Positions 1 through 64,000 of a stretch of 64,000 bases of DNA are shown piece by piece (position 1 is the first letter of the stretch; every line of letters starts with the position of its first letter). Source of the stretch: an uncultured Candidatus Cenarchaeum sp. (GTDB lineage Archaea > Thermoproteota > Nitrososphaeria > Nitrososphaerales > Nitrosopumilaceae). Where the stretch lies: assembly GCA_958295735.1 (NCBI GenBank), contig OY282369.1, forward strand, positions 2,332,983-2,396,982, read 5' to 3'. Below the pieces are notes generated by a model, which was not told where the DNA came from, ran no database searches, and worked only from the letters and a program-made list of their open reading frames with translations. Made by a program: the position numbers and the translations under genes.

Positions 1-133
1 GCCCGTGGGCCCCGCGCGGACGCGCGGCCGGGGCGGACGCCCGCCGGCATCAGCGTGCACGGGATCGCGGCCGGCCCGGATCTCCCCGCAGCGGCGGGAC
101 GGCTGTCGGGATCGACGGCCGACGCCCCGCCGC

Positions 134-2341
134 CTACCCGCGCCGCCCCAGCTCCGCGAGCGACTTTTCCTTTCCGGCAAGCGCGCGCGGGTCGTCCGGA
201 ACGGCGCACAGCCGCCTGTCGTAGTGAATGACCGCTTCCCCGTGCCGCCCCAGCTCCGCGAGCGACTCTCCCTTCATGGCATGCGCGCGGGAGTCGACCG
301 GATCCCGGGCCAGGGCCCGGTCGTAGCACGCGATCGCCTCCTTGAACAGTCCCAGCTCCGCGAGCGACTCTCCCTTCATGGCATGCGCGCGGGAGTCGAC
401 CGGATCCCGGGCCAGGGCCCGGTCGTAGTGCACGATCGCCTCCTTGAACAGTCCCAGCCCCGCGAGCGACCCTCCCTTTCCAGCAAGCGCGTGCGGGTCG
501 TCCGGAACGAGGTACAGCCGCCTGTCGTAGCACGCGATCGCCTCCTTGAACAGTCCCAGCCCCGCGAGCGACTCTCCCTTCATGGCATGCGCGCGGGAGT
601 CGCCCGGATCCCGGGCCAAGGCCCTGTCGCAGCACTCCGCCGCCTCCTTGAACAGTCCCAGCCCCGCGAGCGACGCCCCTTTCATGGCATGCGCGCGGAA
701 GTCGCTAGGATCCAGGGCCAGAGCCCGGTCGTAGCACGCGATCGCCTCCTTGAACAGTCCCAGCCCCGCGAGCGACCCTCCCCTTCCGGCAAGCGCGTAC
801 GGGTCGTCCGGAACGATGTCCAGCCGCCTGTCGTAGCACGCGATCGCCTCCCCGTGTTTCTTCAGCCCCGCAAGCGACTTTCCTTTCATGGCATGCGCGC
901 GGGAGTCGCCAGGATCCAGGGCCAGGGCCCGGTCGTAGCACGCGATCGCCTCCTTGAACAGTCCCAGCCCCGCGAGCGACTTTCCCTTTCTGGCAAGCAC
1001 GACCGGGTCGTCCGGAACGATGTCCAGCCGCCTGTCGTAGCACGCGACCGCCTCCCCGTGCCGCCCCAGCCCCGCGAGCGACGCCCCTTTCATGGCATGC
1101 GCGCGGGAGTCGCCAGGATCCAGGGCCAGGGCCCGGTCGTAGCACTCCGCCGCCTCCCTGAACCGCCCCATTTCCGCGAGCGACTCTCCCTTCTTGGCAA
1201 GCACGATCGGGTCGTCCGGAACGGCGTACAGCCGCCTGTCGTAGCACTCCGCCGCCTCCCTGAACCGCCCCAGCCCCGCGAGCGACTCTCCCTTCTTGGC
1301 ATGCGCGCGGGAGTAGTCCGGATCCAGGGCCAGGGCCCGGTCGTAGCACGCGACCGCCTCCCCGTGCCGCCCCAGCCCCGCGAGCGACGTCCCCTTCATG
1401 ACATGCGCGTGCCGGTCGCCCGGATCCCGGGCCAGGGCCAGGTCGTAGCACTCCGCCGCCTCCCCGAACCGCCCCATCGCCGCGAGCGACTCCCCCTTCC
1501 TGGCGAGCGCGTGCCGGTCGCCCGGATCCCGGGCCAGGGCCAGGTCGTAGCACTCCGCCGCCTTTTCGTGCCGCCCCATCGCCGCGAGCGACTCCCCCTT
1601 CCTGGCAAGCGCGGAATCGCCGGGATCCAGGGCCAGGGCCAGGTCGTAGCACTCCACCGCCTTTTCGTGCAGCCCCAGCCCCGCGAGCGACTCGCCTTTT
1701 TTGCCAAGCATGTGGGGATCGTCGGGCAGCACGGCAAGCGACTTGTCGCAGTACGCGATTGCCTCCTGGTACTCGCGCGAGTGGAACAGGCCCTCCGCCA
1801 TGTGCCGGCAGAAACGGCGGCCGCCTGGGTGGATCTCGGACACGATGCAGTCGATGAGCGGCAGGACGATCCCAAAGTACCGGTCGATTTCGATCGGCGG
1901 CGATTTCGCGGACGCGTGGGCTATCTCGTGCCTGCGATCGAACAGATCCTCTAGTTTTGCCCGGTATGGCCCGCACGGGCAGTCGTCGAGCACGCGGGGC
2001 ATGCCCATCTTGCCCAGGATGCCTTTCACGGCGCTGGCGTTCTGAAAATTGCGGTGCAGGGAAATGTACCGCGCCAGCGAGATCCCGCCCAGCCGTTCGG
2101 GGCCGGGCAGTTCGCCGCCCACGAAGAGCTGCGGGGATATTTTTTTACTCTCGATCAGCGTTTCGAGGGCGTGCCTAAGGATCTGCTCCAGCACCATGAC
2201 CAGTTTTGTGGTGCACTGGTCCTTCGCGTCGTCGCTGGCGCCCGTCAGGTTCGCCACGATCCAGCCCACTTCGTCGAACGTCGAACCGATCGACTGCTTG
2301 CGCGCGGCCGGGGTGATGCGGCGGCCGAATCTTACCCCCAT
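134..2341 (-). CDS. HEPN-like domain fused to about 16 TPR repeats
   Basis: A 735-residue protein. Residues 1-180 form an alpha-helical domain that contains RRHEIAH near 136-142, which fits the R-x4-6-H signature of HEPN ribonuclease domains (R137, H142). From about residue 183 to the end there are about 16 tetratricopeptide repeats of 34 residues. Two unit types occur: one with YDRALALDPGDSRAHAMKG and one with YDRRLDIVPDDPVVLARKG. The units are nearly identical in DNA (102-bp period), so the array expanded recently or is homogenised. HEPN domains are often RNases in defence, toxin-antitoxin or RNA-processing systems, and TPRs bind proteins. Nuclease activity here is inferred from the motif only. 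The ATG at 2341 lies about 27 bases after an A/T-rich box, which supports a leaderless start. The last repeat runs straight into the stop. Confidence 0.8.
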   Translation of the reverse strand: MGVRFGRRITPAARKQSIGSTFDEVGWIVANLTGASDDAKDQCTTKLVMVLEQILRHALETLIESKKISPQLFVGGELPGPERLGGISLARYISLHRNFQNASAVKGILGKMGMPRVLDDCPCGPYRAKLEDLFDRRHEIAHASAKSPPIEIDRYFGIVLPLIDCIVSEIHPGGRRFCRHMAEGLFHSREYQEAIAYCDKSLAVLPDDPHMLGKKGESLAGLGLHEKAVECYDLALALDPGDSALARKGESLAAMGRHEKAAECYDLALARDPGDRHALARKGESLAAMGRFGEAAECYDLALARDPGDRHAHVMKGTSLAGLGRHGEAVACYDRALALDPDYSRAHAKKGESLAGLGRFREAAECYDRRLYAVPDDPIVLAKKGESLAEMGRFREAAECYDRALALDPGDSRAHAMKGASLAGLGRHGEAVACYDRRLDIVPDDPVVLARKGKSLAGLGLFKEAIACYDRALALDPGDSRAHAMKGKSLAGLKKHGEAIACYDRRLDIVPDDPYALAGRGGSLAGLGLFKEAIACYDRALALDPSDFRAHAMKGASLAGLGLFKEAAECCDRALARDPGDSRAHAMKGESLAGLGLFKEAIACYDRRLYLVPDDPHALAGKGGSLAGLGLFKEAIVHYDRALARDPVDSRAHAMKGESLAELGLFKEAIACYDRALARDPVDSRAHAMKGESLAELGRHGEAVIHYDRRLCAVPDDPRALAGKEKSLAELGRRG

Positions 2342-2365
2342 GTCTTGCGCCGAGCCTGCGGCCAG

Positions 2366-2392
2366 CCACTATTTGTATGTTTTTATACGGCG
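2366..2392 (-). promoter_or_regulatory. TATA-like promoter of the HEPN-TPR gene
   Basis: Read on the minus strand, this stretch holds CCGTATAAAAACATAC followed by AAATAGTGG, the only A/T-rich patch in a GC-rich spacer. It lies 25-45 bases before the ATG at 2341. Confidence 0.5.
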
Positions 2393-2420
2393 TCAGGTAC
2401 GGGGCAGGCTACTCCCCCCC

Positions 2421-2462
2421 GCGGGCGCGGATCCGGATCGGCGAAGCAGTTTTCGCGCCCGC
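2421..2462. repeat. REP-like hairpin, copy 1
   Basis: GCGGGCGCG and CGCGCCCGC are inverted arms around GATCCGGATCGGCGAAGCAG. The same arms and loop recur at 4315, 40905, 58388, 61712 and 62915. The element lies past the 3' end of the gene at 2651-2926, so a terminator-like role is possible. Confidence 0.65.
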
Positions 2463-2650
2463 GGGCCGCCGGCCACGCGCGGGCTCCGGCGCGGGGCCGC
2501 GGAGCCGCCGGCCGGGCGCGAAAGCGCCCTCGCCGATCGGATTCGAGCCAGACGGGCGGGGCCGCCGGCCCCGCATTCGCGCCAGACGGGAATGGGATGC
2601 CGGATCGGCGAACCGGATCCTGCCGCAGCGATCGGGCGGGGGCGGGGCGG

Positions 2651-2926
2651 CTAATCGTCCTCATCCAGCATTAATTCCCAGCCCATGGAATGTTCACGGC
2701 GCTCTTCGCTGAATTGGTCCCAGATCATCTTTCCGTCCTCCCGCGCAATCCTCCCGTACTCCCGGGCCATCTCCTTGCACTCCTGGGCCGCCATCTCGCG
2801 CTCCCGGGGCGTCTTCGCGTCCTCCTTGGCCGACCTTGCGTCCCCACGGGCCGTCCTCCCGTACTCCCTGGCCAACTCAATGGCGTACGGCAACTTGGGC
2901 ATGGACGATTTTGTTGCCTGCGCCAT
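2651..2926 (-). CDS. small highly charged hypothetical protein
   Basis: A 91-residue protein of unknown function, rich in Glu, Lys, Arg and Asp, beginning MAQATKSSMPKLPYAIE and ending in an acidic LMLDEDD tail. It is predicted to be one long helix or coiled coil, with repeated AREYGR/ARED motifs around residues 18-70. There is no signal peptide and no membrane segment. The ATG at 2926 is about 25 bases downstream of a minus-strand AAATTAAATACG box, so the transcript is probably leaderless. A second copy at 4545-4821 has one extra base in the middle and reads out of frame. The family is not recognised. Confidence 0.6.
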   Translation of the reverse strand: MAQATKSSMPKLPYAIELAREYGRTARGDARSAKEDAKTPREREMAAQECKEMAREYGRIAREDGKMIWDQFSEERREHSMGWELMLDEDD

Positions 2927-2943
2927 GCGTGGCGTAGATCTTG

Positions 2944-2960
2944 CGCGTATTTAATTTTTG
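2944..2960 (-). promoter_or_regulatory. TATA-like promoter of the small charged gene
   Basis: Minus-strand AAAAATTAAATACGCG is the only A/T-rich run here and is about 25 bases from the ATG at 2926. The same box is retained in copy B near 4845-4856. Confidence 0.6.
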
Positions 2961-3220
2961 GCATTTGGGCAGTCCACGTCACAATCGCGCCTGAAACCCG
3001 GCCCGGCCCAGGATGATGATCGCGAACGGTCGACTTTTGTTGACAACACGGGGCAAAAACCCGTCCGGCCACACCATGGCGCGGCCGATTCCAAGCCCGC
3101 GGCGCGCGGCAGGCTGCTCGTCCTGCGGGGGATCCGAACGGGGGCGAGGAGCTCGAGGGGACGAACCGGAAGGAGGCCGGGGCCCCGTGCCGGCGCGCCG
3201 GGTCCGTGTTCCCGGCCCCG

Positions 3221-4290
3221 GCGGCCGCGGGGCGCGCGGCCGGCGCATCGCGCGGGGCCCCGGAGGGCCCGGCCCGGCAGGCGCCGGGCGACGGCGGCTC
3301 GCCGGGGCACGCCCGGACATGCGGGAGGATCGACGGGACAAAGGCGGACATCCGCGACGGGGCGGCCGCGGCGCCGGGCAGCAAGCGTGCCGCGCGGGCG
3401 GCCGCCGGCTCGTCAGGCCCGCGGCGGGACGGCCGCGGGGAGCGGATGACGAAGAAGCGGAAGCTGAAGCGCGGGTTCGCGAGGGCGCGCATGCCGGCGG
3501 GCGCGGACACGCGCCGCGCCTCGGCGCCGAATGCGGCCGACGAGAAGACCGGCGGCGCGCCCGCATTCGGCGCGCCCGTCACCGGGGCGGCCGCGGCCCC
3601 GGACGGGGCCGCGGCGCGCGGGGAGGCGCGGGGCAAGGGGGCGGAGGCGGAGGCGGAAGGGAGGGAAGGGGCGGCCGCGGCGCGCGCGGCCGGGGCCGCG
3701 CGCTCCGCCCCCGGGGAGGCGGCCGCGGCGATCGCGGCCGCCGCCGACAGCGGCGGGACGGCCCGCGAGCGGGAGCCGGAAGCGCCCGTCTCGGCCGCCG
3801 CGGCCGCGGAGGGGGCCGCGTTGCGCGGAAATCACGCCGCCTGCTCGGCGTGCACGTGCAGCATGGCCGCGCGGGGATCGAAGGCCGCGTTGCGCGGAAA
3901 TCACGCCGCCTGCTCGCCCGCGTCCTCCTTCATCCGCCGCGGCCGCGCCGCGGGTTGCGGCGCGGCCGGCCCCCGGCGCCCCGCCCCGCGCGGCCGCGCC
4001 GCCGGATCGGCCTCCCGCTTGGGGGTCGGCGTGGGAGGCCTGCAGGACGCCGGCGCGCGGCCGGCCCGCCCGCATTCCGCGTGCAGCCCCCGCGCGCGCC
4101 TCCGAGCCGCCTTGATTACCTGGGCCGCCACGGACGTCCTGCGCTCCTCGCGTTGCCTGATCGCGCATCCGATCTGCCCGCCTGCCAGGAAGCCCGCCAT
4201 CCGCTTTTGTGGCTGGCACGGCAGAAAAGCCGCCCGCGGGGCGCCGGGAGTTGGGGTGACGTGATTTCCGCACGGCACAATGCGGCGCCC
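3221..4290. other. spacer between the two 824-bp repeats; no confident gene
   Basis: Two overlapping candidates run on opposite strands, and both have GC-rich third positions. One is a plus-strand Ala/Arg-rich reading frame from about 3447 (MTKKRKLKRGF) to 4264. The other is a minus-strand frame from 4203 (MAGFLAGGQIGCAIRQ) to 3901. Neither has a clear promoter or a recognised domain, and at this base composition open frames arise by chance. A short direct repeat around GCGGAAATCACGCCGCC is present at about 3833 and 3893, with an inverted form at about 4257-4273. Confidence 0.3.
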
Positions 4291-4314
4291 GTACGGGGCG
4301 GGCTACTCCCCCCC

Positions 4315-4357
4315 GCGGGCGCGAACCCGGATCGGCGAAGCAGTTTTCGCGCCCGCG
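4315..4357. repeat. REP-like hairpin, copy 2
   Basis: GCGGGCGCG and CGCGCCCGC arms around AACCCGGATCGGCGAAGCAG, as in copy 1. Confidence 0.6.
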
Positions 4358-4544
4358 GGCCGCCGGCCACGCGCGGGCTCCGGCGCGGGGCCGCGGAGCC
4401 GCCGGCCGGGCGCGAAAGCGCCCTCGCCGATCGTATTCGCGCCAGCAGGGTGGGGCCGCCGGCCCCGTATTCGCGCCAGACGGGAATGGGATGCCGGATC
4501 GTCAAACTTGATTCCGCCGCAGCGATCGGGCGGGGGCGGGGTGG

Positions 4545-4821
4545 CTAATCGTCCTCGTCCAGCATTAATTCCCAGCCCATGGAATGTTCACGGCGCTCTT
4601 CGCTGAATTGGTCCCAGATCATCTTTCCGTCCTCCCGTGCCATCCTTCCGTACTCCCAGGTCACCTCCTTGCATCTCTGGGCCGCCATCTCGCGCGCCCG
4701 GGGCGTCCTCGCGTCTTCCCCGGGCCGACCTTGCGTCCCCCCGGGCCGACCTTGCGTACTCCCTGGCCAACTCCCCGACGTACGACGGCTTGGGCATGGA
4801 CGATTTTGTCGCCTGCGCCAT
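4545..4821 (-). pseudogene. frameshifted copy of the small charged gene
   Basis: The first 38 codons from the ATG at 4821 match the 91-residue protein of copy A. One extra C/G (CCCCGGG here, CCTTGG in copy A, near 4718-4726) then shifts the frame. The C-terminal half, including the LMLDEDD tail, survives in another frame down to 4545. The promoter box is intact, so it may still be transcribed. Confidence 0.7.
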
Positions 4822-5130
4822 GCGCGGTGTAGTTCTTGCGCGTATTTAATTTTTAGTATTTGGGCAGCCCTCACAATCGCGCCTGAAACCCGGCCCGGCC
4901 CAGGATGATGATCGCGAAAGGGCGACTTTTGCCGACATTGCGGGGCAAAAACCCGTCCGGCCATGCCGCGGCGCGGCCGAATCCAAGCGCGCGGCGCGCG
5001 GCAGGATGCTCGTCCTGCTGGGGATCCGAACGGGGGCGAGGAGCTCGAGAGGATGAACCGGAAGGAGGCAGGGGCCCCGTGCCGGCGCGCCGGGTCCACG
5101 TTCCCGGCCCCGTAACGAAAACTGTAGAAA

Positions 5131-6525
5131 AGTGAATTATTCGACAATCCGCGGCCGGCGCGCCCGACGGATGCCGCGGCGGGACGTAAAAAAAAAACTA
5201 GCCAATTTGTAAATTATTCTTGGCATGCGCGGTTAACAACCCAGGCCGCGATGCGGGATCGTGGCAAGACCGGCGATCAAGGCGAAGAGGGGGCCCGGAT
5301 ACCTCCCCAACACCCCCATGCAGTACCTGAGGGAGTGCCACAGGAAGGAGAAGGACATCAGGGGGCGCGACAGGCTGACTTCCTACATGCAGAGGAAGGA
5401 GGGCAAGACGGTAGCCGAGATCGCCGCCATCGCCAACAGGAGCAAGTCCGCCGCGCACGACTGGCTGGTTCGGGCCCAGGAGGAGGGCATACGCGCGAGG
5501 CACGGGCGCGGGGGGCGCGGGCGGAAATGCCGCCTGGACGGGGCCCAGCCCAGGCAGCTCTCGGCGGATCTCGACGGCGGCCCCGAGTTGTGCGGATTCG
5601 AGTCCGGCCAGTGGAATTCCGACCTCGCCCGCCAGCACGTGAAGGAAAAGTTCGGCGTAGAGTACACCAAGTCGGGGATGCGGGGCATCATGAAAGGGCG
5701 GAAGTTCTCGTGGAAGAAGCCGCGGCCGGAGAACCCGGGCGCCGCCTTGAAGAAAAAGCAGGAAGAGTTCAAGGAGCGCGCGGGCGAGCTCGCGCGGAAA
5801 AAGGCGGCGGAGGGCTACATGGCGGCGGCCGGCGACAACGCCGGCATCGAGAAGGCCCGGAACAGGCCCGGCTACGGGTGGTTCCGGCGCGGCAGGCCCG
5901 CCCGGTCACACTCCTACCTGACGCGGGAGAAGATGCAGATCTTCGGGATCCTGGCCGCGGGCGTGTTCTTCTACGAGTCCTGCGACAAGGCGAACGCCGA
6001 CAACTACATGGACTTCCTGGGGCGCGTCCACAAGAAGTTCGGCAAGGCGCTGATATTCGTGGACAACGCATCGTACCACAAGTCGGCGAAGGCCAAAAAG
6101 TACATGGAATCCCTCGACGGGGACATAATTTTGGAGTACCTGCCGCCGCACGCGCCGGAGCCCAACCCCGTAGAGATGCAGCGGGGGGTGAACAAGCGCG
6201 CGCTCGCCGGCAAGATCTTCAGGACGCTGGACGAGACGGAGTAGTCCGCGCGCGGGACGTTCCGCGCGGGGGAACTGAAGCCCGCCAGGCTGTTCGACTG
6301 CCCGACGTGCTGACCGCGGCGCCCCGCCCGCCCGCCGCCCCCGTTCCCGCGCGCCCCGCCTTCCGCGCCGCTTTTCCTCGGCGATGCCGGCCGTTCCGCG
6401 CCCTGCCGCCCCCCGAAGTCCCGATCCGCCCCCCGCGCGGCGATCCGGCCCGCCGCGACCGCCCGCAAAACCGGAATCCGCCGGGCGTGCGGGCCGCGGA
6501 TTGTAGAATATTCCATTTTTTAATT
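5131..6525. mobile_element. IS630-type element A, copy 1
   Basis: Imperfect terminal inverted repeats flank a DDE transposase. The left end reads TTATTCGACAATCCGCGGCC at about 5134. The right end is its complement, GGCCGCGGATTGTAGAATAT, near 6506. A diverged copy lies at 33606-34979, a MITE made of its right ends at 42898-43340, and a lone end at 57355. The element sits directly after direct repeat copy B. Confidence 0.75.
5261..6244 (+). pseudogene. IS630-family transposase with a nonsense-truncated C-terminus
   Basis: A 327-residue DDE transposase. An N-terminal helix-turn-helix region (about 50-90, TVAEIAAIANRSKSAAHDW) is followed by the catalytic core. Likely catalytic residues are D192 (GDNAGIEK), D268 (FVDNASYHKS) and E305 (NPVEMQR); the 36-residue gap between the last two is normal for IS630. 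The reading ends at TAG (6242), where the diverged copy at 33855 has TAC and continues with YVRETFRT. Sequence after the stop still aligns, so about the last 20 residues are lost. The core is complete, so residual activity cannot be excluded. Confidence 0.75.
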
Positions 6526-6539
6526 GTGCGCGCTACGGC

Positions 6540-6665
6540 AGGTGCGGCCGGCATGGGGGAGTGGGAGGCGGCCGGCAGGTGCGGCCGGCATGGGGGAGTG
6601 GGAGGCGGCCGGCAGGTGCGGCCGGCATGGGGGAGTGGGAGGCGGCCGGCAGGTGCGGCCGGCGC
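6540..6665. repeat. 37-bp tandem repeat, about 3.4 units
   Basis: The unit, which begins CAGGTGCGGCCGGCATGGGG, repeats head to tail with no visible differences, starting just outside the IS630 right end. It has no spacers, so it is not CRISPR-like. Confidence 0.9.
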
Positions 6666-6801
6666 CGGGCGATCGAGGCCACCTTTTCGGCCATCAGGCG
6701 CGTGTTCGGGAGCGACGTGAGCGCCCTGGAGTGGAAGAACACAGTCCGGGAGGTCGGCCCCGGGGCGGCGCTCCGCAGCAGGCTGGTCGGCACGGCCCCG
6801 G
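6664..6801 (+). pseudogene. C-terminal remnant of a DDE transposase
   Basis: A plus-strand frame reads RAIEATFSAIRRVFGSDV, then ALEWKNTVREV and LRSRLVG. This looks like the conserved tail of IS4/IS5-class transposases (glutamate of the E-A-x-F-S motif followed by a basic helix). Nothing upstream continues it; the tandem repeat abuts directly. The match is from memory of the motif only. Confidence 0.45.
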
Positions 6802-6867
6802 CGTCTCCCGGAGGCGCTCCGCCTTCCCGGGGCGGCGCTCCGCAGCAGGCTGGTCGGCACGGCCCCG
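6760..6867. repeat. short direct repeat pair
   Basis: GGGGCGGCGCTCCGCAGCAG and the following 20 bases occur at about 6762 and again at about 6828, 66 bases apart. The repeat covers the end of the transposase remnant. Confidence 0.75.
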
Positions 6868-6954
6868 TGGGGGATCGGGCGGGGGGACTCGGGAGGGGGG
6901 GGGGGGAAGAGCGTAGACCGGGCGCCGTCTGGGATAGTCGCGAGATAAACCGTG

Positions 6955-7045
6955 CCTCGCTATGGCATGCCTCCGCCGCGCGACCGCCCGCCCCCGATCG
7001 CGCCTGGGGGTCGCCGGCCGCGCGGAAAAACCCCCGCATCCCGGC
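6955..7045. repeat. relic of the cassette upstream module
   Basis: TATGGCATGCCTCCGCCGCG and the next 70 bases closely match the sequence upstream of the protease cassette promoter (27869-27957). The first 20 bases also match the sequences upstream of the cassettes at 19982 and 25674. No cassette gene follows here and the TATA box is degraded. The rest of 6870-7313 holds nothing recognisable. Confidence 0.55.
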
Positions 7046-7313
7046 GGCCCCCTGCTCCGGCAACGGCGCCCGCCCGCGGCGGGCCATGCCGGGCGCGCCA
7101 GGAAGCGCCCCCGGCCGGGCCGCGGCAGCGGGGCGATCTTCAAAAGCGCGGGAACCCGCGGAGGCGCGCCCGGCGTTGACTGGATGGGGCGCAATCCACA
7201 CGCTCCCAAGAGCTGACACACCTAGCGTCCACTCGAGGGATTCGGATGCCCCGTAAGGGAGGCACCGCGCGACCCATTAAAATCCATTTCGAATCTGGCC
7301 TGCGCGTGTGCGA

Positions 7314-8451
7314 TCCCGAAATCGTTTCGCATCCTAGCCGGCAAGATACTCCTCCCCGGCGTACTCGTCTTTGACCGTTTGCCCCCTTTCGGAATCTTCC
7401 GGGCGAACGCCCCGGCGGGCGTCCCCGGCGCGCTCTGGTCTGGGGAGTCGCGGGGCCTGCCGCGGTCGTGCCGCCGGACGAACTCGCCCATCCCGCCGAA
7501 CCGCCCGATCTTCCCCCGGATCCCGCCGCGGAACCCCTCCGGCCTGCCGTCGGTCCGGGGATGCCCCGCCCCCGCCAGCATCGCCTTGTGCCCAGCCCGG
7601 CGGGCCTCTTCCCGGACTCCGTCCTGCCGCGCTTCCCGGTCTCCGACTCGCTGGCGCGGGACTGGTACCCGCGGTCGGTCATTGTGGAGGCGGGCCTGCC
7701 GCGCCCGGCATGGCCCTCCCGGGCACCACGAGGGCGTGCTCCCCCGCGGCCTCCCCGAACACGCCGTGGCCCGCGATGAACCCGGATGCATCGTCCTGGT
7801 GCGCCGCGGACCACTTCCCGTCGGGGAGCAGCTTGCAGTCGGCGTGCCACACGGTGTTGGAATGCGTCCTCTCGCGCCTGATCCGCTCGCGCCTCCTGCT
7901 CATCTTCGGGTGCCCTGCCGCCATCCCCTTCTCCCGCAGTATGCGGTGTATGGTGTTGTGCGGCACGCCGATCCTCGCCGCGACTGCCATGATCCGCCCC
8001 GGCCGGGACGCGCCCGTCCTGCACTGGCGGAACGCCTTCTCCGGGATCTTCGCGGTCCTGGATCTCCTTCCTCGGCCTGCCGGGCATGCCCAGCGCGGGC
8101 ACCTCCCCCGTCCCGCGGTACCGGGCGCAGATCTGCCGCGCGCGGCGCGGCGGGACCCCCATCCGGGCCGCGATCCCGGCGCTCCGGCCCCCTTCCTCCA
8201 TCTCGTCCACCGCCCACTTCACCTTGACGGGATCCGGTTTCGCCATTACCGGATACCTATTCCGCCGAGTTCGTACGCAACGTTTTCGCCAAGGGGAGCG
8301 CGCGGGACTCCCTTCACCTTCATTTCCGCTCCGGCCGCGCGGCGGGCCAGCCCGCCGGCGGGGTGCGAAACGATTTCGGAACCACCCCGCCGCCCCCCCC
8401 CCGAGAACCCCCCGTCCCAGCCGTGGATCGGCATGCGAAACGATTTCGGGA
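7314..8451. mobile_element. IS481-type element, degenerate
   Basis: Terminal inverted repeats TCCCGAAATCGTTTCGCAT (7314) and ATGCGAAACGATTTCGGGA (8433) bound 1138 bp. A third, internal copy of the repeat (GTGCGAAACGATTTCGGA) lies at 8363-8380. The intact relative at 58458-59583 has a similar length but different terminal repeats. Confidence 0.75.
7338..8246 (-). pseudogene. IS481-type transposase, multiply frameshifted
   Basis: The minus strand from the ATG at 8246 reads a helix-turn-helix start (MAKPDPVKVKWAVDEMEEGG, then GIAARMGVPPRRARQIC). The frame then changes. At 7990-7700 another frame has HSNTVWHADCKLLPDGKW, then ASGFIAGHGVFGEA, which match the first catalytic-Asp region of the intact transposase at 58601-59557. 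A third frame keeps GAFARKIPK at the C-terminus. At least two frameshifts separate these blocks, so the gene is dead. Confidence 0.75.
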
Positions 8452-8475
8452 CTGTACACTAACTGGTGAAGTTAG

Positions 8476-8489
8476 GAAAAATTATAGGC
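8476..8489 (+). promoter_or_regulatory. TATA-like promoter of the GHKL-nuclease gene
   Basis: GAAAAATTATAGGC lies about 35 bases before the ATG at 8518, just outside the right end of the degenerate IS481-type element. Confidence 0.5.
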
Positions 8490-8517
8490 AAGAGCACAGC
8501 ACAGCATTCGGATCACA

Positions 8518-10497
8518 ATGGCGGGCGATCGGACATACACCATGCAGGTGAGCCTTAGCGCGCTCAAGCATCTTGGCATAGGCCTGTACAGCAGCATCCC
8601 CGCGGCCCTCGCCGAGGCCGTCGCCAACGCGTGGGACGCGGATGCGGAGCACGTCAAGATACGCACAGACTCGGGCAGGACGATCACCATAGAGGACGAC
8701 GGGAGCGGGATGACCGTGAGCGATGCCAACGAAAAGTACCTGTGCGTCGGGTACGCGCGCCGAGAAGTGGGCGAGACGAGGACCGGCCGCCACGACAGGC
8801 CCGTGATGGGACGCAAGGGGATAGGAAAACTGTCGATGTTCTCGATAGCCAACACCGTCACGGTGCACAGCGTCAAGAACGGCGAGAGCCACGGGTTCGA
8901 GATGAAAGTAAAAGACATCAAAAGCGCGCTACGCGGCAAGCCCTCCGCGTACAACCCGATCAGTGTCGAAGCGGCCGGCGACCTAAAAGCCGGAACCCGC
9001 ATCACCCTGACGGACATCAAACCGAAAAAATTCTACCCAAAACCACTAAAAAGGAGGCTCGCGCGCAAGTTCAGCATCATCGGCAGCCGGAACAAATTCG
9101 AAGTCACGCTCAACGGAGCGCCGATCACAGCAGAAGACAGGGACTACCTCAAAAACCTGCAGTACGCGTGGCTGTTTGGCGAGAACAGCCGCAGCGAATT
9201 CTCCGGCTCGGCATCCAAAACATTCGGCCTAGATCCGGAGGTCAACATGGACGGCATCACAGAACGCGTTAGCGGCTGGATAGGAACCGTAGAAAAGCCG
9301 AGCCAGTTGAAGGATGATGTAGGCGGCGAGAACCTGAACCAGATCGCCATCATGTCCAGGGGAAAAATGGCCCAAGAAGACGTGCTGGGATCTTTTGAAG
9401 AAGGCGGAGTGTACAGCAAGTACGTGGTGGGGGAGATACGGGCGGATTTTCTAGACAGGGACGACATGGAAGACATCACGACGACCGGCAGGCAGATGAT
9501 CGTGGAAGACGATCCCAGATACGAGGCATTAAAGGAAAAAACTTGGCGCGACCTCAAGATCGTACAATCAAAGTGGAAAGAACTGAGGAACGAGGAGGGC
9601 GCCAAAGTAGCGCTAGAAATACCCGCGATTCGAGAATGGTTAGGCGGCCTGCCCCCGCGTCACGTGAATCCGGCGAAGAAAATCTTCGGGCGCATCAACA
9701 CGCTGGCTCTGGACAACGACGATATGAAGAGGCAGCTGTTCGTGAGCGGAGTACTCGCGTTTGAAAACCTCAGGTTCAAAGACATGCTTGAGCGCTTGGA
9801 CGACATCGACATCAGCAACCTCAAGGCCGTGACAGATCTGTTTGCGCAGGCTGACGATTTGGAAGCCGATGCGTACCACCGGATCACCAAAAACCGCCTA
9901 GGGGTGATCGAAACATTCAGCAGCATTAGAGATCAAAACGCAAAAGAACAACTCATCAAAGAACTCCTGTTTAAACACCCGTGGCTCTTGGATCCGGCTT
10001 GGGAGCGCGTAACCGCCACGGAAGCCATGGAATCTACAATGAGAAAAGCGCTGAATGGGGTGATCAATGGACTCACCCGGGAAGAGAACGACTCCAGGCT
10101 GGACATCCAGTACAGGACAACCGGCAACAAGCACCTGATCATAGAATTGAAACGCCCGGAAACAAGCACAAACGTAGCGGGATCGTTGCTTGCCCAGCTC
10201 AAAAAATATAAGAACGCAGCAACCGAAGCTCTCAGGGAATCCGACAGGAATGAGTCACCCGAAATCATCTGCGTGCTGGGCAAGCATCCGAAAAGCTGGG
10301 AAAATTCGGAAGAACGCGGAGAGGACGAGCGCGTTCTAGAAGCATTCGGGGCGCGAATAGTGCTTTATGATCAGCTGATTGAAAACGCCCAGGAGGCGTA
10401 CGGGGATTATATAAAAAAACACGAGGAGACCACAAAACTGGCAGCACTGATCGACAAGATATCCAAAGCCGACAGGGGCGCGATAGGCCCATCATGA
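8518..10497 (+). CDS. GHKL ATPase fused to a PD-(D/E)xK-like nuclease domain
   Basis: A 659-residue protein. Residues 20-200 carry a Hsp90/MutL-type ATP site: the N box E33-x3-N37-x2-D40 (AEAVANAWDAD), DDGSGM at 60-65 and GRKGIGK at 98-104. The middle (about 200-470) is helical and unassigned. The C-terminal 180 residues contain LLFKHPWLLDP, then D529 and E543-L-K545 (LIIELKRPE), a D...ExK arrangement typical of restriction-like nucleases of the Shedu/DUF4263 type. GHKL-plus-nuclease fusions are known among restriction and anti-phage proteins, so a DNA-targeting defence role is likely; the target is unknown. Base composition is clearly less GC-rich than the surroundings, which suggests acquisition. 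It lies between a dead IS and repeats, with no operon partner. Confidence 0.8.
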   Translation: MAGDRTYTMQVSLSALKHLGIGLYSSIPAALAEAVANAWDADAEHVKIRTDSGRTITIEDDGSGMTVSDANEKYLCVGYARREVGETRTGRHDRPVMGRKGIGKLSMFSIANTVTVHSVKNGESHGFEMKVKDIKSALRGKPSAYNPISVEAAGDLKAGTRITLTDIKPKKFYPKPLKRRLARKFSIIGSRNKFEVTLNGAPITAEDRDYLKNLQYAWLFGENSRSEFSGSASKTFGLDPEVNMDGITERVSGWIGTVEKPSQLKDDVGGENLNQIAIMSRGKMAQEDVLGSFEEGGVYSKYVVGEIRADFLDRDDMEDITTTGRQMIVEDDPRYEALKEKTWRDLKIVQSKWKELRNEEGAKVALEIPAIREWLGGLPPRHVNPAKKIFGRINTLALDNDDMKRQLFVSGVLAFENLRFKDMLERLDDIDISNLKAVTDLFAQADDLEADAYHRITKNRLGVIETFSSIRDQNAKEQLIKELLFKHPWLLDPAWERVTATEAMESTMRKALNGVINGLTREENDSRLDIQYRTTGNKHLIIELKRPETSTNVAGSLLAQLKKYKNAATEALRESDRNESPEIICVLGKHPKSWENSEERGEDERVLEAFGARIVLYDQLIENAQEAYGDYIKKHEETTKLAALIDKISKADRGAIGPS

Positions 10498-10644
10498 ACG
10501 GGAACGGCATCACAGCACGGCGGCAGAAAAAGTTTTTTAAAGTTTGAAAGTGCGGGGCCGTGTAACAGATCACGGTTTTGGGGCGGTTTTTCCCGCGCCC
10601 GCGGGCTCGGGGAACTATGGTAAACGGTGTTGATAGCTGGCCGC
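10498..10644. other. A/T-rich downstream spacer
   Basis: Contains AAAAAGTTTTTTAAAG at about 10527, then GGTTTTTCCCGCGCCCGCGGG. This could end transcription of the GHKL gene. No gene is seen. Confidence 0.3.
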
Positions 10645-10725
10645 CGTGTTGTGCAGAAATGAGCATGCCCCCGCCGCCACGGCCCCCACTGGCGGGATTC
10701 CCCGCAACAAGGATTCGGATTGCTT
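10645..10725. repeat. dispersed 80-bp repeat, copy 1
   Basis: GTGTTGTGCAGAAATGAGCA through GGATTCGGATTGCTTG is an imperfect match, in opposite orientation, to 57772-57853. It could be a solo end of an unrecognised element. Confidence 0.55.
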
Positions 10726-11399
10726 GCGCGGGGCGCCGGGAGGGGCCCGGGAGGGGCCAGGATCGGCGCTGCCGGCCGGGGCGGATCTGCCGGAAGGATC
10801 ACGCTTTTCGGACGGCGCCGCCGCCCCCGCCCGGCGGCGCGCCGGTCCCGCCGGCGGGCGGCCCGGACGCCCGGTACCGCCCGCCCGGCCCCGCGCCGCG
10901 CGCGGCGGCATCCGGCGGGGGCATCTTCCTCGCGCAGGCCCGGGCGGGGGCCGCCCGCTTCGACCCGTCGAGCGGCGCGCGCGGCCGGCCGTCGCTGTGC
11001 CTGTCCGCGAACCCCTCCGCCGGATCGCGCGGCCCGGCCGTGCAGGACGGCCCGCCCGCGCGCGCATCGCCCCCGCCGGGGGGCGCCTTCGCCGCGATGC
11101 CGCGGGAGGCCGCCACGAAGATCGGCAGCTTGCGCCGCGGCTCCCCGCGGGACAGCTCCAGCTTGCCGTCGGTCCGCGCGCGGCCCGCGCGCGCGATGCC
11201 GAGGCGCTGGCCGCACGGCCTCGACCGTTCCGCCACCCACGGCGCGTTCGCCATGTTCGGCGCGGCGCGGGGATCCTCGCGGTTGGGCGAGGCCGGCGCG
11301 CGCGCCGCGGCGTCGCGCCTGGCCGCGGCATCGGGATCGAGCCCGAAGACCCGCCGCGTCCGGGCGGCGGCGTTCTCCGCCGCCCCCGCCCCGCAGAGG

Positions 11400-11870
11400 G
11401 CCGAGAATGCCGCGCGCGCCGGCGGGCGTCCCGGACGCCTACCGCGCGCCGGCCGCGCCGTCGACGCGAGGATGGCCGCTGCCGGGTGCCGCGCCGGGGG
11501 GCCGCGCCCCCGCGCGGGGGGGCCGGGAATCGGCGGGGGGCGCGGCATCGCGCGCGAGGCCGGGATCGGGATCGGGCGCCCCCGCCGCGGGAGGGGGACG
11601 ACCGCGGCCCGCCGCGCGGACTGCCCGCGGGACGGGCGCGCCGGGGCCGGGATGGCGGAGTGGCGCCGCCGCGGCTTGCGGGGAGCCGCGGCCCGCCCCG
11701 CCCCGCGCCGGGCGCGCCCCCGCGGTGCGCGCGCGCACCCCAACTCGCACTCGCCCGCGCCGGTCCCGGCCGGCGCGCCCCGGGACGCGGGGCCCCGCGG
11801 CTCCCCGCGGGCCGGGACGCTCGCGCATGCGGGGCGCGCCTCCCACGCGCGCGGGGCGCGCCGGCGGGCC
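11400..11870 (+). pseudogene. decayed copy of the Cys-rich LQWVRPHG family
   Basis: Plus-strand frames keep the order of the family motifs in degraded form: DAYRAPAA, then AREAGIGIG, GRGTTAARR, MAEWRRRGLRG, HPNSHSPAPVPAGAPRD. The paired cysteines (CPLC) have become RPRR and the HGEC motif is gone, and several frame changes are needed. Compare 11994-12788 for the intact form. The upstream stretch 10726-11400 shows only long chance frames at extreme GC. Confidence 0.55.
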
Positions 11871-11959
11871 CCCGGCGCGCGCCCGCCGGCGCGGGGCCCC
11901 CGGCCGCGGTTCCGGGCGCGGCGGGCCGCCGCCCGCCGCCCGCCGCGCTCCAGCGGGAA

Positions 11960-11980
11960 CCCTTATACCGCCGGGCCCCG
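11960..11980 (+). promoter_or_regulatory. family promoter GGGAACCCTTATACCG
   Basis: The same GGGAACYCTTATRCC motif precedes the paralogues at 17082, 39211 and 40092, in each case 20-35 bases before a conserved GCGTTG start. CTTATACC is the probable TATA box and GGGAAC the probable BRE region. Confidence 0.7.
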
Positions 11981-11993
11981 CCGGCCCGCCGCG

Positions 11994-12788
11994 TTGAAGG
12001 CGCGGGAGTGGGTGGATATGGCCCGGCTCCTGCCCGCCGCGCGGGGGGCGCCGGGGGGGAAGGGGACGGGCCGGCTCCTGCCCGTCGTGATCTACCTGGT
12101 CGTGGAGGAGCCGTCGCGGTCAGACGGGACGCTGGCCACCGTCGAAAAAATCGCGGAAGGGCTGCGCGACCCTACGTGCCGGTACTACGAGAGGCTCATA
12201 GTCAGGTACCTCGTCTCCGAAAATGGGAAGAACCTCGAGATGATCAAGCTGGGGTTCTTCTACGGGAACCCCGTGAGGAGGCGCCGGGGCGCCCGCCGCA
12301 GGATCATATCCAGCATACTGGCCGCCGTCCTTGACGTGTACCGCGCGTCGGGCGTGGCGTTCCGCCTCAGCCGCGTCATCGACACGAGGATGACCGCCGC
12401 CGAGTACCGCGCCTTGGAGGACTCGTACCCCGGCGCGGAGGGGTCGGGGGAGGACGTGGAGTGCGGCATCTCGGCGCGCGAGGCCGGGATCGGGATCGAG
12501 TGCCCCCTGTGCGGGGCGGGCACGACCATGGCCCGCCGCGGGGACTACCCGTGGGACGCGCACGCCAAGTCCGGGCTGGCGGAGTGGCGCCGCAGGGGCC
12601 TGGGCGGGGAGCCGCGGCCCACCCTGCAGTGGGTGCGCCCCCACGGGGAATGCGCGTACTCCAACTCGCACTCGCTCGTGCTGGTCCCGGCCGGCGCGCC
12701 GCGGGACGGGGGGTCCCTCGGCGGCTTCGTGCTGGTCAGGAAGTTCGCGCATCATGACAGCGTCCCCCACGTGTACGGGGCCGGCTGA
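11994..12788 (+). CDS. Cys-rich LQWVRPHG-family protein, paralogue A
   Basis: A 264-residue protein of a family I do not recognise; four intact and several decayed members lie in this window. The start is taken as TTG at 11994 because all four intact paralogues share the context GCGTTG, then a GCGxGAG-like motif, 20-30 bases after the TATA box. Conserved blocks: VVIYL near the start, RRRRGARRRIISSIL, a DTRMTAAEYRA segment, C157 and CPLC (C170, C173), EWRRRGLGGEPRPTLQWVRP, then H217-G-E-C220 and NSHSLVLVPAGAPRD. The Cys and His residues could bind zinc. No signal peptide or membrane helix is seen. The function is unknown. A nuclease or nucleic-acid-binding role is possible from the basic patches and putative zinc site, but this is speculation. 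Confidence 0.7.
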   Translation: MKAREWVDMARLLPAARGAPGGKGTGRLLPVVIYLVVEEPSRSDGTLATVEKIAEGLRDPTCRYYERLIVRYLVSENGKNLEMIKLGFFYGNPVRRRRGARRRIISSILAAVLDVYRASGVAFRLSRVIDTRMTAAEYRALEDSYPGAEGSGEDVECGISAREAGIGIECPLCGAGTTMARRGDYPWDAHAKSGLAEWRRRGLGGEPRPTLQWVRPHGECAYSNSHSLVLVPAGAPRDGGSLGGFVLVRKFAHHDSVPHVYGAG

Positions 12789-12878
12789 CGGGCCCCGGCG
12801 CCGGCCCGCGCCCGCCGCCGCGGCCGGCCCCGGGATCGGGCGCCGCCCGCCGCCGCGGCCAGCCCCGCGCTGGGATCC

Positions 12879-13647
12879 TCATGCCCCCCGGCCCCGCCCG
12901 CCGCCGCGCTGGATGCGCCGGGGGGACGGGGCCGGCCCCTGCCGGCGGTGATCCGCCCCGACGTGGCATGTCTGCAGGGGCCGGGCGAGGACCCCGCCGG
13001 CCCCGCGGCGATCATACGCGACGCTAAGCGGGCGGCGACGGGGCACCACGCCGGGTTCGGGCCCGCGATCTTCGAGGGGGACGAAAAGCTGGTAAGCTCG
13101 ATCGAGCTGGGGCGCTTCCGCGGGTTCCGCGCGAGGAGGCGCCGGGGCGCCCGTCGCGGGATCATATCCCGCATGCTGCGGGCCCCCCCCGGACTCGTGC
13201 CGCGCGCGCGGCGTGCCGTGCCACGCCAACCGCGTCCTGGACACGAGGATGGCCGCCTCCGAGTACCTGGCCGAGAGGGACGTCGTCCTCAGGGAGGGGC
13301 TGTGCGGCGGCGCGGGGGCGCGCGCCGTCTCCGCGCGCGAGCCCGGGGCGAGGACAGCGTGCCCCCGCCGCGGCGCGGGCACCACGATGGCCTTCCGCGG
13401 GAGGTGCCCGCCGGACCGGGCGGCCGGGGCCGGGCTGGCGGGGTTGCGCCGCAGGGGCCTGGGCGGGGAGCCGCGGCCCGCCCTGCGGCGGGTGCGCCCC
13501 CGCGTGAAACGCGGGGCCTCCAACTCGCACTCGCTCGTGCTGGTCCGGGCCGGCGCGCCCGAGGCCGGCGGGGTGCTCCGCGCGTTCGTGCTGGCCGGCG
13601 CGTTCGGGGCGGGCGGGCGCATCCCCCGCGCGTACGGGGCGGGCTGA
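12879..13647 (+). pseudogene. Cys-rich LQWVRPHG-family copy B, frameshifted
   Basis: Sequence from about 12916 aligns with the family: SSIELGRFRGFRARRRRGARR, then after a frame change at about 13190 HANRVLDTRMAASEYLA, CPRRGAGTTMAF, RRRGLGGEPRPALRRVRP and ASNSHSLVLVRAGAPE to a stop at 13647. CPLC has become CPRR, HGxC is lost, and the upstream TATA is degraded to CCTCATGCC. Confidence 0.65.
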
Positions 13648-13689
13648 CGGGACTCCGGCGCGGGGCCGCCCCCCGCCCCCGGCCCGCGC

Positions 13690-14085
13690 ATCTTTCCGGC
13701 CGCGGGATCGGCCCCCGGCGCGCGCGCGGATCCGCGCCCCCCCGCGGCAGCCGTTGTGCGGCCCGCCGGCCGCGCCGGCGGAGCGCGGGGAGGGCCGGCT
13801 CCTGCCGGCCGTGATGCGACTCGACGCGGGCGGGCGGCAGCGGCGCGGCGCCCGCCCGCATCCGGGAGATCGACTCCGGCATCCGGCAGGCAGTGCCCGG
13901 GCGCCGCGCCGGGTTCCCGCCCGGGCCGCCCCCGCCGGGGGAGCGGGGCCGGTCGGCCCGATCGAGCTGGGGCGCTTCCGCGGGATCCGCGCGGGGAAAG
14001 GGGGGGTTGCGGGCGCCGTCCTGGCTCAAAAGATGCTGCGCCGGCGGCGCCGGCGGCGGGATCCGGCGCGGCCCGGGCGGTACGG
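13690..14085 (+). pseudogene. 5' fragment of another Cys-rich family copy
   Basis: Plus-strand frames keep GRLLPAVMRLD and GPIELGRFRGIRAGK, which match the N-terminal third of copies A and B. The alignment then stops in the small membrane gene on the other strand. A matching 3' end lies at 14540-14606, so one copy appears split or replaced. Confidence 0.45.
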
Positions 14086-14319
14086 CGTGATCATCGATTC
14101 CCAGTACGGGTCGAAAATCTGGTGGCCCCACCGGCGGCACACGTACAGGGCCCCGCCCAACAGGGGGATCCCCGCGGCCACCTCAACGGCCACGTGCTTG
14201 GCGGCCCCGCTCACGATCAGGATGATGCCGGCCGACAAGCCGAATACCGTCGCGGCCAGGTAGAAGCGCGCGACGATCTCCGCGGCGTCCGCGCGCACTA
14301 TGTCCATGAATGAAGGCAT
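14026..14319 (-). CDS. small two-helix membrane protein
   Basis: A 97-residue protein with two hydrophobic segments at about 19-40 (FYLAATVFGLSAGIILIVSG) and 43-61 (VAVEVAAGIPLLGGALYV), followed by CRRWGHQIFDPYWES and an Arg-rich tail. ATG at 14319 is used; an inner ATG at 14307 is possible. Third positions and amino-acid makeup look genuinely coding. The last 15 codons overlap the decayed family fragment on the other strand, so the Arg-rich tail may be a run-on past the original stop. Family unknown. Confidence 0.55.
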   Translation of the reverse strand: MPSFMDIVRADAAEIVARFYLAATVFGLSAGIILIVSGAAKHVAVEVAAGIPLLGGALYVCRRWGHQIFDPYWESMITPYRPGRAGSRRRRRRRSIF

Positions 14320-14435
14320 CAGCTTCCCTCCCGGTTCATCATCGCGCGGGGGGATCCACGGGGTTGTTATGAGTTGCGGCGGGGGGGGGGGGCTTCCTTC
14401 GGTCTTGGGACCGGGCTTTCAGCTTGCAGGGGGCC

Positions 14436-14506
14436 GCGCCCCCGCGGGGGCGCCCCCTCACCAACCCGCGCGCCCCCGCGGGGGCGCCCCCTCACCAACC
14501 CGCGCG
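14436..14506. repeat. 34-bp tandem repeat, two units
   Basis: GCGCCCCCGCGGGGGCGCCC plus 14 bases occurs twice head to tail (14436 and 14470). Each unit contains a perfect GC palindrome. A run of 11 G lies at 14382-14392. Confidence 0.8.
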
Positions 14507-14539
14507 CGCCCGCGCCGCTCCCTGCCGGCGGGAAGGGAG

Positions 14540-14606
14540 CGCCGCAACTTTGATCGCCTGGCTGTTCAGGGAGGCGGAGCGCATCCCCCACGCGTACGGC
14601 GCGGGG
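14540..14606 (+). pseudogene. 3' fragment of a Cys-rich family copy
   Basis: LIAWLFREAERIPHAYGAG matches the family C-terminus (for example FVLAKAFMPMYRIPHVYG). Nothing of the preceding domain is seen. Confidence 0.45.
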
Positions 14607-14916
14607 TGGCCGGGTCCCCCGGCGCGGAACGGGCGCCGCCCGCGCCGCCCGCGCCGGCGGCCCGCGTTTCGCGCGCCGGGATGCCGCGGGAGGGGCGGCG
14701 GGAATGCGCCCCGGGATCGCGGCCGGCCGCCCCGCGCGCCGGCGGCCGGCCGGGCTCCGGGTCCGGCACGGGATGCCTGGGCGCGGGCGCCCGAAGCGGC
14801 CCGACGTGCGGCGGCCGGGACAGCTCCCTGCGGGGAAGGCGGAATCCCGGGAGCCCGAGGCCCCGGCCGCAGAGCAAGCCGCTCCAAAAGCGCGAGATTT
14901 CACAAAAAACCGCGAT

Positions 14917-14932
14917 CAACTCAAATACGCGC
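14917..14932 (+). promoter_or_regulatory. putative promoter of the GmrSD-like gene
   Basis: CAACTCAAATACGCGC is A/T-rich against its background and lies about 25 bases before the TTG at 14950. Confidence 0.4.
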
Positions 14933-14949
14933 GGTGCCGCCTCGGGGCG

Positions 14950-16782
14950 TTGGGCCGACACCACGCCGTCGACTCTGTCGCTCTGGGGGACATGTTTGAC
15001 GGGAGGACAAAGTACAACGTTCCGGCCTACAAGGGATCGTATTCGTGGAAGCGGGAGCGCGCGGAAGATCTGTGGGACGATCTCATGGGCGGCTACCTGG
15101 CCGACCCCGGGTCGCGCGGGGAAGAGTACCTGCTGGGATCCGTGGTGCTGGTCAGGAAAGACGGGGACGAGTACGACGTTGTGGACGGGCAGCAGCGCCT
15201 GGTCACGCTGGCGCTGCTCTTGTGCGCGCTGAGGGACTCGCTAAGGAAGCATTCCGAACCCGTGCCCGGCGAGTCGGATCACCTCGACGTTGTGGCCATG
15301 ATCGACGGCTGGACAAACCGCGACGGGCAAATGATCCGCCTCAGCAGCGGCGAAGATGCGGAGGCGTTCGAAAGCGTCCGCAGGCATCCCGCCGACCATG
15401 CGGAACAGCGATCCGGCGCGATCTTCAGGAACTACGCCATGCTTCGCGCGTGCGCCGACGAACTGTGCAGGAAATGCAAAATAGGCCGCCCCGCGGAACA
15501 CAAGGACGGCGTTAGCGCGCTTCGCCGCATCCTGGAGGACTTACGGCGCAAAACGTCGGTCGTCCGCGTCACAATCCACGGCAAGGGCGGCTCCTACCAG
15601 TACCAGGTATTCCAGTCGCTCAATTCGAAAGGGCAACCGCTGGACCAGGCGGACCTGGTAAAAAACCACGTGCTCGACAACGTGGATCCGGGCCGCCGCG
15701 CCGAGGCCGATCGGCGGTGGAACGGAGTGATGAGGAAATTCATCCTGACCGACAAGTCGGGCGGCAACGACATGGAACCGGACGACATCATTTACGGCTC
15801 GATGCTGTCCCGGCTCGCAAAAGACGACGCGGAGGTACAAAAGCGCGACCTCTGCGGGGCCGTGAAGCGCATCTACGGCGGGCATCCCGGAAGCATGCTC
15901 GAATACGTCGGCAGGCTGGAGGAAGACGTGGGCTTTGTCAAGGCTTTGGAGCACCCGTCTTCGGTCCAAATGCCCGCAAGGCTCGGCCACGCATTCCGGG
16001 GACTGAGGCAAATCCGCGCCGCGTGCTTCAAGTGGCCCATAATCGCCGCGTGCCGCGCCTGGGGCCTCGGGGACGCGAGGACCGTAGATCTGGCGGACTG
16101 CCTCGTCAAGTTCTTTTTCGTATACCGCACGATCTGCAGGAAGGATGCCGATCCCCTGAAGCGCTGCTCGATATGCATGGCCGGCCAGATCGCCGAAGGG
16201 GCAGGCGTGGGGGAGGTCCTCCGGACGCTCCTAAGGGAAGGCGCGCCGCCCGGCGGGCGGGAGCGCGTGGGCAGGGGCGAGTTCGCCGAAAAATTCGCGG
16301 GGAGCGTCTTCGACCTCGGCGACGACGAGGCCACGTACGTGCTCGCGTCGCTAGAACGGGAGCTGCAGGCGCGGCGGGGGCGCGCGGCAGACACCGCCGC
16401 CCTCCAGATCGACCGCGTGTTCCCGGAAAAGCACGATGCCAGATCGTGGCCCGATGCGGGCGGCCTGGAACGGCACGTCAACCGGCTCGGCAACGCGACC
16501 CTCGTCGACGCGGGCTGGAGCCAGATCCTGCGGTGCTACGACTTCGAAGCCAAAAGGTCGGGCGTCCGGACCAGAAAAAAATGGCTGAAAACCGAGGGCG
16601 GGTTCATAGGGTATTCCAAGTCGGATCTGGAAATAAACAGGACATACCTGGCGCCGTACGAGAGGTGGACGCCCGACGAGATAAGCGACAGGGAGGGGCG
16701 CCTCGCGCGCCTTGCGGCGGAGGTGTGGGATCTGGACGGCTACTTGGAAATGTCGGAGCCGCCGCGCGGGCGCGCCGCTTGA
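14950..16782 (+). CDS. GmrSD-like DUF262-DUF1524 protein (type IV restriction family)
   Basis: About 610 residues from TTG 14950; longer in-frame extensions are GC-rich and unlike coding. N-terminal DUF262: KYNVPAYKGSYSWKRE, then V78-D79-G80-Q-Q-R83 (DVVDGQQRLVTL), the nucleotide-binding signature, then YQYQVFQSLNSKGQPLDQAD. C-terminal DUF1524: LQIDRVFPEKHD at 486-497, RLGNATLV, then KSDLEINRTYL and RWTPDEISDREGRLA. GmrSD enzymes use a nucleotide-driven DUF262 half and an HNH DUF1524 half to cut modified (for example glucosylated 5-hydroxymethylcytosine) phage DNA. The usual (I/V)EH of the HNH motif reads IDR here (R489), so cleavage may be impaired or use another residue. It lies about 4.4 kb from the GHKL-nuclease gene. 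Confidence 0.8.
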   Translation: MGRHHAVDSVALGDMFDGRTKYNVPAYKGSYSWKRERAEDLWDDLMGGYLADPGSRGEEYLLGSVVLVRKDGDEYDVVDGQQRLVTLALLLCALRDSLRKHSEPVPGESDHLDVVAMIDGWTNRDGQMIRLSSGEDAEAFESVRRHPADHAEQRSGAIFRNYAMLRACADELCRKCKIGRPAEHKDGVSALRRILEDLRRKTSVVRVTIHGKGGSYQYQVFQSLNSKGQPLDQADLVKNHVLDNVDPGRRAEADRRWNGVMRKFILTDKSGGNDMEPDDIIYGSMLSRLAKDDAEVQKRDLCGAVKRIYGGHPGSMLEYVGRLEEDVGFVKALEHPSSVQMPARLGHAFRGLRQIRAACFKWPIIAACRAWGLGDARTVDLADCLVKFFFVYRTICRKDADPLKRCSICMAGQIAEGAGVGEVLRTLLREGAPPGGRERVGRGEFAEKFAGSVFDLGDDEATYVLASLERELQARRGRAADTAALQIDRVFPEKHDARSWPDAGGLERHVNRLGNATLVDAGWSQILRCYDFEAKRSGVRTRKKWLKTEGGFIGYSKSDLEINRTYLAPYERWTPDEISDREGRLARLAAEVWDLDGYLEMSEPPRGRAA

Positions 16783-17045
16783 AACGCGCCGCCGGGCGAT
16801 CCGCGGCACGCCGGCGAGGCCCCGGGCCGCGCGGCGGCGCCTGATCGTCGGGGATTTCCCCGCCCGCGCCCGCCCGGCGCGAAAGCGGCGGGACGGCGGC
16901 CGAAGGCGGCCGCTAATTCCGGGCGGGCGATCCTGCGGGGCGCGCGCGGCCGGGGCGCCCCCCGCGCCGCGCCCGCCTCGGCCCGGGGCGCCGGCGGATT
17001 CCGCGCCCCGTCCTGCGGCCCGCCGGCGGGAACCGCCCCCGCGCG
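16783..17045. other. GC-rich spacer, no gene seen
   Basis: Only chance frames at very high GC. It ends in the promoter of the next Cys-rich paralogue. Confidence 0.5.
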
Positions 17046-17061
17046 GGAACTCTTATGCCGC
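17045..17061 (+). promoter_or_regulatory. family promoter GGGAACTCTTATGCCG
   Basis: Same motif as at 11960, 39172 and 40050; TATA at 17052, conserved GCGTTG start at 17080. Confidence 0.65.
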
Positions 17062-17081
17062 CCTCCCTCCCCCCCGCGGCG

Positions 17082-17882
17082 TTGCGGGCGCCGGAGCCGG
17101 AGAAGAAAAGCCCGTTCCGATCGGTCATCATCCGCATCGGCATGGACGGGCCGTCGCCGGGCGCGGAGGCGTACGCCACAATCCAGCGGTCCACGGGCGC
17201 GTTCTACGGAACGGCGCGCAGGTACTACGGGAGGTTCGAGCCCACGTACATGTTCGCGGGGGTGATGAAGGAGCTCGTCGTAGAGGCGGGGTGCTTTGCC
17301 GGGATCCCCGCGCGGAGGCGCGGGGGAGACCGCCGCGCGGCAATCGCCCGCATGCTGGCGGACGCCCTGGAAGCGTACCGCGCGGCGGGCGCGGCGTGCC
17401 ACGTCAACCGCGTCCTCGACACGAGGATGACGGCCGGGGAGTACCTGGCCTCCACGAGGAGGGGTTCCATCCCGGCGATCGGCCCAGCGGATGCCGGGGG
17501 GCGCGCGGCCGCTGCTGGGGGCTGTCCGGCCGTGGAGGGGAACCTCCGCGACGGCGAGTGCGCCTGCTCCGCCCGCGAGGACCAGTTCGAGGCGGCGTGT
17601 CCCCGATGCGGCCGTGACACGGCCCTGGTCCACCGCGGGTACTATCCGCCGGACGGGGTAGCCGCGGCCGCCGCGGCGGAGCGGCGCCGCAGGCGCCACG
17701 AAGGCGAGCCGCGGCCCACCCTGCAGTGGGTGCGCCCCCACGGGAAGTGCCCCGCCTCCAACTCGCACACGCCCGTGATCCTCCCGGCCGGCGCGCCCCG
17801 CCGCTGGGAAACCGGCGACTTCATGCTGTGCAGGTCGTTCGGGATGCTGGATCCCATCCCCCACGTGTACGGCGTGGAATGA
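17082..17882 (+). CDS. Cys-rich LQWVRPHG-family protein, paralogue C
   Basis: A 266-residue protein from TTG 17082 (TTGCGGGCGCCGGAGCC, the conserved family start). Blocks in order: SVIIRIGMDGPSPG, YYGRFEPTYMFAGVMKELVVE, RAAIARMLADALEAYR, HVNRVLDTRMTAGEYLA, a Gly/Ala-rich insert, GECACSARE, CPRCGRDTALVHRGYY, EPRPTLQWVRPHGKCPASNSH and PHVYGVE. CPRC and HGKC are intact, so the putative zinc site is kept. The 3' quarter and everything downstream to 20622 is duplicated at 23411-26312. Function unknown. Confidence 0.7.
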   Translation: MRAPEPEKKSPFRSVIIRIGMDGPSPGAEAYATIQRSTGAFYGTARRYYGRFEPTYMFAGVMKELVVEAGCFAGIPARRRGGDRRAAIARMLADALEAYRAAGAACHVNRVLDTRMTAGEYLASTRRGSIPAIGPADAGGRAAAAGGCPAVEGNLRDGECACSAREDQFEAACPRCGRDTALVHRGYYPPDGVAAAAAAERRRRRHEGEPRPTLQWVRPHGKCPASNSHTPVILPAGAPRRWETGDFMLCRSFGMLDPIPHVYGVE

Positions 17883-18061
17883 CGGCCCTTCCGACCGGCC
17901 GGAGCGGGGCCCGGAGGCGCGGCCCCGCCCGCGTTCCGGGCAGCCCCGGGCCGCGGATGCCGCCGGCCGGACCCGCTCCCTGCGGGGGGCCCCGCCCCCG
18001 CCTGCCGGCGCGCCGCAGGCGGGGACGGCGCCGGCCGGCCCCCTCCCGAGGGCGCCCGCGG

Positions 18062-18706
18062 TCATGATCCCCCGCCGTCCGCACGATCCCAATGCCGGAG
18101 CCTGGCCTCCTCGGTGATCCTTGCCATGTAATCATCCGGTATCGCAACCGGCAACGCATCGACCGTGTGACGGATCACCTGCGGCCAGTCGCACGGCATG
18201 GGTGCATCGATCCAAGAATTTGCGTGCAGGAACTTGTACGCCAGGGTCCCCTCGCGCTCTTCCAATCCCAGGTATTTCAGGATCGTTACGCCCGTACCAT
18301 TGTCCGGTTCACGCGTGGAGCGGGGGTGCGGCGGCACGTCGTCCTTGTCAATGCACGTGACTACAAACGTCTGCCCCACCCCGATCCGATCTACGTGCGA
18401 GAACGCCGGCGGGCTGTAAACCTTCTCCCCGGTATTCCTGTATATGCCATAGTCGTTTTGCCCGAACCTCACCTCGATCGTCTTGTGGTCGACGATGGAG
18501 ATCTCCTCGAGAGTTGCATAGTACCTCTCGCCGTTTTTTTTCTCCACCTGCTCGTAGTGGATGTCGTGCAGCCGGTGATCGATGGTCGAGTTGGCCACCG
18601 GCAGGCGGTAGACAAAAAATCCGTACACCGGCTCGTAGACGAGCACAGCCAGTGCAATGCAGGACAGGACAGTGGCGGCCGCAAGCAATGTGCTGTTCAT
18701 CGGCAT
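18062..18706 (-). CDS. cassette 1 membrane partner
   Basis: A 214-residue protein with one N-terminal hydrophobic segment (about 7-31, LLAAATVLSCIALAVLVYEP) that acts as a signal anchor; the rest (VYRLPVANSTIDHRLHDIHY onward) is predicted to be outside. It starts 24 bases after the stop of the secreted protein at 18731-19933, so the two are probably co-transcribed from the TATA at 19960. The copy at 23748-24395 is almost identical, except for a dense patch (RNTGEKV here, GQEAWVKI there, residues about 89-96) and scattered changes. No known domain is recognised. Confidence 0.7.
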   Translation of the reverse strand: MPMNSTLLAAATVLSCIALAVLVYEPVYGFFVYRLPVANSTIDHRLHDIHYEQVEKKNGERYYATLEEISIVDHKTIEVRFGQNDYGIYRNTGEKVYSPPAFSHVDRIGVGQTFVVTCIDKDDVPPHPRSTREPDNGTGVTILKYLGLEEREGTLAYKFLHANSWIDAPMPCDWPQVIRHTVDALPVAIPDDYMARITEEARLRHWDRADGGGS

Positions 18707-18730
18707 AAAAAAAGGCGGTGTTGCCGTAGT

Positions 18731-19933
18731 TTATCTCTGTATGTATGCATTGGTCGTGCCCGTCAGTGACCCGCGCCATACGGAGGTAGAGCTAAACGGC
18801 AGACTGACCTCCTTGAAGTCAAACGCACATCCGTATCTTGCGTCAAATCCTGTACAATGCGTTACTATGCCAACATTGAATTCTGCGTGCACAACATTGT
18901 AGGTACTGGATCTGCTGTCGCCCGTGCCGCAAGATACTACACTGAGCTGCGCGCCAGGTTCTGTTGCATGCCTAGTCCCAGGTACGTGGAGGCTGATGTT
19001 GTATGTGCCGGTAGTGGTGACATCGGCCGAAATCCTGCAGTTGTCATAATTACAGTCCCAAGGTTCCATGTGTGCCATCGTGCGGTGTTCTGCATCCGGC
19101 CATACCGCGTATGCGGCCGGCAGAAAGTAGTCCATCATCGTGGCGGTTGGTATGGTTGTCGGGATCCCATCGGGAACATCCCTCTCGTACAGCTTGTTGT
19201 CCCTGACTTTCCTCGCGAACGTAGAGTCGCAGTCGGGATCATGGTCGCACGACGCAATGAGTGCGGTGATTGCCCAGAATGCCCCGTCGGTTGACGCGAG
19301 CTCGTACGGAATGTTGCCGTGCCTCGCCTGCTCGTCGAACGCGGCGACCGCCTGCGAGACGAGGGCCGGGCCGAGTTCGTCTTTCAGTGCGTCTATCCGC
19401 GCATCGATGTCCCTGGCGGTGTCCGGCACGGCGTATCTCGCGGCGACCCAGTCGTGGAAGCGCTTCTCCGGCTCTGTCGCGGAGTACGCGCCCTGCAGTT
19501 TGTCCAGCGCCTTGGCGAGAGCCACCAACTCGAAGCCGTTTCCGGCCTCGCCGGTCATGACATCGAAGTTTTGGGCCACCACGGCTGTCCTTTTCATGGC
19601 CTCGTTCCATCCGTTCTTCTCCGCGCCGTCGTATGCAACGTACGCCCTTATTGCCGCCTGCTTCTCCTCGAACTCCGGATCGCTGAGCTTTTGCGCCACC
19701 CATTCCGGGTCGTTCCTGTCCAGCATCACGCCGTCGGGGATCTTGCCGTACTGTTTTGCGGGATCGAACTCTTGCGTCCCAATCTCGCGTGTCGCGTTGC
19801 CGGTCCCGGTATCGTTGTATTGTGTGACAGGAAGTTTGTCGTCCATCACTTCGGACGCTGCGTAAGGCATTGCGGCAAATGGCAAAACCACAGCAGCAAT
19901 CATGGCAAACAAAACCGTCTTGTGTTTTTGCAT
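18731..19933 (-). CDS. cassette 1 secreted protein
   Basis: A 400-residue protein with a Sec-type signal peptide (MQKHKTVLFAMIAAVVLPFA, cleavage likely after MPYAA). The middle is helical and charged (residues about 35-250). The C-terminal 125 residues are Cys-rich (CDHDPDC, CNYDNC, VSCGTGD, HCTGF, YGC) and look like a disulfide-bonded beta-rich domain with TTTGTYNISLHVPG. The conserved leaderless position is ATG 19938 (ATGACATGCAAAAAC), but one A is missing compared with copy 2 (CACAAGACGG versus CACAAAGACGG). The ATG 5 bases further on (19933) is therefore the in-frame start. Residues 1-275 are nearly identical to copy 2, while the C-terminal domain differs at many positions. No family recognised. 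Confidence 0.7.
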   Translation of the reverse strand: MQKHKTVLFAMIAAVVLPFAAMPYAASEVMDDKLPVTQYNDTGTGNATREIGTQEFDPAKQYGKIPDGVMLDRNDPEWVAQKLSDPEFEEKQAAIRAYVAYDGAEKNGWNEAMKRTAVVAQNFDVMTGEAGNGFELVALAKALDKLQGAYSATEPEKRFHDWVAARYAVPDTARDIDARIDALKDELGPALVSQAVAAFDEQARHGNIPYELASTDGAFWAITALIASCDHDPDCDSTFARKVRDNKLYERDVPDGIPTTIPTATMMDYFLPAAYAVWPDAEHRTMAHMEPWDCNYDNCRISADVTTTGTYNISLHVPGTRHATEPGAQLSVVSCGTGDSRSSTYNVVHAEFNVGIVTHCTGFDARYGCAFDFKEVSLPFSSTSVWRGSLTGTTNAYIQR

Positions 19934-19947
19934 GTCATTGCCAATAC

Positions 19948-19969
19948 TACGTCCCTGCGTTATATAAGG
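19948..19969 (-). promoter_or_regulatory. cassette promoter P1
   Basis: Minus strand CTTATATAACGCAGGGACGTAG. The same YTTATATAACGCRGGNRCGYAG-like core precedes all five cassettes. The TATA (19960-19967) is about 25 bases from the start codons. Confidence 0.8.
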
Positions 19970-19979
19970 AGTTATATCC

Positions 19980-20622
19980 CGTTATGGCGTGCCTCCGCCA
20001 CGCGACCTCCCCCAATCACCATTCACGATCATGCTGGGGGCATCGAGGAGCGATGCCGACGTATGGGAGTCCGTGAGTTTTGTTTGGAACGGAGACAGAC
20101 GCGCTTCGCGCGGCGCAGATGTTGCGCCGTTGGTCGGCGCCGGCGCCCCCCCGCCCCGCGCGTTGAGCTACACCCGGGGGTTCCTGGCGGCGAGGGCGGA
20201 GTTGATCTTCCCGCCCCGCGCGAGTTCCTCCTCCAGCTGCTTGCTTGCTTCCCCGCGCGGGCGCGGGCCGCCGCCGCACGCCTTCTTGCACGCCCGTCCC
20301 TTGCCCCGCGTTATCCCCGCCTGCTTTTCGATCTTCTACTCCGGCCCCGCGTCTCCGCGCTGGGCCTTGCAACCGCCGCGTCGCGGGTCGCGAGGGTCCC
20401 GCCGCCGGCCCTCTTGCGGGAGCGCCTGAACTTCGCCGTTTGTGATGGGCAAGAACAACGAACTGTAAAAAAACCTCCAATTAACGCCGTTTAAAAACAT
20501 GGCGTAGAAATCCGCCTTCAACCAACCGCTGTTGCGCGGCCTGGGATTTTGCCCGCACGTCTGGAATGCCCGCGAATCTTCCTCACAAGCGTGATCTCGT
20601 GCCGTTCTCATCCATCCACTTA
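19980..20622. other. duplicated spacer with degraded coding remnants
   Basis: Contains TATGGCGTGCCTCCGCC (19983), a small perfect hairpin GCATCGAGGAGCGATGC (20040), and minus-strand frames with traces such as KQLEEELARGGKIN that need frame changes. The last 40 bases (20583-20622) are the final codons of the membrane gene seen intact at 26273-26578, cut by the IS. No intact gene. Confidence 0.45.
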
Positions 20623-21602
20623 TAGCCGCGTAAATAAGTAACTGAGCTAATCGCGGGCGTTCATTCGGGTTGTTTTTGCGGACGCGGCGCGCCGGCACGC
20701 GCGGGGCCCGACCGCGCGCGGCGCCGTCAGATGATCTTCGCGACGGGCTCCCTGAACAGAAACCGCGTGACGTCCAGGTGGAACCGGTGCGTCCTCAGGT
20801 ATTCCATCGACTTCGCGATCCTCGCGTCCACCGTCGGGTAGACCTGGTGCGCGTGCGGCTGCCGCTTGAGCGTGTTCCAGCAGGATTCGACCGGGTTGAG
20901 TTCGGGCCACCCGGTGGGGAAGTACCCGATGCGCACGAGTCCCTCGTTGTCCTTTACGAACTCGTTCGTGCCGATCGATCGGTGCGGCGTCGCCCTGTCC
21001 ACGAGCAGCGCCACCGGGCCGTGCCGTGCCGTCACGCGCCTGAAGAACTTGATCGTCGTCTCCGTGTCGAACCTCTGCGCGTTCATGAACACCTGGTCGC
21101 CGTTCATGGACAGCGCCCCGAAGATCATCCTGCGCGTGTGGTTCCCCGTGTACCACTCGTAGGCCCGCTTCCCGACCAGCGTCCACAAGCTCCGCCTGGG
21201 CTGGTAGTCGTGCAGCAGGCTGCACTCGTCCACCACGAACGGCAGAAATCCGTCGTTTTCCGCCTCCAGGAGCCACGGTTTCAGCCATTTTTGCCACTTT
21301 GCTACGTTTTCGACCGACTCCCTCCTGGCGTGCACCGGCTCGGGGACCTTGGGGGAATAGCCGCCGTCGCGCAGCTTGCGGCGCACCGCCCCCTCGCTGT
21401 ACGCGATGCCGGTCTTCTCCTTCACCTTCTCCGCGAGCAGCTTCGGGAACCTGCACGGCGCGTCCCCCTCTTCCATGAATTCGGTGAGCTTCCGGTTCGT
21501 CATCTTGGGCGGGCGGCCGGGGCGGGGGCGATCGCTAAGGCCCTTGAGCCCTTCCCGCAGGTAGCGCTCGTGCCACGCCCTGATCGTGCTGTACGGCTTG
21601 TA

Positions 21603-22902
21603 TAGCCGCGTAAATAAGTAACTGAGCTAATCGCGGGCGTTCATTCGGGTTGTTTTTGCGGACGCGGCGCGCCGGCACGCGCGGGGCCCGACCGCGCGCG
21701 GCGCCGTCAGATGATCTTCGCGACGGGCTCCCTGAACAGAAACCGCGTGACGTCCAGGTGGAACCGGTGCGTCCTCAGGTATTCCATCGACTTCGCGATC
21801 CTCGCGTCCACCGTCGGGTAGACCTGGTGCGCGTGCGGCTGCCGCTTGAGCGTGTTCCAGCAGGATTCGACCGGGTTGAGTTCGGGCCACCCGGTGGGGA
21901 AGTACCCGATGCGCACGAGTCCCTCGTTGTCCTTTACGAACTCGTTCGTGCCGATCGATCGGTGCGGCGTCGCCCTGTCCACGAGCAGCGCCGCCGGGCC
22001 GTGCCGTGCCGTCACGCGCCTGAAGAACTTGATCGTCGTCTCCGTGTCGAACCTCTGCGCGTTCATGAACACCTGGTCGCCGTTCATGGACAGCGCCCCG
22101 AAGATCATCCTGCGCGTGTGGTTCCCCGTGTACCACTCGTAGGCCCGCTTCCCGACCAGCGTCCACAAGCTCCGCCTGGGCTGGTAGTCGTGCAGCAGGC
22201 TGCTCTCGTCCACCACGAACGGCAGAAATCCGTCGTTTTCCGCCTTTTGGAGCCAATGTTTCAGCCATTTTTGCCACTTTGCTACGTTTTCGACCGACTC
22301 CCTCCTGGCGTGCACCGGCTCGGGGACCTTGGGGGAATAGCCGCCGTCGCGCAGCTTGCGGCGCACCGCCCCCTCGCTGTACGCGATGCCGGTCTTCTCC
22401 TTCACCTTCTCCGCGAGCAGCTTCGGGAACCTGGACAGCGTGTCCCCCTCTTCCATGAATTCGGTGAGCTTCCGGTTTGTTATCTTGGGCGGGCGGCCGG
22501 GGCGGGGGCGATCGCTAAGGCCCTTGAGCCCTTCCCGCAGGTAGCGCTCGTGCCACGCCCTGATCGTGTTGTACGACTTGTACATGATCCTCGCGACTTC
22601 CCTGTAGCTTTCCTTCTCGATCACGATCCTGCAGATTCCGTGGATCCTCGTCCTCTTGCGGGGATCCTTTTCCGTCACGAGGGCGTGCATGAGCTCCGCG
22701 CGGGTCAGCATGCCGTGCCCTCGAAAACAATCTAAATGAACGTTCCGGATCGGCCGGGCGTTTTTTCCTAATTATTGCGCAATTTGATCCCTCGCGACTA
22801 GGGGCGAGGCACCCGCGAAAAACGGCCCGAATCAGCCCCCAGACTAGCTCAATTACTTATTCCGCCGCCGAAGACCAGCTCAGTTACTTATTTCCGTGGC
22901 TA
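21603..22902. mobile_element. IS630-type element B, copy 2 (1300 bp, complete)
   Basis: Same terminal repeats as copy 1, inserted at TA within copy 1 (GGCTTG-TA before, TA-CATGATCC after), giving a clean TA duplication. A subterminal repeat of the end (CTAGCTCAATTACTTATTCC) lies about 30 bases inside the right end in all copies. Confidence 0.9.
21707..22711 (-). CDS. IS630-family transposase (element B, copy 2)
   Basis: An intact 334-residue transposase. Helix-turn-helix region at about 25-75 (SYREVARIMYKSYNTIRAWH), then GRPPK, and the DDE core with D168 (FVVDESSLLHD), D245 (LLVDRATPHRS) and E282 (LNPVESCWN); the last two are 36 residues apart, normal for IS630. ATG 22711 is the start shared by all three copies. 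It differs from copy 3 at a few positions (for example VDESS versus VDECS) and is probably functional. Confidence 0.9.
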   Translation of the reverse strand: MLTRAELMHALVTEKDPRKRTRIHGICRIVIEKESYREVARIMYKSYNTIRAWHERYLREGLKGLSDRPRPGRPPKITNRKLTEFMEEGDTLSRFPKLLAEKVKEKTGIAYSEGAVRRKLRDGGYSPKVPEPVHARRESVENVAKWQKWLKHWLQKAENDGFLPFVVDESSLLHDYQPRRSLWTLVGKRAYEWYTGNHTRRMIFGALSMNGDQVFMNAQRFDTETTIKFFRRVTARHGPAALLVDRATPHRSIGTNEFVKDNEGLVRIGYFPTGWPELNPVESCWNTLKRQPHAHQVYPTVDARIAKSMEYLRTHRFHLDVTRFLFREPVAKII

Positions 22903-23226
22903 TACATGATCCTCGCGACTTCCCTGTAGCTTTCCTTCTCGATCACGATCCTGCAGATTCCGTGGATCCTCGTCCTCTCGCGGGGATCCTTTTCCGTCAC
23001 GAGGGCGTGCATGAGCTCCGCGCGGGTCAGCATGCCGTGCCCTCGAAAACAATCTAAATGAACGTTCCGGATCGGCCGGGCGTTTTTTCCTAATTATTGC
23101 GCAATTTGATCCCTCGCGACTCGGGGCGAGGCGCCCGCGAAAAGCGGCCCGAATCGGCTCCCAGACTAGCTCAATTACTTATTCCGCCGCCGAAGACCAG
23201 CTCAGTTACTTATTTCCGTGGCTATA

Positions 23227-23410
23227 CCTGGACAGGGGGTCCCCGGAGGCGGCCCGCCGCGCGGCGGCCGGGCCGGCGCCCGGCGGGGGGGCGTGGCCGT
23301 TCCCCGAGCCCGCGGACGCGGACGCGGACGCGGATGCGGATGCGGGCAAAACTGCCTCAAAATCGTGAGCTATTACGTCATTTGTCACTCGTGCGAATGC
23401 GCATTATCTC
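23227..23410. other. short spacer with hexamer repeats; possible truncated ORF
   Basis: Contains GCGGAC/GCGGAT hexamers repeated about six times (23306-23342). A minus-strand frame from 23388 (MTNDVIAHDFEAVLPASASA) runs into the IS right end at 23225 and may be a gene start cut off by the IS rearrangement. There is no independent support. Confidence 0.3.
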
Positions 23411-23569
23411 CAGTGGGTGCGCCCCCACGGGAAGTGCCCCGCCTCCAACTCGCACACGCCCGTGATCCTCCCTGCCGGCGCGCCCCGCCGCTGGGAAACC
23501 GGCGACTTCATGCTGTGCAGGTCGTTCGGGATGCTGGATCCCATCCCCCACGTGTACGGCGTGGAATGA
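23411..23569 (+). pseudogene. 3' fragment of Cys-rich paralogue C
   Basis: The last 52 codons of the gene at 17082-17882 (QWVRPHGKCPASNSH to PHVYGVE and stop), carried along at the edge of the duplication. There is no start or upstream domain. Confidence 0.85.
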
Positions 23570-23747
23570 CGGCCCTTCCGACCGGCCGGAGCGGGGCCCG
23601 GAGGCGCGGCCCCGCCCGCGTTCCGGGCGGCCCCGGGCCGCGGATGCCGCCGGCCGGCCCCGCCCCCTGCGGGGGCCCCGCCCCCGCCTGCCGGCGCGCC
23701 GCAGGCGGGGACGGCAGCGGCCGGCCCCCTCCCGAGGGCGCCCGCGG

Positions 23748-24395
23748 TCATGATCCGTCATCGTCTGCACGATCCCAATGCCGGAGCCTGGCTTCCTCGG
23801 TGATCCTTGCCATGTAATCATCCGGTATCGCAACCGGCAACGCATCGACCGTGTGACGGATCACCTGCGGCCAGTCGCACGGCATGGGGGCCTCGATCCA
23901 GGAGTTTGCGTGCAGGAACTTGTACGCCAGGGTCCCCTCGCGCTCTTCCAATCCCAGGTATTTCAGGATCGTTATGCCCGTGCCATTGTCCGGTTCACGT
24001 GTGGAGCGGGGGTCCGGCGGCACGTCGTCCTTGTCAATGCACGTGACTACAAACGTCTGCCCCACCCCGATCCGCTCTACGTGCGAGAACACCGGCGGGC
24101 TGTAAATCTTCACCCAGGCCTCCTGCCCGTATATGCCATAGTCGTTTTGCCCGAACCTCACCTCGATCGTCTTGTGGTCGACGATGGAGATCTCCTCAAG
24201 AGTTGCATAGTACCTCTCGCCGTTTTTTTTCTCCACCTGCTCGTAGTGGATGTCGTGCAGCCGGTGATCGATGGTTGAGTTGGCCACCGGCAGGCGGTAG
24301 ACAAAAAATCCGTGCACCGGCTCGTAGACGAGCACAGCCAGGGCAATGCAGGACAGGACTGCCGTAGCTGCAAGCAATCTGCTGTTCATCGGCAT
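23748..24395 (-). CDS. cassette 2 membrane partner
   Basis: A 215-residue signal-anchor protein, paralogue of 18062-18706. N-terminal hydrophobic segment at about 7-31 (LLAATAVLSCIALAVLVYEP). It begins 24 bases after the upstream secreted gene ends, as in cassette 1. It differs from cassette 1 mainly at residues about 89-96 (GQEAWVKI) plus about ten single changes (for example HPRST to DPRST, and a DDGS tail instead of GGGS). The long exact stretches on each side make the patch stand out. Function unknown. Confidence 0.7.
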   Translation of the reverse strand: MPMNSRLLAATAVLSCIALAVLVYEPVHGFFVYRLPVANSTIDHRLHDIHYEQVEKKNGERYYATLEEISIVDHKTIEVRFGQNDYGIYGQEAWVKIYSPPVFSHVERIGVGQTFVVTCIDKDDVPPDPRSTREPDNGTGITILKYLGLEEREGTLAYKFLHANSWIEAPMPCDWPQVIRHTVDALPVAIPDDYMARITEEARLRHWDRADDDGS

Positions 24396-24419
24396 AAAAA
24401 AAGGCGGTGTTGCCGTAGT

Positions 24420-25628
24420 TTATCTCTGTATGTATGCATTGGTCGTGCCCGTCAGGGACCCGAGCCATACAGTAGTAGGACTAAACGGCAGACTGATATT
24501 CGTCCGGTCGTTCGCACATCCATAGCCTACGTCAAATCCTGTCCAATACGTCACTACGCCAATACTGAATTCTGCGCGCGCAACATTGTAGGTACTGGAT
24601 TTGCTGTCGCCCGTGCCGCAAGAGACCACGCTGAGCTCTACACCGGGTCTTGTTGCATGTCTACCATCGGGGACTCTGAGATTGATGCTGTATGTGCCGG
24701 TAGTGGTGACGTCGGTCGAAATCTTGCAGTTGCCATAATTACATCTCCAAGGCTCCATGTGTGCCATCGTGCGGTGCTCTGCATCTAGCCATTCCGCGTA
24801 TGCGGCCGGCAGAAAGTAGTCCATCATCGTGGCGGTTGGCACGGTTGTCGGGATCCCCTCGGGAACATCCCTCTCGTACAGCTTGTTGTCCCTGACTTTC
24901 CTCGCGAACGTAGAGTCGCAGTCGGGATCATGGTCGCACGTCGCAATGAGTGCGGTGATTGCCCAGAATGCCTCGTCGGTTGACGCGAGCTCGTACGGAA
25001 TGTTGCCGTGCCTCGCCTGCTCGTCGAACGCGGCGACCGCCTGCGAGACGAGGGCCGGGCCAAGTTCGTCTTTCAGTGCGTCTATCCGCGCATCGATGTC
25101 CCTGGCGGTGTCCGGCACGGCGTATCTCGCGGCGATCCAGTCGTGGAAGCGCTTCTCCGGCTCTGTCGCGGAGTACGCGCCCTGCAGTTTGTCCAGCGCC
25201 TTGGCGAGAGCCACCAACTCGAAGCCGTTTCCGGCCTCGCCGGTCATGACATCGAAGTTTTGGGCCACCACGGCTGTCCTTTTCATGGCCTCGTTCCATC
25301 CGTTCTTCTCCGCGCCGTCGTATGCAACGTACGCCCTTATTGCCGCCTGCTTCTCCTCGAACTCCGGATCGCTGAGCTTTTGCGCCACCCATTCCGGGTC
25401 GTTCCTGTCCAGCATCACGCCGTCGGGGATCTTGCCGTACTGTTTTGCGGGATCGAACTCTTGCGTCCCAATCTCGCGTGTCGCGTTGCCGGTCCCGGTA
25501 TTGTTGTATTGTGTGACAGGAAGTTTGTCGTCCATCACTTCGGACGCTGCGTAAGGCATTGCGGCAAATGGCAAAACCACAGCAGCAATCATGGCAAACA
25601 AAACCGTCTTTGTGTTTTTGCATGTCAT
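24420..25628 (-). CDS. cassette 2 secreted protein
   Basis: A 402-residue protein starting at ATG 25628 (MTCKNTKTVLFAMIAAVVLP), about 25 bases from the TATA at 25650. The MTCKN leader is shared with the protease at 26584-27825, whose mature part is unrelated. The signal peptide ends near MPYAA. The N-terminal two-thirds is almost the same as in cassette 1. In the C-terminal Cys-rich domain many residues differ: CNYGNCKISTDV, VPDGRHATRPGVELS, YWTGFDVGYGCANDRTNISL and TTVWLGS replace CNYDNCRISADV, VPGTRHATEPGAQLS, HCTGFDARYGCAFDFKEVSL and TSVWRGS. One Cys (HCTGF) is lost here. No family recognised. Confidence 0.75.
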   Translation of the reverse strand: MTCKNTKTVLFAMIAAVVLPFAAMPYAASEVMDDKLPVTQYNNTGTGNATREIGTQEFDPAKQYGKIPDGVMLDRNDPEWVAQKLSDPEFEEKQAAIRAYVAYDGAEKNGWNEAMKRTAVVAQNFDVMTGEAGNGFELVALAKALDKLQGAYSATEPEKRFHDWIAARYAVPDTARDIDARIDALKDELGPALVSQAVAAFDEQARHGNIPYELASTDEAFWAITALIATCDHDPDCDSTFARKVRDNKLYERDVPEGIPTTVPTATMMDYFLPAAYAEWLDAEHRTMAHMEPWRCNYGNCKISTDVTTTGTYSINLRVPDGRHATRPGVELSVVSCGTGDSKSSTYNVARAEFSIGVVTYWTGFDVGYGCANDRTNISLPFSPTTVWLGSLTGTTNAYIQR

Positions 25629-25637
25629 TGCCAATAC

Positions 25638-25659
25638 TACGTCCCTGCGTTATATAAGG
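25638..25659 (-). promoter_or_regulatory. cassette promoter P2
   Basis: Identical to P1: CTTATATAACGCAGGGACGTAG on the minus strand, 10 bases upstream of ATG 25628. Confidence 0.8.
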
Positions 25660-25669
25660 AGTTATATCC

Positions 25670-26272
25670 CGTTATGGCGTGCCTCCGCCACGTAACTTCC
25701 CCCAACCACCGCTCACGATCATGCTGGGGGCATCGAGGAGCGATGCCGACGTATGGGAGTCCGTGAGTTTTGTTTGGAACGGAGACAGACGCGCTTCGCG
25801 CGGCGCAGATGTTGCGCCGTTGGTCGGCGCCGGCGCCCCTCTTGCCCCGCGCGCTGAGCTTCACCCCGGGTTTCCTGGCGGCGAGGGCGGGGTTGATCTT
25901 CCCGCCCCGCGCGAGTTCCTCCTTCAGCGCTTGCTTGCTTCCCCGCGCGGGCGCGGGCCGCTGCCGCACGCCTTCTTGCACGCCCGTCCCTTGCCCCGCG
26001 TTATCCCCGTCTGCTTTTCGATCTTCTACTCCGGCCCCGCGTCTCCGCGCTGGGCCTTGCAACTGCCGCGTCGCGGGTCGCGAGGGTCCCGCCGCCGGCC
26101 CTCTTGCGGGAGCGCCTGAACTTCGCCGTTTGTGATGGGCAAGAACAATGAACTGTAAAAAAACCTCCAATTAACGCCGTTTAAAAACATGGCGTAGAAA
26201 TCCGCCTTCAACCAACCGCTGTTGCGCGGCCTGGGATTTTGCCCGCACGTCTGGAATGCCCGCGAATCTTCC
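25670..26272. other. duplicated spacer, no intact gene
   Basis: Copy 2 of the stretch at 19980-20580, with TATGGCGTGCCTCCGCC at 25674 and the same small hairpin. A minus-strand frame reads KQALKEELARGGKINPALAA but is not open over a useful length. Confidence 0.45.
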
Positions 26273-26578
26273 TCACAAGCGTGATCTCGTGCCGTTCTCA
26301 TCCATCCACTTACAACTCATGTTAATTACGTGCGTTCCGTTGTCGTGTGATCTGTCTTTTGAAAGCGTGGGTTTTATTCCAGTATAACAGACAAACTTGA
26401 TTACGAGAAGATCATCGTCTTCGTAATTGATCATGTAATAGTAAACGGTAGAAAAGGCGACAAGGTATGCGATGCCGGCGACGATGACCACCTTGATCGT
26501 CGAAAACGCGGTTTTTTTCTTGTTCGGGGCGCGCTTTGCTACGTCGTACAGCGTGGCAAAAAAAGAAAGGGGGAGCAT
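26273..26578 (-). CDS. cassette 3 membrane partner
   Basis: A 101-residue protein starting at ATG 26578, 5 bases after the stop of the protease gene; in-frame sequence upstream of 26578 lies inside that gene. One hydrophobic helix at about 28-50 (TIKVVIVAGIAYLVAFSTVY) separates a short basic N-terminus (KRAPNKKK) from an outer domain with two Cys (KFVCYTG and NMSCKW). The last 13 codons lie inside the segmental duplication. The same codons at 20583-20622, cut by an IS, show that copy 1 once carried this gene too. Unrelated in sequence to the partners of cassettes 1/2 and 4/5. Confidence 0.65.
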   Translation of the reverse strand: MLPLSFFATLYDVAKRAPNKKKTAFSTIKVVIVAGIAYLVAFSTVYYYMINYEDDDLLVIKFVCYTGIKPTLSKDRSHDNGTHVINMSCKWMDENGTRSRL

Positions 26579-26583
26579 GGATC

Positions 26584-27825
26584 CTAGTCGAAAACCGGAG
26601 TCACGCCCATCTCGGACGTTATCTGGTTGATGGGCGTGTGGTACCTTCCCCACCAATCGTAGGTGGTTGCGATTCCGTACAGATCGCCGTTGTCTGTGAG
26701 CTCGACTACCGTGCCCCCGCTGTCGCCATGTTCAAACACCGCGTTGGATCTGACCAGGCCGCGGACATACTCGTCTTCCCAAAAGTGTATGACTGTTACG
26801 TCGACTGCCGAAACTATCCCGTTGTCAGCACCGCCAGCGTAACCCGTCTTTAGGATCGAGTCGTTTTGCTGCTGGTGCGCCGTCGTAGTCTTGGTAATCG
26901 TGTGTATTCCCGCGGCGAACACCTTGTTGTCGACCACGCTGGGGTCTATCGTGGTTATCCACGCGCAATCGCAGTAGGTGCCCCAATAAAATTTTTCGGT
27001 GTGTACCGTTCCAATGCTGGCGCCCGAGCTATCGGTCACAGTTCTGCCGAGTTTTCCGTCTGCACAGTGGCCCGCGGTAATCCATCCCAAGAGAGAACCC
27101 TTTTTTGCCTGAAAACCGAAACTGCAATGCTCGCCGCCGCCGGTTACTATTATGTGGTTCCCCCCAATTATCGGCGTGCATCTTGTTTGGTCGCACGCCA
27201 GCGGTTCCGCCACGGTGGAGTAGACGACGTGCCAGTCAGCATCGTGCGGCATCATCTCCTTGAGTTCGTCCACTATCTGGTCGATGTTCGTAGAATTCGC
27301 GATGTCCTTGTTCAATCCTATCTGGATCTCTTGGCTGGCTATGTCTATGCCTATGCTTGTGACGAACTTTATGGCGTGGGTGTTGTTGCCAGCGTTGGTG
27401 GAATTTAGCAGGTTTTCTTCAAAGGCGTTTCGCTGTGCGGCCAATTTGTCCAGTTTTGCCCGCGGTATGTCCTTGTCGTGGTTGCTTCTTTCAATCTCGT
27501 CCAGTTCGGACTTTATTTCGCCGATCCTCTCGCCGAACCTTTTCCTTTCGCTTTCGTCGGCCCCGGCCTTTAGTTTTTCCTGCAGGTCCTTTTCTTCGGC
27601 GTCCAGCTCGGTGATTTTCTTCAAGGTCAGCGTGAGATCCTCCTTTTCTTGGGCTCTCTCCAGGGTCTTCTCCCTCGGGTTTCTGTCCTCTAACGCCTCC
27701 GCAGGATTCGTCCCGGAAAAGGGCGCATCGCCGCTTGCCGCTTCCGCATAACTCAGCGTGCCGAACGGCAAAACCGCCGCGACAGCCAAAGCAAGAAGAA
27801 CAATCCCCGCGTTTTTGCAGGTCAC
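26584..27825 (-). CDS. secreted chymotrypsin-like (S1) serine protease, cassette 3
   Basis: A 413-residue protein. GTG start at 27825 (GTGACCTGCAAAAAC), 25 bases from the TATA at 27847. Signal peptide 1-29 (MTCKNAGIVLLALAVAAVLP...SYAEAA), with the same MTCKN leader as cassette 2. Residues 45-140 form a charged coiled-coil-like propeptide region. The catalytic domain (about 200-413) has H253 (ITAGHC), D286 (YCDCAWI) and S369 (EHGDSGGTV), the order and context of streptogrisin/alpha-lytic-type S1 proteases, with paired cysteines C211/C216, C234/C254 and C285/C287. It would cleave proteins outside the cell; the substrate is unknown. The adjacent membrane gene suggests a dedicated partner or self-protection. 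S1 proteases are uncommon in archaea. Confidence 0.85.
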   Translation of the reverse strand: MTCKNAGIVLLALAVAAVLPFGTLSYAEAASGDAPFSGTNPAEALEDRNPREKTLERAQEKEDLTLTLKKITELDAEEKDLQEKLKAGADESERKRFGERIGEIKSELDEIERSNHDKDIPRAKLDKLAAQRNAFEENLLNSTNAGNNTHAIKFVTSIGIDIASQEIQIGLNKDIANSTNIDQIVDELKEMMPHDADWHVVYSTVAEPLACDQTRCTPIIGGNHIIVTGGGEHCSFGFQAKKGSLLGWITAGHCADGKLGRTVTDSSGASIGTVHTEKFYWGTYCDCAWITTIDPSVVDNKVFAAGIHTITKTTTAHQQQNDSILKTGYAGGADNGIVSAVDVTVIHFWEDEYVRGLVRSNAVFEHGDSGGTVVELTDNGDLYGIATTYDWWGRYHTPINQITSEMGVTPVFD

Positions 27826-27837
27826 TGTTGACTCTGC

Positions 27838-27860
27838 GCCCCCGCGTTATATAAGGCGAT
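27838..27860 (-). promoter_or_regulatory. cassette promoter P3
   Basis: Minus strand CCTTATATAACGCGGGGGCG then CAG; TATA at 27847-27854. Same core as P1 and P2 with a similar downstream CG-A/C-AG block. Confidence 0.75.
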
Positions 27861-27867
27861 ATATCCC

Positions 27868-28085
27868 GTTATGGCGTGCCTCCGCCGCGCGTCCGCCCGC
27901 CCGCGATCGCGCCGGGGGTCGCCGGCCGCCCGGAAAAACCCCCGCATCCCGGCGGTTGACGCTCCGGCAGCGGCGGCCGCCCGCCCCCGCCTCTGGCGGG
28001 CGCGCCCTGGCGCCCCCGCCCCGCGCGGGGCGCCGGATCGCCGCGCGGCGGCGGGGCGGGCGCGCGCCGGGCAACAGCGCCGCCC
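27868..28085. other. module upstream of the protease cassette
   Basis: TATGGCGTGCCTCCGCCGCG and the following 70 bases recur at 6955-7045. The rest is GC-rich with no gene. GGGTATAAACGG near 28093 looks like a plus-strand TATA with no clear product. Confidence 0.45.
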
Positions 28086-28179
28086 CCGCGGTGGGTATAA
28101 ACGGGGCCTCGTGGCATCGGGCGCGGATCGTAATGCGCGGGGAGCGTCCGCCCGTCCTCGGGCCGGAGTTTTTGCGAGG

Positions 28180-28289
28180 ATGCGCGCGCGCGGTTTTTTC
28201 CGCGCGCCCGGCAGCCCGCAAGAAAGTCATGCAGCGGACTAAACGCCTTGAATGCGCGCGCGCGGTTTTTTCCGCGCGCCCGGCAGCCC
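28180..28289. repeat. 38-bp direct repeat with hairpins
   Basis: The same 38 bases, beginning ATGCGCGCGCGCGG, occur at 28180 and 28252. Each contains GCGCGCGG-TTTTTT-CCGCGCGC, a stem with a T loop. Confidence 0.8.
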
Positions 28290-28374
28290 CGCGCCGCGGC
28301 CGGCCGCCGTGCGGGACGGCGCGCCCGGCCGGGGGGCGCGAGGCTTGACGGGCGGCGCCCGCTACGGGAACCTG

Positions 28375-29196
28375 ATGTCGTACAAGCACTACGCGCGCCC
28401 GGCCGCGTACGGGCTGTGCGGGAGCGGGGCGGCCAAGCGCAGGACCAGGCACCAGGACGGCATGCGGGAGATGCTGCGGGCCATGTTCGGGCACGGTGAG
28501 TGCACCACTTGGAACATGGCGAAGATCAGCCTCCGCACCGGGGACGCCTCGCTCGTCAGGGCCAAGGAAAAGGAGTACCGGAGGCTGCTCCTCGGGAGGC
28601 GCGATGCGAAAAGGCGGCCGGGCGGCATGCTTGACTCGGGCCTGGTGGTCCGGAGCGGCGGCGGGGCCCCCAGCAGGTACCGGCTCTCGCTGCACGGCAT
28701 CATGTACTGCATCGATGCCATGGATCCCGACGATGCGGAGATCGACGGCATGGCGCGCGCCCACGCCGGCGCGCTCCCGCGGGTGTTCGGCAGGTGGGGC
28801 GAGCTCGTGTCCGCGCTGGGCGGCGGCGCGTACACGCCCCTGCGCGTCATGTCCAAGGGCCTCCTGCTGGACAACCCACGGACGGCGGGGGAGGGCGGGG
28901 GCGCGCCGCTGTACGAGCTCATGTCGTTCCTGCACGCCGAGTACGGCGGGAGCTACGAGTCGATCCGGGAGCCCGAGCTGGCGGAGCAGGTGTCGTACTG
29001 GTTCTACACATTCCTGCTGTATCCGGGGGCGGCCGGCGGGGCGGGGCTGGGCGGCGCGCTGGGGGGCGACGGCGAGCTGCGCGGCTGGTACGCCGGGTTC
29101 CTCCGCCGGGCCCGCGGCTACTACGAGGAGAGGCTGCGCGCCATGCGCCGCGGGCTGCCCGCCGCGGGCCTGCGCGCTACCTCGAGTGCCTCCTGA
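28375..29196 (+). CDS. hypothetical protein with winged-helix-like N-terminus
   Basis: A 273-residue protein from ATG 28375 (MSYKHYARPAAYGLCGSG); TTG 28345 is an alternative start. Residues 20-120 read like a winged helix: MLRAMFGHGECTTWNMAK, then EKEYRRLLLGRRD, GMLDSGLVVRSG and SRYRLSLHGIMYCIDAM. A similar pattern occurs in thaumarchaeal HTH proteins as I remember them. The C-terminal half (Ala/Gly-rich, ELAEQVSYWFYTFLLYPG) is unassigned. The 3' end overlaps the convergent response regulator by 20 bases. It may be a regulator; the target is unknown. Confidence 0.6.
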   Translation: MSYKHYARPAAYGLCGSGAAKRRTRHQDGMREMLRAMFGHGECTTWNMAKISLRTGDASLVRAKEKEYRRLLLGRRDAKRRPGGMLDSGLVVRSGGGAPSRYRLSLHGIMYCIDAMDPDDAEIDGMARAHAGALPRVFGRWGELVSALGGGAYTPLRVMSKGLLLDNPRTAGEGGGAPLYELMSFLHAEYGGSYESIREPELAEQVSYWFYTFLLYPGAAGGAGLGGALGGDGELRGWYAGFLRRARGYYEERLRAMRRGLPAAGLRATSSAS

Positions 29197-29542
29197 TCGC
29201 CTCTTCGAGTTCCACGGCCCCGACGGGCTTGCTGAGCATCCCGGCAAGCGACCTGGACTTGGCCTCCCTGTACAGCCCGTCGTCCACGGCGTAGGCGGAC
29301 GTGAGGACGACCCTGGCGCCAGGATCCTGCTTCATTATGCGGAGGAACGTCTCGTACCCGTCGATTCCCGGCATCCTGAAGTCGAGCAGCACGAGATCCG
29401 GCTCGTACTCGGCGTACTTTTCGACCGCCTCCCTGCCGCCGGAGGCCTGGATCGTGCGGTGGCCGCCGCTGATCAGGGCGAGCTGGAGCGACTCGAGAAA
29501 GTCCCCGTCGTCGTCGACGACCAGGATCCTCTTGCCCGGCAT
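29177..29542 (-). CDS. CheY-like single-domain response regulator
   Basis: A 121-residue receiver domain: acidic pocket D10-D11, phospho-acceptor D54 (LVLLDFRMPG), T81 (LTSAYA) and K105 (LSKPVG). There is no output domain. Its ATG shares the A of the kinase stop codon (TGATG at 29542), so translation is coupled to the kinase gene. It probably acts by protein interaction, for example with transcription or motility machinery. Confidence 0.9.
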   Translation of the reverse strand: MPGKRILVVDDDGDFLESLQLALISGGHRTIQASGGREAVEKYAEYEPDLVLLDFRMPGIDGYETFLRIMKQDPGARVVLTSAYAVDDGLYREAKSRSLAGMLSKPVGAVELEEAIRRHSR

Positions 29543-30783
29543 CAGCCGACCCTCCCGGCGGGGAGGCTGACCGTGAACGTGACCGGATCGTTGCGGGCGG
29601 ATATGCCGCCCCCGTGCAGGCGCACCACGTTCCTGCAGCTGGTCAGGCCCAGGCCCGTCCCCCGCATCTTGGTGGTGAACAGGGGCTCGAATATCCTGGG
29701 CAGATCCCCTTCCGGTATCCGCGGCCCGGAGTTCTCGAACTCCAGCGTGACGGATCCGCCGCCCTCCGACAGCCTGACTGTTATGCCCCCGCCGCGCCCG
29801 CCCATGGCCTGGATCGCGTTGAGCACGAGGTTGGCGAACACGAACTCCATCTTGTCCGGATCGCACAGGACCTCCGCGTCGCCCCCCGGCAGCGCCACCA
29901 CCACGTTGCGCGGGACATCCACGGCGCCCAGCGACGACTCCAGCATCCCCCGCACGGACCTCTTCTCCTTGACGAGCGGGACGTCGCGCACGTGGTTGAG
30001 CACCCCGTCGATCTGATGCGACATGCGCCTCACGGAGCGGTCTATCAGGTCGAGGGCGCGGCCGGAGGCGGCCCCGCCGCCCCGCGCGCCCCTGATCGCG
30101 GTAGCCGAGTTCATGATCGTCCCCAGCGGGTTCTTCATGTCGTGCGCCATCGCGGAGGCCAGCTCGCCCACGGCGGCGAACTTTTCCGCCCTGACCGCCT
30201 GGGCGGCGTGCCTGCCGAACGCCCTCAGGATGAGGTAGATCATGAGCACGTGTATGGCCACGTTGCCGAACCCGAGCGCCGTCTGCAGCAGCATGAGGCC
30301 GGAGGACAGCGTGTCGACGTCCCTGCCCAGCTTTTCCGTGAGCGCGTCGGAGAGGCTTATCAGATCGCCGCCCGCCGCCTCCGGGACCGGCGCGGCCCCC
30401 CCGCCCCGCCCGGATGCCATGCCGCGGATCTCGCCGCTGTACCGCCCGAACGCCTCCCACACGGCATCCCAGTCCGCCCCGAAGCGGGGCGGGACGGGGT
30501 CGATCTCCACGCCGGCGGACGACCCCCCCGTCTTGAGGAACAGGATGTTGGCCTCCAGATCCCCGAGAGCCGCCAAGACGCGGCCGTAGTCGTCGCCGTG
30601 CAGCATCGCGCGGTGCGCCTCGGCCTGCACCACGATCGTCAGCATCCTGTTCTTGCCGGCCACGTTGACGACGTTTCCCGCCAGCCGGGTCTGCGACTCA
30701 AAGTGCACTATGGCCACGAAGCTCGCGACGATCAGTACTATCTGCACCGCGACCATGCATGTGATCTTGTGCCTGAATTTCAC
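29542..30783 (-). CDS. membrane sensor histidine kinase with PilJ-like input domain
   Basis: A 413-residue protein from GTG 30783, which lies 25 bases after a CATTTTATTGG box. TM1 at about 10-27 (MVAVQIVLIVASFVAIVHF). The outer region begins NVVNVAGKNRMLTIVVQAEA, the signature of PilJ-type sensor domains. TM2 at about 165-187. The kinase core has the H box with H214 (MAHDMKNPLGT), the N box with N322 (NLVLNAIQAMGG), NSGPRIPEGD, FEPLFTTK and GTGLGL (375-380). It phosphorylates itself and presumably the regulator encoded just downstream. The ligand is unknown. A longer open frame upstream to 32046 is GC-driven and not supported. Confidence 0.9.
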   Translation of the reverse strand: MKFRHKITCMVAVQIVLIVASFVAIVHFESQTRLAGNVVNVAGKNRMLTIVVQAEAHRAMLHGDDYGRVLAALGDLEANILFLKTGGSSAGVEIDPVPPRFGADWDAVWEAFGRYSGEIRGMASGRGGGAAPVPEAAGGDLISLSDALTEKLGRDVDTLSSGLMLLQTALGFGNVAIHVLMIYLILRAFGRHAAQAVRAEKFAAVGELASAMAHDMKNPLGTIMNSATAIRGARGGGAASGRALDLIDRSVRRMSHQIDGVLNHVRDVPLVKEKRSVRGMLESSLGAVDVPRNVVVALPGGDAEVLCDPDKMEFVFANLVLNAIQAMGGRGGGITVRLSEGGGSVTLEFENSGPRIPEGDLPRIFEPLFTTKMRGTGLGLTSCRNVVRLHGGGISARNDPVTFTVSLPAGRVG

Positions 30784-30802
30784 CGCCCCCCGCACGCGGG
30801 CA

Positions 30803-30815
30803 GCCAATAAAATGC
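30803..30815 (-). promoter_or_regulatory. TATA box of the kinase-regulator operon
   Basis: Minus strand GCATTTTATTGGC, about 25 bases before GTG 30783. Confidence 0.6.
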
Positions 30816-30819
30816 TTGG

Positions 30820-31950
30820 CGCGCCGCCAGGATGCGGGCTCGGGCCAGGACCGAAACTGCGCCTGGCGACGGCGAGCCACTCCCCGATCTCGCGCCCGGA
30901 TCGCGGCGGGCGCGAGTCTGCGCGCCGCCCGGGCGCGCGCCTGCCCCGCCGCCGCCCGCCGGGCGATCCCCGCGGGGTTTGGGATCCTCCTGCGCGCGCC
31001 TGCCCCGCCCGCCGCCCGCCGCGCCCCCCGACCGCCCCGCCCGCCGCCCGCCGGGCGATCCCCGCGGGGTTTGGGATCCTTCTGCGCGCGCCCCGACATC
31101 GCCCGCCGATCCGGCGCCATGCGCGGGTCGACGCTGCCGGGGCGCCGCCCGGCAGGTCCGCCACGGTCGGGCAGGCGGCCGCTGCCGCTGAAGCCGGCGG
31201 CCGCCCCGTCCCGGAGCCGGGCGGGCGCGCGAGCCCGGATGCGGGAGAATTGAAGGCGCACCAGTAGGGCCAGGCCCAATGGCGGGGGCCTGGTGTGCCC
31301 CGTTCGGGGTCGCGAAGCATCATGACGACTGCCCGGGGCGCGAGCACCGCTCGACGACGTGACCGCCGCGGCGCGCTCGGCGCGAAGCATAATGACGACT
31401 GCCCGGGGCGCGAGCGCGCCGTTCTTGCGGCGGGCGCGCCCGGCGATCGAGAGCGTCTCGCCCCCCGCCGCGGTGATCCTGCGGCGCGCGCCGCGCCGCA
31501 GCACCACGTTGCCGCGCATGCCTGGCTCGGCGGGGTCGTCGTAGGGCGACATGCCGGGGTATCCCAGTAATGCGAGCATGCGCGGCACGGCGCCGGGGAG
31601 GCGCGTCCTCGGCCCGCCGTCCGGTTGCGCACGCCATGCCGCGGATCTCGCGGGCCAGGCGTGTGCCGGCCAGCGTCCTCGGCGCCTTCGCGCCGCGTAT
31701 CTCGCGGTATAATTCTAGGAGCCGTTCGCGCCCCGCCCCGTCCCCGCATCGCCGCCGGCGGCCCCGCCCGCGGCGGCGGCCCCGCCCGCGGCACGCCGGC
31801 ACCGCCGCGCCGGCCGGGCAGCCCGTCGCGCGCCCCGGCGTCCGTCCCCCCGCGGCGCTGCTTCGGGTACCCGCGCCGGTGTTCGGGAGGAACTCCGCCC
31901 CCGCCTTTGCTCTTCGCCCTTATTGCCATGCCCCTGCGTCGGGGCCGGGG
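30820..31950. other. long GC-rich stretch without a confident gene
   Basis: Minus-strand fragments such as LLELYREIRGAKAPRTLAG and MRGNVVLRRGARRRITAAGG need a frame change and may be a dead gene. Direct repeats: a 50-bp pair beginning GCCGCCCGCCGGGCGATCCC at 30951 and 31043, and a 34-bp pair beginning GCGAAGCATCATGACGACTG at 31312 and 31382. Confidence 0.45.
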
Positions 31951-32043
31951 CTGCTGGCCGCGCACAATCGGGCAGAATCGACCATCGAATCTATTTTTTC
32001 GCGCGTTGGCTGCGCGTGCAAAAGGCACGCCGAAAGCCACAAT

Positions 32044-32072
32044 CAATTGTTATATAACGCGGGCGCGTAGAC
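32044..32072 (+). promoter_or_regulatory. cassette promoter P4
   Basis: GTTATATAACGCGGGCGCGTAG, the same core as P1-P3 but on the plus strand; TATA at 32050-32057, ATG at 32084. Confidence 0.8.
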
Positions 32073-32083
32073 GCCGCAAGAAC

Positions 32084-33220
32084 ATGAATGGCAAGACAAA
32101 ATACGCGATACCGCTCTTGGCGCTGGCGTTCCTGCTTCCAATCGGGCTGGCGGAAGCGCAGAACGCGCCGGGAGGAGAGGAGCCCGAACCGACTGGTCCC
32201 GCCGCGACCGTAAACGAAGACAACAAAGGGCAGGAAATCGACACGATAGAAAAGCTGACGGAGCCGCAAGAGTTTGTGGGACGGCACACAACCGACGCGA
32301 GACAGATTGGGGACTACCTGTACGTCAGGCACACGTACACCAGCGACGAGCTGGGGCATCTCGGGATCGACCGCGTCTTCCGCGAGGAGGTGCACCCAAT
32401 TCCGGCCGCCGCGTCCGGAGAGGAAATCTCACAGTTCGTCAACACTTCGACCACCAGCGAAAACTACACGATGAGCCTTGTCCACGGGGACGACGTTTCC
32501 ACGTTCGACAAAATGCGAATCAACGGCACGGAAATATCCGCGCAGTCGTTCCAGCAGTGGAACATCGTGAAGGCCGAAAAAACCGTCAGCACGCAGATAA
32601 ACAACGTGGACTACTGGCCGGTCTCCCACGAGGATTGGGCCTCCAAAAAATCGGGGCACGCATACCAGTCGTACGATCCGATCAACCTGATTTGGAGCGA
32701 CACGGTTTCCGGATCCGAGACGCTGATGTCGAAGGTAAGCTCCAAAATGCAAAGAGCCGGATGGGATGACATTTGCTTGTCTACCGATCTGTACGTCAAC
32801 ATTGGCGGAACGTGGACAAAGCAGGACAAGCACTATATTGACCAGTTTGGACCATTGCCGTGCTTCCAATACCACATCAGGGCGTGGGAAATCGACGGCA
32901 ACTCCATGATTGGCTCCGCGCACAAGGAAGATGCAGGCATTAAACTCCCCTTCGAAAGGATCGACCTGCGGCACACCTACCGCTCCGGTAACAGCTACAC
33001 AGAACAGCGTGTGTCTTACTTGCTACCGGCATACCACTCCCTGACCGGCTTCGACGTTGCCGAGGACGAGGCTGCGGGCGAGTTTGCCGGCGGCTGCTGG
33101 AGCGTTGCAAAGGATTCGCACTACCTTGGAAACCAATACACCAGAGAGACGATAAGGTTCGGCAGTGTTGAGAATACGGCAAGCAACAACGGTTACGCAA
33201 CGGTCATCCGTTGCTCCTAA
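32084..33220 (+). CDS. cassette 4 secreted protein
   Basis: A 378-residue protein from ATG 32084, about 30 bases after the TATA. Signal peptide 1-26 (MNGKTKYAIPLLALAFLLPI...AEAQ). The mature part starts acidic and Pro-rich (GGEEPEPTGPAATVNED), then shows a beta-rich domain with Trp/Tyr-rich segments (VDYWPVSHEDWASKK, INLIWSDTVSGS) and four cysteines (DDICLS, LPCFQYH, GGCWSVA, VIRCS). Residues about 303-317 (NSYTEQRVSYLLPAY) are the variable patch against cassette 5 (PSHTERDISTMLGGY), and a smaller change follows near the end (RFGSVE/RNGGVE). No family recognised. Followed after 12 bases by a membrane gene. Confidence 0.75.
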   Translation: MNGKTKYAIPLLALAFLLPIGLAEAQNAPGGEEPEPTGPAATVNEDNKGQEIDTIEKLTEPQEFVGRHTTDARQIGDYLYVRHTYTSDELGHLGIDRVFREEVHPIPAAASGEEISQFVNTSTTSENYTMSLVHGDDVSTFDKMRINGTEISAQSFQQWNIVKAEKTVSTQINNVDYWPVSHEDWASKKSGHAYQSYDPINLIWSDTVSGSETLMSKVSSKMQRAGWDDICLSTDLYVNIGGTWTKQDKHYIDQFGPLPCFQYHIRAWEIDGNSMIGSAHKEDAGIKLPFERIDLRHTYRSGNSYTEQRVSYLLPAYHSLTGFDVAEDEAAGEFAGGCWSVAKDSHYLGNQYTRETIRFGSVENTASNNGYATVIRCS

Positions 33221-33232
33221 CTTTTTTTACTC

Positions 33233-33508
33233 ATGCTAACCAGGCGCGGTTTTGTAAAGTGGGGGCTGGCGGCGGCGCTGCCCGTCGTAATTACGGCCAT
33301 ATTAGTACACTCACTTCCGCTCTTACTTGGTGCGCTTTCGTTTCTTCTTTTTGCGTTGTTTTTTTCAGAGATTTCTGTATTCGCCATCTCCGTTATGGCG
33401 GCATCATTCCTGAACAGATCAAAACGCTTTACGCTGCTGGTCTCGGCCGGAGTGACGTCCGCGTATGCTTGCTTCATATGGTACTGGTCGGCGTCCGGCT
33501 TGTCGTAG
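33233..33508 (+). CDS. cassette 4 membrane partner
   Basis: A 91-residue hydrophobic protein beginning MLTRRGFVKWGLAAALPVVI. Three membrane segments are likely, at about 10-25, 33-56 and 68-83. Compared with cassette 5, the loop and second helix differ densely (HSLPLLLGALSFLLFALFF versus YSLPHGAGVYILFLLFF), as does the C-terminus, while the flanks are identical. It may anchor or neutralise the secreted protein; this is inference. Confidence 0.7.
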   Translation: MLTRRGFVKWGLAAALPVVITAILVHSLPLLLGALSFLLFALFFSEISVFAISVMAASFLNRSKRFTLLVSAGVTSAYACFIWYWSASGLS

Positions 33509-33540
33509 AACACGTATGGCACCACCAAAAAGTTTTTGTG

Positions 33541-33585
33541 ACGGGCTTCTTGAACAGAAACTGCCTAACGTCCAAGTGGAACCGT
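33541..33585. repeat. relic of IS630-type element B
   Basis: GACGGGCTTCTTGAACAGAA and the next 25 bases match the 3' end of the element B transposase (near 20739). Only this scrap remains, next to a copy of element A. Confidence 0.6.
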
Positions 33586-33605
33586 AGCAAACACGATGAA
33601 GAAAT

Positions 33606-34979
33606 AAATTATTCGATAATCCGCGGCCGGCGCGCCCGGCGGATGCCGGTTTTGTGCGCGGTTGCGGCGAGCCGGACCGCCGCGCGGGGGGCGGATCGGG
33701 CCATCCGCGGCGCAGCAAGGCGCGGAGCGGCCGGCATCGCCGCGGAAAAGTGGCGCGGAAGGCCGCGCGCGCGCGGCCGGGGGCGGCCGGGGGCGGCCGG
33801 GGGGCGCCGCGGCCGGCACGCCGGGCAGCCGAACAGCCTAGCGGGCTTCAGCTCCTACGTGCGGAATGTCTCGCGTACGTACTCCATCTCCTCGAGCGTC
33901 CCGGAGATCTTGCCGGCGAGCGCGCGCTTGATCGCCCGCCACAGCACCTCGATCGTGTCCATCTCCGGCGCGTGCGGAAGCAAGTACTCCAGAATAATCT
34001 CCCGTCGGGGGATTCCGGGAACTTTTCGACCTTCGCCGACTTGTGGTACGATGCGTTGTCCACGAACAACGGCATCTTGACGAATTTGTCGCGGGCGCGC
34101 CCCAGAAAGTCGATGCAGTTGTCGGCGTTCGCCTTGCCGTAGAACACGTAGAAGAACACGCCCGCTACCAGGATCCCGAAGATCTGCCCCTTTTCCCGCG
34201 TCGGGCAAGAGCGGGACAGGGCAGCGATGACGAGCCGGAACTGCCCGTAGCCGGGCCTGTTCTGGGCCTTTTCTATGCCGGCATTGTCGCCGTCCGCCGC
34301 CGTGTGGCACTCCGCCGCCTTTTTCCGCGCGAGCTCGCCCGCGCGCTACTTGAACTCTTCCTGCTTTTTCTTAGAGGCGGCGCCCGGGTTCCTCGGCCGC
34401 GGCTTCCTCCGCGAGAACTTCAGCCTTTTGAGGATGTCCCGCATCCCCGACTTGCTCTACTCCGCGCCGAACTTCTGCTTGACATGCAGACTGGCGAGGT
34501 CGGAGTTCCACTGGCCGGACCCGAAGCCGCACCGCTCGGGGCCCTTGTCGAGATCCGCCGCGAGCTGCTTGATCTGGGCCCCGTCCGGGCGGCATTTCCT
34601 CCCGCGCCCCTCGCGCTCGCCCCTCGCGCGTATGCCCTCATCCAGGGCCCGCGCCAGCCAGTTGTGCGCGGCGGACCCGCGCCGGTCGACGTTGGCGGCA
34701 ATCTTGCCTGCCGTCTTGCCCGCCTTCCTCTGCGTGTGGGCGGACAGCCTGTCGCGCCACCTGGTGTCCTTCTCCTGCTTGTAGCACCGCTTCAGGTACG
34801 CCATGCAGGTGTTGGGGAGGAACCCTGCCCTCTTCGCCTTAATCGCCGGTCCTGCCACGGTCCCGCATCGCGGCCCGGGTTGTCAACTGTGCGTGCCAAG
34901 AATAATCACAAATCGGTGAATTTTCTTGCGTCCCGCCGCGGCATCCGTTGGGCGCTCCGGCCACAGGTCGTCGAATAAT
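33606..34979. mobile_element. IS630-type element A, copy 2 (degenerate)
   Basis: Inverted ends TTATTCGATAATCCGCGGCC (33609) and TCGTCGAATAAT (34968-34979) match copy 1 at 5131-6525. It separates the two 1.55-kb cassette duplicates. Confidence 0.75.
33855..34858 (-). pseudogene. IS630-family transposase (element A), frameshifted
   Basis: The N-terminal 133 codons from 34858 (MAGPAIKAKRAGFLPNTCMA) end at a stop. The catalytic half survives in other frames at 34310-33855, with FVDNASYHKSAKVEKF and TIEVLWRAIKRALAGKI, and ends YVRETFRT. At least two frameshifts. It shows what the C-terminus of copy 1 looked like before its stop mutation. Confidence 0.8.
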
Positions 34980-35088
34980 CCCCTTCGTCGTTTTTACTAT
35001 GGCCGCGCACAATCGGGCAGAATCGGCCGGCGGCGCATTTTTTTCGCGCGTTGGCTGCGCGTGCAAAAGGCACGCCGAAAGCCACAAT

Positions 35089-35117
35089 CAATTGTTATAT
35101 AACGCGGGCGCGTAGAC
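35089..35117 (+). promoter_or_regulatory. cassette promoter P5
   Basis: Same as P4; TATA at 35095-35102, ATG at 35129. Confidence 0.8.
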
Positions 35118-35128
35118 GCCGCAAGAAC

Positions 35129-36265
35129 ATGAATGGCAAGACAAAATACGCGATACCGCTCTTGGCGCTGGCGTTCCTGCTTCCAATCGGGCTGGCGGAA
35201 GCGCAGAACGCGCCGGGAGGAGAGGAGCCCGAACCGACTGGTCCCGCCGCGACCGTAAACGAAGACAACAAAGGGCAGGAAATCGACACGATAGAAAAGC
35301 TGACGGAGCCGCAAGAGTTTGTGGGACGGCACACAACCGACGCGAGACAGATTGGGGACTACCTGTACGTCAGGCACACGTACACCAGCGACGAGCTGGG
35401 GCATCTCGGGATCGACCGCGTCTTCCGCGAGGAGGTGCACCCAATTCCGGCCGCCGCGTCCGGAGAGGAAATCTCACAGTTCGTCAACACTTCGACCACC
35501 AGCGAAAACTACACGATGAGCCTTGTCCACGGGGACGACGTTTCCACGTTCGACAAAATGCGAATCAACGGCACGGAAATATCCGCGCAGTCGTTCCAGC
35601 AGTGGAACATCGTGAAGGCCGAAAAAACCGTCAGCACGCAGATAAACAACGTGGACTACTGGCCGGTCTCCCACGAGGATTGGGCCTCCAAAAAATCGGG
35701 GCACGCATACCAGTCGTACGATCCGATCAACCTGATTTGGAGCGACACGGTTTCCGGATCCGAGACGCTGATGTCGAAGGTAAGCTCCAAAATGCAAAGA
35801 GCCGGATGGGATGACATTTGCTTGTCTACCGATCTGTACGTCAACATTGGCGGAACGTGGACAAAGCAGGACAAGCACTATATTGACCAGTTTGGACCAT
35901 TGCCGTGCTTCCAATACCACATCAGGGCGTGGGAAATCGACGGCAACTCCATGATTGGCTCCGCGCACAAGGAAGATGCAGGCATTAAACTCCCCTTCGA
36001 AAGGATCGACCTGCGGCACACCTACCGCTCCGGTCCCAGCCATACGGAGCGCGATATAAGTACTATGCTTGGGGGATACCACTCCCTGACCGGCTTCGAC
36101 GTTGCCGAGGACGAGGCTGCGGGCGAGTTTGCCGGCGGCTGCTGGAGCGTTGCAAAGGATTCGCACTACCTTGGAAACCAATACACCAGAGAGACGATAA
36201 GGAACGGCGGTGTTGAGAATACGGCAAGCAACAACGGTTACGCAACGGTCATCCGTTGCTCCTAA
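35129..36265 (+). CDS. cassette 5 secreted protein
   Basis: A 378-residue paralogue of cassette 4, identical over the signal peptide and about the first 300 residues. It carries PSHTERDISTMLGGY in place of the 15-residue patch of cassette 4, then returns to identity (HSLTGFDVAEDEAAGEFAGG) with only a short second difference near residues 357-359. All four cysteines are kept. The gene is intact and followed after 11 bases by its membrane partner. Confidence 0.75.
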   Translation: MNGKTKYAIPLLALAFLLPIGLAEAQNAPGGEEPEPTGPAATVNEDNKGQEIDTIEKLTEPQEFVGRHTTDARQIGDYLYVRHTYTSDELGHLGIDRVFREEVHPIPAAASGEEISQFVNTSTTSENYTMSLVHGDDVSTFDKMRINGTEISAQSFQQWNIVKAEKTVSTQINNVDYWPVSHEDWASKKSGHAYQSYDPINLIWSDTVSGSETLMSKVSSKMQRAGWDDICLSTDLYVNIGGTWTKQDKHYIDQFGPLPCFQYHIRAWEIDGNSMIGSAHKEDAGIKLPFERIDLRHTYRSGPSHTERDISTMLGGYHSLTGFDVAEDEAAGEFAGGCWSVAKDSHYLGNQYTRETIRNGGVENTASNNGYATVIRCS

Positions 36266-36276
36266 CCTTTTTACTC

Positions 36277-36552
36277 ATGCTAACCAGGCGCGGTTTTGTA
36301 AAGTGGGGGCTGGCGGCGGCGCTGCCCGTCGTAATTACGGCCATATTAGTATACTCACTTCCGCATGGTGCGGGCGTGTATATTCTTTTCCTGTTGTTTT
36401 TTTCAGAGATTTCGGTATTCGCCATCTCCATTATGGCGGCATCATTCCTGAACAGATCAAAACGCTTTATGTTGCTGGTCTCGGCCGGAGTGACGTCCGC
36501 GTATGCTTGTTACGTGTGGTACGAGATGTCCAAGGGGCTTCCGGGCGGCTAG
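36277..36552 (+). CDS. cassette 5 membrane partner
   Basis: A 91-residue paralogue of 33233-33508, with the first 25 residues the same and three likely membrane segments. Variable parts: YSLPHGAGVYILFLLFF in the middle and CYVWYEMSKGLPGG at the end. Position and spacing repeat those of cassette 4. Confidence 0.7.
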   Translation: MLTRRGFVKWGLAAALPVVITAILVYSLPHGAGVYILFLLFFSEISVFAISIMAASFLNRSKRFMLLVSAGVTSAYACYVWYEMSKGLPGG

Positions 36553-36689
36553 CCGGAGTGACGTCTGCACACATTTGTCACATGCAGATTCACGGCCACG
36601 GAAAAAACAATAGAGGTAATCAATAATTCACAAACGCGTGTGACGGAATTGACAACGCCGGTTAAAGGGCCCGCGCGCCATACCATGGC

Positions 36690-38060
36690 GTGCCAAACTC
36701 GGCAAAGCGGCAGAACGCCACCCTCTTGAACGAGGTCGGGAAGCTGGAAGCGGAGCTGGCGGCGGAGCGGGCGTGCTGGAAGCCGCCCTCCGCCGCGGAC
36801 CGGCTCAAGCGCAGCGATCCCTGGCTCATGCGCAGGCTCGAGACGCTGGACGCCGTCATGTCCAGCTGCCGGCACCTGAAGTGCTGCGCCGGGCTGACGC
36901 TGGAGAAGTTCCGGCACCTGCTTCCCCCGTCCGTCGGGGCGATCGAGCGCTCGGAAAAGGCCCCGCTGTTCGGGGCCGGCGGGGCCGGCGCGTCGGATCC
37001 CGGCAACGGGCGCAAGCTGGAGCACGGGCACGCCCTTCTCCCCGCCCTCATGAGCTGCAAGGCCGCCGGGACGCAGGGGCGGCCGGCCGCCCAGTCCGGG
37101 GCGGCCCGGAGCGCCGCCTGCGAGTACCCCGAGGCACGCGCGCCGGCGCCGGCGGAGATCCCGCCCACGCCGGACGACATCTCCAAAAAGACGGCTTCGC
37201 GCAAGACGGACGGGGAGCGCAAGAAGTTCATCCCCTGCAGGGCCGGCGGCGATCCGACGGTGTACGGCGCCGGGGCGCCCCGCGCGCGGCCCTCCGGCGG
37301 GGAGCAGGAGGACTTCCATGCCGGCGCGAACAGGATGCACTGCGCGAACAGGATGCACTGCGCGAACAGGATGCACTGCGCGAACAGGATGCACTGCGCG
37401 AACAGGATGCACTGCGCGAACAGGATGCACTGCGCGAACAGGATGCACTGCGCGAACAGGATGCACTGCGCGAACAGGATGCACTGCGCGAACAGGATGC
37501 ACTGCGCGAACAGGATGCACTGCGCGAACAGGATGCACTGCGCGAACAGGATGCACTGCGCGAACGCGGCAGCGGCGGTCAACTGCAATGAGGCGCTCGC
37601 GTACGGGAGCGTGCCGCTCCCCGGCAGCCGGCGCTACATCGCCATGTCGGGCGGGATGGCCGGGGCGTTCCCGAGCATGGCGGATCCCGACACGCCCGGA
37701 GAGAAGAGGATGCGGCTGATCGGGGACGCGGGGTTCCGGGGATCGGAGAAGCGCCTTCCCGGGATCGTGCCCGCGAATCCCGCCGAGGGCCGCGAAAAAG
37801 GGGCTCACCGCGGCCCGAAAAGAGAGGAGCGGGAGGACCAGCAGGAAGGTGACGGGGGTCGAGAACGCGTTCGCGCGCGTGAAGGTCTTCGGGGTACTCC
37901 GCAGGGCGTTCAAGGGAACCCCGGAGCAGTTCGGCCCGGTGTCCAACGTCGCGGCGGGCCTGGCCAACTCCGCCGGGACGTTCGAGGAGATAGCCGCCGG
38001 CGCCGGCCCGTACGGATCCATGGTGGCCGAGATTCGCGGGGAGCGGCTGAAGCGGCCCCC
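36690..38060 (+). pseudogene. DDE transposase relic carrying an 18-bp tandem array
   Basis: From GTG 36690 the frame reads a helical N-terminus (LLNEVGKLEAELAAERACWK, then LTLEKFRHLLPPS) and DDISKKTASRKTDGERKKF. It then runs through the 18-bp array and on to GSRRYIAMSGGMAGAFPS, RMRLIGDAGFRGSEKRLPG. After a frame change near 37850 it ends VENAFARVKVFGVLRRAFKG and NVAAGLAN. The Asp in GDAGF and the VENAF glutamate suit a DDE_Tnp_4/IS5-like enzyme. The array sits in the core, and the frameshift removes the end, so it is dead. No terminal repeats found. Confidence 0.6.
37326..37565. repeat. 18-bp tandem repeat, 13 units
   Basis: CGAACAGGATGCACTGCG repeats 13 times without visible variation. As 18 is a multiple of three it stays open in all three plus-strand frames. 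There are no spacers. Perfect identity points to very recent expansion. Confidence 0.95.
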
Positions 38061-39165
38061 GCGCCGCCGGCGCGGCGCGGGATTCCCGCCGCGCAGAACT
38101 GCGCCGCGCCCCGCCCGCTCCGGGGCGTTCCGCGGCGCCGCGGCATCCGCGCCGCGGCATCCGCGCCGCGCTTCCGCGGATTGCGCCGCCGCTGCCCGCA
38201 CTGCGCAGCGTTCGCGCGGCGCCAAGTGCGCCAGCCGCCGCTCCGGATATTTGCTGATTGACTCTAACCAAGCTTATCTGGACGCCAATTTGGGCTGCTT
38301 TTTACGGACACGGCGTGCCGGATTGCGCGGAACTCCGGCGGCAGATGTCGAAAACACGATCCCGCTCCGGGCGCGGGCGCGGGCGGCCGAAGCGGCCGGG
38401 AGTTGCTGGGCACGCGGGTGGGTTCTCGCGGCGCCGGCGGCTGGCGGGAGGCGCTTCGGGTCCCCCCGTCAGGCGGGCGCGACACGCGGCACGACGGGCG
38501 CGCCCCGGGCGCGGCGCCGGCGTTCGCGTGCGAAGGGGAGGGAGGGGCGCCGGCCGGCAAGGCGCTCGCCGCCACGGGGCGCATCCGCGGCAGCGCGAGG
38601 ATCCCGGCGGGGCGGCGGCTGCCGGGCACGCGGGGCGGATTGCCGCGCGGCGAAGCGGAAGGGCGCTGCCGGGCCGCGCCCGCTCGCCGGCGGGGACGGC
38701 GGCGGCGGGGCGGCGGGCAAGGGAGGCGCCGCGCTACCGGGGGGTTGCTTGGCGGCGCGCGCGGCTGGCGCGCAGCGCGTGCCGCGCGCGGGGGCCCGCC
38801 GCGCGCTCGGGGGGGATGAAAAAGCCGGCCATCGGGAAACCGCTCGAGGATCCGCGCCGGGCGGGGTCCGAGCCGGGCCCATTCCTCGCGGATCGCGGGT
38901 TCCGCGCGGCCTTCGCGGTGGGCGCGGCGGACGGCGCGGGAGAGAAGCCCCCCGTGCCCGCCGGGCCGACGGCGGGCATCAAGGGGGCCCCGGCGGCCGG
39001 CCCCGCGCCGACGATCGCGGGGCCCCGCGCTTTTGGGGCGGCTTGTCCGGCAGCCGCGGCCCCGCCAGGGGGGTTGCCCGCCCCCCGCCGGGCGCCGGCC
39101 CCGCCGGACCCGCGCCCCCCCCCGCCGGCCCGGACCGGGCCCCCCGCCCGGATCGGGGGCGGGGC
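38061..39165. other. GC-rich spacer with an IS relic
   Basis: GGGCTGCTTTTTACGGACAC (38290) and following bases resemble the end region of IS630-type element B (GGTTGTTTTTGCGGACGCGG), so an old remnant is likely. A frame from 38817 (MKKPAIGKPLEDPRRAGSEP) is open but unsupported. Confidence 0.4.
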
Positions 39166-39171
39166 GCCCGC

Positions 39172-39192
39172 CCCGGCAACTCTTATACCCCC
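39172..39192 (+). promoter_or_regulatory. family promoter GGCAACTCTTATACC
   Basis: TATA CTTATACC at 39182, about 25 bases before TTG 39211. Confidence 0.65.
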
Positions 39193-39210
39193 TCCCCCCC
39201 GCCTCCCGCG

Positions 39211-39957
39211 TTGGGGGCGCGGGAGCCGTCGGGGAACAGGCCGTTCCGATCCGTCATGATCCGCTTCGGCATGGAGGAGCCGACGCGGTCGAAGGAGACG
39301 CGCGCCAGCATGCGGGAGCCCACGCACGCGTTCTCCTACGCGGTGCTCAGGTACTACCGGAGGTTCATGCGCACGTACATCACCTCGGGCGGGGTGGAGA
39401 AGCTCGACGGCATCGAGATAGGATGCATGGACGGGATCCCGATGGTGAGGCGCCCGGGCGCCCGCCGCAGGGCCATAACCGCCATACTCGGCGCCGCCTT
39501 GGACGCGTACCGCGCGCGCGGCGTGCGGTGCCACGTCAACAGGGTGCTCGACACGAGGATGACCGCCGACGAGTACAAGGCCGCGGTGGGGAAATACCGC
39601 AGCATAGAGGGGAGCTGCGACGCCCTGGAGTGCGGCATCTCCGCGCGCGAGCCGGGGATGAAGATAGAGTGCCCCGTCTGCGGCGCGGGCACCACGATGG
39701 CCCACCGCGGGGAGTACGTGTGGGGCGAGGATGCCGAGGCCGCCATGCCCGAGTGGCGCCGCAGGGGCCTGCAAGGCGAGCCGCGGCCCACCCTGCAGTG
39801 GGTGCGCCCCCACGGGAAGTGCCCCGCCTCCAACTCGCACTCGCTCGTGCTGGTCCCGGCCGGCGCGCCGCGGGACGGGGGGGCGGCCGGCGCTTTCGTG
39901 CTGGCCAGGACGTACGTGCTGGAGGAGCAGATCCCCAACGCCTACGGGGTGGGCTGA
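39211..39957 (+). CDS. Cys-rich LQWVRPHG-family protein, paralogue D
   Basis: A 248-residue protein from TTG 39211 (TTGGGGGCGCGGGAGCC). Blocks: SVMIRFGMEEPTRSKET, YYRRFMRTYITSGGVEKLDG, GCMDGIPMVRRPGARRRAI, HVNRVLDTRMTADEYKA, ECGISAREPGMKIECPVCG, EWRRRGLQGEPRPTLQWVRPHGKC and NSHSLVLVPAGAPRDG. All putative metal ligands are kept (C of ECGIS, CPVC, HGKC). Only 134 bases separate its stop from the next paralogue's start, but each has its own promoter box. This is the cleanest family member. Confidence 0.75.
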   Translation: MGAREPSGNRPFRSVMIRFGMEEPTRSKETRASMREPTHAFSYAVLRYYRRFMRTYITSGGVEKLDGIEIGCMDGIPMVRRPGARRRAITAILGAALDAYRARGVRCHVNRVLDTRMTADEYKAAVGKYRSIEGSCDALECGISAREPGMKIECPVCGAGTTMAHRGEYVWGEDAEAAMPEWRRRGLQGEPRPTLQWVRPHGKCPASNSHSLVLVPAGAPRDGGAAGAFVLARTYVLEEQIPNAYGVG

Positions 39958-40049
39958 CGGGCCCCGCCCCGCCCGCGGTGCGCGGGGGGATCCGGCATCC
40001 GCGGCTCCGGCGGCCCCCGGGCCCCCGCCCCGCGCGGGGGACGGCCCCG

Positions 40050-40068
40050 GGGCGGGAACCCTTATACC
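40050..40068 (+). promoter_or_regulatory. family promoter GGGAACCCTTATACCG
   Basis: Identical to the box at 11963; TTG start at 40092. Confidence 0.65.
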
Positions 40069-40091
40069 GCCGGCCGCCGCCCGCCGCCGCG

Positions 40092-40886
40092 TTGTGGGTG
40101 CGGGAGCCGGAGGGGAGCGTCCCGATGCGTCCGGTCGTGATCCGCATCGGCCTGAAGGAGCCGTCGCGGTCCACCGAGACGGCCGAGACCGTGGGGCCGA
40201 TCACCGAGGCGTTCCAAGAGTCGGTGCACAGGAGCTACAATTCCGTCATGATCAGGCACTGCGAGCTCGGGGAGGAGGATCTGCTCGAGCGGATCCACAT
40301 AGGATGCTTCGACGGGATCCCGGTGGGGCGGCGCAGCGGCGCCCGCCGCAGGGCCATAGCCCGCATGCTGGGGGACATACTGGGCGCGTACCGGGCGCGC
40401 GGCGTGGCGTGCCGCGTCAACAGGGTGCTCGACACGAGGATGACCGGGGACGAGTACCGGGCCGCGGAGTCGTATCCGGGCGAGGAGGGGAGCTTTGACG
40501 GCGAGGCGGAGTGCGCGATCTCCGCGCGCGAGCCCGGGCTGGAAATAGAGTGCCCCCTCTGCGGCAGGGGCACGACGATGGCCCGCCGCGGGAGCTACCC
40601 GCGGGACCGGGCGGCCGCGGCCGGCGAGGCGGAGTGGCGCCGCAGGGGCCTGCAAGGCGAGCCGCGGCCCACCCTGCAGTGGGTGCGCCCCCACGGGACG
40701 TGCGGGGCATCCAACGCGCACTCGCTCGTGCTGGTCCCGGCCGGCGCGCCCCCGAGCGGGGAGCTCCGCGACTTCGTGCTGGCCAAGGCGTTCATGCCCA
40801 TGTACCGCATCCCGCACGTCTACGGGCGCGCCGGCGCCCCCCGACCCCCGGCGGGCCGGCCGGCCGGCGCAGGCCAGGATCCGTGA
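40092..40886 (+). CDS. Cys-rich LQWVRPHG-family protein, paralogue E
   Basis: A 264-residue protein from TTG 40092 (TTGTGGGTGCGGGAGCC). Blocks: VVIRIGLKEPSRSTET, YNSVMIRHCELGEEDLLERI, GCFDGIPVGRRSGARRRAI, RVNRVLDTRMTGDEYRA, ECAISAREPGLEIECPLCG, EWRRRGLQGEPRPTLQWVRPHGTC and NAHSLVLVPAGAPPSG. The C-terminus runs about 20 residues longer than in the other copies (GRAGAPRPPAGRPAGAGQDP), probably through loss of the usual stop. Function unknown. Confidence 0.7.
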   Translation: MWVREPEGSVPMRPVVIRIGLKEPSRSTETAETVGPITEAFQESVHRSYNSVMIRHCELGEEDLLERIHIGCFDGIPVGRRSGARRRAIARMLGDILGAYRARGVACRVNRVLDTRMTGDEYRAAESYPGEEGSFDGEAECAISAREPGLEIECPLCGRGTTMARRGSYPRDRAAAAGEAEWRRRGLQGEPRPTLQWVRPHGTCGASNAHSLVLVPAGAPPSGELRDFVLAKAFMPMYRIPHVYGRAGAPRPPAGRPAGAGQDP

Positions 40887-40904
40887 CGGGGCCGCGCCCG
40901 GCCC

Positions 40905-40940
40905 GCGGGCGCGGATCGGCGGAGCCGTTTCCGCGCCCGC
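40905..40940. repeat. REP-like hairpin, copy 3
   Basis: GCGGGCGCGGATCGGCGGAG then CCGTTTCCGCGCCCGC, just past the end of paralogue E. The rest of the spacer to 41258 shows no gene. Confidence 0.6.
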
Positions 40941-41258
40941 GGCCGGCGGGCGCGTGGCCCCGTGCCGCGGCGGCCGGCGCGCGCTTGCTTCCCCCCGCCC
41001 TCCCGCCGCGCAGGTTCCTCGCGCGGCGGCGCCGTCCCCGGTTCCGCCGTGCCGGCGGCGCGGTTCCGCCGTGCCGGTACCGGCCGAGGGATCCCGCCGC
41101 CCGGCCGGGATCGCGCGGCGCGCGGGCCCGCCGGGGCGGCCCCGGGCCGCGGCGGGGCGGGGGGAGGCGCGCACGCGCGCGCCCCCCGACCGGCGCCGCG
41201 GCGCCCGGGGGATGCCGCCCCCGCCCGCCCGGATCGATGCCCGCCCCGCCGCCCCGCA

Positions 41259-42791
41259 TCACGCGCCCTCCCCGCCGGGCCCCTCGCGCCCCTTGAGCAT
41301 GGCGTCCATGTAGTAGAGCGCCGTCCCGCATTCCGGATCGGACTTGATGGCCGCATCGCACAGGCCGATGCCGTCCCCGCTCCTGCCGAGGCCGAAAAGC
41401 GCGTAGCCCTTTTCCGCCATCGCCTCCGCGCTGCCCGGCATCCTCAGCAGCAGCGCATCGGCGCATTCGGCGGCCTCGCCGTGCCTGCCCATGGCGTTGA
41501 GCGCGTTCGCCCTGTACAGCATCGCCCCCGCATTCTCGGGGTCCTGCCGGAGGGCCCTCGAGCAGTAGGACGCGGCCTCGCCGTGCCGATCCCGGGCCAG
41601 GAGCGTGTATCCCATGGCCGCCGCGCTGCCCGCGTACTCCGGATCGAGCCGCAGCGCGCGCCCGAGGCTGGCGGCCGCCTCCTCGTTCCGGCCCAGCAGG
41701 CACAGAGCCACCCCCCTGTTGTGGTGGTGGCGGGCGCTTTCGGGCTCGAGCCGCGCGGCCCCGTCCAGATGCGGCAGCGCCTCCTCGTCGCGGCCCGCCT
41801 CGACGAGGGCAACCCCGATCTCGGACAGCGCTCCCGCGTGGCCGGGCGCCGCCCGGATCGCCTCCTCGAAGCACCGCGCGGCCTCGCCGCGCCGCCCCGC
41901 GGCCTTCAGCGCGATTCCCTTCAGGTACGGCGCATCCGCGTTGCCCGGATCGATCCTGCCTAGTTCGCCGTAGCACTCGGCCGCATCGCCGTGCCTGCCG
42001 AGGAAGAAGAGCGCGGCCGCCCTCATCGACATGGCATCCGCGTTGCGTGGCTCGATGCGCAGCGCCCCGTCGAAGTGCTCCAGGGCCTCCTCGTGCATGC
42101 CCGCGCCTTGGTACGCCGCCCCGACGAGTACCCGCGCCGCGCCGAGGTCCGGCCAGATGCGCAGCGCGGCCTCGAGGCATCCGGCGGCCTCCCCGCGCCT
42201 GCCCGCGCGCAGCAGCGCGGCGCCAAGATCCATCGCTACCTGGCCGTCGCCGGGCTCGAGCAGGCGCGCCTTCCTGAGGAACGGGAGGGCATCGGCGTGG
42301 CGCTCCAGCGCCACGAGGGTGCTGCCGGCGAGCGCCAGCGCGCGGGCGTTTCCCGGATCCAGCCGGCACGCGGCCGCGAGGCGGCCGAGCGCCTCGCCGT
42401 ACCTGGACCTCTCGTAGTGCATGATCCCCACGTACAGGTGCGGCACAGCCGATCCGGGCTCGATGCGCATCGCCGCGCCGAAGCACCGGATCGCCTCCCC
42501 GTGCCTGCCGGCCTTGCCCAGCGCGGTGCCCTTGTTCACGAGCACGGCAAAGTTGCCCGGGTCGCGCCGCAGGGCGGCATCGCAGCACCGGATCGCCTCC
42601 CCGTGCCTGCCCATCATCAAGAGGGCCGCGCCCTTGTTCGCCGTGGCCCCAAGGTGATCCGGCTCGGCCCCCAGCACCCTGTCGTAGCACCGGATCGCCG
42701 CCTTGTACATGCCGGCGTTCTTGAAGGCGATCCCCCTCTCGACGGCATCGTACAGGCGCTCCTCCCTGCTGCGGCGCTTGCGGCCTGGCAC
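41259..42791 (-). CDS. TPR-repeat protein
   Basis: A 510-residue protein made almost entirely of about 14 tetratricopeptide repeats (for example GRHGEAIRCCDAALRRDPGN, and MHEEALEHFDGALRIEPRNADAM) after a basic N-terminus MPGRKRRSREERL. No HEPN or other catalytic part, unlike the TPR protein at 134-2341. Its repeats are diverse, so it is an older array. The ATG at 42791 is about 25 bases from a CTTTTTTTTAGATTGG box at 42811-42826. Probably a protein-binding scaffold; partners unknown. Confidence 0.85.
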   Translation of the reverse strand: MPGRKRRSREERLYDAVERGIAFKNAGMYKAAIRCYDRVLGAEPDHLGATANKGAALLMMGRHGEAIRCCDAALRRDPGNFAVLVNKGTALGKAGRHGEAIRCFGAAMRIEPGSAVPHLYVGIMHYERSRYGEALGRLAAACRLDPGNARALALAGSTLVALERHADALPFLRKARLLEPGDGQVAMDLGAALLRAGRRGEAAGCLEAALRIWPDLGAARVLVGAAYQGAGMHEEALEHFDGALRIEPRNADAMSMRAAALFFLGRHGDAAECYGELGRIDPGNADAPYLKGIALKAAGRRGEAARCFEEAIRAAPGHAGALSEIGVALVEAGRDEEALPHLDGAARLEPESARHHHNRGVALCLLGRNEEAAASLGRALRLDPEYAGSAAAMGYTLLARDRHGEAASYCSRALRQDPENAGAMLYRANALNAMGRHGEAAECADALLLRMPGSAEAMAEKGYALFGLGRSGDGIGLCDAAIKSDPECGTALYYMDAMLKGREGPGGEGA

Positions 42792-42810
42792 GGCGCGGCC
42801 GATGCGGCCA

Positions 42811-42826
42811 ATCTAAAAAAAGGTTT
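42811..42826 (-). promoter_or_regulatory. promoter box of the TPR gene
   Basis: Minus strand CTTTTTTTTAGATTGG, about 25 bases before ATG 42791. Confidence 0.55.
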
Positions 42827-42897
42827 GCCGGCGCGGCGCGCGTCGCGTTGTGCGGAAACCACGTCACCTGGCTCCCGCAACGAACACAACTAAGAAA

Positions 42898-43340
42898 CGG
42901 AATGTTCGGCAATCCGCGGCCGGCGCGCCATGCGGATGCCGGTTTTGCGCGCGGCCGCGGCGATGCCGGCCGTCCCGCGCCCCTTTCCCGCGGCGATGCC
43001 GGCCGTCCCGCGCCCCTTTCCCGCGGCGATGCCGGCCGCCCCGCGCCCCTTTCCCGCGGCGATGCCGGCCGCCCCGCGCCCCTTTCCCGCGGCGATGCCG
43101 GCCGCCCCGCGCCCCTTTCCCGCGGCGATGCCGGCCGCCCCGCGCCCCTTTCCCGCGGCGATGCCGGCCGCCCCGCGCCCCTTTCCCGCGGCGATGCCGG
43201 CCGCCCCGCGCCCCTTTCCCGCGGCGATGCCGGCCGCCCCGCGCCCCGCCGCCCCGCGCGGCGGTCCGGCCCGCCGCGACCGCGCGCAAAACCGGCATCC
43301 GCCGGGCGCGCCGGCCGCAGATTGTCGAATACTGCATTTC
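42898..43340. mobile_element. MITE derived from IS630-type element A
   Basis: The two ends are inverted copies of the right end of element A: CGGAATGTTCGGCAATCCGC at 42898 and, inverted, GCAGATTGTCGAATACTGCA at 43317. Matching sequence continues inwards for about 60 bases (GGATGCCGGTTTTGCGCGCG). There is no transposase gene. The interior is a 33-bp tandem array grown from a sequence that occurs once in element A (near 6380). It could be moved by element A transposase. Confidence 0.8.
42959..43255. repeat. 33-bp tandem repeat, about 9 units
   Basis: GGCGATGCCGGCCGYCCCGC plus 13 bases, repeated. The first two units carry T, the later ones C, at one position (GGCCGTCCC versus GGCCGCCCC). No spacers. 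Confidence 0.95.
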
Positions 43341-43434
43341 TTAATCGTGTTTGTTACGGATCGCCCCCCGCGCGGCGGATCGCCGCCGCGCCGCCGCGCC
43401 GCAGGCCTCCCCGCGCCGCCGCGCCCGCAGCCAT

Positions 43435-43442
43435 GTTTAACT
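43435..43442 (+). promoter_or_regulatory. possible TATA box of the giant gene
   Basis: GTTTAACT is the only A/T-rich stretch upstream and is about 27 bases before ATG 43465. Confidence 0.4.
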
Positions 43443-43457
43443 AGCGGCGGCGCGACG

Positions 43458-43570
43458 GGCGCGCATGCCGCGGGACCGGGATGGCTTGGGGTTGCCGTGC
43501 ATAACCCCCTCGGGGTCAACCCCCTCAACAGGGCGCGCGTGCCGCGGGACCGGGATGGCTTGGGGTTGCC
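43458..43570. repeat. 40-bp direct repeat at the giant gene start
   Basis: Forty bases from GGGCGCGCATGCCGCGGGAC (43458) recur at 43531 with one change (ATG to GTG). The first copy contains the proposed start codon. Confidence 0.85.
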
Positions 43571-46500
43571 TGCCCCTGCATCCGCGCGCGGGATCCCGCG
43601 GGCCGGCGAAAAGCGGCGCCCCGCGCCCCCGGGCGGAGGCGCGGGGCGCCGGCGGCAAGGCCGCGCCAAGCGGCTGCCGGGGGCGATCCTCCGGCGCGCG
43701 CAATCCCGCGTCCAGGCGGGGGGGGGGGGAGGGAAACGGAAAGAATGAAGGGGCCGCGCCCGCCAAAATCCCGGGGCCGTCGGCATCGCGGCGCCTGCTG
43801 CTGCTCGCCGCAGTCCTGATCCCGTCCGCGGCCCTCTTCCTCGCGGCCCCCGCCTCCGCGCCGCCCGCGCACGCGGACAGCCACCAACTGACCGCCGAGA
43901 TTTCAAACGGCACGGACTCCCCCACCGCCTTGGCGTCCGTGCCGTTCGTCATGAAGTTCAACAAGGGCGTAGACCACACGACCCTCAGCGCGTCCGACAT
44001 CGTCGCCTCCTCGGGCACCGTGCAGAACCTGCGCCTAATGCCGCAACTCAGCGCAACTTTCGGCAGCCGCGGCTCGGGCACCGGCCAGATAGACCGGCCG
44101 AACGGCGTGGAGGCAGACGGCACGTCCGGCAAGATATACGTGGCCGACACGTTCAACAACCGCGTCCAAGTCTTCCATTCCAACGGGAGCCACGCCGCCA
44201 GCATCGTCGCATCCAACCCGTCTTTCAACTCTCCGAACGGCGTGGAGGTCGACGGCTCGGGCTCCCTATACGTGGCCGACACGTGGAACGGCCGCGTCAG
44301 GATCTTCGATTCCGGCGGGAGCCACGTCGCCGACATCACAGGGTTCACTAGGCCTACCGACGTGGCGGTGAGCGGCTCGGGCCACATACACGTGGCCGAC
44401 AGGGGTACCCACGTCGTCAGCATATTCGATTCCGACTGGAACCACGTCACCAACATCACCGGGTTCGACCAGCCGTCCGGCGTGGCAGTCGACGGCTCGG
44501 GAGCGATATACGTGGCCAACACGAACAACAACACGGTGAATACGTTCAACTCGGCCCGCGAGAGCACCGGCCTTCTCCCGACCACATTCCGCACGCCGTC
44601 CGGCGTGGCAGTAGACGACATCTCTGGCACGATATACGTGGCCGACACGTACAACAACCGCGTCAAGATATTCAACTCCACGCGGCAACACGTCGCCGAC
44701 CTTCCCGGTGGGTTTTCGCGCCCGATCGACGTGGACATCAACGGCACCACGGGCAAGATATACGTGGCAGAGAGGCCAGTTGAACGCATCCGTATATTCG
44801 ACACCGCGTACGCGTTCGACGTGGCGGATCCTGCCGCCGGGCGGCTCGCGGTGAGCCTGCCTGCCGGCCGCGTGCAGGATGCGGGCGGCAACGCGAACGA
44901 GGCATCCAACACGGAAGTGATCGTCATAGAGAGGAGCCCGACGGCCACCATCACCACCCCCGCCCAGCCCGGCCCCACCAACTTGGCGGCGGTGCCATTC
45001 CGCCTGAAATTCAACGAGCCGATACGCCCCGCGACCCTCGACGCGTCCGACATAAGCGCCTCTTCCGGCACGGTGCAGAACCTGCGCGTGTCGCCGCTCC
45101 ACACCCGCACCATCGGCGCGCCCGGCAGCGGAGACGGCGAGTTCGGAGATCCGCGCGGCGTGGCCGTGAACGGCTCGGGCTTCATACACGTGGCCGACCA
45201 AGACAACTCGCGCGTCCAAATATTACGCCCCGACGGGACTTACAACGGCAGCATTGCCGGGTTCACCAGACCAACCGGCGTGGCGGTAAGCGACTCGGGC
45301 GCCGTGTACGTGGCCTACATGGATGCCGGCAACGTCAGCAAGTTCAACCCCGACGGGAGCAGCGCCGTCATCATTAGCGGACTCAGCCAGCCAAGCGGCG
45401 TGGCAGTCGACGGCTCGGGCGCCGTGTACGTGGCCGACACGGGCGCCGACAACGTCCGCAAATTCCACCCCAACGGGAGCAGCGCCGACACCATCAGCGG
45501 GCTCAGCCAGCCAAGCGGCGTGGCAGTCGACGGCTCGGGCGCGATATACGTGGCCAACACGGGCGCCGGCAACGTCCGCAAGTTCAACCCCAACGGGAGC
45601 AGCGCCGCCACCATCAGCGGACTCAGCCAGCCAAGCGGCGTGGCAGTCGACGGCTCGGGCGCGATATACGTGGCCGACACGGGAAGCGACACGGTCCGGA
45701 TCTACAGTTCCGCACTGCAGTCGGCTGCCAACATCACCGGATTTAGCGAACCGCGCGGCGTGGCAGTCGACGACTCTTCGGGCACCCTGTACGTGACAAG
45801 CAACAACACCGTAAAGGCGCTTGATCTCGCGTACGCGTTCGACGTGGCGGATCCGGCCGACGGGCGGCTCGCGGTGAGCCTGCCTGCCGGACGCGTGGAG
45901 GACACGGCCGGGATCGGGAACGAGGAATCCAACACGGCGGAGATCGGCGTAGACAGGACGGCCCCGATGCCCGCCACAACCTCCGCGCAGTCCAGCCCGA
46001 CCAACGCCAGGACGATCAATTTCACGGTCGCCTTCAGCGAGCCCGTCACCGGGTTCGAACTGGCCGGCATCGCGCTTTCGGGGACGGCCGCGCCCGGCAA
46101 CGCGACCGACTTCGCGGGCAGCGGCGCCTCGTACACGTTCGGCGCCTCGCCCTCGACCGACGGGACCATACTGGTCGACGTCCCCGCGGGCGGGGCGCGG
46201 GACGAGGCCGGGAACGGCAACGCCCCCGCGGAACGGTTCTCGATCACGTACGACGAGACGGCCCCGGTCCCGGCGCTCGCCGCGGAGGCGCCCGGCCCCA
46301 CCAACCTGACGGCGGTGCCCTTCAACCTGACCTTCAGCGAGCCCGCAAACGCGATCGCCCTCGCGGCCTCGGACGTCGTCGCCTCCTCCGGAACGGTGCA
46401 GAACCTGACCAGCGCATGGCCGCCCAACGCGACCTTCGGCGGCCGAGGAACTGGCCCCGTGCAGTTCGACAACCCGTCCGGCATCGCCGTCGACGGCTCG

Positions 46501-49500
46501 GGAAACATCTACGTGGCCGACCGGGGAAACAACCGCATCCAGGTGCTCGACTCTTCCCTGGAGCGTGTCGCCAACATTACGGGGATCAGCACACCGTACG
46601 GCGTGACGATCGACGGTCCGTCGGGCCGCATATACGTGGCCGAATTCAGCCGCAACGTCGTCAGCATATACGACCACGGCAGAACCCAAGTCGCCGAACT
46701 AGACGACGACTTCGCCCAGCCGGTCGACGTGGCGGTGGGCGGCCCGTCGGGCCGCATACACGTGGTCGACTTCGGCAACGACCGCGTCCGCGTGTACGAC
46801 TCCTCCTTGGACTTTGTCGACGATATCACCGGGCTCAACAACCCGTTCGGCGTGGCGGTGGATGCCTCCGGCATCACGTACGTGACCGAGAGGGACGGCA
46901 ACCGCGTCAGCATATACCGCCCCAACTTTACCCTCGCCGGCCACATCACCGGGCTCAGCAGCCCGTACGGCGTGGCGGTAGATGCCTTCGGCAGCATATA
47001 CGTGGCGGACTTCGGCAACGACCGCGTCCGCGTGTACGACTCCTCGAGGGCCCGCGTCTCCGACATCACGGGGCTCAGCGGCCCGTACGGCGTGGAGGTC
47101 GACGGCGCCGCGGGAGCCCTGTACGTGACCGAAAGGACCGCCCACCGCATCCGGACATTCGATGCGCCGCACGTCGAGTTCAACGTGGCGGATCCGGCCG
47201 ACGGGCAGGAGCTCGCGGTGAGCCTGCCGGCAGGCCTCGTGCACGACCTGGCGGGAAACGAGAACGCCGCCTCCGATGCGGCGAGCATCCGCGCAGACAG
47301 GACCGCCCCCGCCCCCAACGTAACCTCCGCGCTGCCCGGCCCGACCGCCGCCCCCACCATCCCGTTCGCGGTGGACTTTGGCGAGAACGTCACCGGGTTC
47401 GAGGCAGGCGACATCGAGCTTTCGGGGAATGCCTCCGGCGTAAGCGTCGGCAACTTCTCGGGCAGCGGCGACTCGTACACGTTCTACGTCTCGCCCGCGA
47501 CCAACGGGACCATACTGGTCGACGTCCCCGCGAACGTAACCCATGATGGGGCCGGAAACATCAACACCGCGGCGGACCAGTTCTCGATAACGTACAACAG
47601 CGCGGTCTCGACCCCGACCGTCACGGCCACGCAGCAGAGCCCCACCAACGCGGCGACGATCAATTTCCTGGTGAACTTCAGCAAACCCGTCATCGAGTTC
47701 ACGGCAGGCGGCATCGAGCTTTCGGGGACCGCCGCGCACGGCGGCGTCGGCAACTTCTCGGGCAGCGGCTCCCTGTACACGTTCGACGTCTCGCCCACGG
47801 CCGACGGCACCATACTGGTCGACGTCCCAGCGGGCGCGGCGCGGATTGATGCGGGCATCAACAGCACCAAGTCGGCCCAGTTCCAGATGACGTACGACGG
47901 CACGGCCCCGGCCCCGACCATCACGGCCGCGCAGCGGGGCCCGACCAACGCCAGGACGATCAATTTCACGGTCGCCTTCAGCGAGCCCGTCACCGGGTTC
48001 GAACTGGCCGGCATCGCGCTTTCGGGGACGGCCGCGCCCGGCAACGCGACCGACTTCTCGGGCAGCGGCGCCTCGTACGCGTTCGGCGCCTCGCCCGCGG
48101 CCGACGGGACCATACTGGTCGACGTCCCCGCGGGCGGGGCGCGGGACGAGGCCGGGAACAACAACACCGCGGCGGAACGGTTCTCCATAAGGTACGACGG
48201 CACGGCCCCCGTCCCCGCCTTCGCCGCGGCGCGGCCCGGCCCCACCAACCTGACGGCGGTGCCATTCAACCTGACATTCAGCGAGCCCGTGAACGCGTCC
48301 ACCCTCGAGGCCTCGGACATAAACGCGACCTCGGGGACCGTGCGGAACCTGCGCGACGCGTGGCGGCCCGGCGCGACCTTCGGCAGCGGCCCCGGCTCGG
48401 GCCCCGGCCAGTTCAACGAGCCGTCAGGAATAGCCGTCGACGCCTCCGGCACGATATACGTGGCCGACAGGGCCAACAACCGCGTCCAGGTGCTCGACTC
48501 CGCCGGAGGCCACGTGGCCGACATCACGGGGCTCGCCTGGCCGAACGGCGCGGCGGTCAACGCCTCCGGCTACCTGTACGTGGCCGACACCAACGCCCAC
48601 GCCGTCCGCGTGTACGACCCCAGCAGGACCAAAGTCGCCGACATCGCCAACGCCACGGACCCGTTCGTCCAGCCGACCGCCGTGGCGGTCGGCGGCCCGT
48701 CGGGCCACGCCTACGTGGTCGACTACGGCAACAACCGCGTCCGCGTGTACGACTCCTCCCTGGCCCTCGTCGGAGACATCACCGGGTTCAGCCAGCCGCG
48801 CGGCGCGGCGGTCAACGCCTCCGGCTACCTGTACGTGGCCGACACCGGCGCCAACATCGTCCGCGTGTACGACCCCAGCATGACCAAAGTCGCCGACATC
48901 GCCGACGCCGCGGACCCGTTCGGCCAGCCGCACGGCGTGGCCGTGGACGCCTCCGGCTACTCGTACGTGGCCGACTTCGACAACGGCCGCGTCCGCGTGT
49001 ACGACTCCTCGTGGGACCACTCCGTCGACGTCGCGGGGCTCAGCGGCCCGCACGCCGCGGCGGTCGACCCCGCCTCGGGCGCCCTGTACGTGACCGAAAG
49101 GCCGGCCCACCGCATCAAGGCCCACGACGCGGCGCGCGACTTCGCCTTCGAGGTGGCGGATCCGGCCGACGGGCGGACGCTGACGGTGGGCCTGCCGGCC
49201 GGCCGCGTGACGGACGCGGCCGGGAACGCGAACGCCGCCTCCGATGCGGCGGGCATCCGCATAGACAGGACCGCCCCCGCCCCCAACATAACCTCCGCGC
49301 TGCCCGGCCCGACCGCCGCCTCCACCATCCCGTTCATGATAGACTTTGGCGAGAACGTCACCGAGTTCGAGGCAGGCTACATCGAGCTTTCAAACGATAC
49401 CGCGCACGGCGGCGTCGGCAACTTCTCGGGCAGCGGCTCCCTGTACACGTTCTACGTCTCGCCCACGACCGACGGCGCGATACTGGTCGACGTCCCCGCG

Positions 49501-52500
49501 AACGTAACCCAAGATGCTGCCGGAAACGGCAACACCGCGGCGGAACAGTTCTCGATAATATACAACACCACGGTCCCGGTCCCGACCATCACGGCTACCC
49601 AGCAGAGCCCGACAAACGCGGCCACGATCAATTTCCAGGTGAACTTCAGCGTGCCCGTCACCGGGTTCGAGGAAGGCGACATCGAGATTTCAAACGATAC
49701 CAAACACGGCGGCGCGATCAACTTCACGCCCCTCAACTCCACGACGTACACGTTCGGCGTCTCGCCCACGACCGACGGCACCATACTGGTCGACGTCCCC
49801 GCGGACGTGGCCCGAGATGATGCCGGAAACAGGAATGCCCCGGCAAAACAGTTCATGATAACGTACGACAGCAAGGCTCCGGTCCCGACCATCACGGCTA
49901 CCCAGCAGAGCCCGACAAACGCGGCCACGATCAATTTCCAGGTGAAATTCAACGAGAACGTCACCGGGTTCGGGGCAGGCGACATCGATCTTTCAAACAC
50001 TACCGCGCACGGCGGCGTAGACAACTTCTCGGGCAGCGGCGACTCGTATTACTTCGACGTCTCGCCCACGTTGCACGTGACCATACTGGTCGACGTCCCC
50101 GCGGGCGGAGCGCGGGACGAGGCCGGAAACAACAACACACGGGCAAAACAGTTCTTGATAACGTACGACATCACGGCCCCTGCCCCGACCATCACGGCCA
50201 CCCAGCAGAGCCCGACCAACGCGGCCACGATCAATTTCCAGGTGAAATTCAACGAGAACGTCACCGGGTTCACGGCAGGCGGCATCGATCTTTCAAACAC
50301 TACTGCGCACGGCGGCGCGGCCAACTTCGCGCCTCTCAACTCCACGACGTACGCGTTCGACGTCTCGCCGGAATCCGACGGGACAATACTGGTCGACGTC
50401 CCCGCGGGCGCAGCCCAAGATGCGGCCGGAAACAACAACACACGGGCAAAACAGTTCTCGATGGTATACGACGGCACGGCCCCGGCCCCGACCATCGCGG
50501 CCACCCAGCAGAGCCCGACCAACGCGGCCACGATCAATTTCCAGGTGAAATTCGAGGAGAACGTCACCGGGTTCGATGCAGTCGACATCGAGCTTTCGGG
50601 AACGGCCTCCGGCAGAAGCGTCGGCAACTTCTCGGGCAGCGGCGCCTCGTACGAGTTCGACGTCTCGCCCTCGCCCGGCGCCTCGCCCGCGTTAGACGGG
50701 ACCATACTGGTGAATATTCCCGCGGGCGCGGCGCGGGACGCGCCGGGCAACCCCGTCGACGTGGCAACCCGGTTCCTGATAACGTACGACGGCACGCCCC
50801 CTGCCCCGGCGATCGCCCCGATGCAGCCGGGCCCCACCAACCTGGCAGCGGTGCCCTTCAACCTGACATTCGGCGAGCCCGTGAACGCGACCGCGCTCGA
50901 GGCCTCCCACATGGAAACCTCCTCGGGCACCGTGCAGAACCTGGGCACCGTATGGCCGCACGGCGCCGACTTTGGAAGCCCCGGCTCGGGCGGCGGCCAG
51001 TTCGACGGGCCGCGCGGCGTGGACGTGGATGCCGAGGGCCGCATATACGTGGCCGACGCCGGCAACCACCGCGTCTCCATATTCAGCAGGGCGGGGCACC
51101 ACGCCGGCGACATCGGCGGCCTTGCGTCCCCGCTGGACGTGGCGGTGGGCGGCCCGTACGGCCGAATATACGTGGCCGACGCCGGCGGCAACAGCGTCCG
51201 GGTATTCGACTCCGCGTGGGAACACGTCCACGACATCGAAAACTTCAGCGCTCCGAGCGGCGTGGCGGTAGACTCCTCGGGCAACGCGTACGTGGCCGAC
51301 AGGGGCAACGGCCGCGTCCAGGTGTTCGACCACGCGTGGCGGCACGTCCGCGACGTCGGCGGCCCGCACGACCAGCCGAGCGGCATCGCGGTCGACGGCT
51401 CGGGCAGCGTGTACGTGGCCGACTCGAACAACGGCAGCGTCCGCGTGTACGATGCCGCGGGTCAGCCCGTCCGCGACATCCACGACTCGCTCGACTCCCC
51501 GTCCGCCGTGGACGTGGACCACGCGGGCAACGTGTTCGTCGCCGATGCCGGCAACGGCAGCGTCCGGGCGTTCGACTCAGCGGGGCAGCCCGTCGCCAGC
51601 CTCGCCAACTCGCCCAACAACGTGACGGGCGTGGCGGTGGACTCATCGGGCCGCGTGTACGCGGCAGACGGGGACAACCACCGCGTCACGCTGTTCGATG
51701 CGGCGCGCGCCGAGTTCGACGTGGCGGATCCGGCCGACGGGCAGGCGCTCACGGTGAGCCTGCCGCCCGGCCTCGTGCATGATGCGGCCGGAAACCCGAA
51801 CGGGGCCTCCAACACCGCGAGCATCAGCATAGACAGGACCGCCCCCGCCCCCAGCGTAACCTCCGCGCTGCCCGGCCTGACCGGCGCCACCACCATCCCG
51901 TTCACGGTGAACTTTACCGAGCCCGTCACCGGGTTCGAGGCAGGCGACATCGAGCTTTCAAACGATACCGAGCACGGCGGCGTCGGCAACTTCGCGGCCC
52001 TCAACTCCACGACGTACACGTTCGACGTCTCGCCGGAATCCGACGGGACCATACTGGTCGACGTCCCCGCGGACGGAGCTCAGGACAAGGCAGGAAACGG
52101 CAACACCGCGGCGGACCAGTTCTCGATAACATACGACAGCTCGGTCCCGACCCCGACCGTCACGGCTACCCAGCAGAGCCCTACCAACGCGGCGACGATC
52201 AATTTCCAGGTGAACTTCAGCGTGCCCGTCACCGGGTTCGAGGCAGGCGACATCGAGCTTTCAAACGATACCGCGCACGGCGGCGCGGCCAACTTCGCGG
52301 GCAGCGGCTCCCTGTACACGTTCGACGTCTCGCCCACGACCGACGGCACCATACTGGTCGACGTCCCCGCGGGCGCGGCGCGGAGCGCGGCAACAAACAT
52401 CGGCAGCACCAAGTCGGCCCAGTTCTCGATGACGTACGACGGCACGGCCCCGGCCCCGAACATCACGGCTGCCCAGCAGAGCCCGACCAACGCGGCCACG

Positions 52501-52736
52501 ATCAATTTCCAGGTGAAATTCGAGGAGAACGTCACCAGGTTCGAACAGGGCGACGTCGAGCTTTCAAACGATACCGCGCACGGCGGCGTCGGCAACTTCT
52601 CGGGCAGCGGCGACTCGTACACGTTCGACGTCTCGCCCACGACCGACGGCGCGATACTGGTCGACGTCCCCGCGGGCGCAGCCCGTGATGCTGCCGGAAA
52701 CAACAACACACCGGCAAAACAGTTCTCGATGATATA
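43465..52736 (+). CDS. giant secreted NHL/Ig-like protein, 5' part (IS-interrupted)
   Basis: About 3,090 codons up to an IS insertion; the host frame resumes at 54039. A signal peptide lies at about residues 108-137 (SRRLLLLAAVLIPSAALFLA, then PPAHADS). The start is uncertain: ATG 43465 fits a TATA, but a more usual start (ATG 43745, MKGPRPPKSRGRRHR) is one base out of frame with the signal peptide. Five NHL propeller blocks (about 44.0-44.8, 45.1-45.8, 46.4-47.2, 48.4-49.1 and 51.0-51.7 kb) repeat GVAVDGSGxIYVADT. Between them are 11-12 Ig-like modules of the type SPTNAATINFQVKFxENVTG, GTILVDVPAGxARDxAGN, FSITYD. This architecture suits an adhesin or surface matrix protein. Translation of this part alone ends at 52755 after SRVNK. 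Confidence 0.85.
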
Positions 52737-54036
52737 TAGCCGCGTAAATAAGTAACTGAGCTAATCGCGGGCGTTCATTCGGGTTGTTTTTGCGGACGCG
52801 GCGCGCCGGCACGCGCGGGGCCCGACCGCGCGCGGCGCCGTCAGATGATCTTCGCGACGGGCTCCCTGAACAGAAACCGCGTGACGTCCAGGTGGAACCG
52901 GTGCGTCCTCAGGTATTCCATCGACTCCGCGATCCTCGCGTCCACCGTCGGGTAGACCTGGTGCGCGTGCGGTTGCCGCTTGAGCGTGTTCCAGCAGGAT
53001 TCGACCGGGTTGAGTTCGGGCCACCCGGTGGGGAAGTACCCGATGCGCACGAGTCCCTCGTTGTCCTTGACGAAGTCGTTCGTGCCGATCGATCGGTGCG
53101 GCGTCGCCCTGTCCACGAGCAGCGCCACCGGGCCGTGCCGTGCCGTCACGCGCCTGAAGAACTTGATCGTCGTCTCCGTGTCGAACCTCTGCGCGTTCAT
53201 GAACGCCTGGTCGCCGTTCATGGACAGCGCCCCGAAGATCATCCTGCGCGCGTGGTTCCCCGCGTACCGCTCGCAGGCCCGCTTCCCGACCAGCGTCCAC
53301 AAGCTCCGCCTGGGCTGGTAGTCGTGCAGCAGGCTGCACTCGTCCACCACGAACGGCAGAAATCCGTCGTTTTCCGCCTCCAGGAGCCACGGTTTCAGCG
53401 ATTTTTGCCACTTTGCTACGTTTTTGACCGACTCCCTCCCGGCGCGCGCCGGCTCGGGGACCTTGGGGGAATAGCCGCCGTCGCGCAGCTTGCGGCGCAC
53501 CGCCCCCTCGCAGTACGCGATGCCGGTCTTCTCCTTCACCTTCTCCGCGAGCAGCTTCGGGAACCTGCACGGCGCGTCCCCCTCTTCCATGAATTCGGTG
53601 AGCTTCCGGTTCGTCATCTTGGGCGGGCGGCCGGGGCGGGGGCGATCGCCCAGGCCCTTGAGCCCTTCCCGCAGGTAGCGCTCGTGCCGCGCCCTGATCG
53701 TGTTGTACGACTTGTACATGATCCTCGCGACTTCCCTGTAGCTTTCCTCCTCGATCACGATCCTGCAGATTCCGTGGATCCTCGTCCTCTTGCGGGGATC
53801 CTTTTCCGTCGCGAGGGCGTGCATGAGCTCCGCGCGGGCCGGCATGCCGCGCCCCCGGAAACAATCTAAATGAACGTTCCGGATCGGCCGGGCGTTTTTT
53901 CCCAATTATTGCGCAATTTGATCCCTCGCGGCCCGGGACGCGGCACCCGCGAAAAACGGCCCGAATCAGCCCCCAGACTAGCTCAGTTACTTATTCCGCC
54001 GCCGAAGACCAGCTCAGTTACTTATTTCCGTGGCTA
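52737..54036. mobile_element. IS630-type element B, copy 3 (1300 bp) in the giant gene
   Basis: Ends TAGCCGCGTAAATAAGTAAC and, inverted, GTTACTTATTTCCGTGGCTA. It is flanked by TA at 52735 and 54037. Removing the element and one TA restores ATGATATACGACGGC (MIYDG) in frame with both halves. Confidence 0.95.
52841..53845 (-). CDS. IS630-family transposase (element B, copy 3)
   Basis: An intact 334-residue transposase beginning MPARAELMHALATEKD. Same helix-turn-helix and DDE residues as copy 2 (D168, D245, E282) with a small number of substitutions (for example RHERY for WHERY, ACERYAGNH for AYEWYTGNH). It runs opposite to the host gene. Confidence 0.9.
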   Translation of the reverse strand: MPARAELMHALATEKDPRKRTRIHGICRIVIEEESYREVARIMYKSYNTIRARHERYLREGLKGLGDRPRPGRPPKMTNRKLTEFMEEGDAPCRFPKLLAEKVKEKTGIAYCEGAVRRKLRDGGYSPKVPEPARAGRESVKNVAKWQKSLKPWLLEAENDGFLPFVVDECSLLHDYQPRRSLWTLVGKRACERYAGNHARRMIFGALSMNGDQAFMNAQRFDTETTIKFFRRVTARHGPVALLVDRATPHRSIGTNDFVKDNEGLVRIGYFPTGWPELNPVESCWNTLKRQPHAHQVYPTVDARIAESMEYLRTHRFHLDVTRFLFREPVAKII

Positions 54037-54038
54037 TA

Positions 54039-57000
54039 CGACGGCACGGCCCCGGCCCCGAACATCACGGCCACCCAGCAGAGCCCGACCGGCGCGGCGA
54101 CGATCAATTTCCAGGTGAAATTCGAGGAGAACGTCACCGGGTTCGAACAGGGCGACGTCGAGCTTTCAAACGATACCGCGCACGGCGGCGTCGGCAACTT
54201 CTCGGGCAGCGGCTCCCTGTACGCGTTCGACGTCTCGCCCGCGACCAACGGGACCATACTGGTCGACGTCCCCGCGGACGTAGCTCAGGACAAGGCAGGA
54301 AACGGCAACACCGCGGCGGACCAGTTCTCGATAACATACGACAGCTCGGTCCCGACCCCGACCGTCACGGCTGCCCAGCAGAGCCCGACAAACGCGACCA
54401 CGATCAACTTCCGGGTGAACTTTACCGAGCCCGTCACCGGGTTCGAGGCAGGCGACATCGAGCTTTCAAACGATACCGCGCACGGCGGCGTAGACGACTT
54501 CGCGGCCCTCAACTCCACGACGTACGCGTTCGACGTCTCGCCCACGATCGGCGGGACCATACTGGTCGACGTCCCCGCGGGCGCGGCGCGGAGCGCGGCA
54601 ACGGGCATCGGCTCCGGCGCGGCCAGGTTCTCGATAACGTACGATGGCGCGTCCCCCGCCGCGGGCGTCCTGCTCGAAGCCGCCGCCCTGGACCTGGAAG
54701 CGGGCAGCAACGGCCGGCTCACCGTCACGTTCGGCGGGGCGGTCACGATGCCGGACGCGCGGTCGTTCGCGGGAGAGATCGTGATACGCGGCGGCGGCGG
54801 GGAGGTCGCCCTGTCCGCCGCGGACGTCCCCTCCGTCGCGTCGGGCCACCCGGGGGATGCGGCGTTCGCGCTGGACATCTCGGGCGCCAAGAGGGTGCAG
54901 CTCAACGGGGCGGACCTGGGCTCGGCCACCGTGTCGCTGCCCGACGGCTTCGTGTCGGATGCGGGCGGCAGCCCGTACGCGCGGGGCGGCCTGCCCCCCG
55001 TCCCGCTCGCGCACGCGCAGGATCCCTCGCCCCCGCGCCTCGCCGCGGCGGCGATCAACCTGGAGCCGGGAAGCGGCAGCACGGGGCGGCTCACCGTCAC
55101 GTTCGACGAGGCGGTCACGATGCCGGACGCGCGGTCGTTCGCGGGCGAGATCGAGATCCGCGGCCGGAGCGGGGGCGGCGACGCGACGCTGGCCCTGTCC
55201 GCCGGCGACTTCGAGTCGGCCGCATCCGGCAGCGAGGGGGGCAGGACCTTCGCGCTGCCCGTGCCGGGCCCGAAGGCGGAGGCGCTCGGGGCCGCCGAGT
55301 ACTCCGACCCGCTGCACACCACCGTGTCGCTGCCCGACGGCTTCGTCACGAACGGCCGCTCGGCGCACGAGCGGGAGCCGGCGCCGCTGTCCGCCGGCCG
55401 CGACTCCGACGGCCCGTCGTTCGTGTGGGCATTCGTGCTGAACGGCAGCTCCGTCGCGGCAGTGTACGACGAGCCGGTGCTGGCCGTTCCGGCCCACTAT
55501 TCCAACGTCAGGGTGGACGGCGCCCCCGCGGAAGGCAACCGCGGCGCCGCCTCGGGGGCCGCCGCGTTCGGGAACAACGTCGTGGTGTCGTGGAACGCGG
55601 GCATCGGGACGACCGCCTCGGCCGGCTCCGAGGTGCGGTTCGACGTGTCGGGGAACGTCACCGACGCCTTCGGGAACCCCCTAGAAAACCCCGGCCCAAA
55701 GTCCGCGGGCGGGCAGGAGGGCGACAAGCGGAGCGTGCTGGTGGGCGCCTTTTCGCGCGGCCCGGGAGACCCCTCGGCCGGGGCGGCGCGGCTCGGCGCC
55801 GCCGCCTTCAACGCCCTCTCGGAGGAGCGCGGCTACGCGTTCCTCGTCAACGTCACGGAATACGCGCTCCCGGCCGGCGCGTCCGGGGCCGCCGCCGGGG
55901 CGGCGCTCCGGGACGCCCACGACGGCGGGCGGGGGCCCGCGCTGTACGTGGGCCCGGCCTCGGATGCGGCGCTGCGCGGCATGGCGGGGTACGCCGGGGC
56001 GAACGGGATAACCCTGGTGTCGCACTCGTCCGCGGCGCGCTCGCTGGCCGTGGAGGGGGACGGCATATACCGGCTGGAGCCCGGCGCGGCGCACCTGGCC
56101 AGGGTCCTCGCCGTCGAGATCGCGCGGGGCGGGTTCGGCGCGGTCGTGCCGGTGGTGCAGACGGACGCGCGCGGCCCGGAATACGGCCTGCTGGGGCCGC
56201 TGGCGTCCGACCTGGGGCCGCTCGGCGTGCAGGTCGGCCCGCCCGTCGAGTTTTCGGGAGGCGGGGGCGGCGCGGCCGCCGCGCCCATAGGGGACGCCGT
56301 GCGGGAGGCGGCCGGCAGCGGGACCGCCAGGAGCGTGGCCGTCGTGTACGCCGGCTCCGACTCGGGGCTGGCCGCCATCGCGGGGGGCGCGGGGGCGGGC
56401 AGCCCCGTGCGGGACAGGTCTGCATGGTTCGCGGCCGGCGGCGCGGGGGCGGGGGCGGGCGGCGGGGTGGCCGCGTCCCCCCTAGTGCTGCGGGACGCGG
56501 CGGCCGTGCAGCTGGCCAGGGACGTGCGGCTGTCCGCGGTGCAGTTCGCCGTGGAGCGGAACGCCGCGACGGACTTCGTCGACTATGCCGCGTACGGCCC
56601 CGCGGGCGCTCCGGGCCCCGCCGCGTCGGCCACGCCGGCCTACGCCGCGTACGAGGCCGCGCGCATACTCGGCAGGGCCCTGGCGCTGGCCGGGGGCGAT
56701 CCGTCGGGGGCGGGGGCGCACGTCGCAAGGGCGGCCGACTCGGACGGCGGCCCGCTCGGGCGCACGGGCGTGAACGGCGCCGGCGACCTGCGGCTGCCCA
56801 TAACGTACGGCGCGTGGTCCGTGTCAGATACGGCGGCGGAGTGGGAGCGGGCGCCCGAGCTGCTCCGGGGCCTGGACTCGTGCGGGATAGACCTGGAAAA
56901 GTCGGCGCTCGCCCTCCCAAACCTGTCCGCGGGGAGCACGAGCAGGCCGGCGCGGCAGACCGTGACGAACATAGGGACCGGCCCGATGCCCGCGGTGTCC

Positions 57001-57270
57001 GTGTCCGCCACGGACTGGGCGCAGTTCAAGGACGGCGTCCCCGTGCAGGGACTGCTGCCGTTCTCGTACACGGAGATGGCCGTGGGCCTGGACGGCGCCT
57101 CCCCGCGGCGGGCCGACTCTACCCCGCTGGCCGCGGGCACCGTGATACCGGGGGGGACGCCGCCGGGCGGCAGCGTGGACGTCGACTTCCGGATCAACCT
57201 GACGGGGCTGGACGCGCTCGAGGCCGACTTCATATCGCAGACCGTCACGTTCGTCGTCAACTGCTCCTAG
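54039..57270 (+). CDS. giant secreted protein, 3' part with receptor-type binding domain
   Basis: About 1,077 codons continuing the frame broken at 52736. First come two Ig-like modules (SPTGAATINFQVKFEENVTG, SPTNATTINFRVNFTEPVTG). Two related beta modules follow (GRLTVTFGGAVTMPDARSFA and GRLTVTFDEAVTMPDARSFA), then a linker. A type-1 periplasmic-binding fold runs at about 55.7-56.8 kb (VLVGAFSRGPGDPSAGAARL, ALYVGPASDAALRG, GITLVSHSSAARSLA, FGAVVPVVQTDARGPEYG). The last domain is beta-rich and ends TVTFVVNCS with no membrane anchor or sorting tail. On its own this part has no signal or obvious promoter, so without IS excision it is probably silent. The binding domain suggests recognition of a small ligand. 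Confidence 0.8.
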
Positions 57271-57354
57271 CCGGGGCCGCCGCCGCCCCCCGCGCCGCGG
57301 CCGGATTCTTCCCGCCCGCGGCCGCGCGCGGCGCGGACCGCCGCAGCAAGCACG

Positions 57355-57415
57355 ATCAAAAAACGGAACATTCGGCAATCCGCGGCCGGCGCGCCATGCG
57401 GATCCCGGTTTTGCG
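57355..57415. repeat. lone end of IS630-type element A
   Basis: AACGGAACATTCGGCAATCC, then GCGGCCGGCGCGCCATGCGG, matches the left end of the MITE at 42898. No partner end is seen. From here to 57770 no gene is recognised. Confidence 0.7.
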
Positions 57416-57771
57416 CGCGGGCGCCTGGGAATCTGGCCGTCGACCGCCCTGAAGGTCGTCTTCGCCGACCCGAAATGGGACATGTTCGCGCATCCTGCCA
57501 CCGGGCCGCCGAGGGCCACGGCGGCGGCGGTAGCCGACTGACCGCCGGCGGCGGCCCGCGCGATGCCGCCCCGCGCGCGCCGGGGCAGCGCGGGCGGCAG
57601 CATTCGCCCCCGATGCCGTCCCGGCCCCGGGCGGGGCCCGTCCCGGCGGCGGATCGGGCGCGATGCCGCGACGGCTTGGCGGGGACGGCCCCGCCGCGCC
57701 GGCTCCGGCTCCGGCGGGATCCGTAGCGCCGGCTCGGGGCAACTTTTGGGCGCGGTTGGCAAGTGGACGTG

Positions 57772-57853
57772 CAGACGATCCGAATCCTCACTGCTGGGAA
57801 TCCTGCTAGGGGGGGCCATGGCGCAGGGGGGTATACTAATTTCTGCACAACAC
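57772..57853. repeat. dispersed 80-bp repeat, copy 2
   Basis: CAGACGATCCGAATCCTCAC through TTCTGCACAACAC, the inverted counterpart of 10645-10725. Confidence 0.55.
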
Positions 57854-57873
57854 ACGCTAACCGGGCGCACGGA

Positions 57874-57886
57874 AACCTTTATCACA
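57874..57886 (+). promoter_or_regulatory. TATA box of the DUF6659-like gene
   Basis: ACCTTTATCACAC, about 28 bases before ATG 57909. Confidence 0.55.
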
Positions 57887-57908
57887 CATCGGTTCGCGGC
57901 ACACCGCA

Positions 57909-58262
57909 ATGGAAATAGAAGTCGGCGCGGCGGTTGATGCCATACTGAGTATGAGCTCGTCCGTCCGCGTGGTGACGATCTGCGACATGAAGGGCAAGCT
58001 GATCTACAGCGGGCGAAGCAAGGCCGTGGAGAACAAGCTCTCCTCCTCGGAGAGCCTAAAGTCCCTGGAGCAGTCCGCCAGGAACGTAAAGGAGCGCAAG
58101 AAGCTCGCCAAGAAGATCGGCGTGTTCAGGTACACGCTCAGCGTGTACGCGGACGTGAAGCGGCTGGTCGTGCCCGCCGGCAGGTCCCACCTGTTCTTCG
58201 TGACGTGCTCGCCCAGGTACGATCACGCGAAGATAGTGCGCAAGATCGAGTCGTTCAAGTAG
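57909..58262 (+). CDS. DUF6659-like protein
   Basis: A 117-residue protein with the pattern I associate with the thaumarchaeal DUF6659 family: SSVRVVTICDMKGKLIYSG, then SLKSLEQSARNVKERKKLAK, IGVFRYTLSVYADVKRLVVP and HLFFVTCSPRYDHAKIV. Soluble, alpha/beta, perhaps roadblock-like; molecular function unknown. A more distant relative lies at 60105-60506. Confidence 0.75.
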   Translation: MEIEVGAAVDAILSMSSSVRVVTICDMKGKLIYSGRSKAVENKLSSSESLKSLEQSARNVKERKKLAKKIGVFRYTLSVYADVKRLVVPAGRSHLFFVTCSPRYDHAKIVRKIESFK

Positions 58263-58387
58263 GGTTCGGCAGGCGCCAGCAACCCGCCACCTTTTTCAAC
58301 GCGAGGGGGCCGAGGCGTGCCCCGCCCCGGCCCCGCGGCCGCCCGCCCCGCCGAAGCGGCCGGCGCGGGGCCGGCAGCCCCGCCCCC

Positions 58388-58424
58388 GGGCGCGGGGCCG
58401 GATCGGCGAAGTTTCCGCGCCCGC
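58388..58424. repeat. REP-like hairpin, copy 4
   Basis: GGGCGCGGGGCCGGATCGGC then GAAGTTTCCGCGCCCGC, downstream of the DUF6659-like gene. Confidence 0.6.
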
Positions 58425-58457
58425 GGCCGCCGGGCGCGCGCGGCGGCCGCTATATTG

Positions 58458-59583
58458 TCCAAAAAGTAGTTCACCCCTTGTCATCGTATGTAAAGTCGGT
58501 CAAAAGCAGGCGCATCGGCCTGACTTTGAGCGGAGACAAAGGCGTGTGGGTCTGGCGCAAAAGGTTGGGGAAATATGTGAGCCTGGATCACCCGAACGGC
58601 ATGAAACTAGAGGAGTCGCAGATACGGTGGATAGTCCGCCAGAAGAGGAAGGGAGAGCTCACCAACGCGGAGATAGCCGAATCCATGGGCGTGTCCGTGC
58701 GGTGGGTCCAAAAGATGTGGGCCAGGCACAAGGCCCGCGCGGTCGGCCAGATGTCGCATCCTGCCCCGATGGGCAGGCCCCCGCAGGGGATGCCGGGGCG
58801 CAGGGAGCACTCCGCCGTGCTGTCCGCGCGGCAGGCGGAGCACACAGGGGCGGTGGCGCTGCAAAGGATCATAGCGAGTCAGACCGGAATGAATATCCCG
58901 CACGGCGCGATACACGCCGTGCTGAAGGACGAAAACATGGCAGAAACTCACCCCAAAAAGGCCAAAAGGCGCAAATGGGTGCGATACGAGCGCGAGCACT
59001 CCAATTCGCTGTGGCATACCGACTGGAAGCTGCTTGACGACGGCAGGTGGTTCCTGTGCTACGAGGACGACGCCTCCAGGTTCGTCACGGGGTACGGGGT
59101 CTTCGAGAGGGCCACCGCGGAGAACGCCCTGGCGGTGCTGGAACGGGCCATGGCCGACCACGGCAAGCCCGCCTCCATCATGACCGACCACGGCGCGCAG
59201 TTCTACGCCAACGAGTCCGAGGACAGGAAGCGCGGCAGGACGGAGTTCGAGAGGAGGCTGGTCGAGCTTGGAATACGCCAGATCCTGGCGGGCGTGAGGC
59301 ACCCCCAGACGAACGGCAAGCTGGAGAGGCTGCACGGGGAGATCCAGCGCAAGCTGCCCGAGTTCGAGGCGATCATGATGAGGAAGAGCGATCCGGTGGA
59401 TCTGTTCATGAGGTGGTACAACCACGACCGGCCCCACATGTCCCTCGACTGGGACAACCTGGAGACGCCGGCGCGGGCGTTCGCGAGGAAGATGCCCAAG
59501 AAGGCCGAGGAAAAGGTTATTGACGGGCAGACGGGAGAGGAGTACGATGTCGGCTAGGGAGGGGGGGTGAACTACTTTTCGGA
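58458..59583. mobile_element. IS481-type element, apparently intact
   Basis: Inverted ends TCCAAAAAGTAGTTCACCCC (58458) and GGGGTGAACTACTTTTCGGA (59564) bound 1126 bp. It is inserted about 30 bases upstream of the TATA box of the zinc-ribbon gene at 59642. Confidence 0.9.
58601..59557 (+). CDS. IS481-type transposase
   Basis: A 318-residue transposase from ATG 58601 (MKLEESQIRWIVRQKRKGEL); an in-frame extension upstream reaches beyond the element and is not used. Helix-turn-helix at about 20-45 (TNAEIAESMGVSVRWVQKMW). rve-type core with D141 (LWHTDWKLL), D196 (IMTDHGAQF) and E242 (HPQTNGKLERLHGE), then MRWYNHDRPHMSLDW. All catalytic residues are kept and the frame is open, so it may be active. 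The degenerate copy at 7338-8246 belongs to the same group. Confidence 0.9.
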   Translation: MKLEESQIRWIVRQKRKGELTNAEIAESMGVSVRWVQKMWARHKARAVGQMSHPAPMGRPPQGMPGRREHSAVLSARQAEHTGAVALQRIIASQTGMNIPHGAIHAVLKDENMAETHPKKAKRRKWVRYEREHSNSLWHTDWKLLDDGRWFLCYEDDASRFVTGYGVFERATAENALAVLERAMADHGKPASIMTDHGAQFYANESEDRKRGRTEFERRLVELGIRQILAGVRHPQTNGKLERLHGEIQRKLPEFEAIMMRKSDPVDLFMRWYNHDRPHMSLDWDNLETPARAFARKMPKKAEEKVIDGQTGEEYDVG

Positions 59584-59609
59584 TTCCACAGCGCGGCGGC
59601 CGGCCGGCA

Positions 59610-59621
59610 AGGGTTTTATCG
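59610..59621 (+). promoter_or_regulatory. TATA box of the small zinc-ribbon gene
   Basis: AGGGTTTTATCG, about 25 bases before GTG 59642. Confidence 0.6.
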
Positions 59622-59641
59622 CGGCGCGCCGGGGGCGCGGC

Positions 59642-59776
59642 GTGAAGGCAAAGTTCGCATCGGAGTGCCCCTCGTGCGGGGCCCCGATAAAGCAGGGAAA
59701 GGAGATCGTAAAGGATGCGGCCACCGACAAGTGGGTGCACAAGCACTGCGCCTCCGAGGATCTCGAGCTTCCCTGA
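59642..59776 (+). CDS. small zinc-ribbon protein (44 residues)
   Basis: Starts at GTG 59642 (VKAKFASECPSCGAPIKQGK), placed by the TATA box. Ligands CPSC (9-12) and HKHC (34-37) make a single zinc knuckle pair; the tail is acidic (ASEDLELP). Similar short proteins are typical of Nitrososphaerota genomes as I recall. Probably binds nucleic acid or protein. A longer frame starting inside the IS end is an artefact of the insertion. Confidence 0.7.
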   Translation: MKAKFASECPSCGAPIKQGKEIVKDAATDKWVHKHCASEDLELP

Positions 59777-59848
59777 TCGGGCGGGGATCGCGGGGCCCCC
59801 GCGCCCCCCCCGGCGCAAGTTATTAGGGGGGAGCGGCGGGCCCGGCCC

Positions 59849-60031
59849 ATGGCGCTGCCGTGGATCCTCGTCGCGGCGGGGGCCGTGCTGATCGCCGTGC
59901 TCGCCGTCAAGCTCCTCAGGTCGTCGCGCCACGAGGCGGTGGGCGCCGCGCCTACGTGCCGGAGGTGCGGGCGGCGGATCGGCGCCGCGGGATGCCCCGA
60001 GTGCCCCTCGGCCGGCCCGTACGGGCGCTGA
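59849..60031 (+). CDS. small membrane protein with zinc-ribbon tail
   Basis: 60 residues: one helix (MALPWILVAAGAVLIAVLAV) then a cytoplasmic tail with CRRC (37-40) and CPEC (49-52). A GCAAGTTATTAGG box lies about 30 bases upstream. Function unknown. Confidence 0.6.
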   Translation: MALPWILVAAGAVLIAVLAVKLLRSSRHEAVGAAPTCRRCGRRIGAAGCPECPSAGPYGR

Positions 60032-60065
60032 CGGCGATCGGGGCGCGCCCGCCCGCGGCGGGGCG

Positions 60066-60080
60066 AAAACTAGGTTTTTA
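60066..60080 (+). promoter_or_regulatory. TATA box of the 60105 gene
   Basis: AAACTAGGTTTTTATC, about 30 bases before ATG 60105. Confidence 0.55.
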
Positions 60081-60104
60081 TCGCCGCATCGGCAAAACCC
60101 GCGG

Positions 60105-60506
60105 ATGTCGGGAGGGGCTGCGGCGGCGGCGGCGGAGGACGGCGCGCGCCCGTACGGGGAGAGGTGCGCCCGCCTGCTGGGGGTTCCGGGAATACGCTTC
60201 GCCGGGATCATAGACGACGGCGGCGACTTGGTGTCCGGGGGGTTCCGCGAGGGGCTGGTGCCGCTGGAGGGGGACGAGACGCGGCTGCGATCGTTCATGA
60301 AGTTCGTCTCGAGCGTGTCCATAAGGAAAGAGTACGACTCCAGCCTGGGCCCGATCAACTACCTGGCGGCCCGCCGCGACAAGGCGGTGCTGGTGAGCTT
60401 TCCGTTCCCCATAAGCCGCATAGTGCTGCTGGTCTCGGCCGAGCCCTCGTCCAACATCGAGGAGCTGGCGCGGACGGTGGTCGACGTCTTTGCGGGGATG
60501 TCCTGA
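60105..60506 (+). CDS. DUF6659-like protein
   Basis: A 133-residue protein. After an Ala-rich start (MSGGAAAAAAEDGARPYGER) it reads CARLLGVPGIRFAGIIDDGG, SSVSIRKEYDSSLGPINYLA, KAVLVSFPFPISRIVLLVSA and SSNIEELARTVVDVF, the same family order as 57909-58262. Soluble, function unknown. The next gene starts 31 bases after its stop on the same strand, so they may be co-transcribed. Confidence 0.65.
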   Translation: MSGGAAAAAAEDGARPYGERCARLLGVPGIRFAGIIDDGGDLVSGGFREGLVPLEGDETRLRSFMKFVSSVSIRKEYDSSLGPINYLAARRDKAVLVSFPFPISRIVLLVSAEPSSNIEELARTVVDVFAGMS

Positions 60507-60536
60507 GGGGGCCGCGGCGGCGCGGTTGCGGCGGGG

Positions 60537-61604
60537 TTGAGGTTCTCGAGGGTCGAGCCGGCCTACGCCAGCAGCGGGGGATGCCGGCTCGTGTGGGAGG
60601 GCGACTACGAGGACGCGGAGAGGGCCGTCGTCCTGGGCGGCGCGGAGCTGGCCTCGCTGGTCGACCTGCTCCGGAGGGACGCGGCCGGGACGCTGTCCTT
60701 GGAGGACGCCGCCAGCTCGATACTGGTGAACTCGGACGTCGTCCAGTTCAGCCTGAGGGACGGGCTGCTGGAGGCGGACGCGGCCGGCCTCCGCGACCGC
60801 GTCCTAGAGTACGCCAGGGTGCCGCACGAGCCGCAGTACGTCCGCGCCCCGTCCAGGGAGTTCTACCCGTCCGCGTGGGGCCCCGCCCCCCCGGCCGGGG
60901 GCGCCGCCTCCCCGCCTCCCGCCCCGGCCGGGGGCGCCGCCTCCCCGCCTCCCGCCCCGGCCGGGGGCGCCGCCTCCCCGCCCTCCCCGCCTCCCGCCCC
61001 GGCCGGGGGCGCCGCCTCCCCGCCCGCCGAGTCGCTCCACCAGGCCATCATGTCGGCCTCGTCCGGCGGCGAGGCGGGCGCCGGCGCCGCCGGCCGCGAC
61101 CTGTTCGGGGTCATGGCGCGCAGGCGCTCCACGCGCAAGTTCGCCCGCACCGAGGTGGAGGAGTGGAAGGTGGACAAGATACTGGCCGCGGCCGACACGG
61201 CCCCCACGGCGGGCAACTTCCAGGGGTTCAGGGTGTTCTACGTGCGGAACGCGGGGGCCAAGCAGGCGCTGGCCGAGGCTGCCAACGGCCAGCAGTGCGT
61301 GAACGCGCCGGTCGTCCTGGTGTTCTGCATGGAGCCCTCGCGCGTGAAGATGCGGTTCCCGCCGGCCGTGCTCGAAAAGTTCTCGCTGCAGGACGCCACG
61401 CTGGCCGCCGCGTACTCGCAGCTCGCCGCCTCGGCCCTGGGGCTGAGCTCCATATGGATAGGCATGATGGACGAGGGGCTGGTCATGGAGGTGCTCGGGA
61501 CGGGCCTGCGCCCGTCGTCCATACTCTGCGTGGGGTACCCGGCGAAGAAGCGGCCCCCGAAGTCGCGGCGGCACCTGCGGGACCTGATCCGAGTGGTGGA
61601 GTGA
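60537..61604 (+). CDS. nitroreductase-family protein with extra N-terminal domain
   Basis: A 355-residue protein from TTG 60537. Residues 1-115 form an unassigned domain ([20 protein letters not shown]). Residues about 118-165 are a Pro/Ala/Gly linker encoded by 33-bp repeats. Residues about 190-355 are a short nitroreductase fold: [75 protein letters not shown]. These features bind FMN and NAD(P)H in the family; the substrate is unknown. The N-terminal domain may add regulation or a partner site. Confidence 0.85.
60888..61022. repeat. 33-bp repeat encoding the [11 protein letters not shown] linker
   Basis: GCCCCGGCCGGGGGCGCCGC plus 13 bases occurs about four times in frame inside the nitroreductase gene, with one unit carrying a 9-base insertion (CCCTCCCCG). 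Confidence 0.85.
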
Positions 61605-61711
61605 CGCGCCCGCGGCGCGGCGCGGGGCCGGCAGCCGGGGCGGCCTGCGGGGGCGCATGCGCCTGGGGCGGCGCTCCCGCGGCGCGGCGCGGGGCCGGCA
61701 GCCCCCGCCCC

Positions 61712-61760
61712 GCGGGCGCGCACCCGGATCGGCGGAGTTTTCGCCGCGGCCGGCGGGCGC
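61712..61760. repeat. REP-like hairpin, copy 5
   Basis: GCGGGCGCGCACCCGGATCG then GCGGAGTTTTCGCCGCGGCC; the right arm is less exact. It lies in the spacer between the nitroreductase and msrA genes. Confidence 0.5.
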
Positions 61761-61786
61761 GCGGCTTCATGCCGGCGCGGCCGGAA

Positions 61787-61800
61787 AGCAATTTAATCCC
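61787..61800 (+). promoter_or_regulatory. TATA box of msrA
   Basis: AAGCAATTTAATCC, about 25 bases before ATG 61819. Confidence 0.65.
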
Positions 61801-61818
61801 GCGGCGGGGGGCGCCGGC

Positions 61819-62277
61819 ATGGCGCAGGCGACGTTCGCGGCGGGATGCTTCTGGCACGTGGAGGCGCTGTTCGGGAAGGTGGACGGCGTCACGGGGACCG
61901 CGGTCGGCTACGCGGGCGGCTCCGCCGGCGACCCCACGTACGAGGAGGTCTGCGCCGGGGGAACGGGGCACGCCGAGGCGGTGCGCGTGGAGTACGATCC
62001 GGCCCGCGTCTCGTACGGGGATCTCCTGGAGGTGTTCTGGGGCAACCACGACCCGACCACCCCGAACCGCCAGGGGCCCGACGTGGGATCGCAGTACCGC
62101 TCCGCCGTGTTCTTCCACGGCCCGGGGCAGGAGAGGGAGGCCAGGGAGGCCCGGGACAGGCTGGCCAGGTCCGGCCGCTTCGCGGCGCCGCTGGTCACCG
62201 AGATAGTCCCCGCCGGGCGGTTCTACAGGGCCGAGGAGTACCACCAGGGGTACTTTGGGAAGCGCGGCGCGCGCTGA
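61819..62277 (+). CDS. msrA: peptide methionine sulfoxide reductase A
   Basis: A 152-residue enzyme that reduces methionine-S-sulfoxide in proteins. GCFW with catalytic C10 ([18 protein letters not shown]), [47 protein letters not shown] and AEEYHQGYF are the family hallmarks. The short C-terminus lacks recycling cysteines, so reduction probably relies on an external thioredoxin-like partner. Cytoplasmic oxidative-stress repair. ATG 61819 fits the TATA box and begins directly at the domain. Confidence 0.95.
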
Positions 62278-62285
62278 CGCCCCCC

Positions 62286-62714
62286 TCACTTGGCGATGAG
62301 GACGGGTATCTTGCAGTAGTGCAGGACGCGGTTGGACGTGCTGCCGAAGAATACCGACTTTACGAGGCCGCGCCCCCGGGTGCCGATGACCAGCATGTCG
62401 TACTTTGTCTTGCCCGAGTGCGCGTGCTTTACTATGGTGTAGCCGATGTTGCCGTGCGCCAGCCTCGGCCGGAACTTGACGCCCTCCTCCCCCGCGGCCT
62501 CCTCGGCCCTGCGCAGCAGCTCCCCCGCCTCGGCCTCGGCCTTCCTGTCGATGTCCGGCGAGCCCTTCATCTCCGTCCCCGAGCCGGTCTCCACCACGAC
62601 GAGGCCGGTGACCGCGGCGCCCGAGTGCTTGGCGATGGACAGCGCCAGGTCGAGGCTCTTGTCGGAGCCCCTGCCGTTCAGCGCGACCAGTATGTTCTTC
62701 ATCCTCGCCCGCAT
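62286..62714 (-). CDS. universal stress protein (UspA family)
   Basis: A 142-residue single Usp domain. KNILVALNGRGSDKSLDLAL at the start; ATP-binding motif G-x2-G-x9-G-S at 111-125 (GTRGRGLVKS...GST); C-terminal SNRVLHYCKIPVLIAK. ATG 62714 is about 25 bases from a minus-strand TACTTTTTTAACTG box, so it is preferred over the inner ATG at 62702. Convergent with msrA (8 bases between stops). ATP-binding stress protein of unspecified role. Confidence 0.92.
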   Translation of the reverse strand: MRARMKNILVALNGRGSDKSLDLALSIAKHSGAAVTGLVVVETGSGTEMKGSPDIDRKAEAEAGELLRRAEEAAGEEGVKFRPRLAHGNIGYTIVKHAHSGKTKYDMLVIGTRGRGLVKSVFFGSTSNRVLHYCKIPVLIAK

Positions 62715-62736
62715 TACGGGGCGCGGCGGGGCTGGC

Positions 62737-62752
62737 AGTTAAAAAAGTATTC
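62737..62752 (-). promoter_or_regulatory. TATA-like box of the UspA gene
   Basis: Minus strand AATACTTTTTTAACTG, about 25 bases before ATG 62714. Confidence 0.55.
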
Positions 62753-62914
62753 GGCGGGCCCGGGCCCGGGCCGGGACCGCGCCCGGCGGCGGCGGGCCGC
62801 CCCCCGATCCGGCGCCCGGCGGACGCGGGCCCGCCCGCCCCGGCGTTCGGCGCGGACGGCCGCACCGGGCCCGGCCGCGGGACCGCGCGGTACGGGGCCG
62901 GCAGCCCCCGCCCC

Positions 62915-62957
62915 GCAGGCGCGAACCCAGATCAGCGAAGGCGTTTTCGCGCCTGTG
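62915..62957. repeat. REP-like hairpin, copy 6
   Basis: GCAGGCGCGAACCCAGATCA then GCGAAGGCGTTTTCGCGCCTG. Both arms carry matching changes (GCAGGCGCG/CGCGCCTG), so the stem is conserved by compensation. Confidence 0.65.
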
Positions 62958-62993
62958 ACTGGCGGGCACGTGGCCCCATGCCCCCGCGCGCAA

Positions 62994-63008
62994 CCGAAAA
63001 TTTAACTA
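62994..63008 (+). promoter_or_regulatory. TATA box of the hydrolase gene
   Basis: CGAAAATTTAACTAC, about 28 bases before GTG 63030. Confidence 0.6.
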
Positions 63009-63029
63009 CTTTTCCGCGCAACTGGCTGC

Positions 63030-63815
63030 GTGAGGGAACGCTTCGTCACGGTGGGGGGGCACGAGGTGCGCTACCTGGAGTCGGGCGGGCGCGGGCGGGA
63101 CATGGTACTGATCCACGGCCTCGGGGCGTCCGCGGAGAGGTGGCAGTTCGTGGCGCCGCTCCTGGTGGGCGAGTACCGGCTGGTGATACCGGACCTGCCC
63201 GGCTTCGGGTACAGCGACAAGCCCGCGGCCGACTACACCCAGGAGTTCTTTTCGGACTTCGTGGGGGGCCTGCTCGACGAGCTCGGGATACGCAGGGCGC
63301 ACCTGGTCGGCTCGTCGCTCGGCGGGCAGGTCGCGGCCTGGTTCGCGGCCGGCAACCCCGGGGCGGTGGACCGCCTGGTGCTCGTCTCCTCGTCGGGCGC
63401 GATGAAGCTGGTGACCCCGGCACTCCAGTCGTACATAATGGCGGGGCTGTACCCGAGCATCGAGGCGGCGACGCGGGCCTTCTTCGACATGTCCGCCTCC
63501 AGGGAGGTCGACCCCCGCATCGCCGAGTCGTTCGTGCGGAGGATGCACATGCCCAACGCGAAGATGGCGTTCATGTCCACGCTGCTGGGCCTCAAGAACT
63601 CGGGGGGCATGGCCGAGCGGCTGAGGAAGATAACGGCGCCGACGCTGGTGGTGTGGGGATCGCTGGATCCCGTGATCCCGGTGAAGTTCGCCGAGGCGTT
63701 CCATTCCGCCATAGGGGACTGCAGCTTTTACCGGATGGAGGGCTCGGGGCACACCCCGTTCGTCGACAGCCCGGAAAAGTTCAGCCGCGCCGTGCTCTCG
63801 TTCCTTGCGGGATAG
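63030..63815 (+). CDS. alpha/beta-fold hydrolase
   Basis: A 261-residue protein from GTG 63030, placed by the TATA box. Oxyanion motif HGLG (29-32), nucleophile elbow with S96 (VGSSLGGQ), acid D213 (WGSLDPVIP) and base H241 (GSGHTPF): a complete catalytic triad. The cap region (about 125-195) contains MKLVTPALQSYIMAGLYPS. No signal peptide, so cytoplasmic. Esterase, lipase-like or C-C hydrolase; the substrate cannot be told. Confidence 0.92.
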   Translation: MRERFVTVGGHEVRYLESGGRGRDMVLIHGLGASAERWQFVAPLLVGEYRLVIPDLPGFGYSDKPAADYTQEFFSDFVGGLLDELGIRRAHLVGSSLGGQVAAWFAAGNPGAVDRLVLVSSSGAMKLVTPALQSYIMAGLYPSIEAATRAFFDMSASREVDPRIAESFVRRMHMPNAKMAFMSTLLGLKNSGGMAERLRKITAPTLVVWGSLDPVIPVKFAEAFHSAIGDCSFYRMEGSGHTPFVDSPEKFSRAVLSFLAG

Positions 63816-63895
63816 CGGGCCCCGGCCCGGGGGCGCCCCCCGCCGCGGGCGCGAAAGCGCCCCGGTGCGTCCGGGCCCGCGCCGATCGAGAAAAC

Positions 63896-63912
63896 AAATA
63901 CTTATATTAATA
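63896..63912 (+). promoter_or_regulatory. strong TATA-like promoter near the window end
   Basis: AAATACTTATATTAATA in an otherwise GC-rich spacer. GCGGGCGCGAAAGCGCCCC just upstream (about 63846) may terminate the hydrolase transcript. Confidence 0.6.
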
Positions 63913-63926
63913 GAATTGCACGTCAA

Positions 63927-64000
63927 TGTCGTACACACTTACCTCCCCCCCCTCCCGGCGCCCCCCGCGCGCCCGGGCTGCCCCGATCGGCGCGCGCCGC
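63927..64000 (+). CDS. possible gene start running off the window
   Basis: ATG 63927 (MSYTLTSPPSRRPPRAR) is about 25 bases after the strong TATA and stays open to the edge. Too short to assign. Confidence 0.3.

What the first reader, a model, noticed from the sequence alone, without database searches (positions are those of the whole stretch)
24420..27825. Shared leader fused to unrelated mature proteins
The cassette 2 protein and the S1 protease both start M-T-C-K-N and continue with similar hydrophobic cores ending at LSYAEAA/MPYAASE, under the same promoter, yet have unrelated mature parts. This looks like a promoter-leader module joined to different cargo, as in polymorphic secreted systems.
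Basis: partly seen in the sequence, partly recalled or inferred. Interest (0 to 1): 0.65.

Follow-up and report, generated by a model that had tools for sequence, protein, structure and literature searches.

The report
Shared archaeal secretion leader, unrelated cargo
A family of ammonia-oxidising archaea reuses one promoter-plus-signal-peptide block in front of many unrelated secreted proteins, which looks like a plug-in export front end for an accessory, possibly competitive, protein arsenal.

Summary
The window pair shares a promoter, about 100 nt upstream, and a leader (own-genome blastn E 9e-19), but not mature parts. Mature parts: an alpha-lytic/streptogrisin-type S1 protease and a protein with no Pfam or PDB match.

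A 5-leader profile found 47 leaders at E<=1e-3 in 22 of 200 family genomes. A region-wise permuted profile found 0 of 200 at E<=0.01. The 39 proteins with enough mature sequence form 20 clusters; profile-profile comparison merges only protease clusters. Leader similarity is independent of cargo. Upstream DNA is shared within genomes across unrelated cargo. In the own genome the promoter core TTATATAACGCRGG occurs exactly 5 times, always before a predicted secreted protein in this window.

Best reading: a mobile promoter-signal-peptide module giving co-regulated Sec export of an accessory arsenal. 21 of 34 leader genes are followed by a membrane-protein ORF, versus 40 of 312 controls. An effector-immunity role is plausible but untested. 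"Polymorphic secreted system" is a good analogy, not a demonstrated membership.

The parts
24420..25628 (-). cassette-2 (casB) secreted protein, 402 aa from the ATG at 25628; no Pfam, NCBIfam or PDB match
25539..25628 (-). casB leader MTCKNTKTVLFAMIAAVVLPFAAMPYAASE
25644..25683 (-). casB composite promoter GGCACGCC-N18-TTATATAACGCAGG
24795..24812 (-). LPAAYA (residues 273-278): conserved [IL]PxAxA junction before the variable C-terminal domain; proposed second processing site (inference)
23748..24395 (-). 215-aa protein with N-terminal TM segment, 24 nt after casB stop (partner)
26584..27825 (-). S1E-type (alpha-lytic protease-like) secreted protease, GTG start; triad H253, D286, S369; helical pro-region
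27736..27825 (-). protease leader MTCKNAGIVLLALAVAAVLPFGTLSYAEAA
27841..27880 (-). protease composite promoter GGCACGCC-N18-TTATATAACGCGGG
26273..26578 (-). 101-aa single-TM protein, 5 nt after the protease stop (partner)
18731..19933 (-). cassette copy 1 (casA), 400 aa from a shifted ATG; N-terminal part near-identical to casB, C-terminal domain diverged
19954..19993 (-). casA composite promoter
18062..18706 (-). casA partner, 214 aa, N-terminal TM
32024..32063 (+). composite promoter of the first MNGK gene
32084..33220 (+). MNGK1, predicted secreted 378-aa protein under the same promoter, with a different leader
35069..35108 (+). composite promoter of the second MNGK gene
35129..36265 (+). 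MNGK2, near-identical copy of MNGK1
28348..29196 (+). 282-aa 'GNLMSYK' protein, no Pfam, divergent from the protease; next to response regulator and histidine kinase genes. Candidate regulator (inference)
29177..30760 (-). response regulator and histidine kinase genes (gene boundaries approximate, read from ORFs)
   Evidence: kinase homologue in L135 matches HisKA/HATPase_c

Best explanation
A 5' module (promoter plus a specific ~30-residue Sec-type signal peptide) is reused in this archaeal family in front of unrelated secreted proteins. Recombination or duplication brings the module to new cargo, or cargo to the module. Each lineage keeps its own promoter version, shared by its unrelated cargos, so these genes should be expressed together and exported by one route (shown: shared DNA; inferred: co-expression and export). 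The signal peptide is removed at the AxA site and helical pro-regions then separate from variable C-terminal domains, in one family probably at a second [IL]PxAxA site (inferred). Cargos include active-looking alpha-lytic-type proteases and many unknown domains; a membrane-protein gene often follows. I think the set is an accessory arsenal acting on neighbours, hosts or viruses, with the membrane partner protecting or anchoring (inferred, weakest step). In the window a neighbouring kinase / response regulator / GNLMSYK cluster is the best candidate for the control (inferred).
For: Specific leader: 47 hits E<=1e-3 in 22 of 200 family genomes (tally; five hits are the profile's own sequences). 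Permuted control 0 of 200 at E<=0.01 against 23 of 200 for the real profile. Unrelated cargo: 39 mature parts in 20 clusters; hhalign on 17 clusters (136 pairs) joins only clusters 0-12 and 0-8, all proteases. Leader decoupled from cargo: leader aa identity between genomes 0.513 for different cargo (680 pairs) and 0.502 for same cargo (38 pairs); cargo homologues with other signal peptides exist (L020, L028, L029, L016). DNA homology of the module: same-genome different-cargo upstream identity 0.494 vs null 0.345 (0 of 2000 permutations), leader DNA 0.699 vs 0.647 (P 0.004); codon identity at identical residues 0.58 between genomes vs 0.39 expected; G206/G082 82% over 375 nt at otherwise non-collinear loci with different cargos; G011 and G228 near-identical upstreams before different cargos. 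Promoter: TTATATAACGCRGG 5 times in the own genome, all here; composite form in 5 of 250 family genomes, 16 sites, reversed control 0 in every listed genome. TCAATnnnnATTGA at -51 to -58 in 12 of 42 leader genes of 7 genomes and several cargo clusters. Partner: 21 of 34 vs 40 of 312 (P 1e-9) and vs 16 of 83 controls with hydrophobic N-terminus (P 1.4e-5). Mobility: leader-protease plus ArsR-type HTH on a contig with a terminase.
Against: In the window pair codon identity is at chance level, and the protease leader scores weakly by itself (E 0.03 to casB), so a recent transfer is not shown there. The window's MNGK genes share the promoter but not the leader, and in G217/G223 four of nine composite promoters precede genes without a clear signal peptide, so promoter and leader are not strictly one unit. 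13 of 34 leader genes lack a membrane partner; cluster 3 has soluble neighbours. The GNLMSYK trio is widespread (50 of 200 genomes) and mostly not next to leader genes: 2 of 30 loci examined. No expression, export, cleavage or toxicity data exist here. Codon expectation used mature-part codon usage, which may differ from signal peptides. 10 of 44 leader genes are under 150 aa, many probably broken.
Confidence: 0.72

Rival explanations
1. One ancient secreted protein family whose mature part diverged beyond recognition while the signal peptide stayed conserved, as in conotoxin or frog skin peptide precursors (recalled analogies). No swapping is needed.
For: Leader conserved much more than mature parts; a helical, often charged pro-region follows the leader in several clusters; same-cargo homologues often keep a leader.
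Against: Proteases have a trypsin-type fold with catalytic triad and profile comparison finds no link to the other clusters. Leader similarity carries no cargo signal. Cargo homologues with different signal peptides exist. G206/G082 share module DNA but not cargo.
Confidence: 0.12
2. Ordinary Sec signal peptides that look alike because of shared composition and lineage bias, with promoter similarity from local duplication in the window.
For: All leaders have n-, h- and c-regions and an AxA-like end; a local 2.9-kb segmental duplication is real.
Against: Permuted-region control 0 of 200. Patchy, family-restricted distribution: 26 of 300 class genomes, 25 of them in the family. Codon and upstream DNA identity above expectation. 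The same promoter recurs in other genomes.
Confidence: 0.05
3. A nutritional exoenzyme and adhesin regulon rather than an arsenal: proteases and binding proteins for scavenging or host attachment, the TM partner being an anchor. The module reading stays; only the function differs.
For: Proteases are the largest cargo cluster. One cargo C-terminus resembles Leptospira adhesin Lsa23 below cut-off. Sponge AOA are reported with expanded extracellular proteases (PMC6790972, passages seen).
Against: Patchy occurrence even within one genus (22 of 95 genomes), frequent short or broken copies, viral carriage and the sharp C-terminal divergence between casA and casB fit conflict better than housekeeping nutrition.
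Confidence: 0.3

Closest known systems
Bacterial polymorphic toxin systems (PMC3482391: title and abstract start seen in listing; general features recalled)
   Same: Constant N-terminal trafficking part joined to variable C-terminal parts; adjacent partner gene; casA/casB share an almost identical N-terminal part and differ after one junction.
   Different: Here the constant part is only promoter plus signal peptide (~30 aa), no trafficking domain or toxin domain is recognised, and immunity is not shown.
VARTIG module of Thermococcales (PMC8416519, passages read)
   Same: Archaeal, hypervariable secreted or surface protein at the 5' end of an operon, followed by small membrane proteins; function open between conflict and recognition.
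   Different: VARTIG is one Ig-domain protein family; here many unrelated cargos share a leader and promoter. The two were not compared by sequence here.
Conserved signal-peptide classes such as YSIRK, ESPR, KxYKxGKxW and halo_sig_pep (recalled, no call)
   Same: A signal peptide conserved beyond generic features on unrelated secreted proteins.
   Different: Different sequence and lineage; those were recalled as peptide motifs, while here the promoter DNA is shared too. No NCBIfam or Pfam model above cut-off covers the leader.
Alpha-lytic protease / streptogrisin (MEROPS S1E, label recalled), for the protease cargo
   Same: Fold, triad and large N-terminal pro-region.
   Different: Archaeal, long coiled helical pro-region, shared leader and TM partner gene.

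Membership tests
Polymorphic toxin system | constant N-terminal region with variable unrelated C-terminal parts | tested here: met
   leader on 20 mature clusters, 15 groups after profile comparison of 17
Polymorphic toxin system | recognisable toxin domains (nuclease, deaminase, etc.) | tested here: not met
   Pfam/NCBIfam on cargo representatives: no toxin domain above cut-off
Polymorphic toxin system | cognate immunity protein next to the toxin | tested here: inconclusive
   a membrane-protein ORF follows in 21 of 34, enriched over controls; protective function not testable
Polymorphic toxin system | dedicated trafficking domain or secretion system beyond a signal peptide | tested here: not met
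   only the signal peptide is shared across clusters
Sec-type signal peptide | charged n-region, hydrophobic core, AxA-like end, no twin arginine | tested here: met
   alignment of 35 leaders; no signal-peptide predictor was run
S1E serine protease (protease cargo only) | trypsin-like fold with His-Asp-Ser triad | tested here: met
   H253, D286, S369 invariant in 9; alpha-lytic protease and streptogrisin matches
S1E serine protease (protease cargo only) | proteolytic activity after pro-region processing | not testable with these tools
   needs expression and assay
VARTIG | Ig-domain protein of the arCOG07710 type | not tested
   no arCOG profiles here; no cargo representative matched an Ig family in Pfam

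The most novel reading that the evidence does not exclude
An archaeal effector-immunity system defined by its 5' end: one mobile promoter-signal-peptide block, under local two-component control, launches a rapidly swapped set of secreted effectors, each paired with a membrane immunity protein, and moves on viruses and integrated elements of ammonia-oxidising archaea. C-terminal domains are replaced at a second processing site.
Probability: 0.3. Interest if true: 0.85.

Novelty: new variant of a known kind. Interest (0 to 1): 0.64.

Why it matters
Ammonia-oxidising archaea are abundant, yet little is known of what they secrete or how they compete. A short, searchable 5' tag marks a whole set of otherwise unannotated secreted proteins, so their arsenal and its regulation can be listed and tested directly. 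It would also be a clear archaeal case of promoter-plus-signal-peptide reuse on unrelated genes.

Tried and rejected
Dedicated two-component regulator: the GNLMSYK gene is in 50 of 200 family genomes, typically beside a response regulator and kinase in the 30 loci examined, but a leader ORF was found within the fetched flanks in only 2 of 30 loci, plus G228. Its closest homologues (G013, G223, G217) lie on contigs with the composite promoter. Kept as a candidate only.

Universal inverted-repeat operator: mean best arm 5.74 vs 4.91 in shuffles, but most single upstreams are not significant and a far-upstream control gave 5.13. Only TCAATnnnnATTGA and GGCACKCC-N18-TTATATAA are kept.

Second processing site as a general rule: P.A.[AG] in 8 of 29 vs 2.7 expected (P 0.0025), but the motif was chosen after looking. 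Kept for the cassette family only (6 of 6 full-length members).

Structure of casB: mean pLDDT 38.5, unusable. PDB profile searches of cassette and three other cargo families gave nothing useful; weak UDP-glucose dehydrogenase hits for a fourth (best 0.0073) are judged chance. Cluster 3 was aligned but not searched.

Rows dropped before counts: from 56 leader-like ORFs, two duplicate or cut copies and ten under 30 bits were left out of the 44. Five of 44 have too short a mature part for clustering, giving 39; genes under 150 aa or near a locus end were left out of the partner test, giving 34. hhalign used 17 of 20 clusters. The partner control was void (a one-letter exclusion string removed every control) and was redone; my motif recount used too narrow a slice, so one search is cited.

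Literature: searches listed no paper that I recognised, from titles and abstract starts, as describing this leader or promoter; only open-licence PMC papers are held, and of the listed papers only passages of PMC6790972, PMC8416519 and PMC6563490 were read.
Full report
WHAT WAS CLAIMED AND WHAT IS THERE. Both ORFs are where stated. The two starts lie in one DNA repeat family. The own genome (3,166,131 bases, one contig, 96.75% complete; the window is G000:C1:2332983-2396982) has no other good copy of the block besides cassette copy 1. Homology runs from about -100 to +80 nt and fades where the signal peptide ends. The promoter half is better preserved (83% of 60 nt) than the coding leader (63.5% of 96 nt), and codon identity in this pair is at chance level (0.375 of 16). 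So the pair is an old, not a fresh, relationship.

THE LEADER IS A SPECIFIC, FAMILY-WIDE SEQUENCE. Whole-protein searches of 61 genomes (own included) already hit leader-only segments in G011 and G029, on otherwise different proteins. A five-row leader profile searched in 200 family genomes gave 47 hits at E<=1e-3 in 22 genomes (counted; five are its own rows). A 35-row profile matched 22 of 95 genomes of genus g11 and 26 of 300 genomes of the class, 25 of them in the same family, the other marginal (G041, 8.8e-4). The genus-mate G001 has none. A profile permuted within n-, h- and c-regions matched 0 of 200 at E<=0.01, against 23 of 200 for the real one; the tool rightly notes that an empty search has no positive control. 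Named records with the leader are Nitrosopumilus, Nitrosarchaeum and related MAGs (12 loci).

UNRELATED CARGO. From the fetched loci, 44 leader genes (>=30 bits) in 24 genomes were kept; 39 have enough mature sequence and form 20 phmmer clusters. Profile-profile comparison of the 17 clusters long enough joins only the proteases (0 with 12 and 8), leaving 15 groups. The window protease is alpha-lytic/streptogrisin-like by sequence profile (best 5e-20) and by fold (pLDDT 75.1, Foldseek 1.6e-13), with an invariant H253, D286, S369. Most other cargos have no Pfam, NCBIfam or PDB match; one resembles Lsa23 weakly, below its cut-off.

LEADER AND CARGO HAVE SEPARATE HISTORIES. Between genomes, leaders on different cargo are as alike (0.513, 680 pairs) as leaders on the same cargo (0.502, 38 pairs); permutation shows no cargo signal (P about 0.6). 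Within genomes, unrelated cargos share upstream DNA (0.494 vs 0.345 null, 0 of 2000) and leader DNA (0.699 vs 0.647, P 0.004). Examples: G011 genes with different cargo have almost identical upstreams, and G228 has three copies. Across genomes, G206 and G082 share 375 nt at 82% around promoter and leader at otherwise non-collinear loci with different cargos. Codon identity at identical residues is 0.58 against 0.39 expected, so the leaders look related by DNA descent rather than convergence. Homologues of cassette and protease with other signal peptides exist.

THE PROMOTER. TTATATAACGCRGG occurs five times in the own genome, all in this window, before casA, casB, the protease and two further predicted secreted genes, MNGK1 and MNGK2. 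All five, and six sites in G217/G223, have GGCAC[GT]CC exactly 18 nt upstream. In 250 family genomes the composite occurs at 16 sites in five genomes, with no reversed-control match in any listed genome. Behind the ten G013, G217 and G223 sites, six genes start with a hydrophobic leader and four do not; the G132 site has no convincing ORF. In AT-rich genomes another element, TCAATnnnnATTGA, sits at -51 to -58 in 12 of 42 leader genes from 7 genomes and several cargo clusters.

NEIGHBOURS. 21 of 34 complete leader genes have a membrane-protein ORF starting within -30 to +60 nt of the stop, against 40 of 312 other ORFs in the same loci and 16 of 83 with a hydrophobic N-terminus. Proteases of G128, G178 and G082, a cluster-17 gene of G226 and a viral protease lie next to a similar HTH gene; the two tested match Pfam ArsR. 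In the window, G013 and G228 the leader protein is divergent from a GNLMSYK gene followed by response regulator and kinase; in G223 and G217 the composite promoter lies on the same contig, 2.7-3.0 kb beyond the start of that gene. This is a lead for regulation, not proof: the trio occurs in many genomes without leader genes nearby.

MOBILITY AND DIVERSIFICATION. One IMG/VR contig carries a leader protease with its HTH gene; terminase matches lie elsewhere on it. Cassette copies A and B differ at 8 of 813 nt up to the LPAAYA motif and 65 of 372 nt after it; dS is 0.011 for residues 1-270 and 0.31 for the rest. The [IL]PxAxA motif is kept in all six full-length cassette-type proteins, with little conservation after it. 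This suggests C-terminal domain replacement at a processing junction (inference).

MECHANISM AND LIMITS. Shown: shared DNA module, unrelated cargo, leader-cargo decoupling, enriched membrane partner. Inferred: co-expression, Sec export, two-step processing, arsenal function, immunity by the partner. Against: the MNGK genes show promoter without this leader; partners are missing or soluble in 13 of 34; no toxin domain is recognised; 10 of 44 leader genes are shorter than 150 aa.

COMPARISON. It works like a polymorphic secreted system at its 5' end but fails two defining features tested here (toxin domains, dedicated trafficking domain), so it is not filed as one. VARTIG of Thermococcales (PMC8416519, passages) is the nearest archaeal analogue in layout. 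Ten literature searches listed no paper recognisable as describing this leader or promoter. PMC6563490 (passages) describes thaumarchaeal integrated elements; the passages seen do not mention it.

Noticed in passing
window 32084-33220 and 35129-36265 (+): Two MNGK genes are identical over 1137 nt except for patches at nt 906-946 and 1074-1080, a mosaic pattern suggesting gene conversion from a divergent donor.
   Followed up: partly
window 17721-20619 and 23408-26306: 2.9-kb segmental duplication (about 97%) of cassette plus partner, separated by IS630-like (DDE_3) transposase genes that are themselves duplicated.
   Followed up: partly
window 19920-19967: Copy A of the cassette lost one base in the leader, but a second ATG five bases downstream keeps the hydrophobic core and cargo in frame (MQKHKTVLF...).
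   Followed up: yes
L134, L140, L183: A second recurring leader, MKTR(F/L)LIII..., heads runs of co-directional predicted secreted genes with different bodies.
   Followed up: no
L183, IMG/VR contig 3300028610_002655: A terminase-bearing contig carries a leader S1 protease beside an ArsR-type HTH gene.
   Followed up: partly
L027 residues 176-286: C-terminal domain resembles Leptospira surface adhesin Lsa23 (NF047489, E 5e-10, far below cut-off).
   Followed up: no
L201/L205 (G223 C6, G217 C8): The composite promoter also precedes a related pair of about 220-aa proteins without a signal peptide, which may be cytosolic members of the same regulon.
   Followed up: no
window 43465-52755 (+): A 3096-aa open frame was listed and not examined.
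   Followed up: no

Follow-up and report, generated by a model that had tools for sequence, protein, structure and literature searches.

Two copies of a two-gene cassette, each consisting of a gene for a 378-aa secreted protein followed by a gene for a 91-aa membrane protein with three predicted helices, lie in register in an archaeal genome with an offset of 3045 bp. The copies are identical over long tracts and densely different in short patches, which raises the question of how such islands of difference arose between two otherwise matching copies, and whether their presence in both partner genes bears on what the pair does. A first-pass annotation of the window (the whole stretch of 64,000 nucleotides analysed here, in which all positions are given unless a locus is named) had drawn attention to the patches and proposed either block exchange or selection for matched specificity.

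Layout and genomic setting of the cassettes

The host genome is a single contig of 3.17 Mb that encodes a match to archaeal AmoA (E 1.7e-118) and, judged by its sequence, the host is an ammonia-oxidising archaeon. A search of this genome returned the two cassettes and no further copy. Both stand out in the G+C profile, with about 53–60% compared with more than 70% around them (53–56% for the cassette genes themselves). The secreted protein has one hydrophobic N-terminal segment, at residues 7–25. The two copies share the same TATA-like archaeal box, and a similar GATATAAC stretch precedes the secreted gene of the relative L003 (see below). The coordinates of the features are collected in Table 1.

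In each of the four loci of the window type, a run of five to seven T residues separates the secreted gene from the membrane gene (33221–33232 and 36266–36276 in the window, 6136–6148 in L003 and 1591–1602 in L019, where the secreted gene is eroded), and is possibly a leaky archaeal terminator that tunes the ratio of the two products.

The surroundings of the cassettes are rich in duplications, with other near-identical direct duplications at 20239–20538/25929–26228, 20621–20920/21601–21900 and 22581–22880/22903–23202. The window also holds a perfect 18-bp tandem array inside a reading frame (37324–37565), a near-perfect 33-bp tandem array (42955–43284) and a 3096-aa reading frame (43465–52755) with NHL-like and other tandem repeats that are mutually about 60–90% identical at the DNA level.

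Table 1. Features of the two cassette copies and their insertion-sequence neighbours (positions in the window).
Feature	Position	Strand	Remarks
Cassette copy A	31955..33487	+	26-bp left end, promoter, secreted gene, membrane gene to IS junction; from alignment and G+C profile
Patch 1, non-coding	31981..31993	.	Upstream of promoter; ACCATCGAATCTA in A, GCCGGCGGCGCAT in B (35026–35038)
TATA-like archaeal box	32050..32057	+	TTATATAA; ~27 nt upstream of start codon
Secreted protein, copy A	32084..33220	+	378 aa, N-terminal signal peptide
Patch 2, copy A	32990..33030	+	Hypervariable, codons 303–316; 22 differences; 4 codons synonymous, 9 non-synonymous
Minor patch	33158..33164	+	Codons 359 (F/N) and 361 (S/G); variable against L003 too
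Membrane protein, copy A	33233..33508	+	91 aa, three predicted helices; last 7 codons inside antisense IS630 fragment
Patch 3, copy A	33308..33355	+	Hypervariable helix 1–helix 2 loop, codons 26–41
IS630 transposase remnant	33487..33528	-	YVFYDKPDAD; supplies copy A membrane C-terminus in antisense
Second IS630-type transposase	33848..34840	-	Broken; between the cassettes
Cassette copy B	35000..36528	+	Duplicate in register; from alignment
Secreted protein, copy B	35129..36265	+	378 aa, 97% identical to copy A
Patch 2, copy B	36035..36075	+	
Membrane protein, copy B	36277..36552	+	91 aa
Patch 3, copy B	36352..36393	+	

Divergence within the secreted gene

The secreted genes are 1137 nt each and differ at 25 sites. 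The annotation had described about 900 identical bases, a dense patch and renewed agreement, and the alignment bears this out: the first 906 nt are identical, with no change in 200 synonymous sites, 22 of the 25 differences fall within the roughly 42 bases of patch 2, and there follow 127 identical nt, the three differences of the minor patch and identity to the end of the gene. When 25 differences were placed at random 20,000 times, no 45-bp window received more than 8, against the 22 observed. Synonymous change is confined in the same way, with 0 of 242 sites changed outside patch 2 and about 6 of 10 (9.7) inside (Fisher p = 6e-10), and a serine codon switch (TCT/AGT) within the patch indicates that the divergence there is old.

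A sliding-window codon comparison, as the annotation had proposed, was made against L003 and placed patch 2 first among 311 windows for non-synonymous divergence, whether copy A or copy B was used (pN 0.67–0.74 and pS 0.53–0.67 in the patch; pN 0.11–0.16 in neighbouring and upstream codons). Over the 42 bases of the patch L003 matches copy B at 6 sites and copy A at 5, with all three differing at 11, so that the direction of exchange cannot be read from this relative.

Searches of the secreted family against Pfam, NCBIfam, PHROG and PDB gave no match, and no known toxin domain or fold; the predicted structure of the protein was unusable (pLDDT 35). Kinship with LssY_C (PF14067), which had been suspected from an HIRAW-like motif, was dropped after Pfam gave no hit to these proteins and none in the host's own genome.

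Divergence within the membrane gene

The adjacent membrane genes, which had been reported to differ in a block and at their ends, do so: codons 1–25 are shared, a block at codons 30–41 differs by a two-codon gap and substitutions, scattered changes lie downstream of it and the last 7 codons are different. Patch 3 covers the loop between predicted helices 4–27 and 33–61 (a model of modest confidence, pLDDT 64), and the positive-inside rule suggests that this helix 1–helix 2 loop and the C-terminus face outward. The loop is variable in all four membrane homologues (copies A and B, L003 and L019). The sites of difference between A and B match those of the disjoint pair L003/L019 (p = 3e-4), and the coinciding positions sit in the helix 1–helix 2 loop and the C-terminus. 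Past its block the membrane gene carries 3.5 synonymous changes in 30 sites (p = 1.4e-4 versus the unpatched secreted gene), so that a very recent duplication does not by itself account for the two copies.

Block exchange, as first proposed, agrees with the synonymous contrast in the secreted gene and fails at the end of the membrane gene of copy A, where the C-terminus is antisense IS630 sequence from about 33487; longer copies of this remnant are present elsewhere in the genome. Neither the non-coding patch 1 nor this IS-caused C-terminus calls for an argument from specificity.

Origin of the mosaic

The annotation had placed the differences in patches of the two partners only. Both genes are indeed patched, but patch 1 lies in non-coding DNA, bounded on its left by the 26-bp identical tract that opens the cassette at 31955, and islands of difference therefore need not concern specificity.

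Aligned with each other, the cassette copies form a mosaic, part of it old in ancestry and part recent, and it is well supported by their sequences that recombination, as block exchange or gene conversion, shaped them. A tract of 906 identical bp followed by dense differences, synonymous ones included, is a pattern that recombination between diverged alleles can produce and that point mutation after duplication cannot. Positive selection on point mutations after a fresh duplication is ruled out, as synonymous change is saturated within patch 2 and absent outside it. Most simply, duplication or repeated acquisition may have put two diverged versions of the cassette into one genome; homologous recombination or gene conversion would have erased most of the differences between A and B, most strongly in the first 1 kb, and islands of old divergence would be left between the copies, perhaps kept distinct by selection. 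Donor versions of the patches, which the annotation had suggested seeking, were not found: the copy-A patch does not occur elsewhere in the host's own genome, and exact scans of IMG/VR returned neither patch.

Two further explanations of the patches fit the locus poorly. A programmed diversifier that writes the patch, such as a diversity-generating retroelement or an invertible (shufflon) system, would suit a sharp-edged variable block that lies, within the secreted gene, close to its 3′ end, but is scarcely credible and was rejected, since the changes in patch 2 are mixed and show no adenine specificity, the copy-A patch has no second occurrence in the genome that could be a template, flanking inverted repeats are absent and other patches occur in the adjacent gene and in non-coding DNA. 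An artefact of assembly or binning, in which two strains were merged or repeats mis-assembled, could be suspected from the perfect repeat of the first 906 bp; it is very improbable given that the genome stands on a single contig, that both copies are in frame and intact with distinct flanks, and that the same positions vary in relatives assembled independently.

Relatives and distribution

The cassette is absent from the single genus mate compared and from all other sampled genomes (250 of the family and 398 of the phylum). One full relative, L003, has a secreted protein that is 69% identical and a frame broken once near the N-terminus, and lies on a 35-kb contig (CATQGX010000001.1) binned in a gammaproteobacterial metagenome genome, where its neighbours are an integrase-like gene, restriction systems, a topoisomerase-like gene, an actin-like gene and transposases. 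This contig is probably an archaeal mobile element that was mis-binned. It is plasmid-like, carries a topoisomerase-like gene and has a promoter that looks archaeal. The same bin contains L019, in which the membrane gene is intact and the secreted protein is reduced to its last ~25 residues. The low G+C of the cassette, its absence from the sampled genomes of the family and phylum, and a relative beside an integrase-like gene and transposases make horizontal acquisition of a mobile cassette the best explanation of the sequence data. A viral or phage origin was also considered and rejected, as no relatives were found among phage records or in IMG/VR.

Distant homologues of the secreted protein are encoded on haloarchaeal plasmids, as exported hypothetical proteins that are mostly Tat-signal-like. 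The first lead to them was a set of weak tblastn matches (E 0.6–3). A profile built from five of the haloarchaeal proteins picks exactly A, B and L003 among 840 reading frames (E 1.5e-13 to 4e-12), and profile–profile comparison (hhalign) of the haloarchaeal and window types gives 96% at E 1.8e-9, with 40 shuffled decoys at no more than 0.7%. By these comparisons the secreted proteins of the two types belong to one family. A gene of 126–132 aa lies directly 3′ of every haloarchaeal secreted gene examined, its product being multi-helix by hydropathy where tested, and an exported-protein gene directly adjoins a small partner gene in both window copies, L003 and five haloarchaeal loci. The patch 2 region is of unexceptional variability among the haloarchaeal proteins, so its hypervariability is restricted, as sampled, to the thaumarchaeal-type branch.

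The secreted gene is eroded and the membrane gene intact in three loci, L019, L025 (N-terminal half of the secreted protein lost) and L037 (last 20 residues remaining), a pattern like that of orphan immunity genes; on haloarchaeal plasmids, L032, L033, L035 and L036 have membrane-type genes with no detectable secreted partner. In L037 (Halobacterium hubeiense plasmid pSTJ001, 2101–2865) the intact membrane gene is followed by a second, frame-broken copy. L032 (2021–2881) and L036 (2030–2893) encode double-length fusions with the haloarchaeal membrane-partner domain in tandem, and no secreted gene was detected alongside. L038, on a plasmid of Halobacterium, encodes a secreted protein of Tat type whose C-terminus is rich in Cys (211–1146), upstream of a frame-broken membrane-partner gene (2501–2877); this Cys-rich neighbour is halocin-like by eye, and its identity as halocin C8 was rejected for want of a profile match.

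Comparison with known systems

Among halocins, halocin C8 comes with an immunity protein. Halocins, for example halocin H4, are secreted archaeal antimicrobial proteins, several of which are encoded on haloarchaeal plasmids (PMC6759562), whereas the haloarchaeal homologues of the cassette protein are annotated only as hypothetical proteins. The burkhocins, colicin M-like bacteriocins of Burkholderia, are accompanied by BmiA immunity proteins of ~106 aa with three membrane helices and a short extracytoplasmic loop; the pairs lie in low-G+C regions, and orphan immunity genes occur elsewhere (PMC4661593). The cassette is a close architectural match, with an adjoining small three-helix membrane gene, a low-G+C region and orphan partner genes, but no sequence relation to them was found and no colicin M domain was recognised in it.

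As PMC4548480 describes, crediting Riley (1993) and Tan and Riley (1997), divergence in DNase colicins, S-type pyocins and their Im proteins is concentrated in matched recognition regions and is attributed to recombination and positive selection. The cassette pair resembles these systems in being otherwise conserved with divergence concentrated in both partners; it differs in that colicins and pyocins are nuclease toxins with soluble immunity proteins, while the cassette partner is a predicted membrane protein. Divergence in the cassette is concentrated within both genes, where any recognition surfaces would be putative, and also in the non-coding patch 1. In the VARTIG modules of Thermococcales, which lie on islands acquired recently, small membrane-protein genes come after the gene for a hypervariable secreted protein, and inter-microbial conflict is among their proposed roles (PMC8416519). 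VARTIG proteins are large and have immunoglobulin domains, unlike the cassette secreted protein, in which no such domain was recognised.

Function of the pair

We consider it somewhat probable that the cassette is a horizontally acquired, mobile pair of an archaeocin-like secreted toxin and a membrane immunity protein, belonging to an uncharacterised archaeal family. The first gene product would be an exported 378-aa antimicrobial, presumably toxic, and the second a 91-aa membrane protein with three predicted helices that would confer immunity. The orphan membrane genes, low G+C, patchy distribution and adjacent membrane partner together make a pattern like that of bacteriocins and their immunity genes. 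Weighing against a toxin–immunity pair are the secreted family, which has no toxin domain or known fold, and the membrane partners, since homology between the thaumarchaeal and haloarchaeal ones was not detectable by profile comparison (8% probability).

The islands within the proteins sit on family hypervariable spots of both partners, where toxin–immunity specificity would be expected. Selection for matched specificity, the other proposal of the first-pass annotation, is accordingly a plausible reading in part: hypervariable spots in both partners, with those of the membrane protein predicted to be extracellular, are consistent with matched partners in a comparison of two alleles and two close relatives (L003 and L019), but the non-coding patch and the IS-derived end call for no such selection, and among the haloarchaeal proteins the region of patch 2 shows no special variability. 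The patches may instead be neutral leftovers of gene conversion in change-tolerant loops, with no matched specificity; this could hold for a toxin with its immunity protein and equally for any other kind of pair. The similar density of the non-coding patch, synonymous sites that have diverged within the patch as much as non-synonymous ones, and the weak constraint that loop variability often reflects all accord with neutrality, which we nevertheless regard as rather unlikely because, against L003, pN in the patch is at least as high as pS and far above its value in neighbouring codons, and because variable spots are present in both partners.

An alternative that dispenses with antagonism is a surface pair, in which an adhesin, receptor-blocker or signal is held or recognised by the membrane partner, for instance in symbiosis or cell–cell recognition, and the patches serve escape from phage or host recognition. 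An exported protein paired with a small protein of several helices, variable surfaces predicted to face outward and the lack of any toxin domain found would all suit it, as would an ammonia-oxidising host whose only non-haloarchaeal relatives come from an uncultured metagenome bin. It is unlikely, however, as the haloarchaeal homologues are on plasmids of free-living species, the distribution is very patchy, and the secreted gene has been lost repeatedly while the membrane gene was retained (L019, L025, L037), which fits immunity and not an adhesin accessory.

Implications

Extending the toxin–immunity reading, we tentatively propose, at less than even confidence, an unnamed archaeal antimicrobial family with fast-diverging membrane immunity proteins that is common to ammonia-oxidising archaea and haloarchaea, one genome having come to hold two specificities via patch exchange in both partners. 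To our knowledge, and with the main survey of archaeal toxins lying outside this comparison, ammonia-oxidising archaea have not been described as making a protein antimicrobial that comes with its own immunity protein. If the proposal is right, it would provide a testable weapon and immunity system in a major, mostly uncultured archaeal group, with culturable haloarchaeal homologues that would allow direct assay, and it would extend to Archaea a colicin-like diversification through patch exchange.
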